Positions 1-48,077 of a DNA stretch of 48,077 bases are shown in pieces. Both the position numbers and the translations under genes were made by a program. The notes beneath the pieces were generated by a model that was not told where the DNA came from, searched no databases, and saw only the letters and a list, made by a program, of their open reading frames with translations. Origin of the DNA: a virus; the IMG/VR virus record IMGVR_UViG_3300028800_000018, positions 1 to 48,077 of that record, one strand, 5' to 3'. Position 1 is the stretch's first letter, and each line of letters starts with the position of its first letter.

Positions 1-127
1 AAGAGCCACGAGAGGGCGAACGGCAGCAGCGCGAGCGCGACGATCGCGACGGCGGTTACGAGCGGCTTGTCGGAGCTCTTCACGCGCGTTCATTTCGCAC
101 GGCGCGCGAGCACGCGATCGGCGGCGC
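1..127. repeat. Circular-closure overlap, left copy
   Basis: These 127 bases are identical to 47951-48077. The length equals a common assembler k-mer size, and genes read continuously through the junction, so this is best read as the closing overlap of a circular or circularly permuted genome rather than a biological terminal repeat. Confidence 0.95.
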
Positions 128-263
128 GAACGGCCGCGGTGCGAACGAATACCGACGGCTCGACGTTGCCGGCCGCCTTGACGATCCGCGCCTTCTCATC
201 GTCGGTTAGCCGGATCTGAAGCTGGACAGGTCTTCCAGGTCGGGCGGGTTCTAAGTTATTCAT
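90..263 (-). CDS. Ribbon-helix-helix-like DNA-binding protein, 57 aa
   Basis: The short protein starts MNNLEPARPGRPVQLQIRLT. A basic, Pro/Arg-rich N-terminus leads into a beta-strand-like VQLQIRLTDDEKARI segment and then a helix with EPSVFVRTAAVRAADRVL, the layout of Arc/MobC-type RHH repressors. No Shine-Dalgarno is visible; the ATG lies 7 nt after the -10 box of the promoter at 271-300, so the mRNA is probably leaderless. Its TGA overlaps the next reading frame across the genome junction. As the first gene of this early transcript it could be the regulator of the repeated early promoters; that role is inferred. Confidence 0.75.
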   Translation of the reverse strand: MNNLEPARPGRPVQLQIRLTDDEKARIVKAAGNVEPSVFVRTAAVRAADRVLARRAK

Positions 264-270
264 GCCGTCA

Positions 271-300
271 ATCGTACCCCGCCCGGCATACGCCTGTCAA
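271..300 (-). promoter_or_regulatory. Early promoter A
   Basis: On the minus strand TTGACA (295-300) is followed by an 18-bp spacer and TACGAT (271-276). The first 11 bases, TTGACAGGCGT, are identical to promoters B (1328-1357) and C (2781-2810). The expected start is about position 264, one base before the ATG of the RHH gene. A GGC-GTAT-GCC dyad lies just downstream of the -35. Confidence 0.7.
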
Positions 301-302
301 CC

Positions 303-337
303 AAAACGAAGACCCCCGCCGGCTTGTCGACGGGGGC
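303..337 (-). terminator. Intrinsic terminator after the 370-618 gene
   Basis: Arms CCCCCG (313-318) and CGGGGG (331-336) form a hairpin. Read on the minus strand it is followed by TCTTCGTTTT. It ends the transcript from promoter B just before promoter A restarts transcription. Confidence 0.7.
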
Positions 338-369
338 CTCGCCTTGGAGAACCATGCTGCGATGCCGGG

Positions 370-618
370 CTACGTTTCGCGCGCGCGGCCTCGCTCCTGC
401 GCCCTGCGCTCGGCCTCTTGCCCGGCCTCCCAACCGTCGCAGAAGACGTCGACGACGTGCACGAATTCAGCCTTGCAGAATCCGTCAAGGTTCGGGTAGC
501 GGCCGCGGATCGCGCGGTGCGCCCCGTCCTGGTAGAGCACGGCCGCGCGATCGTCCGTGAGCGCCTTGTAGCGCGCGACGGCGTCGAGCACGTCTTGGCG
601 ATCGGTCTTATGCGCCAT
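370..618 (-). CDS. Hypothetical early protein, 82 aa
   Basis: The start MAHKTDRQDVLDAVARYK overlaps the stop of the upstream gene as TAATG, implying translational coupling. The protein is mixed-charge and probably helical, with an acidic middle containing FVHVVDVFCDGWEAGQEAE and a very basic Arg-rich tail. No family is recognised. It is the last gene before the terminator at 303-337. Confidence 0.75.
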   Translation of the reverse strand: MAHKTDRQDVLDAVARYKALTDDRAAVLYQDGAHRAIRGRYPNLDGFCKAEFVHVVDVFCDGWEAGQEAERRAQERGRARET

Positions 619-989
619 TAGCCGTAGCGATAGAACCGGTCGTCGGCCGCGTTCTCGTCGTAGTCGTCGACGAGCGCGAGCGGATCGAGAGGAGGCTCGC
701 ACGCAAGGCATGCGGTCGCGAGCGAGACGCCGTGCTCGCACGTTTCGTAGGCGCGATGCCCCGCACAGTAACGCGCGCCTTCGCGCGGTTCCTCGCAAAT
801 GCCGAGCTCGTCGGCGTAGACGCAAACCGGCTTCGGCGCCGGCAACCCGCTTGCGATCCCTTGCACGCAGGTTTCGACGATTGAATCCAGCGCTGCGACG
901 TAGCGGTCGAGGAGCGCCGCGCCTGCGCGGTAGCGCTCCTCGTCGCGATCGGATAGCTCTTGCTCGGTGTCGGAAGGCCAGGCGCTCAC
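618..989 (-). CDS. Cysteine-rich hypothetical protein, 123 aa
   Basis: The GTG start (VSAWPSDTEQ) overlaps the upstream stop as GTGA; longer in-frame extensions are shadows of the ArdC-like gene. The N-terminal half looks helical. The C-terminal half carries about seven cysteines and two histidines (CVYADELGICEE, YCAGHRAYETCEHG, ATACLAC), consistent with zinc-binding knuckles. The very C-terminus is acidic. Function is unknown. Confidence 0.75.
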   Translation of the reverse strand: MSAWPSDTEQELSDRDEERYRAGAALLDRYVAALDSIVETCVQGIASGLPAPKPVCVYADELGICEEPREGARYCAGHRAYETCEHGVSLATACLACEPPLDPLALVDDYDENAADDRFYRYG

Positions 990-1273
990 GATGCGACCTC
1001 CTTCTGCGCGAGCTCTTCGGTTTGCGCGATATTGAAGACGACGTAGGCGCGCGGGCCCTTCTTGCGCTTCCCTGTGACCGGGTCCGGGCGACCCTCGACG
1101 ATCTTCAGGATATGCGTTCCGTGCTCGCCCTTGCGTACGCAACGGCCGATCGAAAGCGCCTGCTTGAAGGTGAGGAATTCCGGCGTCGGATATCCGAAGG
1201 AAACGGCGCTCAGAATCAAGGCGTTCTTGCCTGTGTACTCCGTGCGCGTGATTGCGTTGATAGGCTCGCTCAT
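986..1273 (-). CDS. ArdC N-terminal-domain-like antirestriction protein, 95 aa
   Basis: The protein matches the N-terminal ssDNA-binding domain of ArdC/DUF1738 proteins: the segments GKNALILSAVSFGYPTPEFL, LTFKQALSIG, VRKGEHGTHI and a C-terminal YVVFNIAQTEEL align with that family's usual order (Y-G-N-L, TFKQA, VRKGEKGT, FNVEQT). Full ArdC adds a metalloprotease domain that is absent here. Known family members protect incoming DNA from restriction, so an early anti-host role is inferred. It is the first gene behind promoter B, with a purine-rich leader. Confidence 0.8.
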   Translation of the reverse strand: MSEPINAITRTEYTGKNALILSAVSFGYPTPEFLTFKQALSIGRCVRKGEHGTHILKIVEGRPDPVTGKRKKGPRAYVVFNIAQTEELAQKEVAS

Positions 1274-1327
1274 TGAGGCTAAGTGCCCCTTCCTGCGGCT
1301 AAGTGCCGCGGCTAGTAACTAGGTATC

Positions 1328-1357
1328 TATGTATCACAGGCGCACGACGCCTGTCAA
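1328..1357 (-). promoter_or_regulatory. Early promoter B with palindromic operator
   Basis: TTGACA (1352-1357), an 18-bp spacer and TACATA (1328-1333) read leftward. A perfect inverted repeat ACAGGCG-TCGTG-CGCCTGT (1336-1354) fills the -35 and spacer, a natural repressor site. The TGA stop of the upstream gene lies inside TTGACA. The expected 48-nt leader (1274-1321) shares its sequence order with the leader of promoter C. Confidence 0.75.
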
Positions 1358-1854
1358 CCAGTAGCGTCTAAACTCTCCAGCGCCTTCGCTGCTTCGCGCC
1401 GGCGCGCCATGCGGATCGTGGCGGCCGCCGAGCACCAATAGCACGTTGCGCGCCCTTCGCGCGCCGGTTCCTTCGTGCATACGATGCAGGCGCCGTCGTC
1501 GCGCTTTGCGCGCTTGCGCGCCATGCGATCGCGCGACCCGGTCGTGCCGGGAACCGGCCGCAGAAAGTCCGCCTTGCGCGGCCGGCGCGCGCGTTTCATC
1601 CAGGCGACGAGCTCGTCGCCGTCGACGAACCCGAGCTCGCCGGCACGGTCGTCGACGTCGCCATAGCCTTCGCGCCGATCGGTGCGATCGAGGAAGCGCT
1701 TGGGGACGTCTTCGAATTCGCCACGCATGACAAGGCGGCCGCCTGTGACGGTAACATAGCCAGGGCGGATACCTTGCAGCGTGAGCGCATAGTTGACCGC
1801 ATGGTAGCGTTCGAGCTCGGTGCGATAGGCGTTCTCGTCGACGACGTAGCGCAT
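1354..1854 (-). CDS. Zinc-ribbon hypothetical protein, 166 aa
   Basis: The start MRYVVDENAYRTELERYHAV overlaps the upstream stop (TGATG). The N-terminal about 100 residues are mixed alpha/beta and unrecognised. A basic linker (RDRMARKRAKRDD) leads to a C-terminal zinc ribbon with CIVC and CYWC pairs about 13 residues apart, a small treble-clef type common in phage accessory proteins. The stop codon lies inside the -35 of promoter B, so this gene closes the promoter-C transcript. Confidence 0.75.
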   Translation of the reverse strand: MRYVVDENAYRTELERYHAVNYALTLQGIRPGYVTVTGGRLVMRGEFEDVPKRFLDRTDRREGYGDVDDRAGELGFVDGDELVAWMKRARRPRKADFLRPVPGTTGSRDRMARKRAKRDDGACIVCTKEPAREGRATCYWCSAAATIRMARRREAAKALESLDATG

Positions 1855-2216
1855 CAGGCGCCCTTCCGCCGGCACAGGTTACAGGTCGCGGGGTCGCGCG
1901 GCGCCGCATGGAACGTCGCGCCGCAGGTGACGCACGTTTGCAGGTCGCGAGCGAGCACGACGGCTCGCCCGGTCCGCACGCTCGCCGTGCACGCTTCTGC
2001 TTCGGTATCGTAGAACAGGGGCCGAACGTCGCTCGTGCTAGAGCGATCGTAGACGACGTCGATCGTCGCGTAGCCTGCGAGCTCGCTGCGGACCTGCGCG
2101 ACGTTGCGGCCGCCTTCGTAGGCGATGCGCTCGGCCGCGGCGTCGAACAGGGAGACGGCGGCCGCCTTCGCAGGCGCAGTCTCTAGCCGATCCGGATTCC
2201 CGAACAGGTCCGCCAT
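1854..2216 (-). CDS. Zinc-ribbon hypothetical protein, 120 aa
   Basis: The start MADLFGNPDRLETAPAK follows a strong GGAGGT ribosome-binding site and overlaps the upstream stop as TAATG. The C-terminus carries CVTC-GATFHAAPRDPATC-NLC, a four-cysteine zinc ribbon. The middle (residues 20-70) is predicted alpha/beta. No family is recognised; it is co-translated with its neighbours. Confidence 0.75.
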   Translation of the reverse strand: MADLFGNPDRLETAPAKAAAVSLFDAAAERIAYEGGRNVAQVRSELAGYATIDVVYDRSSTSDVRPLFYDTEAEACTASVRTGRAVVLARDLQTCVTCGATFHAAPRDPATCNLCRRKGA

Positions 2217-2368
2217 TAGGCATACCTCCCCGCGGCATTGAGGAGCGCAACCAGGCGCGCCTTCGCGGCGCAGACCGCGCGCCAATACTCCGGCTCCTGG
2301 GGAACGTCGCACAGGTTCTCGCAGGCTTCGCGAAGCGCCGCGCGCGCCGCTTCTAGCTTGGCGTTCAT
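2216..2368 (-). CDS. Small helical hypothetical protein, 50 aa
   Basis: A short ORF with two amphipathic helices (MNAKLEAARAALREACENL and EYWRAVCAAKARLVALLN) separated by a Pro turn. It overlaps the upstream membrane-protein stop (ATGA) and the downstream start (TAATG). Its third codon positions are almost all G or C, supporting real coding. No function assigned. Confidence 0.65.
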   Translation of the reverse strand: MNAKLEAARAALREACENLCDVPQEPEYWRAVCAAKARLVALLNAAGRYA

Positions 2369-2490
2369 AGCGCACCTGCTGCGGCCGCGAAGGCCACCGA
2401 AAGCGCGTGAGCGAGAAGCGCAACCCCCGCGCCTAAGACGGCCGAGAAGGCCAGAAGCGCGCAGGCTTCGATCATCGTTGACCCGCGCAT
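2365..2490 (-). CDS. Small single-pass membrane protein, 41 aa
   Basis: MRGSTMIEACALLAFSAVLG begins one long hydrophobic stretch (residues 8-38, Ala/Leu/Val-rich), a probable transmembrane helix. The start overlaps the upstream stop as TAATG and the stop overlaps the next start as ATGA. It may be an inner-membrane early protein; nothing more specific can be said. Confidence 0.6.
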   Translation of the reverse strand: MRGSTMIEACALLAFSAVLGAGVALLAHALSVAFAAAAGAL

Positions 2491-2726
2491 TAGCAGCAAC
2501 CCTGCCCTTCGGCGCAGGCGAAGAGCTCGTAGTCGCGCTCGCCGTTATAGGCGCCGCTCACGAACGAATCAGGGTGCGCCGCGAAGGCTTCGCTTGGCAG
2601 CGCGATCGCGGTGACGTCGCCGTCGACGATGCGCCGGCACCAGCCGCAGCGCGCGGGGCGATCGCCGGCGCAGGATTCGTTCCGCCGGTACTCTGCTTGC
2701 TCGGAGGCTATGGAGTCATCGTACAT
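2490..2726 (-). CDS. First early-operon protein, cysteine-rich, 78 aa
   Basis: The start MYDDSIASEQAEYRRNE is chosen over an upstream in-frame ATG because a GGAGAAGGG site precedes it and promoter C starts transcription inside the longer form. CGWC near residue 26 and a terminal C-x5-CC suggest a metal-binding knuckle. It is the first gene of the early transcript. Function unknown. Confidence 0.75.
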   Translation of the reverse strand: MYDDSIASEQAEYRRNESCAGDRPARCGWCRRIVDGDVTAIALPSEAFAAHPDSFVSGAYNGERDYELFACAEGQGCC

Positions 2727-2780
2727 AAGGCTTCTGCCCTTCTCCCGGCTACGTGCCAGGGTTACTGTGACGTGAGAGCA

Positions 2781-2810
2781 ACGGTAACATGGCGGGGTGA
2801 CGCCTGTCAA
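2781..2810 (-). promoter_or_regulatory. Early promoter C
   Basis: TTGACA (2805-2810), 18 bp, then TACCGT (2781-2786). TTGACAGGCGTC matches promoter B over 12 bases. A diverged inverted repeat (ACAGGCG ... CGCCATGT) follows the -35. The predicted leader is 48 nt, the same length as for promoter B, and carries GGCACGTAGCC upstream of the purine-rich ribosome-binding site. Confidence 0.7.
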
Positions 2811-2851
2811 CTAGGGAGCCAAAACTTTCCGCTCTGCCGTATGGCGGGGTC

Positions 2852-2880
2852 TTGCACCTGCGCGCGCAAGGGCGCAAAAT
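2852..2880 (+). promoter_or_regulatory. Candidate promoter for the structured RNA
   Basis: TTGCAC (2852-2857), a 17-bp spacer and CAAAAT (2875-2880) predict a start near 2886-2887, exactly at the first hairpin. The -35 is a weak match; the call depends on its spacing and the terminator downstream. Confidence 0.45.
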
Positions 2881-2885
2881 GCGAA

Positions 2886-2985
2886 GGCCACCCGGTTTAG
2901 AGGTGGCCTCCAAAAGGTCGGTTCCGGCGACCTCGCTCGTAGCCTATCACGAACGAGACCGCCGCCGCAAGAAAGGCGGTTTTTT
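2886..2985 (+). ncRNA. Candidate structured small RNA, about 100 nt
   Basis: Four hairpins follow one another: AGGCCACC/GGTGGCCT (2885-2909, 8 bp), AGGTCG/CGACCT (2915-2933, 6 bp), CTCGCTCGT/ACGAACGAG (2932-2957, 8 of 9 pairs) and ACCGCC/GGCGGT (2958-2980), the last followed by TTTTTT. No plus-strand gene lies upstream for this terminator to serve, and a promoter-like sequence sits at 2852-2880. It lies opposite and just upstream of the early operon. It may regulate early transcription or a host target. It could instead be an attenuator or leader for the ORF at 3023. Confidence 0.5.
2958..2985 (+). terminator. Intrinsic terminator of the candidate RNA
   Basis: A 6-bp GC-rich stem ACCGCC/GGCGGT with an 11-nt loop is followed by six T residues (2980-2985), a textbook rho-independent terminator on the plus strand. 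Confidence 0.75.
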
Positions 2986-3022
2986 GCTTCTCGCTCCTCG
3001 CGCCCGGATCGCCAAGCGTGCC

Positions 3023-3178
3023 GTGCCGATCGAAACGATCGCACCGAGCACCGGCACCGCCGCGCGTACCGCCTGCCCCCGCTGCGCCAAAACCCTCGTC
3101 GCTCGCCGTCGCAAGGACGGCCGGGCCTTCTTGGGCTGTCCGGCGTTCCCGCGGTGCAAAGGAGCACGGTCGATCTAA
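3023..3178 (+). CDS. Topoisomerase-type zinc-finger ORF, start uncertain
   Basis: The last 35 residues read CPRCAKTLVARRRKDG then FLGCPAFPRC, the four-cysteine pattern of the zinc-finger repeats at the C-terminus of bacterial topoisomerase I. In-frame ATGs at 2852 and 2879 would put the terminator hairpin inside the gene, so I place the start after it, at GTG 3023 (51 aa), without a clear ribosome-binding site. It may be a small nucleic-acid-binding protein or a fragment of a larger ancestor. Confidence 0.5.
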   Translation: MPIETIAPSTGTAARTACPRCAKTLVARRRKDGRAFLGCPAFPRCKGARSI

Positions 3179-3754
3179 ACTCCTTGCACCCTTTAACCGA
3201 GCGACAGGCGCGACGCGAAGTAGCGCGCAACGGCCGGCTAGGGCCAAGGTCACGAGCACCGGCGAGGCCAGAGTACCGCCAGGAACGTGCCGCAAGAACG
3301 TAGCGAGAGCAACACCCTCGCGCGCGCAATTAGACTATCCTTGTCCCTGTTCGAGCGCAGCGAGGAGGCCGCAGGCCGCACAGTAGCGCACCAAACGCAC
3401 ACCCTCTCCAGACCGTGCGCGCAGACAACCGCACACCAGCGCGCGATACGGGGACGCTCGCTACCAACCAACCAGCCCGCCATCAGGTTCGCACCGCAAA
3501 CGCGCGCGAAACGAGCACGAAACGAGCGCAAACGTCACAGTACCAGCGGCTCGACGCTTCGATCGGCGCGCAGGCGGGCGCGCGGGCGCGGGTTGGGCGG
3601 GGCGGGTCCCCCCGCGCATGGGGGCGCGCGCGAATTTTCGGGAGGTTAGCTGCCCATTCGCGCGTTGCGGGTGGTAGGGTGAAGGGGAAGCCGCCTGCGC
3701 CTGCGGACTACCAGGAGTCGGGCGGCTTCGACGCAGGGCGAGGAGGGATAGGGT
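3179..3754. other. Non-coding divergent control region with strand-composition switch
   Basis: I find no convincing gene. From about 3280 to 3540 the plus strand is rich in A and C (for example CCAACCAACCAGCCCGCCAT), with CGAAACGAGC repeated at 3507-3516 and 3518-3527 and related CGCAAACG units. From about 3570 it becomes G/T-rich (GGGTTGGGCGGGGCGGGT). A CCCCC-GCGCAT-GGGGG hairpin lies near 3607-3622. Divergent transcription plus a skew switch suits an origin or promoter complex. Confidence 0.5.
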
Positions 3755-4045
3755 ATGGCTGGACCGAGCGATAGGGATGGTGCGAAGCTGCTGCCGGACA
3801 CGGCGTTTGCCGAGGTGATCTTGGCTGGTCGTCGTGCGGTGGCCGCGCATCGTGCGTCGTTAGGGCTGGAGACGACGAAGTGGACCGGGGTTGGTGTTGG
3901 GCAGGGGTTTCGTGTTGAGGTAGCGCCGGCGTATCCGATGAAGCGTGCGAAGCGTGCTGGTGGCGTGAGGGGTCGGAAGGCGGCGAAGGCGTTCCGTCGG
4001 TTGTGGCGGTCGGCGCACGGCGCCGGGGTTGAGGCGACCGAATAG
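3755..4045 (+). CDS. First late-arm protein, basic, 96 aa
   Basis: An AGGAGG site 8 bases upstream supports the ATG. The protein is basic, with a C-terminal RKAAKAFRRLWRSAHG helix that could bind nucleic acid. Codon use is unusual for this genome: third positions favour G and T (GGT, CGT, GTT) instead of C/G, continuing the G/T skew of the adjacent non-coding region. No family is recognised. Confidence 0.65.
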   Translation: MAGPSDRDGAKLLPDTAFAEVILAGRRAVAAHRASLGLETTKWTGVGVGQGFRVEVAPAYPMKRAKRAGGVRGRKAAKAFRRLWRSAHGAGVEATE

Positions 4046-4074
4046 GGAATAGAGCCTAGCAGGAGGGTCCTAGC

Positions 4075-4269
4075 ATGCACCTGCTGATCGCGTTCCTCGT
4101 CTTCCTGCTGGTCCTGGTGGTGGCGTGTGCCATCGTCATCTTCATCTTGCAGAACCTCGCGCCGACGCTGCCGTGGGCACGGAACCTCGTGCTGGCGGTC
4201 GGTGGGCTGATCCTACTGATTTGGCTGATCGCGCATTACGCCGAGATCATCGGCGCCTTGCACGGCTAA
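4075..4269 (+). CDS. Small two-helix membrane protein (Thivi_2564-like or holin-like), 64 aa
   Basis: MHLLIAFLVFLLVLVVACAI starts a first transmembrane helix (2-27). A short polar loop (NLAPTLPWAR) is followed by a second helix (NLVLAVGGLILLIWLIAHY, 38-56). This order resembles the short Thivi_2564-type membrane proteins. A holin-like role is possible, but its position at the beginning of the arm is unusual for one. Its 3' end overlaps the convergent gene at 4213-4365 by 57 bp. Confidence 0.65.
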   Translation: MHLLIAFLVFLLVLVVACAIVIFILQNLAPTLPWARNLVLAVGGLILLIWLIAHYAEIIGALHG

Positions 4270-4365
4270 CGCTTCGGCCATGACCTCGAAGACGTCGCGG
4301 CCCCTTGGGTTGCCGACGGCGGTGAAGTAGGCGTCGTAGAGGCGCTGGGCTTGCGGCGTTCTCAT
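4213..4365 (-). CDS. Hypothetical protein of the embedded minus-strand pair, 50 aa
   Basis: MRTPQAQRLYDAYFTAVGNP starts with ATGA overlap onto the upstream gene. Third positions are GC-rich for the first about 35 codons, then the frame runs antisense under the membrane gene at 4075-4269. The pattern AQRLYDAYFTAVG...VFEVMAEALA is helical. Function unknown. Confidence 0.6.
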   Translation of the reverse strand: MRTPQAQRLYDAYFTAVGNPRGRDVFEVMAEALAVQGADDLGVMRDQPNQ

Positions 4366-4568
4366 TCGCCGCTCGGGACGTCGGCGGGGATGACGGACGA
4401 CCAGCCGGTGACGGTCAGTTCCATGCAGCCCGTCTCGGGGTTGTAGCGAGAGTCGAACCGCGCCGGCGCCACCTTCAGATACCAGTCGTACGGCAGGATG
4501 AGCCACTCGTCGCGCGGGACGAGCTTGTCGCCGATGACGTCGTAGCGCGTGCCGATCTCGTCGGTCAT
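4362..4568 (-). CDS. Hypothetical protein of the embedded minus-strand pair, 68 aa
   Basis: MTDEIGTRYDVIGDKLVPRD starts a compact, mostly beta-looking protein (LILPYDWYLKVAP, MELTVTGWSSVIPADV). Nearly every codon ends in G or C, so it is coding on the minus strand although it lies in the plus-strand arm. It shares a 45-bp divergent interval with the gene at 4613. No family is recognised. Confidence 0.7.
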   Translation of the reverse strand: MTDEIGTRYDVIGDKLVPRDEWLILPYDWYLKVAPARFDSRYNPETGCMELTVTGWSSVIPADVPSGE

Positions 4569-4612
4569 GCGGCGGCGCTTCGTGCTGAAGGAAGACTCTC
4601 CCGCTCCGCCGT

Positions 4613-5002
4613 ATGGCGGTCAGCGTGCCCGACGCCCGGCCGACACGGAATCGCAAGCTGCACCATAGGCGGCAGCTCAACGTGTGGGTCCCCCCCGCGC
4701 TCAAGCGCGACGTGAAGAAACTGGCGGCCGCCGAGAGCCTGCCGATCTCCCGATTCTGTTGTGGACTCCTGCGCCTTGGAATCGGGCGCTACTTTGAGTT
4801 GGCCGACGAGCGGATGGCCGCGCCGTTGCGCGCCGCTATGCGCGACGCCTTTGGCGAGGACGAGTGGTTGCCGCGTCGGCCGCCGGCGCAGCCTCGCCGG
4901 CCGCCGCCCTGGCCGGTCAATCCGGAACGCCGCCGTCTGAACCAAGAGTTCAACGAAGCTATCGAGGAAGGGAAACGCCGCTTTGAAACCGCTCGCCGGT
5001 AA
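4613..5002 (+). CDS. Ribbon-helix-helix-like protein, 129 aa
   Basis: Residues 22-60 (QLNVWVPPALKRDVKKLA then ISRFCCGLLRLGIGRYFE) have the strand-helix-helix order of RHH DNA-binding domains. A Pro/Arg-rich linker and a charged C-terminal helix follow. It is the first of three RHH-like genes around the two co-chaperonin-like genes, and overlaps the next by 20 bp. It may regulate the divergent pair at 4213-4568. Confidence 0.65.
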   Translation: MAVSVPDARPTRNRKLHHRRQLNVWVPPALKRDVKKLAAAESLPISRFCCGLLRLGIGRYFELADERMAAPLRAAMRDAFGEDEWLPRRPPAQPRRPPPWPVNPERRRLNQEFNEAIEEGKRRFETARR

Positions 5003-5381
5003 CGTCCTGGTCGCCCCCGCCAAGGGCGCCTACACCCAGGAGACGCCCGACCCGACCGGGCTGGTCGCCGCCACCGGCGGTCGGCTGGTCGACGGGTCGA
5101 AGATCCTCCGGCCCGAGACGGAGATCGCGACCAAGCCCTCCGAGGGGATCGTCCGCGCGATCGGTCGCGACGTGACGCTCGATATCGCCGAGGGCGACCG
5201 CGTGCTCTACCGGTCGTGGACCGGCATCGAGTGCCGCATCCAGACGGCCGGGCAAGACGAGTGGGTCGACCATCAGTTGACGCCGCAGCGCGATATCCTG
5301 GCGATCGTCGAGCCGGGCGAGCGTATCGAAGTCATTTCTCGGCCGATGCCGGCGCCGCAGCAGAAACGCCCCTTTGGATAG
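4983..5381 (+). CDS. GroES-like co-chaperonin 1, 132 aa
   Basis: The core matches Cpn10: KPLAGNVLVAP at the N-terminus, then KPSEGIVRAIGRDVTLDIAE, GDRVLYRSWTG and QRDILAIVE, corresponding to GroES beta-strands, the GD.V turn and the DILAIVE end. A mobile-loop-like insertion (residues 14-46, YTQETPDPTG...) precedes the core and a Pro-rich tail follows. The start is TTG, inside the end of the upstream gene. Phage co-chaperonins such as T4 gp31 help host GroEL fold the capsid protein. No GroEL-like gene is present here. Confidence 0.75.
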   Translation: MKPLAGNVLVAPAKGAYTQETPDPTGLVAATGGRLVDGSKILRPETEIATKPSEGIVRAIGRDVTLDIAEGDRVLYRSWTGIECRIQTAGQDEWVDHQLTPQRDILAIVEPGERIEVISRPMPAPQQKRPFG

Positions 5382-5649
5382 TACCGCGGCCGAGGAGCGC
5401 CCGCGGAACAACCGCCGCAGCGAGCTCCTGCCGCACAACTGTCACTTTTCGCCGAACACGATCGAAGTGCTCAAGCTGCACGACACCTTCACCGACAGCG
5501 GCGGCGTGAGCGCGCTCGTGCGAACGGTCATCGAGTTCTACCTGGCCGACGCCGTCAACTTTGCCGATCCGCGGTTCCGCGACGTCACGCCGATCATTCG
5601 GCCGCGCGAGCGCTACCGCGGCCACCATAAGAAGCTCGGCCTGGTATGA
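5374..5649 (+). CDS. Small RHH-like hypothetical protein, 91 aa
   Basis: TTG start overlapping the upstream stop by 8 bp. The middle (FSPNTIEVLKLHDTFTDSGG, VSALVRTVIEFYLADAV) resembles a strand-helix-helix DNA-binding unit. A basic C-terminal tail (RERYRGHHKKLG) could contact DNA or RNA. It ends in ATGA overlap with the next gene. Confidence 0.6.
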   Translation: MDSTAAEERPRNNRRSELLPHNCHFSPNTIEVLKLHDTFTDSGGVSALVRTVIEFYLADAVNFADPRFRDVTPIIRPRERYRGHHKKLGLV

Positions 5650-6167
5650 ACGACGACGTCACCCCCGAACCGGCGACAGCGGAGGATGTAGCAAAACCGG
5701 TAGCGCCGGCCCCGAAGAAGATCGTGCGCCGCGGCCGCCTCTCCCCGCCCGAGACGCAGACGTTCGAACGGCGCCTCGAGCTCACGAAGGCCGCCGCGCG
5801 CAAGCTCGCGCGCGAAGCCAAGACGAAGCTGCCGTTGCGCCTGGGCGTCTCGCTCGAGCTTCACGAAGCGCTCGTCGCGATCGCCGAGAAGATCGGCGCC
5901 TCGAAGGTTCCGGACGTCGCCGTGCGCGCGATGGAGATAGGCGCGCAGCAGTGGGCGAGCACGCTGAAGATCCGCGCCGACGGTATGACGCCGCTCACGG
6001 TCTTCGAGCGCACGCCGGCCGCGGCGAACGCCCGCGACTACGGCGGTCCGGGCGAGCAGCGCATCCGCGATGAGATCGCCGAGCAAGCGCGCCAGCGCGC
6101 CGAAGAGCACGCACAGCAAGCCGAGAAGCTCCATGTGCCAGGGCGACGTCGTGCTGCCGCTCTCTGA
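5646..6167 (+). CDS. RHH-like protein with coiled-coil tail, 173 aa
   Basis: ATGA overlap with the upstream gene fixes the start. After a low-complexity Pro/Lys N-terminus, residues 60-100 (LPLRLGVSLELHEALVAIAE, KVPDVAVRAMEIGAQQW) have an RHH-like layout. The C-terminus is a charged, probably coiled-coil helix (DEIAEQARQRAEEHAQQAEK). Its end overlaps the second co-chaperonin-like gene by 35 bp. Confidence 0.6.
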   Translation: MNDDVTPEPATAEDVAKPVAPAPKKIVRRGRLSPPETQTFERRLELTKAAARKLAREAKTKLPLRLGVSLELHEALVAIAEKIGASKVPDVAVRAMEIGAQQWASTLKIRADGMTPLTVFERTPAAANARDYGGPGEQRIRDEIAEQARQRAEEHAQQAEKLHVPGRRRAAAL

Positions 6168-6561
6168 TCTACGGTCGGCCCTGGCCGATTGCGCGCGCGA
6201 AGTGCGATGGACGCCCGCGCACGCCGGCGCGATCCTCTGCGTGCCGCTCACCGACGAAGGCACGTCCGGCGGCGTCACCGTGCCGGGCTACAAGCAGCGG
6301 CACAAGTTTCAGGGGCTCGTCGTCGCGGTCAACAAGACGAAGGACGTCGTCGTCGGCGACCTCATCAACTTCGATATGGGCCGCGGCGAGGAGATCCGCA
6401 CGTACGCCGGTGAGACGTACTTTCACGTCACCGAAGACAACGCGAGCGGCATAGACGAGGAGTTCCGCGCCAAGCTCGAGGCGGCCGAAGCCGCCGCCGC
6501 GGCGCCGAAAGAACAGCAACTTGCCTCCGGCCTTTGGATTGCGACCGATGCACCCGCTTGA
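6133..6561 (+). CDS. GroES-like co-chaperonin 2, 142 aa
   Basis: MCQGDVVLPLSDL is preferred as start, inside the upstream gene's end. Residues 34-100 follow the Cpn10 order: AGAILCVPLTDE, a TSGGVTVPGYKQ mobile-loop-like segment, FQGLVVAVNKTKDVVVGDLI and YAGETYFHVTEDN. An Ala/Glu-rich tail follows. It diverges strongly from the first copy at 4983, so the two may serve different substrates or one may be a regulator. The fold assignment is by motif only. Confidence 0.6.
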   Translation: MCQGDVVLPLSDLRSALADCAREVRWTPAHAGAILCVPLTDEGTSGGVTVPGYKQRHKFQGLVVAVNKTKDVVVGDLINFDMGRGEEIRTYAGETYFHVTEDNASGIDEEFRAKLEAAEAAAAAPKEQQLASGLWIATDAPA

Positions 6562-6799
6562 TAAGCAGATGGCCGTCATCGTCTCGCGCCAGGAGCTCTG
6601 CCGGCGAATCAACGCGCTTCCGGAGAACGCCGAGATCATCGTCGTCCACAACGTCCGCACGATCACGGACGGTCGCCCGGACGACCAGGGCGGCGTCGAC
6701 GTCGTCGGGATTCACCCGGCGGTTCTGAACGAGCGCACGTCCTGGCTGCTCCATTCGGTCATCGCCTTTCTCTTCTCGGGGGTATACAAGCGTGAGTAG
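6548..6799 (+). CDS. Hypothetical protein, 83 aa
   Basis: MHPLDKQMAVIVSRQELCRR is the likely start, overlapping the upstream stop; MAVIVS at 6569 is an alternative. The first two thirds are alpha/beta (AEIIVVHNVRTITDG). A C-terminal hydrophobic segment (TSWLLHSVIAFLFSGVY) may be membrane-associated. No family is recognised. Confidence 0.6.
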   Translation: MHPLDKQMAVIVSRQELCRRINALPENAEIIVVHNVRTITDGRPDDQGGVDVVGIHPAVLNERTSWLLHSVIAFLFSGVYKRE

Positions 6800-7001
6800 A
6801 TCATCACTCGGCAACGAGCTCGTCGAGACGCGCTGCGTCTTCTGCGGATCGCAGGTCGGCCGGCCAGGCGGCTGCGCCAATGGGCGCCACTGTCATTTCT
6901 GCCGCACGGACGAAATGCGCGCGGCCGACCCGTGCATCCCCGGCCGCGACCACCATTGGGTTCGCGGCCACGAGTTCCAGCGGATTCCGGTGCAACCGTG
7001 A
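6792..7001 (+). CDS. Zinc-binding hypothetical protein, 69 aa
   Basis: GTG start overlapping the upstream stop. CVFC (residues 15-18), C28 and HCHFC (33-37) make a zinc-ribbon-like cluster, followed by a His-rich DHHWVRGHEF segment. The next gene starts at its stop (GTGA). A small nucleic-acid- or protein-binding zinc protein is the best guess. Confidence 0.65.
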   Translation: MSRSSLGNELVETRCVFCGSQVGRPGGCANGRHCHFCRTDEMRAADPCIPGRDHHWVRGHEFQRIPVQP

Positions 7002-7558
7002 ACACGCCTAACGAAATCCGCCACGTCGTCATAGAGACAATCCCGCACAACCTGCAACGGTACGATACGGTCGGCGACTATTTCTACGGGACCGGCGCCG
7101 AAGCGGGCCAACTCGAAATGAAGGTCTCCGATATGGGGGACTGGCGGTTCGGGATGGCCTGCGCCGTGCACGAGCTCGTCGAGGCGTCGCTCCTGGTCGT
7201 CGACCGTGTGAGCGAGGGCGACGTCTCAGCCTTCGACGAGGCATACGAGGCCGCGCGCCAAGAGACGCTCAAGTATCGAGGAAAGCACGCCCCGATTGGC
7301 GGCGACGTGCAGGCGTACCGCGACCGATACGAGTGCCAGTGCGTCATCGACGACGCGAGCGAACCGGGCGAAGACCGCCATGCCCCCTACCGCAAGCAGC
7401 ACGCGGTCGCCGACGCGATCGAACGAACCTTCGCGGCGGCGCTAGGCATCGTCTGGAAGGACTACGAAGAGAAGGTCGTCTCGATGGTATGGCGCGGCGG
7501 CCACGACCCCTACGGGGAGAACGGAGAAGCATCAGAAGATGCCGACGACCAAGGGTAA
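6998..7558 (+). CDS. Hypothetical protein, 186 aa
   Basis: GTG start (VNTPNEIRHVVIETIPHNLQ) overlapping the upstream stop as GTGA. The sequence VGDYFYG, WRFGMACAVHELVEASLL and the C-terminal HAVADAIERTFAAALGIVWKDYE suggests an alpha/beta protein with conserved-looking acidic and His residues (HELVE, 67-71 region), conceivably metal-binding. Similar short proteins occur in phage genomes as domains of unknown function. Role not assigned. Confidence 0.65.
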   Translation: MNTPNEIRHVVIETIPHNLQRYDTVGDYFYGTGAEAGQLEMKVSDMGDWRFGMACAVHELVEASLLVVDRVSEGDVSAFDEAYEAARQETLKYRGKHAPIGGDVQAYRDRYECQCVIDDASEPGEDRHAPYRKQHAVADAIERTFAAALGIVWKDYEEKVVSMVWRGGHDPYGENGEASEDADDQG

Positions 7559-7823
7559 GAAGCCACGATTCACCGCCAAGGATGATCGCCAGGCGTCGCA
7601 CGTCGCGAAGGCGATGAAGAAGCGCGGCCTGACGGCGAAGGAAGCCAAGTCCGTCGGCTACGCGACCGTCAACAAACAGAAGAGCGCGCGCAAGAAAACG
7701 TCTCGCAAGAAGACGTCGGCAAAGAAGGGCGCGAAGTTCTCAGCCGCCGCCACCGCGCGCAACCGCGAAGGCAAACCGGACAAGGCGCCGATGCGCCGCA
7801 AACGTAACAAGGGCCGCTCTTAG
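7539..7823 (+). CDS. Lysine-rich basic protein, 94 aa
   Basis: Extremely basic (MPTTKGKKPRFTAKDDRQAS, then repeated RKKTSRKKTSAKK), histone H1-like in composition. Overlaps the upstream gene by 20 bp. It is the first of four small basic proteins in the late arm (also 10298, 10508, 18425); binding to packaged or host DNA is a plausible role but is inferred from charge only. Confidence 0.7.
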   Translation: MPTTKGKKPRFTAKDDRQASHVAKAMKKRGLTAKEAKSVGYATVNKQKSARKKTSRKKTSAKKGAKFSAAATARNREGKPDKAPMRRKRNKGRS

Positions 7824-7844
7824 CGGCAGAAAGAGAGACCGCTC

Positions 7845-8183
7845 ATGGATCGACGTTTCGGTGGGGGCCAGGCGGTTCCCGACGTCAACGCGCTCGCAGC
7901 GCAGAACAAAGTCATCGAGGCGCAGAAGGAGCTTGCCGCGATGCAAGTCGCGCAGCAGACACGCGACAAGAAAGTGCAAAACGCGATCAACCTTATTCTC
8001 TTGCCGTTGCAGACGCCTGACGGCGTCGTGCGCCAGGACCCCGAGAAGACGCCCGAGTCGATCAGCGCGCGCGCGGCAGCGTACAAGTTCCTCGAAGGGT
8101 ATTTCAGTACGACGACCGATCTGGAAGCCGGCATCCCGGTTCGCGAGTTGACGGCGATCGACTCACCGGTTCTCACGGCCTAG
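7845..8183 (+). CDS. Hypothetical protein upstream of the terminase, 112 aa
   Basis: Starts MDRRFGGGQAVPDVNALAAQ after an AGAGAGACC site. Residues 12-50 form a Gln/Lys-rich helix (NKVIEAQKELAAMQVAQQTR) and the C-terminal half is alpha-helical with SISARAAAYKFLEGYF. Its place two genes before the large terminase makes it a candidate small terminase subunit, but no HTH is evident. Confidence 0.6.
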   Translation: MDRRFGGGQAVPDVNALAAQNKVIEAQKELAAMQVAQQTRDKKVQNAINLILLPLQTPDGVVRQDPEKTPESISARAAAYKFLEGYFSTTTDLEAGIPVRELTAIDSPVLTA

Positions 8184-8187
8184 CGCG

Positions 8188-8454
8188 ATGGCTCGGTTTT
8201 TCATACGACGCAATCATCCGTACGCGGGCATGGTGACGCTCAGTAAGATTCCGGGCGGCAGTTTCGTCGCGAAGGAAATGATCGTATCGGAAGCCGAGTT
8301 CATCGCCGCAACCGTCAAGTACATGCGGACACTGTCGCCGGCGGAGAAAAAGGATCTTCGCCGCGCGACGCCCGTTGACGATGGACCGCCGCCGCCACCG
8401 AGCAACGGCGACAAGAAGTTTCGCGTCGCTAGAGTAGCAAGCGCAGCGACCTAG
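8188..8454 (+). CDS. Hypothetical protein adjoining the terminase, 88 aa
   Basis: MARFFIRRNHPYAGMVTLSK opens a small basic protein with a helical middle (VSEAEFIAATVKYMRTLSPA) and a Pro-rich linker (DDGPPPPPSNGDKK). Its TAG overlaps the terminase GTG. It could be part of the packaging complex; no motif proves it. Confidence 0.6.
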   Translation: MARFFIRRNHPYAGMVTLSKIPGGSFVAKEMIVSEAEFIAATVKYMRTLSPAEKKDLRRATPVDDGPPPPPSNGDKKFRVARVASAAT

Positions 8455-10253
8455 TGCCTCGCGGCCCGCGCGCGGCCGCGCAACCGCGGCCCGAGCTCGA
8501 CGAGCAGCAGATCCGCCAAGCGGAGTACATGCTCCGCGACACCTTCACGTTCTGGCAAGAGACGGATACCTGGCCGTGCTATGAAGAGCCGCACCGTGAA
8601 ATGTTCGGCATCCTCGATGAGTCCGGTCCGGACATGTCTCACGAGCGATCCAAGCCGACGTCCACCATGTTTCTCGGGCCTCGGTTCTCGTACAAAACGT
8701 ACGGCGCCGCTAAGTCGATCGCGCGGCGCGTCATCAAGTATCCGGATATCTCGATCGGCATATTCCGGTCGACGCGAGACGAAGCGCGCAAGCTCATGCG
8801 CCTCGTCAAAAACATTCTACGAAGCCAGCCGGTCGTGCAGTATTTCGGCGATCCGTATTTCGGCGCGCAGGCGTGGAACGAAGATGAAGTCGTCGTCCCG
8901 TGGCGCACGGTCAACCGCGCGGACCCGACGCTCTTCACGATGGGCACGAGCGGCACGTCGACCGGTAATCACCCCGACTACATTTACGGCGACGACCTTG
9001 TAACCGAAGTCAACGCAGACTCCCCAAAAGAGCAAGAGAATCTCTGGAGCTACATCGAGGCGTTCCAGCCGCAGCTTCCGTCGTGGGGCGGCCTGCTGCT
9101 CACCGGCACGCGCTGGTCGTCGATCGACTGTTACGGCCGCGTCATCGCGCTTAACGAAGCCGCGCAGCGCGCCGGTAAAGACGTAGAGCAACTGCCCTGG
9201 AAAGTCATCATTCGCCAGGCGGATGAAGAGCTCGCCGACGGATCGCGCAAACTCTACTTTCCGGCCTACCTTACCGAAGAGCGTATCGCCGATCTCAAGC
9301 TCATGGTCGAGGCGCGCCGCTTCAATGCGTGGATGTATAACCGGATGGTCGATCCGGCCGACAAGCCGTTCAAGCCCGAGCACATCCACCTTTTTAACGG
9401 ACCGTATCGCTTCGACTATCCGTACAAGCGTACGATCCAGTTGCTCGACCAGCAGTTCGCCGGCGAGAAGGTGCGCCTGTACGTCGCCATGATCGTCGAC
9501 CCGGCGCTCACCGACGAAGTCGGCTCGTGCGGGTACGGCCTGACCGTCATCGGGTGGGATCGCAAGCGACGCTGGTTTGTGCTCGAGTCGCGCGAGCGCG
9601 TGCTCCTCCCCTCGCGCGCCGAGTCTATTATTACCGAAATGCTCCTGCGATACCGGCCGAACCGCATGCTGATCGAATCGGCCGGCGGCGACGCCGGGCT
9701 CATCGCCGCGATCGGTGCCTTCATCGAACGCGAGCACCTCGACTGTATCATCCAGCCGTTCTCGGCGCTCCAGCACGAGAAGTTCGGCAAACGCTCGAAG
9801 GACCAGCGGATTCGGGAAATGGAGCGGATCGTTTCGGCCGACGACGTCTACTTTCGCGTGGCCGACGACCCGAAGCGGTCCGAGCTCTTCGGCGGTTACT
9901 GTTACGACCTGCTCAAGCAGATCGACCACTGGCCGTCCCTCACGCGCAACGACGCGATCGACTCCTGGGCGATGGGCCGGTACGTGCTCCCGTACGTCCC
10001 GACCGACGAGGGCGAGTACGAAGACGACCTCTCGACGGCCAACCCGGCCGAATGGGATATCTCATGGAAGGACTCTGCCGGGATCTCGCACGGTCTGCCG
10101 GCGGAGAAGGCCGCGGCCCTGGCCCTTGGGCCGCCGCCCGGCGCCGACGCCGCGCGCTGGCTCGAGTCGCTCGAGTACGGAACGCCGCGACCGGGGTACA
10201 GGCCCGGAGCGCGCACGGCCGAATACTTGCGGAGCCGACGCCGCACGGGGTAA
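8454..10253 (+). CDS. terL: Terminase large subunit, 599 aa
   Basis: This is the packaging ATPase-nuclease that drives DNA into the prohead through the portal. GTG start, overlapping the previous stop. A degenerate Walker A is visible at residues 74-82 (LGPRFSYKT), Walker B at 175-183 (DYIYGDDLV), a coupling-type TGTRWS at 217-222, then an RNase H-like nuclease with D349 (IVDPALTDE), E408 (LIESAGGD) and a late acidic residue in RNDAIDSWAMG. The layout and length fit T7-like terminases, usually about 590 aa. Its neighbours (portal, scaffold, capsid) confirm the module. Confidence 0.92.
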   Translation: MPRGPRAAAQPRPELDEQQIRQAEYMLRDTFTFWQETDTWPCYEEPHREMFGILDESGPDMSHERSKPTSTMFLGPRFSYKTYGAAKSIARRVIKYPDISIGIFRSTRDEARKLMRLVKNILRSQPVVQYFGDPYFGAQAWNEDEVVVPWRTVNRADPTLFTMGTSGTSTGNHPDYIYGDDLVTEVNADSPKEQENLWSYIEAFQPQLPSWGGLLLTGTRWSSIDCYGRVIALNEAAQRAGKDVEQLPWKVIIRQADEELADGSRKLYFPAYLTEERIADLKLMVEARRFNAWMYNRMVDPADKPFKPEHIHLFNGPYRFDYPYKRTIQLLDQQFAGEKVRLYVAMIVDPALTDEVGSCGYGLTVIGWDRKRRWFVLESRERVLLPSRAESIITEMLLRYRPNRMLIESAGGDAGLIAAIGAFIEREHLDCIIQPFSALQHEKFGKRSKDQRIREMERIVSADDVYFRVADDPKRSELFGGYCYDLLKQIDHWPSLTRNDAIDSWAMGRYVLPYVPTDEGEYEDDLSTANPAEWDISWKDSAGISHGLPAEKAAALALGPPPGADAARWLESLEYGTPRPGYRPGARTAEYLRSRRRTG

Positions 10254-10297
10254 CATGAGGGCGCCAGGTACACGTTTCAGCCGAAAAGGAGGGCGCC

Positions 10298-10507
10298 GTG
10301 CCCGCTAACGTCTCTCAAAAGGCCGCCGCAAGGGTGAATACCGTCCAGTCGGTACAGAAATCCCTCGGTATCCAGGGTCCGAAGGGACTCCCCGGCAGCG
10401 GCGCCGGGCGCCAAACGCTTCCGGAAAGCCTCGGCCTCGGTCGCACCGGCAAGCGGACCGCGACGAAGGTCGGCCGCAATCACCTGCGCGACTCGATGGG
10501 CCTGTAG
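10298..10507 (+). CDS. Small basic protein, 69 aa
   Basis: GTG start behind a strong AAAAGGAGG site. The protein is basic and low in acidic residues (MPANVSQKAAARVNTVQSVQ, then GRTGKRTATKVGRN). Gly/Pro turns in the middle suggest disorder. It lies between terminase and portal, next to another basic protein, and may bind DNA. Confidence 0.65.
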   Translation: MPANVSQKAAARVNTVQSVQKSLGIQGPKGLPGSGAGRQTLPESLGLGRTGKRTATKVGRNHLRDSMGL

Positions 10508-10759
10508 ATGGCGACGAAGATCACGCAGAAGCCGAAAGTCACCCGCAAGAGCCCGGCCAAGGCCAAGAAGATCGGCGGCGGACCCAAGAGCGCGCCGCAC
10601 GTGCACGGCCTCGCGCGCCAGGAGAAGAAGACCGCCGGGACCAGCGGCGGGCACGGAACCGTGCAGCTTCCCAAAGGCGTGCCGGTCGTCGAATACAAAG
10701 GCGAAGGCAAGGGGAAGGGCTTCGGACCCGGCGTTAAGGTAGTCGGCGCGCGCGGCTAA
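10508..10759 (+). CDS. Small Lys/Gly-rich basic protein, 83 aa
   Basis: Starts immediately after the preceding stop. Lys-rich N-terminus (MATKITQKPKVTRKSPAKAK) and a Gly/Lys-rich C-terminus (YKGEGKGKGFGPGVK) are consistent with a disordered DNA-binding protein. It forms a pair with the gene at 10298. Confidence 0.65.
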   Translation: MATKITQKPKVTRKSPAKAKKIGGGPKSAPHVHGLARQEKKTAGTSGGHGTVQLPKGVPVVEYKGEGKGKGFGPGVKVVGARG

Positions 10760-10765
10760 AGCCGC

Positions 10766-10945
10766 ATGACGGCCGAAGAGTTTGAGCGCCGTTACGCCGA
10801 GCGAAGCGGTTTAACGGTAGATAGGCTTCGCGAACTCGGGCGAGTAGTCGCGCCTTGCGATTGCGGAGACGCGATCTGCGAAGGGTGGATTTCAACTCGC
10901 CAGGAGTGGGTCGACGACGATGCCGCGATGAGGCGACGTGCCTAG
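10766..10945 (+). CDS. Small cysteine-cluster protein, 59 aa
   Basis: A short gene (MTAEEFERRYAERSGLTVDR) with a helical N-terminus and a C-D-C-G-x4-C-E-G-W knuckle at residues 31-41, a pattern seen in small zinc-binding phage proteins. Its TAG lies 5 bases inside the portal gene's GTG start, so the two are coupled. Confidence 0.65.
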   Translation: MTAEEFERRYAERSGLTVDRLRELGRVVAPCDCGDAICEGWISTRQEWVDDDAAMRRRA

Positions 10946-13034
10946 AAAAAAGCGCTTAGTTAGGCAATTAACTCGCTCTCCGCGCAGTCAGGTCATCCGC
11001 GACGCCGGCGCCGGGCAGCTCTCGAAAGAGCAGTGGCCGATCGTTGCCTCCGATGCGTGGCAATCCATCATTTCCGCGATCGGTACGCGCGCCGCGCTCG
11101 AGGCCAACCTTCGTACCGCCTACGCGCTCTACGAACGCGACAACCGCGACGAGGGAATCGAAGACGACCCCTACGTCGACTCGAGCGATCTCACGATCCC
11201 CCTCGTCTTCTCCAAGCTGCGCCGGCAGAAGATCGACGTCTCGAGCCTGACGTTCGTCCCGGATTTCTACCTCTTCACCGGCCAGGACGAAGAATCGCTT
11301 GCCAACGCGAGCGACATGCAAACGCGCTGGAATTCCGATTTCAACCGCCTGCGCGGGCCGTATCCGTCGTGGAAGAAGTCGCACGACAGCCTCTTGCACA
11401 AGTCGCTGCGCGACGGCACCTCGGTCATGGAGTGCTCCTGGGTCAAGGACGAGCGGCTCCAGCGCTACAAGGTCGAGACCCCCGTCACCGATGACGATGG
11501 TGTCCCGATCGTCGACGAAGAGAGCGGCGAAGTCCAAACCAAGCCGGAGTACGTCACGATGCCCGTCACCGTGTACGACGGCGTCGTGCTCAATCCGTGC
11601 CTTCTCAAAGACGTCTTGCTCATGCCCAACGAGGCGCAGAGCGTCGAGACGGCCGCCGCGGTTGCGATCTACCACCTGTACTACGAGAGCGACCTGCGCG
11701 CGATGGTCGAAGACGGCATCCTCGACGAAGAGTGGGTGAACCGCGCGCTCGAGTACGACCCGCAAGGGTACTCCGATATCGCCTCGCGCTTCCAGGGCGT
11801 CTACAACTGGACGGCCGGCGGCCAGATCGACGTCGGCGTCGGACAAGGCCAAGGAATCGCCGCCGAGCAGTTCGTCAACCGCGGGCCGCTCGGCGTGTGG
11901 GTCGTCTACACGCGCCAGTACGATTTCGACGGCGACAAAATCGAAGAGCCGAACATCCTCTTCATTCACGAAGTCTCGGGCTACATGATCGGGCACTGCC
12001 CCGATACCGATATGGCGCCGATGCGGTTGATTATCTCCTTCGCGCCGTACCCGCGCCCGGACTCGCCGTACGGATTCGGCGTGCCCGAGCTCATCGGACC
12101 GTTCCAAGCCGAAGCGACGTTGCAGTGGAACCAGCGAAACGACGCCGTCTCGACGCGCCTGGAAGTGCCGCTCCTGACCGATACGAACATCGAGATCAAA
12201 GACTCGAATATGTCGTGGGGCAACGGGCGCGTATGGTGGGTCAAGGGGAACGCAACGCAAGGCTCACTGCAAAATGTTCTGTGGTATCCGCAGCTTCCAG
12301 AGGTTCCGCTCGCGAGCTACCAGCAGGAGAGCCAGGTTCGCAGCGATGCGGACTCGGTTCTCGGTGGATCGTCGCAGCCGAGCACGAGCCGCGAGAGCGC
12401 GGCCGGCGTCAAGACGCGATCGGCGGACGCCGATATGGGCACGAACGATATCGCGATGGAGCTCCGCTACGTCTCGCATCAGATATTCGATGCGATTTGG
12501 AGCCTGACGCTTCAGTACGGGTTCAACGCCGACGGCACCGAGCGCAACCCGCCGCCGGGTGCCAAGCCGCTCACGAAGCAAATGATGCAGCTTCCCTACA
12601 AGCGCAGTATCGCCGGGGAAGACGATCCGCTCGACAAGCAGGCGCAACTCGAGGAAATGCTCGGGTTCTACAAGACGTTCGCAGAGTCGCCGTTCATCCA
12701 GGGCGATCTCATGCACCGGTACAATTTCGAGCGTGCGGTCGCGAGCAAGTTCGGTATCGGCGGGCTCGACGGCATGTGGGGCACGCCGGATGAAGTAATG
12801 AAGATGAAGCAGGCGCAGGAGCAAGAGGGCGCAGAGAAGGCCAAGATGGAGAAGCAGATGGGTACTGCGAAGATCCTGCAAATGCTCAACCGCGGCCGAG
12901 GCGGCACGTCGGGCAACCCGCTCCTCGATGCGATTCCGCCGGACTTTGGCGAAGATCCGCAGCAACAGCAAGGGCAACAGCCGGGCGCGCAGCCGTCACA
13001 GAACGGCGCGGCGGCCGCAGCGGGGGCAGGATGA
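10938..13034 (+). CDS. Portal (head-tail connector) protein, 698 aa
   Basis: Position directly after the terminase, length about 700 aa and the overall pattern mark it as the dodecameric portal through which DNA enters and leaves the head. Visible are an N-terminal helical wing (residues 40-130), SWKKSHDSLLHKSLRDGTSV, a long beta-rich stem region, PYGFGVPELIGPFQAEATLQ preceding the crown, and a Gln/Gly-rich disordered C-terminus (PQQQQGQQPGAQPSQ). It has a GTG start. Family assignment is by synteny and architecture; no catalytic motif exists in portals. Confidence 0.85.
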   Translation: MPRKKRLVRQLTRSPRSQVIRDAGAGQLSKEQWPIVASDAWQSIISAIGTRAALEANLRTAYALYERDNRDEGIEDDPYVDSSDLTIPLVFSKLRRQKIDVSSLTFVPDFYLFTGQDEESLANASDMQTRWNSDFNRLRGPYPSWKKSHDSLLHKSLRDGTSVMECSWVKDERLQRYKVETPVTDDDGVPIVDEESGEVQTKPEYVTMPVTVYDGVVLNPCLLKDVLLMPNEAQSVETAAAVAIYHLYYESDLRAMVEDGILDEEWVNRALEYDPQGYSDIASRFQGVYNWTAGGQIDVGVGQGQGIAAEQFVNRGPLGVWVVYTRQYDFDGDKIEEPNILFIHEVSGYMIGHCPDTDMAPMRLIISFAPYPRPDSPYGFGVPELIGPFQAEATLQWNQRNDAVSTRLEVPLLTDTNIEIKDSNMSWGNGRVWWVKGNATQGSLQNVLWYPQLPEVPLASYQQESQVRSDADSVLGGSSQPSTSRESAAGVKTRSADADMGTNDIAMELRYVSHQIFDAIWSLTLQYGFNADGTERNPPPGAKPLTKQMMQLPYKRSIAGEDDPLDKQAQLEEMLGFYKTFAESPFIQGDLMHRYNFERAVASKFGIGGLDGMWGTPDEVMKMKQAQEQEGAEKAKMEKQMGTAKILQMLNRGRGGTSGNPLLDAIPPDFGEDPQQQQGQQPGAQPSQNGAAAAAGAG

Positions 13035-13300
13035 ACGCAACCCTTCAGGCACAGGAAGAGCGCGAGAAGCGCGAGGCCGCAGCGGCGTTCGACCTGCTCG
13101 AGCATCCGGCTTGGGCCGACCTGCTGCGCGACGTCGCCAGAGAGGCTAAGGGTGCGCGCGGCGCGCTCTTCAACGACCCCGACAAAGACAACGTCCTACG
13201 CGCACGGGGAGCGCTCGCAGTTCTCAGGAATATAGTGCTCGCCGTCTACCGGCGCGCGAATCAGCAGCTACCGCCGCACGTGGCGGCACTATTCGAGTGA
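13031..13300 (+). CDS. Hypothetical helical protein between portal and scaffold, 89 aa
   Basis: ATGA overlap with the portal gene. Almost entirely helical (MNATLQAQEEREKREAAAAF, LRARGALAVLRNIVLAVYRR) and charged. Small proteins at this place in podovirus-like genomes are often of unknown function. Confidence 0.65.
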   Translation: MNATLQAQEEREKREAAAAFDLLEHPAWADLLRDVAREAKGARGALFNDPDKDNVLRARGALAVLRNIVLAVYRRANQQLPPHVAALFE

Positions 13301-13311
13301 AAGGATCACCC

Positions 13312-14313
13312 ATGAAGACGGACGAGTTCGACCTGCAACTGTTTTCGACGCCGGGGCCGATCGACGAAACGCCGGGCGATGAGGACGAGCTTCCGGATGA
13401 CCTGGCCGACGAAGCCGTCGAGCCGGCCGTCGTCGGAGCCGAAGAGGAAGAGGAGGAAATGCCCGATGACCTCCTCACCGAAACCGAGCTTCTCGAGCGC
13501 CGCGCCGCGCGCGGAACGCAAGAACCGCTCGAGCCGGCCGCCAGGCAGCGAGAGCGCGACGACGATCGCAGCGCACTCGTCTCCGAGCTTCGCGATATCT
13601 TCGGAACGCTCGCGCAGCCGCAACCGGCGCACCGTGAGGCCGAGCAGCCGCGGCAGTATCAGCCGCCGCCGCCTCCCTCTCCGGAGAAGTTGCAGGAGCT
13701 CACCGACAAGATTCTGAGCGAGCCGGGCGGCCTTGCCAAGGCGCTCCTATGGTCTCGCAAAATGGGCGCGCAGGATGCGCTTGCACAGATGGCAGGCTCG
13801 TCCGAAGGCCGCGCGGCGATGGAAGCCTCGGCCGATACGTTCGTGCAAAACTTCATTTCGCGCACGGTCAACGATCCGAACACGAAGTTCGCGAAGGCGA
13901 CGCGGCCGGTCTTCGAGTCGATGCTCGAGGAAATGGACCTCACGCCGCTCGTGAGCATGACGCGCGAGGACCGGAATAGCTGGCTCAGAGAGACCTGGGA
14001 GCGGGCCGGGTTCCGAGCGATCACCCGGAGCGCCGGCACGAAGAAGCCGCCGTCACCGGGCGTCGCGCGCGGCGCTGGCGCGCGGCCGGGCGGACCAGGC
14101 GCAGGCCGTGGCCGGGTCGTGCTGCGGATGAGCGACCAGCAGAAGCGCGATATGCGCGCGGCCTCCCCGCAGTTGTTCGCCGGTCCGGAGGGTGAAAAGC
14201 GCTTTCTGCGGCAAGTGTGGGAGATCGAACACGGCGTTACGAGCAGCGCGCAGGTGCGCTCCATGACGCGCGACTCGATGAGATTCTCCGACGCTGTGAA
14301 TTTTGGGGGCTAG
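13312..14313 (+). CDS. Scaffold-like capsid assembly protein, 333 aa
   Basis: ATG 13312 has an AAAGGA site; a GTG at 13297 is an alternative. The protein starts MKTDEFDLQLFSTPGPIDE; the DLQLF motif is typical of N-termini of head proteins. A long acidic segment (residues 20-60, Glu/Asp-rich) and a Gln/Pro linker precede a helical half and a basic Gly/Arg segment near residue 260. Location between portal and capsid supports a scaffold role, which would guide capsid protein assembly and then leave. Confidence 0.65.
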   Translation: MKTDEFDLQLFSTPGPIDETPGDEDELPDDLADEAVEPAVVGAEEEEEEMPDDLLTETELLERRAARGTQEPLEPAARQRERDDDRSALVSELRDIFGTLAQPQPAHREAEQPRQYQPPPPPSPEKLQELTDKILSEPGGLAKALLWSRKMGAQDALAQMAGSSEGRAAMEASADTFVQNFISRTVNDPNTKFAKATRPVFESMLEEMDLTPLVSMTREDRNSWLRETWERAGFRAITRSAGTKKPPSPGVARGAGARPGGPGAGRGRVVLRMSDQQKRDMRAASPQLFAGPEGEKRFLRQVWEIEHGVTSSAQVRSMTRDSMRFSDAVNFGG

Positions 14314-14319
14314 ACCTAG

Positions 14320-15021
14320 ATGACGACCAACATCAACGAGACGACGCGCATGCCGATCGAACGGCCGGAAATGCGTATGAACGACTCCAACTGGCGGACG
14401 TTCCAGCGCTATCGCGGCAAGCAACTGCTCAAAGAGGGCAGCGGCGTGGTGCTCCCCGGCGGCGTCGTCATCGACGGCCGCCCGTGGCGCGGCTTCAAGC
14501 ACTCGGTCCAGGTCCAGAGCTACGTGATGAACCAGCCCGAGGAGCTCTTGCTCAACCCCGACGAGCGCTGCAAATACTGCTGGCGGCCGCGCGAAGACCC
14601 GAAGCACTCGACCGAAGCGCTCGTCAAGCGCGGGTGCCTGCGGCCGGTGGAGTACGACGAAGTCGATCCGGAGTCCGATCTCCGCATGTGGGTCTACGAA
14701 TACTCCGGCGCCGGCGGCAACGATGCCAGCGGCGACCCCCGCGTCGCCGGCCTGGTCGCGTGCGGCGACATGGCGCTCTTCGAGATCGCCCCCCGATGGT
14801 CGTACGAATGGTACGATGCCGCGGTCGACAAGGCGTTCGACAACCTCGGCGGCCTCCAGCCCGGCTTCGAAGAGGCGGCCGAAGCGTTCGCCGCGCGCAA
14901 CCGCGGCATGAAGCACAATCGGTCCGAGCTCTCGGTCTCTGACGTGCAGACGGTCGACCAGGAGCGGCGCAACCCGATCGGCCCCGGCGTGTCCTTCGGC
15001 GACGTTTCGACGCCCGGCTAA
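14320..15021 (+). CDS. Hypothetical protein upstream of the capsid block, 233 aa
   Basis: Starts MTTNINETTRMPIERPEMRM. Has a CKYC...H...C putative metal site (residues about 87-108) inside a mixed alpha/beta middle, and an aromatic-rich RWSYEWYDAAVDKAFDN segment. The operon section ends here at the terminator at 15044. It may be a head-maturation or structural protein; no family is recognised. Confidence 0.6.
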   Translation: MTTNINETTRMPIERPEMRMNDSNWRTFQRYRGKQLLKEGSGVVLPGGVVIDGRPWRGFKHSVQVQSYVMNQPEELLLNPDERCKYCWRPREDPKHSTEALVKRGCLRPVEYDEVDPESDLRMWVYEYSGAGGNDASGDPRVAGLVACGDMALFEIAPRWSYEWYDAAVDKAFDNLGGLQPGFEEAAEAFAARNRGMKHNRSELSVSDVQTVDQERRNPIGPGVSFGDVSTPG

Positions 15022-15043
15022 CGCAGCCGCACCGTATTCCGAC

Positions 15044-15076
15044 GAGGGGCTCCGGGCGACCGGGGCCTCTTCTTTT
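15044..15076 (+). terminator. Intrinsic terminator between packaging and capsid blocks
   Basis: A 12-bp stem (15044-15055 with 15060-15071, including G-T pairs) closes on a GCGA tetraloop and runs into TTCTTTT. A second hairpin CCCCGC/GCGGGG follows at 15082-15099. Confidence 0.8.
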
Positions 15077-15105
15077 CGCCGCCCCGCACCGTTGCGGGGT
15101 GTAAC

Positions 15106-15129
15106 GATTTGAAAACGCCGTGATACAAC
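15106..15129 (+). promoter_or_regulatory. Possible leaderless capsid-block promoter
   Basis: TACAAC (15124-15129) lies 7 bases before the ATG at 15137, the same distance as TACGAT to the RHH start in promoter A, and no ribosome-binding site is visible. GTGATACA is shared with promoter B. No good -35 is seen, so this is tentative. Confidence 0.35.
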
Positions 15130-15136
15130 GCGGCCA

Positions 15137-16075
15137 ATGAGCAATTCTTTGACGCCTATGCGGCCGGCGCTCGGCCTCCAGCTAGGGTCGGAGTATCAAC
15201 CGTTCACGATTTACCCGGAGCAGCCCGGCGCCGTTTTCAGCGCCGGCGACTTTCTCCAGGTTTTCACGACCGGGACGATCACCTACCCGACGCCCGCGGG
15301 TTCGCTCGCGACCTTCCAGCCGACGTCGGCGCCGACGTTAGGCACGACCGCCGACTCAGGCTCCAGTCCGCATACGCTCTTCGCCTGGTACACGCTCATC
15401 GGGACGGGCGGCGTGGGCGTCCTCGAGTCGCTCCCCTACGAGATCGGCCCGATCGTGAACGCGGCCGGCCAAAAAGTCACCGTTACGGTCCCCGCCGACG
15501 GCAACTACCCTGCCGCGGCGACGCACTTTGCGCTCTACGTCGGCACCCTGCCGGGCCAGCAGTGGCTCCAGGTCGCCACGACGGCGCTCGGATCGGCGGC
15601 TTCGGTCCCGACCTACCCGCTCACGAACAACACCGGCGTCAATCGCTGCGCCAACGATCCCGCCTCGGGAATCGTGGGCTACGCGGCCTACGACGCGGGC
15701 AGCGGCTACGCGCAGCGTGAGGGCGATATCCTCGCCGCCGGCTACAACTGGCGCGCGCTCTTCGGCGTCGACCAGTCGCTGTCGGGCAACCAGGCGTTGC
15801 TCGAGCAGTATCAGGCGGCCGTCGTCAAGCTCTCCAACGTGCCGGTCACGATGGCGCTCCTGCAAGCCTGGAATCAGGGGCTCGTCGGAGCGACCGCCGG
15901 AATCGTCTACTCGACGACCTACGGCGTCTTTTACCTCGACACGGGCCAGAGCAACGGCATCTTCGTCATCGACCGCCCGTACGGCGGTCTCGCCGGCCCG
16001 TACAACCCGAACGCGGCGCAGGTCGGCTACGCCTACTCGCCCGTCACGGGGCACTTCATCGGAGGGCTCTCTTAG
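15137..16075 (+). CDS. Capsid-block structural protein, 312 aa (decoration-like)
   Basis: MSNSLTPMRPALGLQLGSEY starts a largely beta-rich, Gly/Ser/Thr-rich protein with few charges, consistent with a virion surface or decoration protein. It is the first gene after the terminator, immediately upstream of the capsid gene, and probably leaderless. It has no recognisable enzymatic motif. A head-decoration role is inferred from place and composition. Confidence 0.6.
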   Translation: MSNSLTPMRPALGLQLGSEYQPFTIYPEQPGAVFSAGDFLQVFTTGTITYPTPAGSLATFQPTSAPTLGTTADSGSSPHTLFAWYTLIGTGGVGVLESLPYEIGPIVNAAGQKVTVTVPADGNYPAAATHFALYVGTLPGQQWLQVATTALGSAASVPTYPLTNNTGVNRCANDPASGIVGYAAYDAGSGYAQREGDILAAGYNWRALFGVDQSLSGNQALLEQYQAAVVKLSNVPVTMALLQAWNQGLVGATAGIVYSTTYGVFYLDTGQSNGIFVIDRPYGGLAGPYNPNAAQVGYAYSPVTGHFIGGLS

Positions 16076-17065
16076 ATGGCGGGCGGCAACTACGGAACCG
16101 GCCAGTGGCAAACCAAGTCCTCGAAGGTTGCCCAGGCTCACCGAATCGCGCAGATCGTCTCGAACCGGTCGCTCGAGGAGCCCCCGTTCTGGCCGAAGCT
16201 CTTCGCGATGGCCGAACCTCCGGTCAACCAGTCCTTCGTAGAGTACGGCCAGTTCGCCGAGCTCGGTCTTCTCCAGCCCAAGGCGGAAGGCGAAGTCCCG
16301 GCGTTCGACGTGCCGCTCGAGCTCGTGCCCTCGCACGGTGAGTTCCAGACGTTCGCGCTGATGACGTCGATCTCGCACGAGGCGCAGTACGAAGATCCGT
16401 ACGACATGATGGGCAAGGCCGCGCCGATGCTCGTCGACTCCGAGCGCGTGACGGAAGACACGTACATTCACTCCGTCATCAACTTTGGGTTCGACCCGGA
16501 CTTCCCGTTGTACGACGGCCAGCCGCTCTTCTCGGCGAACCATCTGCTCGCGCCGGTTCCCGGCCCGACCGGCCCGGTATCGGCGATCAACCAAACGTAC
16601 TCGAACCTGATCGGCAACGTCGCGCCGACGGCCGAAGCGATCCAGGACGCGCTGCTCAACATGAGCTTGCTGCGCTCCGATCGCGGCCTGCCGTCCAACC
16701 GTATCCCGGTCTACGTCGTCGGGCACCCCTTCATCGAGAAGGTGCTCAAGGAAATCGTCGGTTCGGTTTCCGCTCCGATGACCTCGGACAACCGTACGAA
16801 CGTCCAGTACGGCATCCAGGAAGTCGTCGCCGACCAGTACCTCACGAACCCGTACGCCTGGTATCTCTCGGCCGCGCCGCAGGGCGTGGACCCGAAGAGC
16901 GGCCAGTCGCTCATCGCCAGCTTCCAGTTCCGCAATCACATGCGGGCGTGGTTCGAGCCGGCGACGCTTTCGTGGAACATCGCGATCCGATTCCGGGCGC
17001 TCTGGATGGCGCGTGACTGGCGCGGGCTCAATGCGTCGGCCGGCGCTGGTCCGTACTCGGTATAG
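16076..17065 (+). CDS. Major capsid protein, 329 aa
   Basis: Shows HK97-fold capsid features: an N-terminal helical arm (residues 15-45), an E-loop-like region, a DGQPLFSANH motif at 147-156 resembling the Mu gpT/related capsid signature, a helical spine-like stretch (EAIQDALLNMSLLRSDRG) and a C-terminal strand-rich P domain ending FRALWMARDW. Length and position right after scaffold-like and decoration-like genes fit. It would form the icosahedral shell, possibly folded with help from the co-chaperonin-like proteins encoded upstream. Confidence 0.8.
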   Translation: MAGGNYGTGQWQTKSSKVAQAHRIAQIVSNRSLEEPPFWPKLFAMAEPPVNQSFVEYGQFAELGLLQPKAEGEVPAFDVPLELVPSHGEFQTFALMTSISHEAQYEDPYDMMGKAAPMLVDSERVTEDTYIHSVINFGFDPDFPLYDGQPLFSANHLLAPVPGPTGPVSAINQTYSNLIGNVAPTAEAIQDALLNMSLLRSDRGLPSNRIPVYVVGHPFIEKVLKEIVGSVSAPMTSDNRTNVQYGIQEVVADQYLTNPYAWYLSAAPQGVDPKSGQSLIASFQFRNHMRAWFEPATLSWNIAIRFRALWMARDWRGLNASAGAGPYSV

Positions 17066-17075
17066 GAGCAGGATC

Positions 17076-17858
17076 TTGTCGAATCCGGTCATCAACGTCC
17101 CGCCCACGGGACCCGCGGTTCCGCCGCCGTACGGTACGCCGGCCGGTCCGCAGAACCCGTACCAAAACGCACCGGGGAACATCGGCGCGTACATCAACGC
17201 GAAGTCGCACCTTCCCGTCAAGGCGTGGAATTTCGGTGCGCTCGCGATGGTGCCGATGCTGCTGGACGGTTCGCTCGGCGCCGGGCTCAACGGATCGGCG
17301 ATTTCCGGCTCGATCATCCTGCCGCAATACTGCAAGATCCCGAAGGTAGCGATCGGCTTCGCCACCTCCGACGTCTTCGACGGCACCGAGACGCTCAATT
17401 TCGTCGTCGAGTCCGCTGGCGATTACAGTGCGACGCTCCAGGCGAACGGCTATCCGAACGCCACGATGGCGAACGGCTCGCCGTACGGCGCGAGCAAGGG
17501 ACCTTCCGCGAGCTACACGCCGGGCGTCGCGCAGACGACCGGACCGGGAGACAACGCGGGATGGGCCGGCTACCCGGCGCAGTACGCGCCGATCGGCAAC
17601 TGCCTGTTCGGCACGGATATCGGCCTCGGCCCGACGTTCTTCACGGCGCCGTCGGCAAGCCATACGGCCGGCGCGGCCCAGGTGTTCCCGACGACCGAAT
17701 GGGACACCGTGTACGCACCCGGAACGATCCTGTCGCTGCGCGCGGTTACGACCGCGAGCACGGGCTCGGTTACGGGCCTCGTCGTCGCGCTGCTCGTTCA
17801 GGTTCTCGACAAGTTCATCGGAAATCCGACTCGACCGATTCCCTGTCTGACGTGGTGA
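17076..17858 (+). CDS. Virion structural protein, 260 aa
   Basis: TTG start (LSNPVINVPPTG) with TATAGGAGCAGG upstream; the in-frame upstream ATG lies inside the capsid gene. A Pro-rich N-terminus precedes a beta-rich Gly/Ser/Thr body (GSAISGSIILPQYC, IPKVAIGFATSDVF, ILSLRAVTTAS). It resembles head-decoration or minor capsid proteins in composition. No family is recognised. Confidence 0.6.
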   Translation: MSNPVINVPPTGPAVPPPYGTPAGPQNPYQNAPGNIGAYINAKSHLPVKAWNFGALAMVPMLLDGSLGAGLNGSAISGSIILPQYCKIPKVAIGFATSDVFDGTETLNFVVESAGDYSATLQANGYPNATMANGSPYGASKGPSASYTPGVAQTTGPGDNAGWAGYPAQYAPIGNCLFGTDIGLGPTFFTAPSASHTAGAAQVFPTTEWDTVYAPGTILSLRAVTTASTGSVTGLVVALLVQVLDKFIGNPTRPIPCLTW

Positions 17859-17864
17859 GCCGCT

Positions 17865-18368
17865 GTGCGGCGCATCTATAAACCGACCGACGAGGATCTG
17901 TTCGACCTCCAACTCTTTGCAGGTTCGGGCGCCGGCCTAAACTACGTCGCGGAAGTCGCCGCGCGGTGGGCCGCCAAGTCGACCGGGACCTACGATACCG
18001 GGCCGATCCTCGCACCGGCGGGCTCCTTCTTCTCGAAGACGGGCGCGCAGCTGCTCGCGCAGACCGGCACGAGCTCGATCACCGGGTGGAGCGTCGCGTG
18101 CTACGGCACGTACGACTACCGCGCGTACCTGATGAGCCTGGAGAACAACGTCGATCCGAACGCGATTCCGGCAGGATTCACGCTCCCGACGACCTCCTGG
18201 GTCGAGTGGTCGCTCCCGCAATCGGAAACCTCGCCGACCTGGCACAACCCGCTCACCGATTTCGGCCAGTCGGCATTTAGCCCGGAGCCGTGGGTCGCGA
18301 TTCGGTTCGTGGCGACGTGCACGAGTGCGACCGGCGATATCGCGATCGCCGTCGTCCGGATTCCCTAG
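17865..18368 (+). CDS. Virion structural protein with LQLF N-terminus, 167 aa
   Basis: GTG start. MRRIYKPTDEDLFDLQLFAG shares the DLFDLQLF/DEFDLQLF motif with the scaffold-like protein at 13312, as seen in N-termini of many phage head proteins. The rest is beta-rich (SITGWSVACYGTYDYRAYL, PWVAIRFVATCTSATGDIAI). Probably a minor head or decoration protein. Confidence 0.6.
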   Translation: MRRIYKPTDEDLFDLQLFAGSGAGLNYVAEVAARWAAKSTGTYDTGPILAPAGSFFSKTGAQLLAQTGTSSITGWSVACYGTYDYRAYLMSLENNVDPNAIPAGFTLPTTSWVEWSLPQSETSPTWHNPLTDFGQSAFSPEPWVAIRFVATCTSATGDIAIAVVRIP

Positions 18369-18424
18369 TGTGGTCGACCCGCAGTTCTAAGGTAGCTCAA
18401 TCGAAAGGACTTGGTAGAAACGCG

Positions 18425-18667
18425 ATGATGAAGAAAGCGACGATGCCCAAGGCTCGCAAACCGGCCGGCGGCAAGACCGCGCGCGGCGTAAAGTTCGCCG
18501 GCAAGCCCAAGATGAAGAAGGGCGCGCGCAAGGCCAAGGGTATGCCGTTCGGCGCCACCAAGGCGCCGGGTGCGCGTAAGTCTCAACCCGCGCAGAAGAA
18601 GGCGATGGGCGGCAAGATGGGGTCCAAGATGGGCTCGGGCATGCGGAAGGCTCGCAAGAAGAAGTGA
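18425..18667 (+). CDS. Lys/Gly/Met-rich basic protein, 80 aa
   Basis: MMKKATMPKARKPAGGKTAR begins an extremely basic, disordered sequence with KKGARKAKG and a C-terminal GGKMGSKMGSGMRKARKKK. Histone-like composition suggests DNA or RNA binding, perhaps packaged with the genome. It ends in GTGA overlap with the next gene. Confidence 0.65.
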   Translation: MMKKATMPKARKPAGGKTARGVKFAGKPKMKKGARKAKGMPFGATKAPGARKSQPAQKKAMGGKMGSKMGSGMRKARKKK

Positions 18668-19230
18668 TCCACCTCGTCGCGGCTCGTAGTTCGAACACGC
18701 TCAAAATCTTCACGCGCGACGGATCGCTGTGGAAGCAGTACCGCGCGGGGTTTGATGCGTGGGGCAACTACGACGTAAGCGACGACGACGAGAATCCGGC
18801 GCCCCCGTGGGGGCATGCGTGCTGGATGCCGATTGGGCACTACGTGCTCGGACCCGTCGACGTTTTCGACACGCCGAACGAGAGCGAAGGCTATGGGCAA
18901 ATCCCGGTGTCGGACGTCGACGCGGACTCGATCGTGCAACTCGTCAAAGGCGGATACGCCACCGTGAGCGGACTGACCGCTAATATCGGCGGCGTCGAGG
19001 CGCCGCTCGCGCAGCTTACGCGCTTCGACCGCTCCGCTCTTATGATCCACTGCGGCGGCTCTAACTCGCCCGTCCCGCTCGCCGCGAACCAGGGTCTCTA
19101 CCGAACCTTCGGGTGTACGCGCATGCTCAACGCCGACTGGCAAGAGTTCGCCGCGTGGCTCCAACCTCTACAAGCCGGTAACGTGATCGTGTACTCGGCG
19201 TTGGAGACTCCCGCCAACCTAGGACAATAG
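18664..19230 (+). CDS. YkuD-like L,D-transpeptidase-fold protein, 188 aa
   Basis: His129 (ALMIHCGGSN) and Cys151-Thr-Arg-Met (RTFGCTRMLN) reproduce the H...S/G-C-x-R-M catalytic spacing of YkuD-type L,D-transpeptidases, which act on peptidoglycan peptides through a cysteine thioester. An early beta region (TLKIFTRDGSLWKQY, PIGHYVLGP) also fits the fold. GTG start, coupled to the basic gene. In this module it may remodel peptidoglycan at ejection or lysis. No signal peptide is present. It could be a related non-catalytic fold. Confidence 0.55.
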   Translation: MIHLVAARSSNTLKIFTRDGSLWKQYRAGFDAWGNYDVSDDDENPAPPWGHACWMPIGHYVLGPVDVFDTPNESEGYGQIPVSDVDADSIVQLVKGGYATVSGLTANIGGVEAPLAQLTRFDRSALMIHCGGSNSPVPLAANQGLYRTFGCTRMLNADWQEFAAWLQPLQAGNVIVYSALETPANLGQ

Positions 19231-19234
19231 CGAC

Positions 19235-20134
19235 GTGTTGGCTTCCCAGGTACTCAAGCCGGCCCGCACGCTCGCGAAGGACCCGGAACCGGGCACCTAC
19301 TCGAACGACGCGCTCCTCGGTCTGCTCGATCTCGTGTGCCTCGACGTCATCACGAAGGTCAAGTTCCCGTTCGCGCGGATCTCGACGGCGACGGTCGCCG
19401 GCGTCGGCGCCTACCTGCTGCCCGAAGCGCCGATCGACGACGGCACCGGGTGCGTGTGGCTCAACGGCCAGCTTCTCACGAAGACCGATTTCTCGACGCT
19501 CCAGGGCCAGCAGATCGGCTACTACGATTCGACCGGGTTTGGCACGCCGACCGCCAACAGCGACGGGCCGACCGGAAACGCCGGCGCGTACGTTCCGTCC
19601 TGGACCGTGCAGCCGCCGACGAGCTTTCCGATGCCGACCTACACGAATCTGCGCTCGTTCACGGCTCCCTGGACGATGGGCCGCTCGCCGGGCGTGTACG
19701 CGATTCACGGCGGCAACCTCGTCGTCGTGCCGGCCCCGAACGCTTCGGCGCTGACCGACGGAAGCGGGAACGTCATCCCCAACCTCGTCGTCGATATGTG
19801 CATAAGCGACGCCTACGTCGGGCCGTACACGTGGAACGCAAGCGTGACGCAGCCGCGCACCTTGACGTCGGTCGGGCAGCGCATTTGGTTCCCGAACAAC
19901 TTCATCAACTGCCTCACGGCCGGGCTCGTCGACATGATGCTCGCATCCGACGACTCGGCCAACTCGCGCACGCGGGATTGGGCCTCGGCGCAGTACCGCG
20001 AGCAGATAAATCAGATGATGTTTTGGGCGAAGAGCTATCGCTCGTACGACCGGATCAACTACCAAACGAACCGTTCGCGGTACGTCGGGCGCTCGTGGCG
20101 CCGAAATACGCAATACGGAGGAGGATACCCGTAG
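19235..20134 (+). CDS. Head-tail adaptor / tail tubular A-like protein, 299 aa
   Basis: GTG start. An N-terminal helix (YSNDALLGLLDLVCLDVITK), a beta-rich middle and a C-terminal helical segment (FINCLTAGLVDMMLASDDSA then REQINQMMFWAKSYRSYDR) match the helix-sandwich-helix order of podovirus adaptor proteins such as T7 gp11. Position upstream of the nozzle-like gene supports it, although several genes intervene. Such proteins form a 12-mer ring below the portal. Confidence 0.55.
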   Translation: MLASQVLKPARTLAKDPEPGTYSNDALLGLLDLVCLDVITKVKFPFARISTATVAGVGAYLLPEAPIDDGTGCVWLNGQLLTKTDFSTLQGQQIGYYDSTGFGTPTANSDGPTGNAGAYVPSWTVQPPTSFPMPTYTNLRSFTAPWTMGRSPGVYAIHGGNLVVVPAPNASALTDGSGNVIPNLVVDMCISDAYVGPYTWNASVTQPRTLTSVGQRIWFPNNFINCLTAGLVDMMLASDDSANSRTRDWASAQYREQINQMMFWAKSYRSYDRINYQTNRSRYVGRSWRRNTQYGGGYP

Positions 20135-21318
20135 TGAAACGCCTGTTTACCGTCTTCTGCGGAGTCGCGCTCGCGCTCTCGATCGTCGGCTATTTCAGCC
20201 AGGGCTCGGGCCTCGAGGCGGCGACGCCGCTTCCGAGCGGGTGCTACACCGACGCGAGCGGCCTGCCGGTCTGCGGTCCCAACTACAGCCCGCCGCCGGG
20301 TCCGCCCTCGACGCCAGCGGCCGGCAACTGTATCAGCGTTTCAACGCCGCCGGCGGTCGGCACGATAACGAATACGTGTACGCCGACCCCCTTTCCGAGC
20401 GTTACGTCTACGGCTTGCGCGGCTGCTCCGGCGTTTGCTGCCAGCACTCTTTCGATCCCGGCCGGATGCCAGCCGTCCCCGCTTCCATCGCCACAGGTGA
20501 CGTCGACCGCGTGCAGCGCGTCGCCCGGCGTAGGACCCGGTGCCCTCATCAGCATCCCGGCGGGCTGCGGTGGCGCCTCGCCAGGGCCGAACGTCTACCT
20601 GAAGAGTTCCTCGAGCCTCTGGTCGACGATCGCGCTCGGCCTGGGCGCCAATCACGTGTACGGCTTCGGGGACGCCAACGGGTGCAACTCGATCTCGGAC
20701 GCAGGCGGAGCGCCGGTTCCGCTCCCGACGCCGACGACCGCGAGCACGATCGTCTGCGGCGCGCCGGGCGTCACGAGCGACGGGCGCACGAGCGTCTACC
20801 TGCCGGGAACCGCGGCCTCGGGCTACGTGCTCGTGCCGGCGTCGGTGCTCCCAACGTCGGGGCATTTCACGCTCGAGCTCTGCTCGAAGGGTCCCGCGTG
20901 GAACGTCAACGGCACGATCAGCGCGACGACCGCGGAGCGGCTCTTCACGATAGACTCGACCGCGACGGATCTCGAGCTCACGCTCTTCACGAACGCGATC
21001 GGCTCGGAGTTTTGGGGCGATAACATCACCCTCAACAGCACGAACGTCAACTATCTGACCTTAATAGGGTCCGAGACGACGATCGACCGCTTCATCGTGT
21101 GGGACGGAACGCATACGACGCTCTATCTCAACAGCGACCCGGTACTCGTCTCGTCGTCGGCCCCCGGCTTCAATAACGGGAACGCGGGCGCGATCGGCGT
21201 GCAACTCTCGGGCGGGCCGACGCAGCCGTATCTCGGCCGAATCTGCGGGTTCGCCGTCTATCCGTCGGCGCTCACGCAGGCGCAAATCTGGACGCTCGTG
21301 GCGACGCTGGGGCTCTAA
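20134..21318 (+). CDS. Exported Pro-rich protein with LamG-like domain, 394 aa
   Basis: GTG start overlapping the previous stop, with a GGAGGAGGATA site. VKRLFTVFCGVALALSIVGY is a signal peptide, cut near residue 28. A Cys/Pro/Ser/Thr-rich stretch (30-170) with paired cysteines follows, then a beta-sandwich like concanavalin/LamG domains (GYVLVPASVLPTSGHFTLEL; TTLYLNSDPV; YLGRICGFAVYPSALT). A signal peptide is unusual in a virion module. It may be a surface-displayed host-modifying or superinfection factor, or a late-exported adhesin. Confidence 0.65.
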   Translation: MKRLFTVFCGVALALSIVGYFSQGSGLEAATPLPSGCYTDASGLPVCGPNYSPPPGPPSTPAAGNCISVSTPPAVGTITNTCTPTPFPSVTSTACAAAPAFAASTLSIPAGCQPSPLPSPQVTSTACSASPGVGPGALISIPAGCGGASPGPNVYLKSSSSLWSTIALGLGANHVYGFGDANGCNSISDAGGAPVPLPTPTTASTIVCGAPGVTSDGRTSVYLPGTAASGYVLVPASVLPTSGHFTLELCSKGPAWNVNGTISATTAERLFTIDSTATDLELTLFTNAIGSEFWGDNITLNSTNVNYLTLIGSETTIDRFIVWDGTHTTLYLNSDPVLVSSSAPGFNNGNAGAIGVQLSGGPTQPYLGRICGFAVYPSALTQAQIWTLVATLGL

Positions 21319-21325
21319 TCTTGAG

Positions 21326-21703
21326 GTGGGGAGCGAGCAAAACGATCCGCGGCCGGAGCGCTTGCTCCCAGGCAAAGGCGACGCCTGGCGACTTTCAGCA
21401 ATCGAGGGCACGGTCCAGGCGCAAGCGGCCTGGTTGCGCTCCCTCGAATCTAACCTAAACAAGCTCTATGAAAGGCACGAGAGACGGGAGCAGGTGGACG
21501 CTGAACGCAGGAGCGATTTGGGTATCATCGCATGGAGAACCGGCCAACTGGAGGAGCGTATGACTATCCAAGAACAAGCGCAGAGAGAGACGCGAGATAA
21601 GTACGAAACGATCCTCGTGCGTTCGAATCAGAACCTCATCGCGATCGTCGTCGCTGCGGTGACGGTCATCGCCACCCTCGTCGGCGTTCATTTCATACGG
21701 TGA
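21326..21703 (+). CDS. XhlA-like coiled-coil membrane protein, 125 aa
   Basis: GTG start. A charged N-terminal coiled coil (residues 20-95, LSAIEGTVQAQAAWLRSLES, RETRDKYETILVR) ends in one transmembrane helix (LIAIVVAAVTVIATLVGVHF, 103-122). This C-terminally anchored shape resembles XhlA-type haemolysin/lysis accessory proteins. Three further small membrane or helical genes follow, making a candidate lysis cassette. Confidence 0.6.
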   Translation: MGSEQNDPRPERLLPGKGDAWRLSAIEGTVQAQAAWLRSLESNLNKLYERHERREQVDAERRSDLGIIAWRTGQLEERMTIQEQAQRETRDKYETILVRSNQNLIAIVVAAVTVIATLVGVHFIR

Positions 21704-21706
21704 CGC

Positions 21707-21925
21707 ATGGATAAAGCACTAGAGAAGATCGTATACGACCCGATTTCGGACAGGCAGCTCGAGTCGCTTCGCCATACGATGAGCGACTGGCCGGGCTCCA
21801 TGTGTGGGCCAGCCTATGCCGTGCCGCGCCTCGTCGCGCGCGTCGACCAGGGAGAAGAGCGTATCCGCGAGCTCGAGAAGAAGCTCGCCAAGTACGAACG
21901 AAATCCATTGGAGGAAACGGCATGA
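21707..21925 (+). CDS. Small helical hypothetical protein, 72 aa
   Basis: MDKALEKIVYDPISDRQLES starts a helical protein with a Pro/Gly kink (WPGSMCGPAYAVP) and a C-terminal coiled coil (GEERIRELEKKLAKYER). It overlaps the holin-like gene by ATGA. Probable lysis-cassette member by position only. Confidence 0.55.
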   Translation: MDKALEKIVYDPISDRQLESLRHTMSDWPGSMCGPAYAVPRLVARVDQGEERIRELEKKLAKYERNPLEETA

Positions 21926-22182
21926 ATACGAATCCGACGACCCCGGCTCCCAAGCCGCTCGATTCGATCAACAAGAAGGGCACCGTGTGGGTAGCGATCG
22001 GCACGGGCCTGGCGACGATCATCGCGATCCCGCAGGTGAACCAGGGTCTCGTCTACATCATCCAGCATCCGACGGCGCAGGGCGTGAGCGCGGCGGCCGG
22101 TACGATTCTCACCGGCGTCCTGCTATACTTTGCTCATCCGTACGGGACGTCGAGCGCACCAACGCCGCCGCCCGCACAGTAA
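21922..22182 (+). CDS. Holin-like membrane protein, 86 aa
   Basis: Two hydrophobic segments (residues 21-39 GTVWVAIGTGLATIIAIPQV and 54-71 GVSAAAGTILTGVLLYFAH) separated by a short loop, with a polar N-terminus and Pro-rich C-terminus, form a class II holin-like shape. It follows the XhlA-like gene. Holins permeabilise the inner membrane for lysis; the assignment is from topology and neighbours. Confidence 0.55.
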   Translation: MNTNPTTPAPKPLDSINKKGTVWVAIGTGLATIIAIPQVNQGLVYIIQHPTAQGVSAAAGTILTGVLLYFAHPYGTSSAPTPPPAQ

Positions 22183-22204
22183 CACCTTCCCGAAAGGAAC
22201 GACC

Positions 22205-22501
22205 ATGACCGCAAACGAGAACCCCGTCGGCGCAGGCGCCGGAAGCCCCGGCTGGCACGTCCCGACGCACGAAGAGCTCGTCGCCGCCGCCGCAAAGCTC
22301 CCGACGATCGACCCGAACGCGCTCCCGCCGTGGGCGCAAAAACTGCTCGCGCTGCTCATCGGCATCCTGACCGGCGTCGGCGGCTCGCTTAAGGAGAGCG
22401 GCACCTTCGACAAAACGCAGCAAGCGACGATTCTCGGCACGAGTTACACGCTCACCGAAAAGCTGAACGGCTCGGTCGAGTTCGAAGCGGTCCCCAACTA
22501 G
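22205..22501 (+). CDS. Small hypothetical protein, 98 aa
   Basis: MTANENPVGAGAGSPGWHVP follows an AAAGGAACG site. A single hydrophobic segment (PPWAQKLLALLIGILTGVGG, residues 41-60) may span or attach to the membrane, followed by a polar beta-like C-terminus. It may belong to the lysis group; the HNH gene next to it is a later insertion. Confidence 0.5.
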   Translation: MTANENPVGAGAGSPGWHVPTHEELVAAAAKLPTIDPNALPPWAQKLLALLIGILTGVGGSLKESGTFDKTQQATILGTSYTLTEKLNGSVEFEAVPN

Positions 22502-22516
22502 CAAGGAGATTGTTTG

Positions 22517-23008
22517 ATGGCCCTGGCGTCAAAACCCAAGACTAAAGTCAACGTCTTTTTCGTTGACGCAGCGGACGCGCACTTGGTGCGTCGGCACGCC
22601 TGGGTTTTGACGCCAGCAGGCTACGTCGCGCGCCTCTCTCGGGTGAACGGGAAGTGGGTTGGAGTTCTTCTCCACCGCGAGATTATGGGTACGCCTCCCG
22701 GTATGCAGGTCGACCATATCAACGGAATCACCTGGGACAACCGGCGCGCAAACCTGCGTAACGTAACGCCGAGCGAGAATCAGTGGAACCGCACGGCTCT
22801 TCCGAAAAACAACACAAGCGGGTATCGCGGAGTCTATTTCAGCGCGACAAACAACCGCAACCCCTGGTACGCGCAGCAGCGCTTCAAGGGAAGAACGGTT
22901 TGCTTCGGTTCATTCCCGACCCCGGAATCCGCGCACGCCGCGCTCGTTCAATGGCGTGCAGAGAATATGCCAACGAGTCAGGAGGCGTGTCATCGCACTG
23001 CTCTTTAA
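22517..23008 (+). CDS. HNH homing endonuclease with AP2 domain, 163 aa
   Basis: HNH core: LLHREIMG then VDHINGITWDNRRANLRNVT, with the D-H pair at about 66-67 and the second Asn/His at about 75-83. A C-terminal AP2-type DNA-binding domain (residues 100-150: SGYRGVYFSATNNRN, CFGSFPTPESAHAALV) follows. This is the standard free-standing HNH-AP2 homing nuclease, which cuts an allele lacking it. Base composition is visibly less GC-rich than its neighbours. Its end overlaps the start region of the next gene. Confidence 0.88.
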   Translation: MALASKPKTKVNVFFVDAADAHLVRRHAWVLTPAGYVARLSRVNGKWVGVLLHREIMGTPPGMQVDHINGITWDNRRANLRNVTPSENQWNRTALPKNNTSGYRGVYFSATNNRNPWYAQQRFKGRTVCFGSFPTPESAHAALVQWRAENMPTSQEACHRTAL

Positions 23009-24065
23009 CTATTCGGCGAATAACATCAACACGGCGGCTCTGCCCGGCGCGTACGCTGCGGTCGCCGGATCGCCGACCGTAGGCTCCGCCGATGGACCGC
23101 AGGGCATCAACACGATCCACTGCAACGGCTCCAGTAACGCCGTCTTTCTGCCGAACATCGCGATTTCGGTCAACGGGAACGGCCTCATCGTCGGCGCCGG
23201 CTTCAACGTCACCTCGTTCGGGGCGGGCTCGATCGGCCTCATGCTTATCGGCTCGAACGTCAACACGGGCGGCCTGGCCGTCTGCGTGAGCGCCGACGGT
23301 AGCATGCAGGTTACGGTGCTATACGGCAGCTACACCAACTACTCGTCGGCGTCCGGCGTCTTCACGTTCGGCAACCGGCACGAAGTCGAAATCAAAATCA
23401 GCACGTTCGCCGGCACGAACGCCGTCACGGTCTATCTCGACGGTGCGGCGGTCGCCGGTCTGACGGCGATCGACGTCGCGAACCTGCTCAACCTGCCCGA
23501 CGGATCGACGATTCACTCCGTCCTCGTCGGCGGCTCGCTCGGTATCGTGGCCGGCGGCAGCGGCGCGACTGGGACCCCCGTCGTCGTGGACTCGACGTAC
23601 GCCAACGATACGACCGGCTCGGCTCCGTGCAACGGTCCGCTCGGGCCGTGTATCTCGATTCCCATGTTCACGGCCGGCGTCGGCCAAGAGTCGGCCTGGA
23701 CGCCGAACGGCGCGACGCCCGGATGGAATTGCCTGCACGAAGTGCCGCCCGACGGCGATACGACGTACATCAGCGACAGCAACCCCGGTGACGAGGAGGC
23801 GTGTACGCTCACGGCGCCATTCGGTATCAGCGGCGTCTACGGCGTGTCGGTCATTTCCGACCAGCGCCAGGATACGGGCGGCGGCGGCCGCACGATCGAG
23901 CTCGGCGTCGGCAACGGCACGACGCGCTCGTACGGCTCGGCGTGGCCGCTCGGCACGACGTACAAGATGAACACGACGCCGTTTAGCACGAACCCGCTTA
24001 CGTCGGCTCCGTGGGTTCTTGCGGACCTGTCGACGTTGCAGGTCGCCGCTAAACTCGCGAGCTAA
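22956..24065 (+). CDS. Tail/receptor-binding-like structural protein, 350-369 aa
   Basis: The natural N-terminus appears to be IALLFNYSANNINTAAL, directly after an AGGAGG site (22980-22985), but the codon at the right distance is ATC (22992-22994); the nearest normal start is ATG 22956, inside the HNH gene. A LamG-like beta-sandwich is suggested (VTVLYGSYTNYSSASGVFTF, AVTVYLDGAAVAGL), then a Gly/Ser-rich C-terminus. Probably a virion surface protein that lost its original start on HNH insertion. Confidence 0.6.
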   Translation: MQRICQRVRRRVIALLFNYSANNINTAALPGAYAAVAGSPTVGSADGPQGINTIHCNGSSNAVFLPNIAISVNGNGLIVGAGFNVTSFGAGSIGLMLIGSNVNTGGLAVCVSADGSMQVTVLYGSYTNYSSASGVFTFGNRHEVEIKISTFAGTNAVTVYLDGAAVAGLTAIDVANLLNLPDGSTIHSVLVGGSLGIVAGGSGATGTPVVVDSTYANDTTGSAPCNGPLGPCISIPMFTAGVGQESAWTPNGATPGWNCLHEVPPDGDTTYISDSNPGDEEACTLTAPFGISGVYGVSVISDQRQDTGGGGRTIELGVGNGTTRSYGSAWPLGTTYKMNTTPFSTNPLTSAPWVLADLSTLQVAAKLAS

Positions 24066-24068
24066 CGC

Positions 24069-24677
24069 ATGAGCGGCCTCGGCCGGATCACCCAGGAGAC
24101 CGTCGAGGTCCTGGGATTCGAGCCCGGCAACGGGCGCATCACGCAACTGTACGTCGAGGCGCTCGCCCCCGTCTTCTCGACGGCGCGCGTCACGCAGGAG
24201 ACGGTCGAGGCGATTGGGCCGCAAGACAAGGCCGCGCGCGTCACGCAACTCTATCTCGAGCCGATCGGTCCGCCGGTCGGCCCGGCGCGCATCACGCAAC
24301 TTATCACCGAGGCGATCGGCCCGCCGGCCGTCGTGCCGTGCCTGCTGCCGTATCCGATCATCTTCACGGGGAACGTCTCGGGCGTCTTCTACAAGATGGA
24401 GGACATGGGCGCCGAGACGGTGCCGATCGGTATGCTCGATTCGTCCGTCATCCTCAGTAACGGCATGGACGTTGATATTGCCGCGACGCTCACCGAAGAA
24501 GAGCAGTGGATCACCTGGAACCCGCAGGCCGGCTCGCTGCAAATCGAGTTCTCGAACGGCAATCCGGTGAGCACGGTGTGGGTCGTCACGAACAAGGCGC
24601 GCTCGTCGCCGCCGTCGATCCCCGTGTGGGCAACCTCGCGGTACACGCCGCTCTGGAAGCAGCTATGTACGCCGTAG
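24069..24677 (+). CDS. Tail-associated protein with RITQ tandem repeats, 202 aa
   Basis: Residues 6-85 hold five repeats of about 16-17 residues beginning RITQ/RVTQ and ending near IGP/LAP. The C-terminal half (GVFYKMEDMGAETVPIG, WITWNPQAGSLQIEF) is beta-rich. Similar RVSQ-type repeats occur in other phage structural genes. The protein may be a fibre or spacer; repeat number could vary between strains. Confidence 0.6.
   Translation: MSGLGRITQETVEVLGFEPGNGRITQLYVEALAPVFSTARVTQETVEAIGPQDKAARVTQLYLEPIGPPVGPARITQLITEAIGPPAVVPCLLPYPIIFTGNVSGVFYKMEDMGAETVPIGMLDSSVILSNGMDVDIAATLTEEEQWITWNPQAGSLQIEFSNGNPVSTVWVVTNKARSSPPSIPVWATSRYTPLWKQLCTP
24084..24323 (+). repeat. Five tandem protein-coding repeats
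   Basis: The units start at codons for RITQ, RITQ, RVTQ, RVTQ and RITQ, alternating E-T-V-E and L-Y-V-E types, which suggests a two-unit (about 34-residue) higher-order period. The DNA shows CGCATCACGCAA- and CGCGTCACGCA-like repeats, so copy-number change by slippage is possible. Confidence 0.75.
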
Positions 24678-25051
24678 GCACCGTTCTGGAGACGCCGCAG
24701 ACCGGTCGAATCGGCTGGATCCAGCAGAACGGGCCGCCGTACTCGCAGGTCTTCAAGTGGATACCGAACAACGGCGCGCTCGTCATCACGCTCCCGGACG
24801 ACCAGCCTATCGGGTCGATCTACCTGCCGAAGCTCAATTTCGTGCTCTCGTGCAGCGCGGAACCGGTGCCGTCGAAGGGGAATCCGTTCTACGTGGCGTC
24901 GCCGCCCTCGAGCATGACGAATCCGCAGACGATTCCCATGCCGATCGGCACGACGCAGGTGACGCTTTCCGGCTCGAGCTCGTCGACGTACTACGTGTGG
25001 GCGTTCTCGGGGCTCGCACGTCTTCTCATCGGAGGTCCTAGCGCAACATGA
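24665..25051 (+). CDS. Fibre-associated beta-rich protein, 128 aa
   Basis: ATG 24665 overlaps the end of the previous gene. A beta-rich Ig/jelly-roll-like protein (ALVITLPDDQPIGSIYLPK, TTQVTLSGSSSSTYYVWAFS). Its NPFYVASPP...IPMP...VTLSG...YVWAFSG order resembles TPFYVTDGA...VPIP...VTISG...FWFYASS in the next gene, suggesting duplication. Role in receptor binding is inferred. Confidence 0.6.
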   Translation: MYAVGTVLETPQTGRIGWIQQNGPPYSQVFKWIPNNGALVITLPDDQPIGSIYLPKLNFVLSCSAEPVPSKGNPFYVASPPSSMTNPQTIPMPIGTTQVTLSGSSSSTYYVWAFSGLARLLIGGPSAT

Positions 25052-26286
25052 GCCTTCCCGAACCGACCGATTACGGCGTATCCGTCTACCCGCTAGGTCA
25101 AGCCGGGCCGCTCGGCAGCGACCAGTGGGTCGAATGGGGAGAAGCGAATCCCGGCTACGTTCCGTACACCGTTTCCTTCGTGTCGGGCCTGGCCGTCAAG
25201 AGCCTGTGGTTCCCGGCGCCGCAAGGGCCGATGAGTTTCTATGCCGGCGACAGCGCGACGGGCACGCCGTTCTACGTCACCGACGGCGCCGTGGCCGAGC
25301 TCGTGCCGATCCCCAACGACGCGCCAGTCGTCACGATCTCCGGTCCGTCGGCGATGTTTTGGTTCTACGCCTCGAGCGTGCCGTTCACGCCGTTCTCGGC
25401 CGGCACGCCGCCGGTGCTCGATATCGCCGTCATCGCGCCGATCGTCAATGAAGGCACGAGTTCCGCGCCGGTCATCGCGCTCGCGACGCCGCTCGCGGTT
25501 GCCTACGGCGGCAGCGGACAAACCGCGCCCTCGCTCATCGCCGGCGCCAACATCACGATCTCCGGCGCCTGGCCGAATCAGACGATCAACGCGACGCAGG
25601 GCGCCGGCGGTGTGCAGACGGTCAGTGCGAACGAGCCGCTCTACACGAGCGGCGGCGCGCAGAACCCGACGCTCAATCTCAGGACGCCGCTCGTTACCGG
25701 CTACGGCGGAACGGGGATTGCGAACCCGTACCTCAAAGGCGGCCTCGGCATCACCGTCAACGGAAGCCATACGATCGAGGACGCTACGTTCCAGTGGGAG
25801 CTCGAGAACACGGGCGTCCTCTCGCTCAGTCCCGGCGCGGTCACGGGCGCCGTCGTCATCGGCAGCGTAGACGGCAGCGTCAACGTCACGAACCCCGGCG
25901 GCGGCCAGGAGATCGACTTGTCGGTCGATTTCTTCGGGAGCACGCCGGTCTACGGCAAGCGGCTCGCGCTCACCGGAACGAACCCGAGCGGCACGATCAC
26001 TCTCGGGCCGTTGCCGGCGGGCACGTATCTGCTCGAGGCGTACGTCGCGGGCCTGGACGCGGCCGAAGGCACGGCCGGCGACGTCGCGACGATCTCGCTC
26101 AGTACCGGCGCGAACGGCGGCATGGACGGCTCGCAGTACACGCGCTACATCGCCTGCGCCGACGAGATCACGAGCGCCGGATCGGCGACGCCGAGCGCGA
26201 CGCTCACGTGCTCGGGCACCGTCACGGTTAACTCGCACGCCTCGGCCGCCTTCCTCGTCTTCAAAGCGACGCTCATCGGGCACTAA
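25048..26286 (+). CDS. Tail fibre-like protein, 412 aa
   Basis: The N-terminal about 110 residues resemble the preceding gene product. The middle has two fibre-type repeats with a YGGSGQ/YGGTG turn (AVAYGGSGQTAPSLIAGANI; VTGYGGTGIANPYLKGGLGI), the kind used in trimeric tail fibres. A C-terminal beta domain (SGTITLGPLPAGTYLLEAYV, TLTCSGTVTVNSHASAAFLV) could form the receptor-facing knob. It starts by ATGA overlap and ends in TAATG overlap with the nozzle-like gene. Confidence 0.65.
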   Translation: MSLPEPTDYGVSVYPLGQAGPLGSDQWVEWGEANPGYVPYTVSFVSGLAVKSLWFPAPQGPMSFYAGDSATGTPFYVTDGAVAELVPIPNDAPVVTISGPSAMFWFYASSVPFTPFSAGTPPVLDIAVIAPIVNEGTSSAPVIALATPLAVAYGGSGQTAPSLIAGANITISGAWPNQTINATQGAGGVQTVSANEPLYTSGGAQNPTLNLRTPLVTGYGGTGIANPYLKGGLGITVNGSHTIEDATFQWELENTGVLSLSPGAVTGAVVIGSVDGSVNVTNPGGGQEIDLSVDFFGSTPVYGKRLALTGTNPSGTITLGPLPAGTYLLEAYVAGLDAAEGTAGDVATISLSTGANGGMDGSQYTRYIACADEITSAGSATPSATLTCSGTVTVNSHASAAFLVFKATLIGH

Positions 26287-28268
26287 TGGCCGATACCGGA
26301 GCGCAGCTTCTCTACGGCCTGGGACCGTTCGGCGGCATGAAGCCGCACCGGCCGGGCGTCTTCAACCCCGTGCGCCCCGCGGCGCAGGGTCCGTCGGATG
26401 CGGACTCCTCGAGCTTCGTCGACGTGCAGCGCTTCCACATGGCGCTGACCGGCGGCTACGGGCGCAAGCAGTTCAAGCAGTTCGCCTCGCTCGAAAACAT
26501 CGGCGCGCTCGTGCGCTTCGACGTCGGCGCCGCGCGGCCGTACTGGATCGCGCAGGACTCCACCAGTCGGCTCAACTTTTACGACTACGCGAACGACCTC
26601 ATCACGGACCTGGGCGATATCGGGAGCACGTTCACGCTCGGCGTCGCGTGCGACGGAAACCTGTTTCTCAATAACGGCCGGCAAATGTACGTCACGCCCG
26701 ACACGTCCTATCCGGGGACGCCGCAGCAGACGCTCGCGCTCTGCGAATGGCAGTATCCCAAGTACAGCAGCACGCCGGTTCTCAATAAAGTCGACGTTCC
26801 GGCGGATGAGGAGCTCGCGCCGCAAGAATACTGGTACGCCTTCACGGTCATCGTCTCGATTCCGACGATCAACGGGAACGTCAAGCAAGAGACGGCGCCG
26901 CTCGGCGCCAACGCGCCGTACCCGTTCCACAAGAACCTTCTGCCTGCCGACGCGCCGCAGGCGGTGCAAATCTCAGGGATCGGCGGCGGCATCAACGCCG
27001 ACGGCCTCGACTATAAAATCGGGATCTACCGCCAGTCGACGAATCAGCCGGTATGGTTCTTCGTGGCCGAGACGTCGCTCTCGACGTACACCGACAGCGC
27101 CAGCGACCAGTCGATCTCGGGGAACCGGCAACTCGCCTTCTCGGGCCAGCCGCCGCCGGTCGGCCCGGACGCGACCTGGCCGATCGCCGAGTACCTCGAT
27201 CGGATGTGGGTCTTCGCGCTCGTGCAGAACGCCGCGACGCAGCAGCAGCCGCAGACGCAGATATGGTACAGCAACGTCGGGCAGGGGTGGAATTTCGACG
27301 ACGTCGCGCAAGTGCTACTGGTCGGCAACGAAAACACCTCGCCCGCGCAGGTGGGCGTGGATTATCAGGTTCCCTACGGCGAGCTTCCGGTCTCGCTCAC
27401 GAAGTTCGGCTCGCTCCTCATCGCGCAGCGTGAAGGCGACTCCTGGCTCGTCACCGGCCAAGATCAGAACACGTTCCAGGTCATCACCCTCTTCGATTCG
27501 GTCGGCAACGTCGCGCCGCTTTCGGGCGTCGTCGGGCGCGGCATCTTCGCGTGGCTGGCCGACAGCGGCTTCTGGAGTTTCGACGGATCGAACCTGACGT
27601 ATATCTCTGACGACGTCTACGAGCTCTTGCAGACGTTCACGCCCGGTACGCAGACGACGGCCGTCGGCTTCTACTGGCAAAACTATTTCTGCTGGTCGTT
27701 CCCGGAGAACAACATCACGCTCTGCTGGCACGCGCCGACGGCGCAGTGGAGCGCGCTTCCGTTCGCGCTTTCCAACGCCGCGCAGCTTCGCAGCGTCGGC
27801 TCGGACCCGACGAACGTATCGGACAGCCCGACGTACAATCAGGTCGTCGGCGTGCGGACCGGGACGAACATCATCGACTCGTGGTTTTCCGACCCCGTCT
27901 TCGACTTGGGCCTGCCGGTCGAATCCGATTGGGCCGGCCCGGCGAGCGACGTCGACACGCCGCAGTACCGCAAGACCGTGGAGTGGCTGCTGGTCGAGGC
28001 GCCCCCGCAGGACGCTTCCGTCGAGGTCATCCTCCACCGGGATCTCGACAAGAAGACGTTGCAGGGCCAGTACCAGCCGTATAGCACGACGTTCAATCTC
28101 AACGATCCGTACCCGCTGCTTCAGAAGGTGCCGCAGGAGTACGCCAACTGCACGCTCCTCTCGCTCGAGGTCAAGTTCAAGCCGAAGATCGGCGCGACGA
28201 CGCCCGTGCAGATTTGGAAGGTCGAAGCGCACGGCAAGATCGTTCGTGAGTTCGCCGTTCGTGTCTAG
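26286..28268 (+). CDS. Tail nozzle / tail tubular B-like protein, 660 aa
   Basis: A large beta-propeller-like protein with repeated blade-type segments (ALVRFDVGAARPYWIAQ, LFLNNGRQMYVTPD, SWLVTGQDQNTFQVITLF, GRGIFAWLADSGFWSFDG, QTTAVGFYWQNYFCWSFP). Length and place between fibre and internal virion genes match podovirus nozzle proteins such as T7 gp12, which cap the tail and open on host contact. Its stop overlaps the HNH gene behind it. Confidence 0.65.
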   Translation: MADTGAQLLYGLGPFGGMKPHRPGVFNPVRPAAQGPSDADSSSFVDVQRFHMALTGGYGRKQFKQFASLENIGALVRFDVGAARPYWIAQDSTSRLNFYDYANDLITDLGDIGSTFTLGVACDGNLFLNNGRQMYVTPDTSYPGTPQQTLALCEWQYPKYSSTPVLNKVDVPADEELAPQEYWYAFTVIVSIPTINGNVKQETAPLGANAPYPFHKNLLPADAPQAVQISGIGGGINADGLDYKIGIYRQSTNQPVWFFVAETSLSTYTDSASDQSISGNRQLAFSGQPPPVGPDATWPIAEYLDRMWVFALVQNAATQQQPQTQIWYSNVGQGWNFDDVAQVLLVGNENTSPAQVGVDYQVPYGELPVSLTKFGSLLIAQREGDSWLVTGQDQNTFQVITLFDSVGNVAPLSGVVGRGIFAWLADSGFWSFDGSNLTYISDDVYELLQTFTPGTQTTAVGFYWQNYFCWSFPENNITLCWHAPTAQWSALPFALSNAAQLRSVGSDPTNVSDSPTYNQVVGVRTGTNIIDSWFSDPVFDLGLPVESDWAGPASDVDTPQYRKTVEWLLVEAPPQDASVEVILHRDLDKKTLQGQYQPYSTTFNLNDPYPLLQKVPQEYANCTLLSLEVKFKPKIGATTPVQIWKVEAHGKIVREFAVRV

Positions 28269-28668
28269 TGTAAGTGAGCGCTTAGAGGGTCGTTCTACTG
28301 TGACCGCCGACGGATGCAGAGAATGGCGCGGATCTAAGATCGCGGCCGGATACGGGCAAATCTCAATTGAGGGAAAGCTGTATTACGTTCACCGCGTCGC
28401 CTTCGAGGAAGCGAATGGGCCTATCCCGGTCGGGATGATGGTGCTCCACCGCTGCGACAACCCGCCTTGCTTCGAGCCCTCTCATTTATTTCTCGGGACG
28501 GCTCGCGACAATCTACTTGACTGCCTGGAAAAGGGCCGGCGCCCGTCAAAATCAGCGTGCCCGCAGGGTCACGTCTTCACGGCTGAGACGACGCACCTGA
28601 GAAAAAGCGGGCACCGCGCGTGTCGCCAATGCGCCAGGCAGCGCGCTCGTGCTCGGCGTGCAGCATGA
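28246..28668 (+). CDS. HNH endonuclease, 135-140 aa
   Basis: The HNH_3-type core is clear: YYVHRVAFE, then VLHRCDNPPCFEPSHLFLGT, with the His, paired Cys and catalytic Asn/His in order. A C-terminal zinc-ribbon (CPQGH ... CRQC) adds DNA binding. GTG at 28246 or 28261 both overlap the nozzle gene's stop; 28261 is more likely. AT-richer and codon-atypical than neighbours, so a mobile insertion. It does not appear to interrupt a gene. Confidence 0.85.
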   Translation: MSSPFVSSVSERLEGRSTVTADGCREWRGSKIAAGYGQISIEGKLYYVHRVAFEEANGPIPVGMMVLHRCDNPPCFEPSHLFLGTARDNLLDCLEKGRRPSKSACPQGHVFTAETTHLRKSGHRACRQCARQRARARRAA

Positions 28669-29189
28669 GCAACGTCCAGCGCGTCACGCCGTACTACGTG
28701 CCGGGCGTCGGGATCGTCTACCCGACCGGCGGCGGCGCCGCAAACTCGCTCCCGGTTCGGCCGCCGGCGATCGCCAACGCCGTCGAGCTCCAAACGCTCG
28801 GCTCGAGCTCGGATAGTTTCACGGTAAACATTCCGGATATCGCGGCCGGCGCGCTGGTCGACGTTCCGTACACGTACTCGCCCGCGGGGCTCCCGGTCAA
28901 CTTTTCGCTCGTGGTCGGCGCGACGGGCATCATCGTCGCCGACGTCTTCTTTCCGACGCTGCCGACCGGGTGCGGCCTGCTCGGGTATTCCAAGAGCCTC
29001 GTCTTCGGAATCGGACCGCCGGTGAACCCCGGCTCGCCGCTATGGGTGCTCTCTGCGCGGCAGACGTACCAGGCCGCGTCGGTGCAAGGGGCCTTCCGAT
29101 TCTTCTCGCCGGCCGGGTGCTCGGCGCAGACCCTCACGGCTTCCGGTTGGATCGTCATGCTATGCAGACCGCCGACCGTCACGTCGTAG
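28665..29189 (+). CDS. Hypothetical virion protein, 174 aa
   Basis: MSNVQRVTPYYVPGVGIVYP starts at the HNH stop (ATGA). A beta-rich, low-charge protein with a Pro/Gly-rich N-terminus (TGGGAANSLPVRPPA) and strands such as DSFTVNIPDIAAGALVDVPY. Structural role likely from composition and place; no family is recognised. Confidence 0.55.
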   Translation: MSNVQRVTPYYVPGVGIVYPTGGGAANSLPVRPPAIANAVELQTLGSSSDSFTVNIPDIAAGALVDVPYTYSPAGLPVNFSLVVGATGIIVADVFFPTLPTGCGLLGYSKSLVFGIGPPVNPGSPLWVLSARQTYQAASVQGAFRFFSPAGCSAQTLTASGWIVMLCRPPTVTS

Positions 29190-29368
29190 TTCTTGTGCAG
29201 GTGCCCGAGCGACAGTGCTACCGCGCCGACGGGCATCCCAAGCGTCCGTTCTCGAGCTTCGATGAGGCGTTCGAGCAGATCGCGTCGGCCGTCGGTCGCA
29301 ACGCCAGGGCGACCCACGTGTACCGGTGCCCCGACGGGCACGGCTGGCATATCGGCAAGAACAAATAG
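29162..29368 (+). CDS. Small zinc-ribbon-like protein, 68 aa
   Basis: MQTADRHVVVLVQVPERQCY starts inside the end of the previous gene. The C-terminus VYRCPDGHGWHIGKNK matches the short C-P-x-C/H-G-WH pattern of small phage zinc-ribbon proteins, here with one Cys replaced by His or lost. FSSFDEAFEQIASAVG is a helix. Function unknown. Confidence 0.6.
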   Translation: MQTADRHVVVLVQVPERQCYRADGHPKRPFSSFDEAFEQIASAVGRNARATHVYRCPDGHGWHIGKNK

Positions 29369-29417
29369 GAGCCCCGCAATAGTGCGCGCAAACGCGCCTA
29401 GGAGGTAGAATCGCCCC

Positions 29418-29990
29418 ATGTATAACGGCATTTCGGAAGGCTACGACGGCTACGGGAACGGCGGGTACGGCTACGGCGAGGGGTACGAAGGCTCGCTGTA
29501 CGGCGGCGACCCCGGTTCGAGCGGCGGCATCAGCGGCAGCGGTCCGCCCACGATGCAGCCCGGCGGTGGTGGTAGCGGCGGCCAGCCGATTCCGCTTCCG
29601 ATCGTCGGCGGCGGCATGGGTCCAGGCCAAGGCGTTCCGGGTCCGCGGCGCTCGCCGGGCATGGCGACCGCAGGCGGCGGTGGCGCCGGCGGCGGTGCCG
29701 GAATGGGATTCAAGCCGATGCTCGCGCAGATGCTCGGCTTGGGCGGCTCGCAGCAACAGCAACCGCGTCCGCGTCCGCGCCCAGGTGGCGCCGGCGGCCA
29801 GCGCATGCACCCGCCGATCACGCGGCCCGGCATGGGATTCGGCCCGCGCCCGCAACCGCGCCCGACCCCGCAGCCGCAGCCGCCCGGCTTCAGCCCGCGT
29901 CCGATCACCGGGTTCGGCCCGCGTCCGATGCCACGGCCAGTCGCCGGCGGACCAGTCCCGGCAGGTGGCGGCCGGTCGGGGCGCATTTAG
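29418..29990 (+). CDS. Gly/Pro-rich low-complexity protein, 190 aa
   Basis: An AGGAGG site precedes MYNGISEGYDGYGNGGYGYG. The protein is almost wholly disordered: Tyr/Gly-rich N-terminus, long Gly tracts, a short helix (GFKPMLAQMLGLGG, residues 97-110), then Pro/Arg/Gln repeats (RPRPRPGG; RPQPRPTPQPQPP). Such proteins may form flexible tail or core linkers. No enzymatic role is visible. Confidence 0.6.
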   Translation: MYNGISEGYDGYGNGGYGYGEGYEGSLYGGDPGSSGGISGSGPPTMQPGGGGSGGQPIPLPIVGGGMGPGQGVPGPRRSPGMATAGGGGAGGGAGMGFKPMLAQMLGLGGSQQQQPRPRPRPGGAGGQRMHPPITRPGMGFGPRPQPRPTPQPQPPGFSPRPITGFGPRPMPRPVAGGPVPAGGGRSGRI

Positions 29991-29993
29991 CGC

Positions 29994-30410
29994 GTGCGGA
30001 TTCTCGGCGGGTACGACGTCGTTCCGTTGCAAGAAAAGGACGAGATCGTACAAACGCGGATGGATGCGTTCTATCAGCGGATCGGCGTTGCCAAACCGTG
30101 GCGCTCGCCGGCAATCCGGTGGTTCGGTTTTGCAAAAGGCGGCGCGGTTTCGCTCGTCGTCGGTATCTTTGTGAACCCGGACCGCGCGGTCGAGGTGACG
30201 GACTACTACCCTGCGCCGACGCGCGACGGCGTGCGGGCCGGGTACGTGGGCTTGCAGCTGCTCAAACTGCTCGTCGACGAGAAGATCATCCCGCGCTGGT
30301 TCGGTGGAATCGTCTTTGCGAACAAGCGCGGCCAGCAGCGCGCGGAGCACTATTTCGGCATCAAGCCGCGTAGCGTCGTCTACGTCTACGATGGAGGCGC
30401 GAGTGTCTAG
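29994..30410 (+). CDS. GNAT-like protein in the internal virion region, 138 aa
   Basis: GTG start. The order of strands and helices (FGFAKGGAVSLVVGIFVNPD, VTDYYPAPTRDGVRAGYVGL, RWFGGIVFANKRGQQRAEHY, FGIKPRSVVYVYD) fits acetyltransferase-like proteins found upstream of internal virion genes in podovirus-like phages. The acetyl-CoA-binding motif (R/Q-x-x-G-x-G/A) is not clear, so catalysis is uncertain. Confidence 0.45.
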   Translation: MRILGGYDVVPLQEKDEIVQTRMDAFYQRIGVAKPWRSPAIRWFGFAKGGAVSLVVGIFVNPDRAVEVTDYYPAPTRDGVRAGYVGLQLLKLLVDEKIIPRWFGGIVFANKRGQQRAEHYFGIKPRSVVYVYDGGASV

Positions 30411-31470
30411 TCCCCTCGACAGCGGAATCGGCGTATCCGAGTACGGCTTCCCGGCCGGCTCGAACGGCTCGGGCTCGAGCAAGCAGGGTATTTCCAGCAT
30501 GCTCGGGCCGGGTTTGGGCGGGATCGCCGATATCATTGGCGGGATCTCGGATTTCGGCCAGCAGAGCGCCCAAGACGCGGCGATGACGCAGACCGGCGAC
30601 CAGTTGCAAAAGGACCTCGGCGCGCTCACCGGCGAGGGCTCGAACCTGTACGGCAACTATGCGGCGAACGCGCAGCCCGCGCTCAACAACATCATCGGCA
30701 GCAACCCGGCGGCGATCAAAGGCTACCAGGGCGCCGCGGCGAGCGGCTACGGCAGCGAAGCGGGCTACGGCTCGCAACTTGGCGTGTCACCGTATCCGGG
30801 CCAGATCCAGAGCGAAGGCGGCCTCTTCACGTCGCTACCGTCCGGGTCGATCGAGAGCGAGCTCTCCAACGCCTCGGCGCTCGAAAACTGGCACGGCTTG
30901 CAGCCCAAGGAGCTCGGCGAGGCGACGACCGTTGCGTCCGACGCTGCCGACTCGGCCGCGCGCACGATGAAGGCGCAGATGGGTGGCGTCGCCAACCCCG
31001 GCGCGGCGTTCGAAGAGGGCCTCAACACGGCCGCGCAGGCGGGTATGCAGACCGGCGCGCAGCTTGGCTCGATGGCGCAGCAGCAAGAGCTCGGGGCCAA
31101 GGAGGCCGCGGGCCAGGAGTACGGCGCCGTCGCCGGCCAGGAGCTTCAGGAGGCCGCCGGAACCGTCGGCGCGACCGAAGCGGCCGGCTCGCAGTACGCG
31201 ACCGATCTCAGCGGCGCCGGCGCGCTGGCTGGCAACGCTGCGTCGGGTATGGCCGGGCTCTCCGAGCAAGACATTCAGGAGCTCGAGTCGGCGCTCTCGC
31301 AAGAGGGGTCGATGGCGCAGGCTGGCCTTGGCGCCCAGGAGTACGGCGCGAGCGATTGGACGTCGCTCCTCGAGCAAGAAATGGGCAACGCACAGAACCA
31401 GTCCAACCCGTTCTCGGGGATCGCCTCGGGCCTTACCTCGCTTCTGCCGCTCTTCGGTATCGCGGCCTAG
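30403..31470 (+). CDS. Internal virion (ejection) protein, 355 aa
   Basis: GTG 30403 has GGAGGCGC just upstream; ATG 30391 is an alternative. Gly/Ala/Gln-rich and helical, with a hydrophobic Gly-rich segment (GPGLGGIADIIGGISDFGQQ, near 32-52) and long amphipathic Ala/Gln helices (AAQAGMQTGAQLGSMAQQQE). This resembles T7 gp14-type ejection proteins that enter the host envelope during DNA transfer. Assignment is by composition and order. Confidence 0.6.
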   Translation: MSSPLDSGIGVSEYGFPAGSNGSGSSKQGISSMLGPGLGGIADIIGGISDFGQQSAQDAAMTQTGDQLQKDLGALTGEGSNLYGNYAANAQPALNNIIGSNPAAIKGYQGAAASGYGSEAGYGSQLGVSPYPGQIQSEGGLFTSLPSGSIESELSNASALENWHGLQPKELGEATTVASDAADSAARTMKAQMGGVANPGAAFEEGLNTAAQAGMQTGAQLGSMAQQQELGAKEAAGQEYGAVAGQELQEAAGTVGATEAAGSQYATDLSGAGALAGNAASGMAGLSEQDIQELESALSQEGSMAQAGLGAQEYGASDWTSLLEQEMGNAQNQSNPFSGIASGLTSLLPLFGIAA

Positions 31471-31471
31471 C

Positions 31472-31945
31472 ATGGACGGCTCGGCAACGAGCAAGCCGCC
31501 ACTATCAGGAATGGTCGGTCTGGATGGGACCGCGTCACTGGAAGACGCGGTGAGCCCTTCGCCAATGGCTTCGTTCGACCCGAACACTGCACAGGGGCTG
31601 CTTAAGCCCGGTAATATCAACATTCACCATCGGCCGCGCGTACGCAATCCCGACGGGTCTATCAGCACGGTACGGTCGGCCAGTTTCGATTTGCCGTCCG
31701 AGCTCGCCAAAAAGTACGGGTTGCCTCCAGGCTCGGCGGTCTTGCTGCCGACGGTGCTGTGGAACCCTGACGGAACGAGCGGCCGTATCGTCGACCCGCA
31801 CGAAGCATTTCAGCACTTTGTGCAGACTGGCGAGAACCTCGGATTTTTCAAGAACAATCAGGCCGCCGACTCATACTCTCAGTCGTTACACCAGCAGCAG
31901 GCGCAGGAGTTCAATCCGAACCCCGGCGGTAGTCCGCAACCGTGA
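31472..31945 (+). CDS. Internal virion-associated protein, 157 aa
   Basis: The C-terminal half (residues 45-145) matches a module common in phage internal proteins: a VRNPDGSISTVRSASFDLPS start, LLPTVLWNPDG, an EAFQHFVQTGENLGFF segment and a closing DSYSQSLHQQQ helix. In other phages this module is joined to larger ejection proteins. The N-terminus is disordered. Start ATG 31472, next gene by GTGA overlap. Confidence 0.6.
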   Translation: MDGSATSKPPLSGMVGLDGTASLEDAVSPSPMASFDPNTAQGLLKPGNINIHHRPRVRNPDGSISTVRSASFDLPSELAKKYGLPPGSAVLLPTVLWNPDGTSGRIVDPHEAFQHFVQTGENLGFFKNNQAADSYSQSLHQQQAQEFNPNPGGSPQP

Positions 31946-33297
31946 GGGTCGCGATCGCAGACGCCTGGGGCTGCGGTACGTCCTGGTGGCTGCGGTTGCA
32001 GGCCGAGGGCGCCGACGTGCGCGTGTGGTCCGATACCTCCGAGTGCCCGAACGGGGAAGTCGGCAAGGGGCTCGTCACGAAGGAAGCATCCTACGATCGC
32101 CTCGTCGCCTGGGCGAAGGAAGCGCCGGAAGAGACCGTCGTGCTCTTCTGCCAGTCCAAGTACGGCGAGAAGGCCGACGCTCTTCGGGAAGACGGGCTCT
32201 ACGTCGTCGGCGGTGGGGCGTTCGCGGACAAGCTCGAGGACGACCGGCAGTTCGGCCAAGACGTCGCCGCGGCGTGCGGCATGAACATCCCGCAGTTCCG
32301 GGCCTTCACCTCGATTTCCGACGCGATCAACGCCTTTAGCGGATCGCGCGAGGGCGGCGTCTTCAAGAGCGACGACTACCTCGAGTCCGACGCGACGCAG
32401 GTATGCACAACCGGCGAGCAACTTGTGGAGTACCTCAAGCATCTGCGCGAGCGCTACCGCGATCGGGTCAAGTTCATCGTCCAGGAGCTCATCGGCGGGC
32501 GCGAGAGCGTCGATTTCGATATCAACCGGTGGTGGAACGGCCAGGCGTTCGTCGGCCCCTACGGCCTCACGATGGAGAAGAAGCGCTTCATGGCCGGCGA
32601 TTTCGGCCCGTCGACCGGCTGCGCGGTCAACTGCCTATGGTGGGACGAGCATCCGGCCTTTGCCGAGGACGTGAATTTCGATCGGCTCGCGGAGATTTAC
32701 CGGGCAGAGGGCGCGCCTCCGGGGATCTACGCCTACAACTTTCGCGTCTCCGACGACGACGGCAAGGTGTACTACCTCGAGACGACGCCGCGCCTGGGGT
32801 TCGACTCCGAACCGACGGCCGCGCTGCTGGTCGACGACCTCTCGGCGTTCCTGTGGTTCCTGGCGACCGGCCAGGGCGGCACGACTATCTCGGACGACCT
32901 CGCCTATGGCGTTCGGCTCTCCGCCCCGCCGTATCCGCACGAGACGGTCGAGAAGGACGACGAGCACTCGGCGATGGGGATTCCGCTCCCGCACGATCTC
33001 GGGGATCTCTTCTCGCCGCCGTTCGTCGCCTATCAGGTGGCGCACGAGCCCGGCGAGGGTCTCTACGTCGCCTCGCCCGAGGGTATCATCGGCCTAGCCG
33101 TCGCCGTCGGGGACGATCTCGAGACGATGGGCGAAGCGGTGCTCGACTTTGCCGGCGACGTGCACAAGAGCGTCTCGAAGCTGCAACTGCGGACCGACGG
33201 CGTGAAAGTGCTACAGGACGACGCGCGGAAGTTAGAAGCGCTCGGAATCGACGTGCACCCGGCGATCCTCAAGAGCGCGAAGGAAGAGGTTGCGTAG
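31942..33297 (+). CDS. GARS/PurD-like ATP-grasp protein, 451 aa
   Basis: GTG start overlapping the previous stop. An N-terminal Rossmann-like domain (MRVAIADAWGCGTSWWLRLQ) leads to VVGGGAFADKLEDDRQFGQD and GMNIPQFRAFTS, closely following the GARS (PurD) segments GPS.AAA.LEGSK.FAK and YGIPT..Y..F. ATP-grasp parts continue: VFKSDDYLESDATQVC, FIVQELIGGRESVDFDINRW and YLETTPRLGFDSEP (GARS E-x-N-x-R-x-G-DPE, with the Asn changed to Thr). The enzyme family joins a carboxylate to an amine using ATP. It sits among ejection-protein genes, so a virion or peptide-ligase role is more likely than purine synthesis; that is inferred. Confidence 0.7.
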   Translation: MRVAIADAWGCGTSWWLRLQAEGADVRVWSDTSECPNGEVGKGLVTKEASYDRLVAWAKEAPEETVVLFCQSKYGEKADALREDGLYVVGGGAFADKLEDDRQFGQDVAAACGMNIPQFRAFTSISDAINAFSGSREGGVFKSDDYLESDATQVCTTGEQLVEYLKHLRERYRDRVKFIVQELIGGRESVDFDINRWWNGQAFVGPYGLTMEKKRFMAGDFGPSTGCAVNCLWWDEHPAFAEDVNFDRLAEIYRAEGAPPGIYAYNFRVSDDDGKVYYLETTPRLGFDSEPTAALLVDDLSAFLWFLATGQGGTTISDDLAYGVRLSAPPYPHETVEKDDEHSAMGIPLPHDLGDLFSPPFVAYQVAHEPGEGLYVASPEGIIGLAVAVGDDLETMGEAVLDFAGDVHKSVSKLQLRTDGVKVLQDDARKLEALGIDVHPAILKSAKEEVA

Positions 33298-35204
33298 TGG
33301 CTATCAACTTTGGTAAGGCGTATGCCCCCAACCCGGTCGCGGAGCTCGCGTCGGCGGTCGGCGGCGCCGTCGCCCAGGCGCCCTACCAGGAGGCGCAGCT
33401 CCAGCAAGTCGGCCAGCAGGTGCTCGCGAACGCACTCGCGCCGGCGGTGACGAATCGCGCGCTGCGATCGGACCCGACCTTCATCGCGCACATCCAGCAG
33501 CTTGCGCGGATGTACCATCTGCCCGTGCCGCCGATGCTCGGCTCGCAGGGCGGCTCGGATCAGTCGACCGACACGTCGCAAGGCGGTGCGCCTGCGGCTA
33601 CGGCTGGCGCTACGGCCCCTGCGGCCGCTCCGGCGGGTCAACCGCCGCAGACGCCGGCAGGCGCGCCAGCGGCCCCGCAATCGCCCGGAATGACGGTCGG
33701 CGCGCCGGCCCAAGCGGCACCCGGTGGCGCGGCGCCTCCTGCGGGCGCACCCGGCCAGCCGGTGCATCCGGCCGACGCCTTCCAGGACCCCAAGCTCGCG
33801 CCGCTCGCGCAAGCCTACACGACCTTGCTCCAGCAGGCCGCCGCGAACCCGACGCAGCTGCGCGACCCGGCGTTCCATGCCAAGCTCGTGCGCGCTGCCG
33901 CCGCGGTCGGACGCGGGCCGAGCGAGCTCAAAGCCGACGTGCAGGCGATCATCCAGAAGAACAAGGCGCAGGCTGACGCCTCGCAGGGCGTTGGGCCGGC
34001 GACGGCGCCCGGTGGCGCTCCCGGTGCAGCTGCGGCTGCGGCCGCCGGCAACCCCGCCGCGGCGGCAGCGGCGACGGCGCCGCAGACTCCGACCCCGAGC
34101 GCTGGCGGTCCCTCCGATGCGGCCGGCGCGTACGGCAATCCGAAGGCCGGTCCGCTCCGTCTCGACGTGAACGCCATGCTCGGGCGCACGCTCGGGCTCA
34201 ACGATTTCAAGACGCTCTCGGGGATGACGCCGCAGGATCGTACCGAGGCGCTCCGCCAGGGCGGCTACGACCTCTCGGATTTCGACCCGAAGTGGCTCAA
34301 CTCGAACCCGTCGCTCGACCCGACGCAGCAGATCACGCTCGCGCACGACGCGGCGACGGCGATCGGCAACGATATCCGCGACGGCGCGACGGTCGACCAA
34401 ATCAGGCTCTCGGTGGCGACGTACCGACCGTACCTCTCGCCGGCGCAGAACGCCGAGCTTGACGCGAACATCAAGGGCGAGCTCGACGGCGCGCTTCGGA
34501 TTCGCCAGGCGCAGGTGACGCAGAGCGGCTTCCTGCGCCAGCAGACGTTGAACCTAATGAACCGCAAGTTCACGCTCGAGCAGAACAACGCCGACTGGGA
34601 GCACTCCTACAAGTACACGGTGCTCAACGATAAGAATTCGCAGTGGTCGACCGAGCAAGCGACGCGGCAGCAGAACGCCAACACGTCGGCCGGCAACCTC
34701 CAGGAGAAGCTCGCCAAGGACCAGTCCGAAGGGTACATCGACGCGAACGGCCGGCCGATCAAAGGCGGCGGCAGCGTCAAGCCGGGCGAGCTCATCACGA
34801 CGGCGCGCGGCCTGCTCTCGTCGATCAACGGCGCCGTGAATGAGTACAACCAGCGTCTCCAGACCGCGCTCCAGAATCCGGGCAAGGGCGGTGGCGTGAA
34901 CGCGCCGATGGAAGCGGATATCCAGAATCAGATCGACGCCTACAACTCGCTCGTCGATCAGATGGACGCGCGCGGCATGCACTACTTCAAGCACTACACC
35001 GGCCCCGATCAGAGCACGATGGCGGCGAATACCGCGGCACAGACGGCGGCGAGCGCCGTCAACTCGAGCGGCCAGTCGACGCCGGGAGCGCAGGCGACCT
35101 CCGGATGGACCGACGGCGGCTACGTCGTCAAGGGTCGGGCGATCGGCCACATCGCCGGCAAGACGGGCTGGTACTTTAGCGACGGCACCAAAGTCCCGCA
35201 GTGA
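33297..35204 (+). CDS. Large internal virion protein, Ala/Pro-rich linkers, 635 aa
   Basis: GTG start at the previous stop. Helical segments (AELASAVGGAVAQAPYQEAQ, TFIAHIQQLARMYHLP) are separated by disordered Ala/Pro/Gly stretches (residues 88-155 and 225-270). The C-terminal 350 residues are Gln/Asn-rich helices (QAQVTQSGFLRQQTLNLM) ending in a small beta domain (GGYVVKGRAIGHIAG, WYFSDGTKVPQ). The size, order and composition fit T7 gp15-like ejection proteins. It ends in GTGA overlap. Confidence 0.6.
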   Translation: MAINFGKAYAPNPVAELASAVGGAVAQAPYQEAQLQQVGQQVLANALAPAVTNRALRSDPTFIAHIQQLARMYHLPVPPMLGSQGGSDQSTDTSQGGAPAATAGATAPAAAPAGQPPQTPAGAPAAPQSPGMTVGAPAQAAPGGAAPPAGAPGQPVHPADAFQDPKLAPLAQAYTTLLQQAAANPTQLRDPAFHAKLVRAAAAVGRGPSELKADVQAIIQKNKAQADASQGVGPATAPGGAPGAAAAAAAGNPAAAAAATAPQTPTPSAGGPSDAAGAYGNPKAGPLRLDVNAMLGRTLGLNDFKTLSGMTPQDRTEALRQGGYDLSDFDPKWLNSNPSLDPTQQITLAHDAATAIGNDIRDGATVDQIRLSVATYRPYLSPAQNAELDANIKGELDGALRIRQAQVTQSGFLRQQTLNLMNRKFTLEQNNADWEHSYKYTVLNDKNSQWSTEQATRQQNANTSAGNLQEKLAKDQSEGYIDANGRPIKGGGSVKPGELITTARGLLSSINGAVNEYNQRLQTALQNPGKGGGVNAPMEADIQNQIDAYNSLVDQMDARGMHYFKHYTGPDQSTMAANTAAQTAASAVNSSGQSTPGAQATSGWTDGGYVVKGRAIGHIAGKTGWYFSDGTKVPQ

Positions 35205-38200
35205 CCGCTCCGCTCCCCGCCGGCGCCGTTCCGAGCGACCCGTTACCGCCGGGCGCAAAACGCTCGAGTATTCCGACCGGCGCGCAGCCTGAAGCGCTGC
35301 CGAAGGGCGCGCTCTCCGATAATCCGCCGCCGAAGCAGACGCCGTCGGGCCTCTACAGCGTCAACCCTGGCGTCAACGTCGTCGGCGACTACCTTACGCG
35401 CTGGACGAAGTTCGCCGCCGGCGGCATCCGCGACGAGTTCCGCACGATCGTCGACGGCCTGGCGAACACGTTTCACCTGGGGATCTACGATTTCAACCAG
35501 GGGCACCATTACGCGCCGAACGACCCGCACTTAGACGGCCGCGCGATGGACGTCGACACGATCAACGGCGAGTCGGTCGGCACGACGCTTACGCCGACGA
35601 TCCGTAGCTACATCCAGAAGGTGCTCGAGACGCCGAATACGCGCGTCGGGGTGCCGTCGCAAATCTACCGGGCGCTTCCGGCCGATATTCGCGCGCGCGC
35701 CTTCGTCGACGCGCCGGCGCACATTCATACCGAGCTCGCCAAGGTGATGCCCGATCAGACGGTCGCTCCGCCGGGGTTCAAGCCCGACCCCTCGCAGGGG
35801 TTCGTGAAGGACCCGCAGGCCAAGCCTCCCCGCGGCGCGGTGCAGGCGCCTCCGCCCGGCGCGAAGCCCGCGTCGCTGGCCGATGCGTCGAATCCGATGG
35901 ACGCGCCCTCCGGTGCAACCAGCGCAGGCGGCACGCTCCCGCCGATGGCGCACTCCGTGCTCGCGCAGGTCGCCGGGCATCAAGACCTGCCGTTCATCCT
36001 CGCGAACGCCTTGCAGCGCGACAACGCGAAGCTCCCGTCGCCGCGCACGATCGCCGAGCAGTGGAACGACCCGAATTCGAACGTCTACAAGGCGTGGCAC
36101 CTGTACCAGCACGACCCGGCGCAGGCGATGGACGAGTACGGCGCGGGCTCGCCGGCACAGGATCGGTGGCTCGCTCAGAACCGTCCCGACTCGCCGGAAG
36201 GCCGCACGTCCGCGCTCATGCTGCGCGTGCCGGCGCTCAACGCGCTCACGACGTTCGGACTCGAGCAAGTCAATCCGATGGCCTGGGCCGAGGGCCTAGG
36301 CGCCGGCAAGGTGCTCGGAGTCGCATCCGACGCCGCGCGCGCGCTCGGTCTCGATCGCGTCGCGCAGGGCGTCGCCAAGACGGTCGGGCTCGGCTCGCCG
36401 CTCTACGATCTCAACCGGCGCGGCGGTGCCGAGGCGTCGCAGTGGGCCAAGGGCGCGATCTCGAGCATCAACGCGCCAAACGAGCTCCTCCACATGCCGA
36501 CGAACAAGCAGGTCCTTACCGACGTCTTCGGTGGGCTCACGCCGCAGGCGCAGAGCGAAGTCGTGCGATTGAAGCAGGGGCTCAAACCGGACCCCGCGTT
36601 CGAAGCCGATCACGCCGACCTCGAGCGGCGCGCGAAGATCCTCGCCGACGATATGGCGAAGGTCGAGCATCACCAAGACCGCGTCGGCGTACTGCCGCCA
36701 GAGCGCAAGTTCGACAAGGCTGGCGGCGGGCAGAAGTATTTCCCGATGAGCAACTCCTACGATTTCGGGCCGCAGCACGAGCTCGAGCAGGAGCTCATGG
36801 GTCCGGGCACGCCGGGCGCGGGCGGCCCGTCCTCGCAGCGGAAGGGTTTCGAGACGCTCGACCAGGCGGTCGCGTCCGGGAAGCTCGACGAAAACTTTCT
36901 GCCGGCGAACAACTACGACACGTGGCGCCGGCAGCGGCTACAGCGCGTCGCCTTCGAAGACGCGATCGCGCGCGCGCCGGCATCCGTTCGTCGCGATATC
37001 ACCGTCGCCGACTTTCACAACACAATGGGCATCCCGCCGCAAGAGCACTGGCAACCGTCGTTTCACGGCATGGAACGGTGGGGCGTCCCCGAGGAGCCCG
37101 ACCGGTTCGAGAAGATCGACCGGGCCTTCTCGGATTTCAATGCGCGCCTCGTGGGCGATGGGGCCGACGTCAAGACGCAGCGGCTCGCCGACGAGCTTGG
37201 GTACAAGCCGCAGTTCGGGGACTCGCGGCGGATTACACCGGCGGGCTCGCCCGAATGGGTATCGGCGATCAACCTCATGGGCGGAGCGAAGTCGCCGGTG
37301 CTCGCGCGCTCGATGGTCGCGCCGGAGCTTTGGGATTTCATGCGCGGGAACAAAGGCTTGCAGCGGTTCGTCAGCACGACCGGATCGTATCTGCCCGGCC
37401 AAGAGCAGACCTTCGTCGGCAAGTACGTCGCGATGATGCGGAACGCGATCATTTCCAACTTCGTCTTTCACCCGGCCGTCAACGTCGCCGGCAACGATGC
37501 GGTCGCGCGCGGGATCTACAACCTCGGCGGACCGCAGTGGTCGGTCGGCGGCTACGGCTACAACGCGGCCAAGTCGCTCGCGACGCAGTTCGGCCTGAAG
37601 AACCCCGAGTCGTGGATCGGAACGGCGCAGGAGTATTCGCACTGGCTCGATCGCGCGCTCGTCGCCGGCGGCACGGCCGAGTTCGGCGAGCCTCGTGGTT
37701 CGGCGCTCGGCGGCGAGTACGCGCGTGTGGTCACGACGCCGGCAGAAGCGGGGAAGGCTGGAACCGATATCCCGCGCATGTGGATCCAGCGCGCGGACAA
37801 GGCGCTCACGAAGGCGGGCGATTTCAACCGCGAGCGCACCTTCGGGCAGAAGGGCGAGCAGGTCTTCGCGGTCTCGCTCTTCCGCGACGCCGTGCAGAAG
37901 GGCGGACTCTCCGACGCAAAGGCGGGCGAGCTCGTGCGCGAGGCGCTCGGCGACTACTACAATTTCGATCCGAAGAGTCCGTGGTCGACGTTCTTCTTCT
38001 TCATGCCTTGGCTCAAGGGCAACATGAAGTTTTGGGTCAATACGCTCGTGCGCCACCCGCAGTACGTCACCGGCGTCTCGCACGCGCTACGCAACTTTGG
38101 GCTCGAGCAATCGCCCGAGAGTTACCAGGGTCCGTACCCGACCGGCGATTTCACGACGTACGGCAAAGGGGGCGTCCCGTACACGCCGCCGTTCCCCGGC

Positions 38201-38737
38201 CGCGATATCGGGCATATCGCCCAGGCCGCCGGATCGCTGGCGAGCGGAGACGCACTCGGAGCGGCCGAGCCGATGGAGCAGATGCTCGCCGGGCGCGCGA
38301 CCCCGCCGACGCGCCTGGTTACTGATACGCTCTCGACGATCAACGCGGCGTTCTCCGGCGACGTGAAGGGACCGGAGACGGACTGGAACGTCATCGTGAA
38401 CCCGCGCGCGCCGGTCGAGGAGCAGCGAAAGCAAGCCGCGGCGTATTTCGCGTCGCATTTCATCCCGGTTCCGCTCTTTGCGTACGCCGTGCAGGACGCG
38501 GCGCGCAAGGGGATGAGCGGCGCCGATCTCGGGCAAGCGCTCGTCACGGCGAGCGGCGGCGGCTATTTCGGTCAAGCCAAGATGGACGACTACACGAAGC
38601 GGCAACTGAAGAAGGCCCAGGCCAAGTACAAGACGGCGTACGACAACTACCGGTACAAAGATTTCGGAGCAGATTATCTCCGCTCCGAATGGGACACGTA
38701 TACCGACCGCCTTCGCAGTTTAGGCGTTATTCAGTAG
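35201..38737 (+). CDS. Large internal virion protein with peptidase M15-like domain, 1178 aa
   Basis: GTG start. After a Pro-rich leader, residues 85-180 carry H110-x2-GRAMD117 and H175-I-H177, the zinc ligand pattern (SxHxxGxAxD ... HxH) of peptidase M15 D-Ala-D-Ala or endolysin-type peptidases, suggesting a peptidoglycan-cutting head for DNA ejection. The middle is long and helical. A region around 740-770 (NAIISNFVFHPAVNVAGND) and FFFMPWLKGNMKFWVNTLVR near 925 are typical of large phage polyproteins. It is the last late gene and overlaps the convergent gene by 18 bp. Confidence 0.65.
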   Translation: MTAPLPAGAVPSDPLPPGAKRSSIPTGAQPEALPKGALSDNPPPKQTPSGLYSVNPGVNVVGDYLTRWTKFAAGGIRDEFRTIVDGLANTFHLGIYDFNQGHHYAPNDPHLDGRAMDVDTINGESVGTTLTPTIRSYIQKVLETPNTRVGVPSQIYRALPADIRARAFVDAPAHIHTELAKVMPDQTVAPPGFKPDPSQGFVKDPQAKPPRGAVQAPPPGAKPASLADASNPMDAPSGATSAGGTLPPMAHSVLAQVAGHQDLPFILANALQRDNAKLPSPRTIAEQWNDPNSNVYKAWHLYQHDPAQAMDEYGAGSPAQDRWLAQNRPDSPEGRTSALMLRVPALNALTTFGLEQVNPMAWAEGLGAGKVLGVASDAARALGLDRVAQGVAKTVGLGSPLYDLNRRGGAEASQWAKGAISSINAPNELLHMPTNKQVLTDVFGGLTPQAQSEVVRLKQGLKPDPAFEADHADLERRAKILADDMAKVEHHQDRVGVLPPERKFDKAGGGQKYFPMSNSYDFGPQHELEQELMGPGTPGAGGPSSQRKGFETLDQAVASGKLDENFLPANNYDTWRRQRLQRVAFEDAIARAPASVRRDITVADFHNTMGIPPQEHWQPSFHGMERWGVPEEPDRFEKIDRAFSDFNARLVGDGADVKTQRLADELGYKPQFGDSRRITPAGSPEWVSAINLMGGAKSPVLARSMVAPELWDFMRGNKGLQRFVSTTGSYLPGQEQTFVGKYVAMMRNAIISNFVFHPAVNVAGNDAVARGIYNLGGPQWSVGGYGYNAAKSLATQFGLKNPESWIGTAQEYSHWLDRALVAGGTAEFGEPRGSALGGEYARVVTTPAEAGKAGTDIPRMWIQRADKALTKAGDFNRERTFGQKGEQVFAVSLFRDAVQKGGLSDAKAGELVREALGDYYNFDPKSPWSTFFFFMPWLKGNMKFWVNTLVRHPQYVTGVSHALRNFGLEQSPESYQGPYPTGDFTTYGKGGVPYTPPFPGRDIGHIAQAAGSLASGDALGAAEPMEQMLAGRATPPTRLVTDTLSTINAAFSGDVKGPETDWNVIVNPRAPVEEQRKQAAAYFASHFIPVPLFAYAVQDAARKGMSGADLGQALVTASGGGYFGQAKMDDYTKRQLKKAQAKYKTAYDNYRYKDFGADYLRSEWDTYTDRLRSLGVIQ

Positions 38738-39217
38738 AGCCAGGTCCGCGCCGTAAACTCGCATGGCGTGCGTCACGCCGGCGTCCCTGCCCGTCTCAAT
38801 CGCGTTTGCAAACCAACCGACGAGCGACTCGCGGTCGATCGCGCGGTTCTTGTTGATGGCGAGAAACGTGTCGGCCCATTTGCGCGCGTTGGTAGACTCA
38901 AGCAGCGCTTCAATCTGCTCTACCGGTAAGTCGTCGTCGTTCGCGTTCGGGCGGGTTGGAATCTCGTGCCCGATCCTGCGGGTATCCGGTTGCTCGGGCT
39001 CGACGTCGCTAATCGGTAGCCGTCCGTCCGTCATCACCACCAGCGGGATTCGCGCGATCGTGTTGTTGTAGACCTGCTGCGCTTGCAGCACTCCCTGCAT
39101 CCCCGCCCCGAGCATCGCCGCCGTCGCGTTCGGCGCGTTCACGGCCGCCAGCGCCGCCGTTAGCGCCGTCGCTAGGCCCGCTCGCGCCGCTCGGAGCTCT
39201 TCTTGTACGTCTGCCAT
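38720..39217 (-). CDS. Last gene of the early unit, hypothetical, 165 aa
   Basis: MADVQEELRAARAGLATALT starts an Ala-rich helix; an AGAGAGGC site precedes the ATG. The second half is acidic and mixed (DVEPEQPDTRRIGHEIPTRP, LVGWFANAIETGRDAGVTHA). Its final 18 bp lie antisense under the end of the 1178-aa virion gene, with no terminator between the converging units. No family is recognised. Confidence 0.65.
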   Translation of the reverse strand: MADVQEELRAARAGLATALTAALAAVNAPNATAAMLGAGMQGVLQAQQVYNNTIARIPLVVMTDGRLPISDVEPEQPDTRRIGHEIPTRPNANDDDLPVEQIEALLESTNARKWADTFLAINKNRAIDRESLVGWFANAIETGRDAGVTHAMRVYGADLALLNNA

Positions 39218-39377
39218 TTCTGCCTCTCTTTGATTTTATGAACCTGCCGGTGTAGGTATCGGCCTCGCGGATTTCCCCGCACCGGCAGGAGACCGTCGAC
39301 GGAATAAACTCTAGCCCGTCGTCGTCGACTTGCGGCGAGCCTACTGGTCCCTGTAGCCAAACGTGGTAGTGGTTCAC
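39009..39377 (-). CDS. Hypothetical protein with Cys pair, tail overlapping next gene, 122 aa
   Basis: GTG start (MNHYHVWLQGPVGSPQVDDD). The first about 50 residues look real: HYHVWLQGP, FIPSTVSCRCGEIREADTYT. From 39217 onward it runs over the gene at 38720-39217 in another frame, giving an Arg/Gly/Asp-rich low-complexity tail with poor third-position bias. The true product may end near 39217 through an unrecognised stop or frameshift, or the overlap may be real. Confidence 0.45.
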   Translation of the reverse strand: MNHYHVWLQGPVGSPQVDDDGLEFIPSTVSCRCGEIREADTYTGRFIKSKRGRNGRRTRRAPSGASGPSDGANGGAGGRERAERDGGDARGGDAGSAASAAGLQQHDRANPAGGDDGRTATD

Positions 39378-39379
39378 GC

Positions 39380-39625
39380 CTACTCTTCGGCTTCTTCTTG
39401 CTCCATTTCGAGCTCGAGTTGCTTGTACGCCTTATCGCGGCTCACCATTTCCAGGTCGAGCGCGTCGTACCGCTCTTTCAGGTCGCCGACCTCTTTTTGC
39501 AGCTGGCGCAGCGCCTTGCCCTTTTGCCGCAAGGGGATCTTCAGCAGCGCCTTCTCGTGGTTCAACTGCTCGAGCGATAGGTCGACGAGGGTCGGGTCTC
39601 GGTCGTCGGATTTAGATTTCGCCAT
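39380..39625 (-). CDS. Coiled-coil hypothetical protein, 81 aa
   Basis: Strong site AAAGGAACCCG upstream of MAKSKSDDRDPTLVDLSLEQ. Nearly all of residues 18-81 form a charged coiled coil (KGKALRQLQKEVGDLKERYD; YKQLELEMEQEEAEE). Likely a small oligomer or adaptor; role unknown. Confidence 0.65.
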   Translation of the reverse strand: MAKSKSDDRDPTLVDLSLEQLNHEKALLKIPLRQKGKALRQLQKEVGDLKERYDALDLEMVSRDKAYKQLELEMEQEEAEE

Positions 39626-39638
39626 CGGGTTCCTTTCG

Positions 39639-40568
39639 TTACGATGCGGGCTCGAGTGATTCGTCTTCAGCGAGGTCCTCTTCGGTCAACGGTTCCATGT
39701 CGACCGTCGTGTAATATCCCGGCACGGTGCCGTTAGTGTGCCGAAGCATTACAAGGTTAATGAGATTTTCCCATCCGGACACGTCTTCAATGAAGCGGCG
39801 CCCGGCGAGGTGGCTCACGATCTGATGACAACCGGGGCAGAGGGCGACAAGAAAACGGCCATCCGGGTCGTTCTCGCGCCCAAAAACATGATGCGACGAC
39901 AGCCCTTTTATATCAGCGCGCGCACAGAGTTGGCATATCCCCTGCGCGAGTCCAATTGTCGCGCGCCGGTTTCCGTTAAAGTATTGCCGGTCGGATCGCG
40001 AATCAGACTGGCACTTGCGGGAGCATGTCGCCTGCTTCGCGTTCAGCGGCACAAAGACGCGCCCACAATAGCATGTTTTCTGTGCGAGGTCCGAGTGCGC
40101 GTTAACGTAAGCCTTCCACCACGCTTCGTTATCTCGTTGAATCGCAGCGATCAGGAGGTCGACGGTCAGCGAGTGCATGCGGCAGTATTGGGTAATGCCG
40201 CCTTTATACGAGTCGAGGGCCTTCATGTGAAGCCTTACGCTCTTGGCGTCGAACCCCGCGCCTCTCGGAATCTTGCGGCTCTTCTGCCGTACGACCCGAA
40301 TTTCTAGCGACGAGAGTTTGGCCGCTACGGCGGTGTACGGACGCCCAAGGCGTCGGGCTATCTCTCCGATCGTGCACGTCTCGGCGAGTGCGCCAAGTTC
40401 ATCTATTTCCGCCTGAGACCATTTGCGGCCAAACAATGGAACACCGAGACCAAGTAGGCGTTCGTGCACGGTTTGTCCGCAGAGTCCGAGCCTCTTCGCG
40501 GCTTTCCACACGGAGCCAGTCTCGCGATAGGCCGCGACAACCTCTTCGGACGTAAAGCGGCTCCTCAT
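39639..40568 (-). CDS. HTH-HNH endonuclease, 309 aa
   Basis: Start MRSRFTSEEVVAAYRETGSV overlaps a 15-codon remnant by ATGA. Two N-terminal helix-turn-helix units (VWKAAKRLGLCGQTVHERLL; WSQAEIDELGALAETCTIGE followed by IARRLGRPYTAVAAKL) read DNA. A zinc ribbon (TCYCG ... TCSRKCQ, near 175-195) precedes the HNH core: CQLCARADIKGLSSHHVFGR and LVALCPGCHQIVSH. This is a mobile-type nuclease with unusual double HTH. It may have replaced the body of a RusA-like gene. Confidence 0.8.
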   Translation of the reverse strand: MRSRFTSEEVVAAYRETGSVWKAAKRLGLCGQTVHERLLGLGVPLFGRKWSQAEIDELGALAETCTIGEIARRLGRPYTAVAAKLSSLEIRVVRQKSRKIPRGAGFDAKSVRLHMKALDSYKGGITQYCRMHSLTVDLLIAAIQRDNEAWWKAYVNAHSDLAQKTCYCGRVFVPLNAKQATCSRKCQSDSRSDRQYFNGNRRATIGLAQGICQLCARADIKGLSSHHVFGRENDPDGRFLVALCPGCHQIVSHLAGRRFIEDVSGWENLINLVMLRHTNGTVPGYYTTVDMEPLTEEDLAEDESLEPAS

Positions 40569-40612
40569 CTGGACCCTTGGGTCGCCGGCATGCCGATCAC
40601 GGTGAGCTTCAC
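40565..40612 (-). pseudogene. RusA-like resolvase N-terminal remnant, 15 codons
   Basis: The frame VKLTVIGMPATQGSR has a GTG start overlapping the upstream stop as GTGA, and ends in ATGA overlap at the HNH start. RusA Holliday-junction resolvases of phages commonly begin with a strand followed by V-x-G-x-P-A-P-Q-G-S-K-R; the match is short but in place. The catalytic rest of RusA is not seen downstream of the HNH gene. Interpreted as a gene truncated by HNH insertion or replacement. Confidence 0.4.
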
Positions 40613-40839
40613 GGCTTTGGACTCGGCTTCGGTGTCGGTACATCTTCGCACGGAACCGGGGGACCGAGATCGTAGTCGAAGCCGTCGTCGAGACATTTCA
40701 TCGTCGGAGGCGTGGGGGTCGGCTTCGGGGTTGGCGGCGTCCAGGCGTGGCACTCGTAGTTCGTGCAGAGCACCGAGCCGCTCGTCGGCGTTGGGCTCGG
40801 GCTTGCGACGGCTAGGAGGATGGCTAGGAGAGCGGTCAT
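40609..40839 (-). CDS. Small exported Pro/Thr-rich protein, 76 aa
   Basis: MTALLAILLAVASPSPTPTS is a short signal-like hydrophobic helix followed by a Pro/Thr/Ser-rich mature chain with two cysteine pairs (VLCTNYEC; KCLDD...PCEDVP) and repeated PTPKP units. The mature protein is extended and disulphide-capable, suited to the periplasm or surface. The signal segment is short, so export is likely but not certain. The start overlaps the upstream stop as ATGA. Confidence 0.55.
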   Translation of the reverse strand: MTALLAILLAVASPSPTPTSGSVLCTNYECHAWTPPTPKPTPTPPTMKCLDDGFDYDLGPPVPCEDVPTPKPSPKP

Positions 40840-41255
40840 GCGGTGCCTCCTGGAAGCATCGGCGGCATCGAACCGGCGTCGAGGCGCATACTGTTATCTT
40901 CGGCCCACTCGCTGAAGGTGCGCCCGTCGGGGAGCATCGTGTACGGCAGCATTTCAGCCTCGAACGTGGAGATACCGGAGCGTACAATGTCGAGTTTCGA
41001 CTTGATAGCCATAGCCAGCGAACGCCAAAGCCGCCGCTCCTCTGCCTCCGTAGCCGCCGGGGTTCGTTCATTCGGGGACGGCAGCGTGAAGCGAATCCTG
41101 CGCCCGTTTGCCTCGAACATAACCAAGGCGACGCCGCGCTGCGTCATGTAACCGAATCCACTTGCACCGAACCGCTTGAGAACCCCCTCGATCTCCGCCT
41201 TAGATCGCGCAACCGGAACCTTCGTTCGATGCGCGTAGGACGACGAATCGGCCAT
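40836..41255 (-). CDS. Hypothetical protein, 139 aa
   Basis: MADSSSYAHRTKVPVARSKA is preferred over an upstream ATG; GGGGGTAAA precedes it. It has SKAEIEGVLKRFGASGFGYM then VALVMFEANGRRIRFTLPSP and a C-terminal helix (ERRLWRSLAMAIKSKLDIVR), an order seen in a widespread phage family of unknown function (small alpha/beta, often near recombination genes). A short acidic-hydrophobic tail follows. Function not assigned. Confidence 0.65.
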   Translation of the reverse strand: MADSSSYAHRTKVPVARSKAEIEGVLKRFGASGFGYMTQRGVALVMFEANGRRIRFTLPSPNERTPAATEAEERRLWRSLAMAIKSKLDIVRSGISTFEAEMLPYTMLPDGRTFSEWAEDNSMRLDAGSMPPMLPGGTA

Positions 41256-41256
41256 T

Positions 41257-41472
41257 TTACCCCCACATCCAGACGCGAGCTTTTTCACGGCTCGTCACGG
41301 TCAGAACGTCGGGCACGGTGTAGCTAATGTGCCCGCTGTAGTTGCGAATCCACTCGCGAGCATCTTGTTCTACCATCTCCACGGCGGCGTCTTTCGACCG
41401 AGCAACCACGGCGATATAGGCATCCGCGTACTCTCCGCCGATATCAAGCGCGCTCCAAAAAAACAGCTTCAC
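41257..41472 (-). CDS. Small hypothetical protein, 71 aa
   Basis: GTG start (VKLFFWSALDIGGEYADAYI) after an AAGGAGAT site. One alpha/beta unit: strand KLFFWSAL, AYIAVVARSKDAAVEMVEQD helix, then strands SYTVPDVLTVTS. The shape resembles small stand-alone ferredoxin-like phage proteins. Function unknown. Confidence 0.6.
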   Translation of the reverse strand: MKLFFWSALDIGGEYADAYIAVVARSKDAAVEMVEQDAREWIRNYSGHISYTVPDVLTVTSREKARVWMWG

Positions 41473-41474
41473 TT

Positions 41475-41690
41475 TCAGGCATCTCCTTCGTAGGCTAGGA
41501 GGATGGCGGCTACCAGGGAGGTCATCCCGGCCACCCCGGCGTCGGAAGTGGGAAGAACGAGGTTGGACATAGCCACAGCGTCCCGTGCGAAGTGGCGACA
41601 CCGTGAACCGTCAGTTGCAGCGGGGCCGAGAACTCTACATGATATTTTTTTGCTCGCTGGCAGTTCGGACAAATCTCGTCGCTCACTCAC
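41475..41690 (-). CDS. Weakly supported small ORF, 71 aa or 31 aa
   Basis: A GTG start (MSERRDLSELPASKKISCRV) has a GGAGAGGG site, but the first 40 codons have poor third-position bias. An internal ATG gives a 31-aa form MSNLVLPTSDAGVAG plus MTSLVAAILLAYEGDA. The last segment repeats the signal-like MTALLAILLA of the gene at 40609, including an exact 15-bp DNA repeat. An AT-rich AAAAAAATATCAT at about 41643-41655 could be a -10 region for the genes below. Confidence 0.4.
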   Translation of the reverse strand: MSERRDLSELPASKKISCRVLGPAATDGSRCRHFARDAVAMSNLVLPTSDAGVAGMTSLVAAILLAYEGDA

Positions 41691-41717
41691 CCTCTCCTTT
41701 CGTAGCGCGATGGACGG

Positions 41718-42086
41718 TCACAGGAACCGTAACGCAGCGTAGTTGATGCAAAGGTGTATCGTGTTGTCGGCTATGATGAGCAGCCAAAAGGCCAGCCACG
41801 GCGGGGAACTAGCGAGATACCCGGTCGGCGTGTTGAAGTCGCCGCGCCAATCGGTGACGCGGTTCTTGAACGCTACGACGAACCGGGCTAGGCGATAGCG
41901 GTCTATCACAATATGTGACCCGGCTATAACGGCGAGCGCCGGGAGACTCCGACAAAACAGCATAAAAGGCAGAGAATATGTCAGCCCGTGCATAATCGCC
42001 CATAGCCACGACGACGTTTTGCAGGTAGCCATCTTGTCGGTTTGCAGAATGTAGTCGCCCACTAGGTGCGCGAGTAGTTGCGTCAC
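41718..42086 (-). CDS. DUF3307-like membrane protein, 122 aa
   Basis: GTG start (VTQLLAHLVGDYILQTDKMA) overlapping the upstream stop as GTGA. The pattern LLAHLVGDYILQTDKMA, IMHGLTYSLPFMLF and GSHIVIDRYRLARFVV follows the DUF3307 family (L-x-AH-x-x-GD-x-x-LQTD, H-x-x-x-Y, HxxIDxxRL), a multi-pass membrane family with conserved His/Asp found in phages and bacteria. About three membrane segments. Molecular function is unknown. Confidence 0.75.
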   Translation of the reverse strand: MTQLLAHLVGDYILQTDKMATCKTSSWLWAIMHGLTYSLPFMLFCRSLPALAVIAGSHIVIDRYRLARFVVAFKNRVTDWRGDFNTPTGYLASSPPWLAFWLLIIADNTIHLCINYAALRFL

Positions 42087-42415
42087 TTGCTCTCTCCCTC
42101 TGCGGCAGAGGCGCGTAAACTCAGGCCGCTGTTTTCCCACACCCCGTCGTATCTGCCGCCTGGCAACGTGTCCTCGATAGGCACGAATCCACGGAACCAT
42201 TCGCAGTCGGGGTTAGCCGCCTTGTGCGCGTTGGAACAGCCCTCGCTGCACCAATAGCCCCACGGCTCCGGCAGGTCGTCGCGCCTAGGCGACGCCTTAC
42301 CGCACCACGCGCATCGCAACGCCTCGGCGGACGTTATGCAACCATGCTCAACACGCTCCTCGAATGTCGCGGCTTCGGGGTTCGAGCAAATCGGGCAATT
42401 GTCTAACGCGCTCAT
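42083..42415 (-). CDS. Multi-zinc-knuckle hypothetical protein, 110 aa
   Basis: MSALDNCPICSNPEAATFEE overlaps the previous gene as ATGA. Two zinc sites are likely: CPIC with HGC, and CAWC with YWCSEGCSNAH (FCS/MYM-like). Acidic aromatic C-terminus. Nucleic-acid or protein binding is likely; no specific family is recognised. Confidence 0.65.
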   Translation of the reverse strand: MSALDNCPICSNPEAATFEERVEHGCITSAEALRCAWCGKASPRRDDLPEPWGYWCSEGCSNAHKAANPDCEWFRGFVPIEDTLPGGRYDGVWENSGLSLRASAAEGESK

Positions 42416-42978
42416 GGCTTCTCGTCCGTCGTTACTGCCTGCCCGCCACGACAGTCGGAGCATGGCCCGTAGCCTTCGTCGCAATCTCCGGCGCAAGGCG
42501 TTGCCTGCCCACCGGCGGGAGTGCCGAAGGCGTGTGTCGAGTCTTTCGGGCAAACAGCCGTGCTGATTCCCTGCGGGCATCCTGGAAGCGGGCCACTGAA
42601 CCTAACGACGAGTTTCGATCCGCACACCGGGCACGAAGCGTCTATCGTGTTCAACTGCGCGAAGTTCTGAGGCGGTGCCTGCCCACCAGCGGAGAGAGTG
42701 GCTTCGAGTCCTGCGAGTACGGCCTCATGTCGGAATAACTTACACGGCGTATCTCTAGTCGCGCCGCCGTATCCGCCGATAAACGCGTGGACCATCGCAT
42801 CCGTCACCGTCGTTGCTGGCGTCGAGCGCAGAGCCCACTCCGCGCCTGCGATGAACGATTCAACGCGGACGCTATGCTCATAGCCCGGCATCGAACCGCA
42901 GTCCTGGCGACTCGCTTCGGCTTCCGCGACCACTCTAGCGCGCTCCAGGTCGGCGGCGATTGCTTCGCGGGTTCTCAC
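42412..42978 (-). CDS. Cysteine-rich hypothetical protein, 188 aa
   Basis: GTG start (VRTREAIAADLERARVVAEA) at the previous stop. An N-terminal helical domain with FIAGAEWALRST, then a C-terminal zinc region: CPVCGSKLVV with later CP..., followed by CAGDCDEGYGPCSDCRGGQ, a DnaJ-like double knuckle. The first part resembles phage proteins with small helical bundles. Role unknown. Confidence 0.65.
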   Translation of the reverse strand: MRTREAIAADLERARVVAEAEASRQDCGSMPGYEHSVRVESFIAGAEWALRSTPATTVTDAMVHAFIGGYGGATRDTPCKLFRHEAVLAGLEATLSAGGQAPPQNFAQLNTIDASCPVCGSKLVVRFSGPLPGCPQGISTAVCPKDSTHAFGTPAGGQATPCAGDCDEGYGPCSDCRGGQAVTTDEKP

Positions 42979-43160
42979 AGCGGCCAAACCCTGGACACGC
43001 CATCTTCTAGCAAGTGTCCAACATGGTCGGCGCAGACTTGTGTAATCTGATAGTGGTCGCGCTGACCCTCGATGCTGTGGTCAGACTCTATCTCGAACAC
43101 GGCCTGCTCTTTGCACGGCACTCCGTCAGATTGCCCGTTTTCCAGGTAACAACATTTCAT
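42975..43160 (-). CDS. Small Cys/His protein, 61 aa
   Basis: MKCCYLENGQSDGVPCKEQA has CC and a following Cys; later VCADHVGHLL offers Cys and two His, giving a possible zinc site typical of small phage proteins of the CxxC...CxxH class. Ends in GTGA overlap with the next gene. Confidence 0.6.
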   Translation of the reverse strand: MKCCYLENGQSDGVPCKEQAVFEIESDHSIEGQRDHYQITQVCADHVGHLLEDGVSRVWPL

Positions 43161-43420
43161 TTCGTACTCTCCTTGTCTGCTGCGTTATCGTTCGATTCGA
43201 GCCCGCGATGGAACCGCGACGAGCGTTCGATGACCAACTGTGCGGCGTCTATCTGCGAGCGTAGCGCGTCTATCCTGTCGGCGGCGGCGGTTAGGTCGGC
43301 GGTCATTCCGTGGTCGCCACCACAGCATTGCCATTCAAGGAACGGCACGGAACCGCGCAACCGCTTCGCCAACTCCGCATCGCTCAGAGGCGGCGCAACG
43401 CGCTCGGGGCTGTCACTCAT
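43157..43420 (-). CDS. Hypothetical protein, 87 aa
   Basis: MSDSPERVAPPLSDAELAKR overlaps the upstream stop as ATGA and its own stop overlaps the next ATG. LSDAELAKRLRG and TAAADRIDALRSQIDAAQLV are helical; the ADRID-L pattern is common in phage early helical proteins such as Ea22-type. Function unknown. Confidence 0.6.
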   Translation of the reverse strand: MSDSPERVAPPLSDAELAKRLRGSVPFLEWQCCGGDHGMTADLTAAADRIDALRSQIDAAQLVIERSSRFHRGLESNDNAADKESTK

Positions 43421-43833
43421 ATTTGTACGTCCTGGTCGCGAAGATAGTTAAGGGCGGACTGTAGCCACTTAGCCCACTCGTCTGCGGTCATCTGCTTATT
43501 GCACGACAGGCCACGACGCGCGTGCTTGTACCAGCGAATCTCTACGCCGCCAAAGGCCAGGTTGGGCTTGGATGCCTCAGGCTCGTCGTCGCCCCAATAG
43601 TAGGCGCGGTACGAGATTTTATCGCCAAGGGCACCATCCGGCAGAACGAAGCCGTTGTTTCCACCGAAGCCAGAGAGTGCGTCGGTATCGCGCCCATATC
43701 TGTTGCCGTAAACGCGCTCCATCTCATCGAGGACCATGCGAACGGCAGACTCTGCAATATCGGGAAGTGCGTATTCGCTCCACGGCGCACCGAAAACGGC
43801 CTGCCCCAACTCCGGCATATAACCCTCACTCAT
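43417..43833 (-). CDS. Hypothetical protein, 138 aa
   Basis: MSEGYMPELGQAVFGAPWSE begins an alpha/beta protein. The C-terminal part (FGGVEIRWYKHARRGLSCNK, ADEWAKWLQSALNYLRDQ) resembles a phage family of unknown function with a WYK...MTADEW pattern. ATGA overlap with the next gene; 8-bp overlap with the upstream gene. Composition is less GC-biased than the structural genes. Confidence 0.6.
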   Translation of the reverse strand: MSEGYMPELGQAVFGAPWSEYALPDIAESAVRMVLDEMERVYGNRYGRDTDALSGFGGNNGFVLPDGALGDKISYRAYYWGDDEPEASKPNLAFGGVEIRWYKHARRGLSCNKQMTADEWAKWLQSALNYLRDQDVQI

Positions 43834-44164
43834 CGGTCGGCTCCTTCTTGTCGGCTAGAGCGGCGCGTATCGAACGAACCGTAAGCGTCCACTCCAGGTC
43901 GGTGCTTCCGAAACCCGCGCTTGGCGCAGATTTTGCCCGCTGGTCGCATACCGCTTCGACGCGCTTGATGGCCGCACGGGCCTTGCTAACCAAGTCTTGC
44001 TCGCACCGAATGTTGCGGCTTAGCGCCGCGTTCTCGCCCTGTAGGCGCTCGATAGCGTCGGCGGCTTCACCGCACACGCCCGGCGGCCAGCGGTCTGCCG
44101 CAAAGTTTCCACGCCACGTCGCCTCACAGGCTATCTCGCGCAAGCGCGCTACGAGGTCGCTCAT
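43826..44164 (-). CDS. Ea22-like helical protein, 112 aa
   Basis: MSDLVARLREIACEATWRGN, then EAADAIERLQGENAALSRNI, is the order of short phage early proteins (Ead/Ea22-type) with a helical EAAD-I-x-L-x-x-EN motif. The C-terminus is helical. Role in the phage cycle is not known; it is co-translated with its neighbours. Confidence 0.6.
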   Translation of the reverse strand: MSDLVARLREIACEATWRGNFAADRWPPGVCGEAADAIERLQGENAALSRNIRCEQDLVSKARAAIKRVEAVCDQRAKSAPSAGFGSTDLEWTLTVRSIRAALADKKEPTDE

Positions 44165-44568
44165 GGTCGGATCACCTCATCGGCGTAGTCTAGCAGGTCG
44201 GATGCGTCGCGCGCCTTCCGACGCGCAGCGCGCGGATCGCGCTCTTGCATCGCTCGCGCACGCGCTCGTTCGGTCTCCTCTAGCGACGCCTTCAGCGCCG
44301 CGCTGTCACGCTCGATCGCCGCGGAGAACGCGCGCTCGGCGTCGTCGTAGCGTAGCCCGCGCTGCTCGGCATCCTCGAGCCAGCGCCAGCGCCGTAAGAG
44401 CGCATAGCCGAGCGGGGTTGCGAACGCGCGCCGGTCCTCGGTGAGCGCCGCGACGCCGGCCTCTCGACACTCCTCGAGGAATCGGTGCCACTCGGCGAAC
44501 GATCGGCCAGGCGGGCGGATCTCGGCCAGCGTCGTCATCGGCCCAAGCAACTGCCGTGCGCTCGTCAT
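44161..44568 (-). CDS. Helical hypothetical protein downstream of the initiator, 135 aa
   Basis: ATGA overlap (MTSARQLLGPMTTLAEIRPP). A conserved-looking segment RSFAEWHRFLEECREAGVAA is followed by an Arg/Ala-rich coiled coil (LEETERARARAMQERD) and LLDYADEVI. Position after a possible replication initiator invites a helicase-loader role, as in lambda P, but no motif supports it. Confidence 0.55.
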   Translation of the reverse strand: MTSARQLLGPMTTLAEIRPPGRSFAEWHRFLEECREAGVAALTEDRRAFATPLGYALLRRWRWLEDAEQRGLRYDDAERAFSAAIERDSAALKASLEETERARARAMQERDPRAARRKARDASDLLDYADEVIRP

Positions 44569-45209
44569 CCGTGCGCCTCTCGCCGTGCCGCCGCGCGCGC
44601 CATCGCCCCTTCGATCTCGGACTCGACCAGGCGGAGCTCGCGAACCGGCTCCCCTAGGCGCGTCGAGACCTGGTTCCAAGCCGCGACGATCACGTTCGGC
44701 GGCACGCCTGCTTTGGCGAGAGAGGCGGCCACGGTGCTATTCCGAGCCCGCCAGCGGGTGAACGTCGTCACTCCTCCGATCGTCGGCTGCACGAGCGTCC
44801 AGACCGCCTTCAGGATCGCCGTCCGCCTGTCGAGGAGCTCCCGGTCGAACGGGAGCCTCGTAGCCCTCGGGGCCTTCCCGGTCCCCGCCTCGTGCGGCGC
44901 GACGGCGACGCGCGTAGATGAGCGTAGCGAATCTACAGGCTTAGAGAACAGAGATACCTTATCACCCGCGCGCGAAGCATCCGCCGGAATCCGCCCGGAA
45001 TCCGCCCCCGTGAGGGGTTTTGTCCGCCCGGAATCCGCCGGCATACGCCGGTCCTCTTTGAAGGGCCGAAGCCAGGCGATCAAATCGGCGTCTCGGAAGC
45101 GGGCTTTGAAGCACTTTCGGAGGGTCACGGCGACGATCTCGGTCCGCGGTGTGCCGCCGGCGGCCTCGATCGCTTTCCAGATGGCGACGGCTACTTGCTG
45201 CGGGTTCAC
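44565..45209 (-). CDS. Putative replication initiator, 214 aa
   Basis: GTG start (MNPQQVAVAIWKAIEAAGGT). The N-terminal segment could hold a helix-turn-helix, and a Pro/Arg/Asp-rich linker (PADSGR ... GADSGR ... PADASR) follows. The C-terminal half is helical with FTRWRARNSTVAASLAKAGV. The linker DNA contains regularly spaced 11-bp repeats next to an AT-richer stretch, as in lambdoid O-type initiators, whose origin lies inside their own gene. Located downstream of RecT and exonuclease. Initiator identity is inferred mainly from these repeats. Confidence 0.45.
   Translation of the reverse strand: MNPQQVAVAIWKAIEAAGGTPRTEIVAVTLRKCFKARFRDADLIAWLRPFKEDRRMPADSGRTKPLTGADSGRIPADASRAGDKVSLFSKPVDSLRSSTRVAVAPHEAGTGKAPRATRLPFDRELLDRRTAILKAVWTLVQPTIGGVTTFTRWRARNSTVAASLAKAGVPPNVIVAAWNQVSTRLGEPVRELRLVESEIEGAMARAAARREAHG
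44975..45051. repeat. Iteron-like repeats inside the putative initiator gene
   Basis: GGAATCCGCC occurs at 44986-44995, 44997-45006 and 45030-45039, spacings of 11 and 33 bp, one and three helical turns. Partial copies lie at 44977-44985 (GCATCCGCC) and 45040-45049 (GGCATACGCC). An AT-richer segment (AGAGAACAGAGATACCTTAT) is adjacent at 44943-44962. Confidence 0.6.
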
Positions 45210-45211
45210 GC

Positions 45212-45505
45212 CTAGAACGGCATTTCGAATTCGACGGCATCCTCGCGCACGACGACCCGCCTGGTGCCGAAGGCGACCACGGCCAGGTTGGCGCCCTCGG
45301 GGTTGGGCGGAAACTCGTGGAGGAGCTCGCCGGGGGTGCCGGCGGGGATGGGGTTGCCGCGCTCGACGGCGATCTCGGAGTATGCGAAGACCTGCAAAGA
45401 GGCACCCTCCAAACGGAGATTTTGCTCGCGTCGGGAGGGTGTCTTGCAGGTCGAGAGCGCGCTTGCGCCGTTCGGGCCTGAAGCGGAGCCTTCTCGGCGC
45501 TTCAT
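45212..45505 (-). CDS. Small hypothetical protein, 61 aa (TTG start) or 97 aa
   Basis: The C-terminal 61 residues (LQVFAYSEIAVERGNPIPAG ... VVREDAVEFEMPF) are beta-rich and well coded. TTG 45397 has GGAGGG at the right distance. The ATG at 45505 gives a longer form but has no ribosome-binding site and reads through a hairpin. So 45212-45397 may be the true gene. Beta-rich and acidic; no family recognised. Confidence 0.55.
   Translation of the reverse strand: MKRREGSASGPNGASALSTCKTPSRREQNLRLEGASLQVFAYSEIAVERGNPIPAGTPGELLHEFPPNPEGANLAVVAFGTRRVVVREDAVEFEMPF
45389..45452 (-). promoter_or_regulatory. Hairpin that can mask the ribosome-binding site and start
   Basis: On the minus-strand RNA, GACCUGCAA-GA-CACCCUCC pairs with GGAGGGUG-CCUCU-UUGCAGGUC (8 + 9 bp, 23-nt loop). 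The 3' arm contains the GGAGGG site and the UUG start at 45397 of the gene below. Confidence 0.55.
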
Positions 45506-45572
45506 CGCGAGTCGCGACCCCCGGCCAGGGGCGCGCGCTCGCCTACAGGATACTACGGCCGCCGCCGGTCGT

Positions 45573-46661
45573 CTAGGTCCCCGCGGCCTCTTGGGGCTCC
45601 TTGGCCTTGTCGACCTGGTACTGGAGCCACGTCGGGAAGTCGTCGATCGGCACGGCGCCCTTCGCGTCGGCTGGAATCTCGCCGCGGTTCTTCACGTACT
45701 CCCGCAGCAAGTCGTACAACTGCCGAAGCTCGAACGTTGTGAGCTCCTTCGTCGACGCGCGGCCGAAGAAGGCTTGCGCGATCTCGTGCCGGTGCTCGTC
45801 GGGGATCTTCCGGTTCGAGGCGAACGCCGTGCACGTCTTGACGCCAGTCGCGCGCGTCTGCTCGTTGTCGACGGTTCGGTCGACCGCAGGCTTCTCGCCG
45901 TTCCCGTTCTCAGGCGGCGGCGCCGGCGGCAGCGCGGACGATCCGGCCAGAACCATATCGCCGCTCGCGTCGATCTCGACGTTGGCGCCGAGCTCCTCGG
46001 GCGTGTAGATGGGGCCGCCGAACAGGTCGGCGCAGTGCGCGCGCGCGGCCTCGGTGATCGTCCGAGCGAAGAGCATCGCGCGCTTGTAGCTCTTCCAGTT
46101 CGTCTTGCCGGCCAGCCCGGCGTCGCGCGCGTCCTCCATGTTGAAACGCACCGGCTCCTGGTCGACCCATTTGCGCCCGTCCTTGATTCGGATGACGACG
46201 ACGCAGCCGTGCAGGTCCGCGTTCTTGCCGGCGATCGGGTCCCATTTCTCGCCCTTGTCGTCGATGAACCAGTGGCGGTAATCGTGCGTCTTACTGCGCT
46301 TGATACGCGCGCTGATCTCTCCGGCCGTCTCGACTGGCTTGCCTTCGATGACGTGAAAGGCGCGCATGCTTTGATACGGGCCGTAGCCCTGCTCGCCGCC
46401 GGCGAGCACCTTGACCATCGCCTGCTGCATGCTCTTGACATCGCGGAACATGCCCGACGAGTAGAAGACGTTTGCGATCTCGCGTAGCTCGGGGAGCGAG
46501 TAGCGCAGCGGCTTGCCCTGCTTTAGCGGCGCGGGCGCGACTGGCGTCTCTTCACGGATTGCAACCGCGGTGCCGGTAACGGCCGGCGCGGCGGCGGGCT
46601 CCGCCGACGGCTCTTCCGGCGGCAGTAGCTCCTGCGTCGGGAGTAACTCTTGCTGATCCAT
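45573..46661 (-). CDS. recT: RecT-family ssDNA-annealing recombinase, 362 aa
   Basis: After an acidic Pro/Glu-rich leader (1-48), residues 55-230 show the RecT core: SSGMFRDVKSMQQAMVKVLA, EQGYGPYQSMRAFHVIEGKP, ISARIKRS, FNMEDARDAGLAGKTNWKSY and RAMLFARTITEAARAHC-ADL, then GPIYTPEEL. RecT proteins anneal complementary single strands in partnership with an exonuclease, here the next gene upstream. A disordered linker and a helical C-terminal domain (residues 285-350) extend it beyond the usual about 270 aa. Confidence 0.88.
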   Translation of the reverse strand: MDQQELLPTQELLPPEEPSAEPAAAPAVTGTAVAIREETPVAPAPLKQGKPLRYSLPELREIANVFYSSGMFRDVKSMQQAMVKVLAGGEQGYGPYQSMRAFHVIEGKPVETAGEISARIKRSKTHDYRHWFIDDKGEKWDPIAGKNADLHGCVVVIRIKDGRKWVDQEPVRFNMEDARDAGLAGKTNWKSYKRAMLFARTITEAARAHCADLFGGPIYTPEELGANVEIDASGDMVLAGSSALPPAPPPENGNGEKPAVDRTVDNEQTRATGVKTCTAFASNRKIPDEHRHEIAQAFFGRASTKELTTFELRQLYDLLREYVKNRGEIPADAKGAVPIDDFPTWLQYQVDKAKEPQEAAGT

Positions 46662-46667
46662 ACCTGA

Positions 46668-47564
46668 CTATGCCTTTCCGGCGCACGCGCAGGCGTCGCC
46701 GAGCGAACAGTATGCGGGTTGCCACGCATAACGCGGCTTGGGGTCGGGGGGAAACTCGTCGGGGTCGGTCGCCGCAAGCATCTGCTGCGCGCGCGCGATC
46801 GTCTGCTGCCGTAGCGTGCCCTTCGTCGGGTCGTAGATTCCCGGCACGTCGGGCGGCGGCGCGTCGAGCTCAAGCCAGAACGGTCCCGCGACGTTCCCGC
46901 TCTCGCGGCAGACGATGAGAACGCCGACGCGCGCGGCTTCGATCGCAACGCCGTAGGTGGCGGCCTGCTCGATATAGTGCGCGCCCTTGACGGTGCCGTC
47001 TTTGTTGTACCAGGGCAGCGACGCCGGCATGCGGCCGTACAGCGACGTGCTCTTGATTTCGAAGAGCCATTCGCCGCCATTCTCTGGCATCCGCAACGTA
47101 ACGTCGAGGTGCCCGATGATTTCGCCCTGTGCCGGCCTACAGTAAGGGCAACCTGGGCAGCGCGTTTCGTATAACGATGGGCCTCCAACCTGCGTTTCGG
47201 GGACGCTCCGCACGATTAAATGCCCTGCGGTGAAGAGCCCGCGCCGCACCTGCCCCGTCGTCGGGTTCCAGGCGATCCGCTCGCCGCGCTCGGAACAGGC
47301 GCCGCGAGCGTCTGCGAAGCGGCCGAGACCGTCGGCAACGTACTCCTCGATGACCGTCCCCAACCGCATCTTCAGCGCGCCCTGCGCGTCGCGGTTCTGC
47401 ACCGGCTTTGCGTCGGCGCCGCGGCGAGCGTGCGCGCTGTAGTCGCAGCCGTACACGTCCGAGACGTGCGCCTCGCGCCAGTCCCCGCGCTCCTCGATGA
47501 GCGCCTTGAACGCCGTGCCGATCGTCTCCACGATCTCGACGTCGGCGTCGATAGTGGTACTCAT
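46668..47564 (-). CDS. PD-(D/E)XK exonuclease, Cas4/RecB-like, 298 aa
   Basis: Catalytic elements are visible: GHLDV (D154) and EIK (E169, K171) followed by a Q-x3-Y helix (EQAATYGVAIE). Cysteines at C40 (DVYGCDYSAHA) and at the C-terminus (CSLGDACACAG) fit a Cas4/AddB-type iron-sulphur cluster; a second group C136/C139/C142 may bind another metal. The gene pairs with recT: the exonuclease makes single strands that RecT anneals. AAGGATCACT precedes the ATG. Confidence 0.82.
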   Translation of the reverse strand: MSTTIDADVEIVETIGTAFKALIEERGDWREAHVSDVYGCDYSAHARRGADAKPVQNRDAQGALKMRLGTVIEEYVADGLGRFADARGACSERGERIAWNPTTGQVRRGLFTAGHLIVRSVPETQVGGPSLYETRCPGCPYCRPAQGEIIGHLDVTLRMPENGGEWLFEIKSTSLYGRMPASLPWYNKDGTVKGAHYIEQAATYGVAIEAARVGVLIVCRESGNVAGPFWLELDAPPPDVPGIYDPTKGTLRQQTIARAQQMLAATDPDEFPPDPKPRYAWQPAYCSLGDACACAGKA

Positions 47565-47574
47565 AGTGATCCTT

Positions 47575-47691
47575 TCATCGCACCTTCAGGCTGGCGTCGC
47601 CGCAGCGCGCGCACTTGAGGTATTCGTATATCGGGCCGCGCTTGACGAAGACGTACTCGTGCCCGAGGAGCCAGCAAATAAAGCGCTTCAT
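47575..47691 (-). CDS. DUF1660-like small zinc-ribbon protein, 38 aa
   Basis: MKRFICWLLGHEYVFVKRGP then YLKCARCGD: the CxLLGH start and closing CxxC match the small prophage DUF1660-like proteins (C-x-x-x-x-GH ... CxxC). The start overlaps the upstream stop as ATGA. Longer in-frame versions read antisense or shadow sequence. Confidence 0.65.
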   Translation of the reverse strand: MKRFICWLLGHEYVFVKRGPIYEYLKCARCGDASLKVR

Positions 47692-47882
47692 ATCGCAGGC
47701 TTCTCCTCGTCGACCCACTGCACGACCTCGCGCTTGCCGGTGCCGGCGCAGTAGGCGCAAACGGTCGGCTGCGGATACCATTCGCCTGCTATGTTTGCGA
47801 AGGTGTTGCCAGGGTAGTACCAGCCGGCGCCGCGGCAGGCGTTACACTCGACCATCTTGCCGGTTCCTTTGGCGACGTTCAC
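47688..47882 (-). CDS. DnaJ-type zinc-knuckle protein, 64 aa
   Basis: GTG start (VNVAKGTGKMVECNACRGAG). Two CxxCxGxG knuckles (CNACRGAG at 13-20; CAYCAGTG near 42-49), the DnaJ zinc-finger unit, here alone without a J domain. It is coupled to a 17-codon ORF upstream by GTGA overlap. Small proteins of this type are common in phages; target unknown. Confidence 0.7.
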   Translation of the reverse strand: MNVAKGTGKMVECNACRGAGWYYPGNTFANIAGEWYPQPTVCAYCAGTGKREVVQWVDEEKPAI

Positions 47883-47932
47883 GGCAGCGCTCCCTTGCCG
47901 CGCGCGACGTAGGCCAGGACGCCCTCACTCAT
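47879..47932 (-). CDS. 17-aa micro-ORF between coupled genes
   Basis: MSEGVLAYVARGKGALP starts in ATGA overlap with the membrane-protein stop and ends in GTGA overlap with the next gene. A GGGGGT site precedes the ATG and third positions are mostly G/C. It may be a real microprotein or a coupling device that carries ribosomes onward. Confidence 0.4.
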   Translation of the reverse strand: MSEGVLAYVARGKGALP

Positions 47933-48033
47933 CGCACCCCCACGGCGCTCAAGAGCCACGAGAGGGCGAACGGCAGCAGCGCGAGCGCGACGATCGCGAC
48001 GGCGGTTACGAGCGGCTTGTCGGAGCTCTTCAC
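47929..48033 (-). CDS. Small single-pass membrane protein across the junction, 34 aa
   Basis: GTG start (VKSSDKPLVTAVAIVALALL) followed by one transmembrane helix (residues 8-30). Nearly all codons end in G or C, unlike the overlapping Arg-rich frame from the ATG at 48043, so this frame is favoured. In circular order it lies directly behind the RHH gene (90-263). Its start also appears at 81-83 in the left copy. Confidence 0.55.
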   Translation of the reverse strand: MKSSDKPLVTAVAIVALALLPFALSWLLSAVGVR

Positions 48034-48077
48034 GCGCGTTCATTTCGCACGGCGCGCGAGCACGCGATCGGCGGCGC
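47951..48077. repeat. Circular-closure overlap, right copy
   Basis: Identical to 1-127; see that entry. Genes on the minus strand run from 1-263 into this end without interruption. Confidence 0.95.

Follow-up and report, generated by a model that had tools for sequence, protein, structure and literature searches.

The early region of an uncultured phage (IMGVR_UViG_3300028800_000018, positions 1 to 48,077; this whole 48,077-base stretch is called the window) contains three leftward promoter sites that share an identical 11-bp core, and its relatives carry, at promoters in the same places, a different shared element in each phage. We consider it probable that these sites are sigma-70-type promoters at conserved places and that one phage-encoded protein, most likely an autoregulating RHH-like protein, blocks all of them through a phage-specific operator, with a second control layer in the leaders of two of the units. 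The proposed early regulon is testable and comes from a phage group for which the reference phage collection gave no close match. Its operators keep their positions and are a clear example of sequences changing together from phage to phage, and the leader element, found only in this group, is a candidate for a compact RNA switch.

Three leftward promoter sites share an 11-bp core

The initial annotation proposed three iterated early promoters, and all three sites are present on the minus strand at the positions given (Table 1). Across the 48,077-base record there are exactly three copies of the pattern TTGACAGGCGT-N13-TAC, each intergenic and leftward, against 0 in simulated sequences; the 11-mer TTGACAGGCGT itself occurs three times, against a simulated mean of 0.02 and a maximum of 1 (first-order Markov). 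The spacer is 18 bp at all three promoters. Judged by a sigma-70 criterion (TTGACA, 16–18 bp spacer, TANNNT), promoters A and C are full matches and promoter B has one −10 mismatch. Beyond the −35 hexamer, GGCGT is identical and at the same offset in A, B, and C. Outside the 11-bp core, the identity between sites is at background (9–15 of 40 positions upstream, 10–17 of 40 downstream).

Table 1. Promoters, leaders, and early genes of the window
Feature	Position	Strand	Description
RHH-like protein, 57 aa	90–263	−	first gene of unit A; candidate regulator
Promoter A	271–300	−	TTGACAGGCGT..., −10 TACGAT; 7 nt to the ATG of the RHH gene
Intrinsic-terminator-like hairpin with T-run	309–340	−	directly upstream of promoter A, between A and unit B
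First gene of unit B, 95 aa	986–1273	−	stand-alone ArdC N-terminal domain, anti-restriction; Pfam ArdcN 5e-13, phrog_7245 7.9e-11
Leader RNA of B	1275–1309	−	hairpin 1 GCGGC-ACTTA-GCCGC (1295–1309), SD AGGAAGG (1288–1294), hairpin 2 GGGGC-ACTTA-GCCTC (1275–1289), then A-ATG
Promoter B (P1 position)	1328–1357	−	TTGACAGGCGT..., −10 TACATA; synteny with L016 P1
Perfect dyad ACAGGCG-N5-CGCCTGT	1336–1354		overlaps −35 and spacer of promoter B
First gene of unit C, 78 aa	2490–2726	−	Cys-rich protein; no family match
Leader RNA of C	2727–2760	−	hairpin 1 CCTGGC-ACGTA-GCCGGG (2744–2760), SD AGAAGG (2738–2743), hairpin 2 AGGGC-AGAA-GCCTT (2727–2740), directly before ATG
Promoter C (P2 position)	2781–2810	−	TTGACAGGCGT..., −10 TACCGT; synteny with L016 and L019 P2

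The perfect palindrome reported at promoter B was confirmed. Chance alone would give about three perfect 7-N5-7 dyads, whatever their sequence, in 48 kb; this one carries weight because the shared core forms its arm. Diverged versions of this palindrome had also been claimed for A and C and were not established, the second arm being weak and the spacing different; half-sites inspected there by eye gave weak matches at varying spacing and were judged no better than chance.

Genome map and gene content

An exact 127-base repeat lies at both ends of the window (1–127 and 47951–48077), and on this basis the window is probably a complete circular map. The repeat itself is probably an assembly overlap of that map, because the complete relative G005 (48.5 kb) likewise has an exact 127-base end repeat. 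Rightward genes, which include the terminase and capsid genes, extend from about 3.8 to 38.7 kb. Leftward genes start at 2.8 kb, continue across the junction, and reach about 38.7 kb; they encode small proteins, the RHH-like protein, a nuclease-like protein, and RecT.

No DNA match between positions 1–12000 and any reference phage was found, and the terminase is only about 20–27% identical to those of reference phages among the matches listed. Relatives are present in IMG/VR: the capsid protein (16076–17065, plus strand) is 98% identical across them, with DNA identity of about 82%. One of these capsid relatives (L030) is on a contig binned into a Candidatus Eremiobacterota genome, a possible host lead for the phage group. 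Several small early proteins encoded at 370–2726 (minus strand) have Cys-x-x-Cys motifs typical of zinc ribbons, their family matches being unconvincing. The ArdC N-terminal domain of unit B stands without the peptidase-like part, and a protein encoded at 39639–40643 (minus strand) combines a D5-like regulator match with an HNH endonuclease match.

Syntenic promoters carry a different shared element in each phage

Relatives were chosen by the same gene order, giving a comparison set of four independent phages including the window: L016 lies within G005, L036 is 99.8% identical to L015, L019 ends short of its RHH gene, and no P2 was recognised in L015. Relatives sharing the ArdC domain were rejected as comparison genomes, their arrangement being different and not syntenic, and a search for nuclease relatives as additional markers gave G005 only. 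The early order in L016 (P2, three genes, P1, one gene, terminator, the RHH gene with its promoter, nuclease, RecT) is the same as in the window, and the L016 gene after P1 is homologous to the end of the window gene at 618–989. By gene order, promoter A corresponds to the RHH-gene promoter, B to P1, and C to P2. A motif search of related phages had been suggested as a check on the initial annotation, and its answer was divided: the literal motif TTGACAGGCGT was found in none of the relatives, but promoters are kept at the syntenic places in L015, L016, and L019. These are of the TTGAC- or TTGCGC-type, with −10 hexamers such as TACAAT, TATTCT, and TATGCT. Upstream of the RHH-gene promoter, L015 and L016 also have a hairpin with a T-run comparable to that of the window.

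Instead of the window core, the relatives have shared elements of their own. The 48.5 kb of G005 contain ATAC-N5-AGCATAC three times, exactly and only at its three promoters, just as the window has its three exact cores, so that the same operator-like sequence recurs at several early promoters in each. It is in promoter orientation at P1 and reversed at P2 and the RHH promoter, and because it is present in both orientations the match cannot be a promoter consensus. L019 has GTGG-N8-GTGGTAC only at its two promoters, P1 and P2, and L036 has TAC-N5-AG-N2-TAC three times, two in the RHH promoter and one at P1; these patterns were read from the same promoters in which they were later counted. Over the seven promoters of the relatives, a direct-repeat period of 12 bp scored 45, with the next best at 34 (16 lags, 5–20), and was matched in 0 of 5000 shuffles; this 12-bp geometry was sought in the window's own promoters and is not there. 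Similarity between promoters is higher within a phage than after re-pairing of phages: 8 of 864 re-pairings reached the observed mean, and masking of the −35 raised this to 34 of 864, in a set of four independent phages only.

The proposal of a phage-specific early regulon with a single regulator is thereby upheld in part, through the syntenic promoters, the different shared element in each phage, and the re-pairing test. Together these sequence comparisons support one phage-specific regulator for all three sites. Operator and regulator would change together between phages, and each phage would therefore have its own shared tag.

An RHH-like protein is the candidate regulator

Unit A begins with the gene of the 57-aa RHH-like protein in the window and also in L015 and L016. 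Its Pfam matches are weak and below the cut-off (NikA-like, E 0.0046, 17.5 bits against a cut-off of 27; TacA1, E 0.015, 15.7 bits against 21), and comparison with PutA RHH structures gave E values of 0.77–0.84. An AlphaFold model had low confidence (pLDDT 61.5) and contained two helices, with the strand not assigned. The protein is 40% identical to the syntenic proteins of L015 and L016, and its predicted strand reads VQLQIRL, compared with NIVSVRL in the relatives, a difference that would be consistent with an altered DNA specificity. The operator-like repeats of L015 and L016 extend over the −10 and start codon of the RHH gene. The RHH protein is the best, and the most likely, candidate for the regulator.

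We propose that the three sites act as sigma-70-type promoters, each at the head of one early, leftward transcription unit. P2 (C) and P1 (B) would drive the small early, anti-restriction, and Cys-rich genes, and promoter A would drive the RHH gene and then lead into the nuclease and RecT recombination genes. A single phage DNA-binding protein, most likely the RHH protein, would bind a phage-specific operator overlapping each promoter; as it accumulates, RNA polymerase would be blocked at its own and at the two other early promoters. The RHH protein would be made from unit A and would therefore be autoregulating.

The shared regulator could also be something other than the RHH protein, either another early protein or a host factor, or it could act as an activator instead of a repressor. 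We regard this as a possible, less favoured reading. The RHH assignment is weak by sequence, and several other small early proteins have Cys-rich, possibly zinc-binding, motifs; on the other hand, the RHH gene heads unit A, and the repeats over its −10 and start codon in L015 and L016 match the arrangement of an autoregulated gene. With a host factor, the differences in element from phage to phage would go unexplained, and the overlap with −35 and −10 favours repression over activation.

It is unlikely that the three sites are plain strong host sigma-70 promoters with no shared regulator, in which GGCGT recurs by chance or through a host promoter preference. Their TTGACA −35 and TAnnnT-like −10 hexamers do fit sigma-70, and the relatives' promoters stand at the same places without TTGACAGGCGT. 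However, such promoters leave the threefold identity of GGCGT at one offset unaccounted for, and the relatives carry other shared elements instead, which in L016 lie in opposite orientations to the promoter.

Twin hairpins flank the Shine-Dalgarno sequence in the B and C leaders

In unit A, only 7 nt separate the −10 from the ATG in the window, L015, and L016, with no recognisable Shine-Dalgarno sequence (SD); its mRNA thus reads as essentially leaderless, a conserved feature that corrects the initial annotation. The equal leader length described for B and C holds, the distance between −10 and ATG being 54 nt in each, which corresponds to about 48 nt counted from +1. The leader sequence said to be common to B and C is indeed shared, but it forms a two-hairpin RNA element around the SD and is not part of the DNA operator. 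The twin hairpins flank and partly cover the SD in both leaders.

This element was found in seven distinct leaders from four phages, and the same loop pattern occurs at no other site in the loci scanned. Hairpin 1 has 5–6 bp and a loop of ACNTA or AGTA; the SD between the hairpins is A-G-(A/G)-A-G-G or AGGAAGG; and hairpin 2 has 4–5 bp and a loop of AGNA or ACTTA, with the start codon 0–4 nt further on. Both hairpins are in the minimum-energy structure in six of the seven leaders. Pairs were counted on hand-cut arms, with no covariance model, because the 4- and 5-nt loops were displaced by automatic alignment. For hairpin 1, pairing is complete (35 of 35), changes at four of the five positions preserve it, and 0 of 20,000 shuffles were as good; hairpin 2 has one compensatory position, and 601 of 20,000 shuffles were as good. 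A role of the leader as a DNA operator was rejected: four of the five stem pairs vary yet remain paired, and the loops are constrained. Such compensatory substitutions in the stems fit an RNA element.

A structure-only scan recovered the leader of C, the relatives' leaders (including the L036 copy of that of L015), and one other kind of site, which lies inside a late gene of two relatives; control sequence gave 0.17 per 48 kb. The leader of B was missed because of its longer SD. No Rfam 15 match was obtained at E ≤ 1 for window positions 1–4200, and the exact leader patterns, searched in 2.9 million viral contigs, occur in this group only, apart from chance matches without hairpin 1. As far as such comparisons reach, the twin-hairpin leader is a previously undescribed putative RNA element found only in this phage group. 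In the B and C mRNAs, the tandem hairpins could hide part of the SD and so act as a second control layer. More tentatively, the leader may be a new phage RNA control in which a phage protein reads the C-A(G/C)N1-2A-G loops flanking the SD and stops translation of the P1 and P2 messages, which would place the early regulon under DNA control, through the phage-specific operator, and RNA control together.

Simple duplication of strong promoters may also be considered as a source of the sites. Recent copying of a promoter-leader cassette, by duplication or gene conversion, rather than selection by a regulator, is quite improbable as the cause of their similarity: B and C do have leader elements in common, and in all relatives the leaders of P1 and P2 resemble paralogues of each other, but identity ends at the 11-bp core with background on both sides, A has no leader element, and the leader duplication is old, since P1 and P2 types are distinguishable across relatives, whereas the DNA tag is phage-specific.

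Comparison with known regulatory systems

The proposed working mode resembles a small repressor-operator regulon. Arc and Mnt of P22 and the plasmid omega repressor are small RHH-type proteins that use short half-sites in direct or inverted repeats overlapping promoters. The system proposed here would be similar in its small RHH-like candidate protein, short half-site repeats, and promoter overlap, with weak family support for the window protein; neither the half-site sequence nor the 12-bp spacing seen in the relatives is that of those systems. As for the leaders, the MS2 coat hairpin is a single hairpin with a bulged A. The window leaders would share with MS2 and T4 RegA a control at the ribosome-binding site of phage genes, but differ from both in consisting of two G+C-rich hairpins with A..A loops that bracket the SD, on which no RNA-binding protein is known to act. 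The sites of T4 RegA are unstructured and A+U-rich (PMC3014915).

For operators that diverge along with the repressor, the nearest documented case is that of the Cluster A mycobacteriophages, which, as proposed here, have several copies of a phage-specific operator for one phage repressor, with repressor and site diverging together between syntenic phages; their sites are 13 bp, and a genome can have up to 30 stoperators (PMC6550527). By comparison, the window has three sites only, all at promoters, and its candidate regulator is RHH-like. No integrase or immunity function was recognised in the window. A stoperator system, with numerous genome-wide sites, was considered and rejected, the record having three full-core sites.

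A conserved stretch divergent from promoter C

Divergent from promoter C lies a conserved stretch (2845–2990, plus strand; L016:4915–5075; L019:2065–2225) with a rightward promoter-like site, the motif GCGAA...CC...CAAAAGGTCG, and several hairpins. In the window it ends in an intrinsic terminator, and it is a candidate small RNA. Its fold z was −5.7 in L019, −2.2 in the window, and −1.4 in L016, and in L016 its first hairpin also reads as a leftward terminator.
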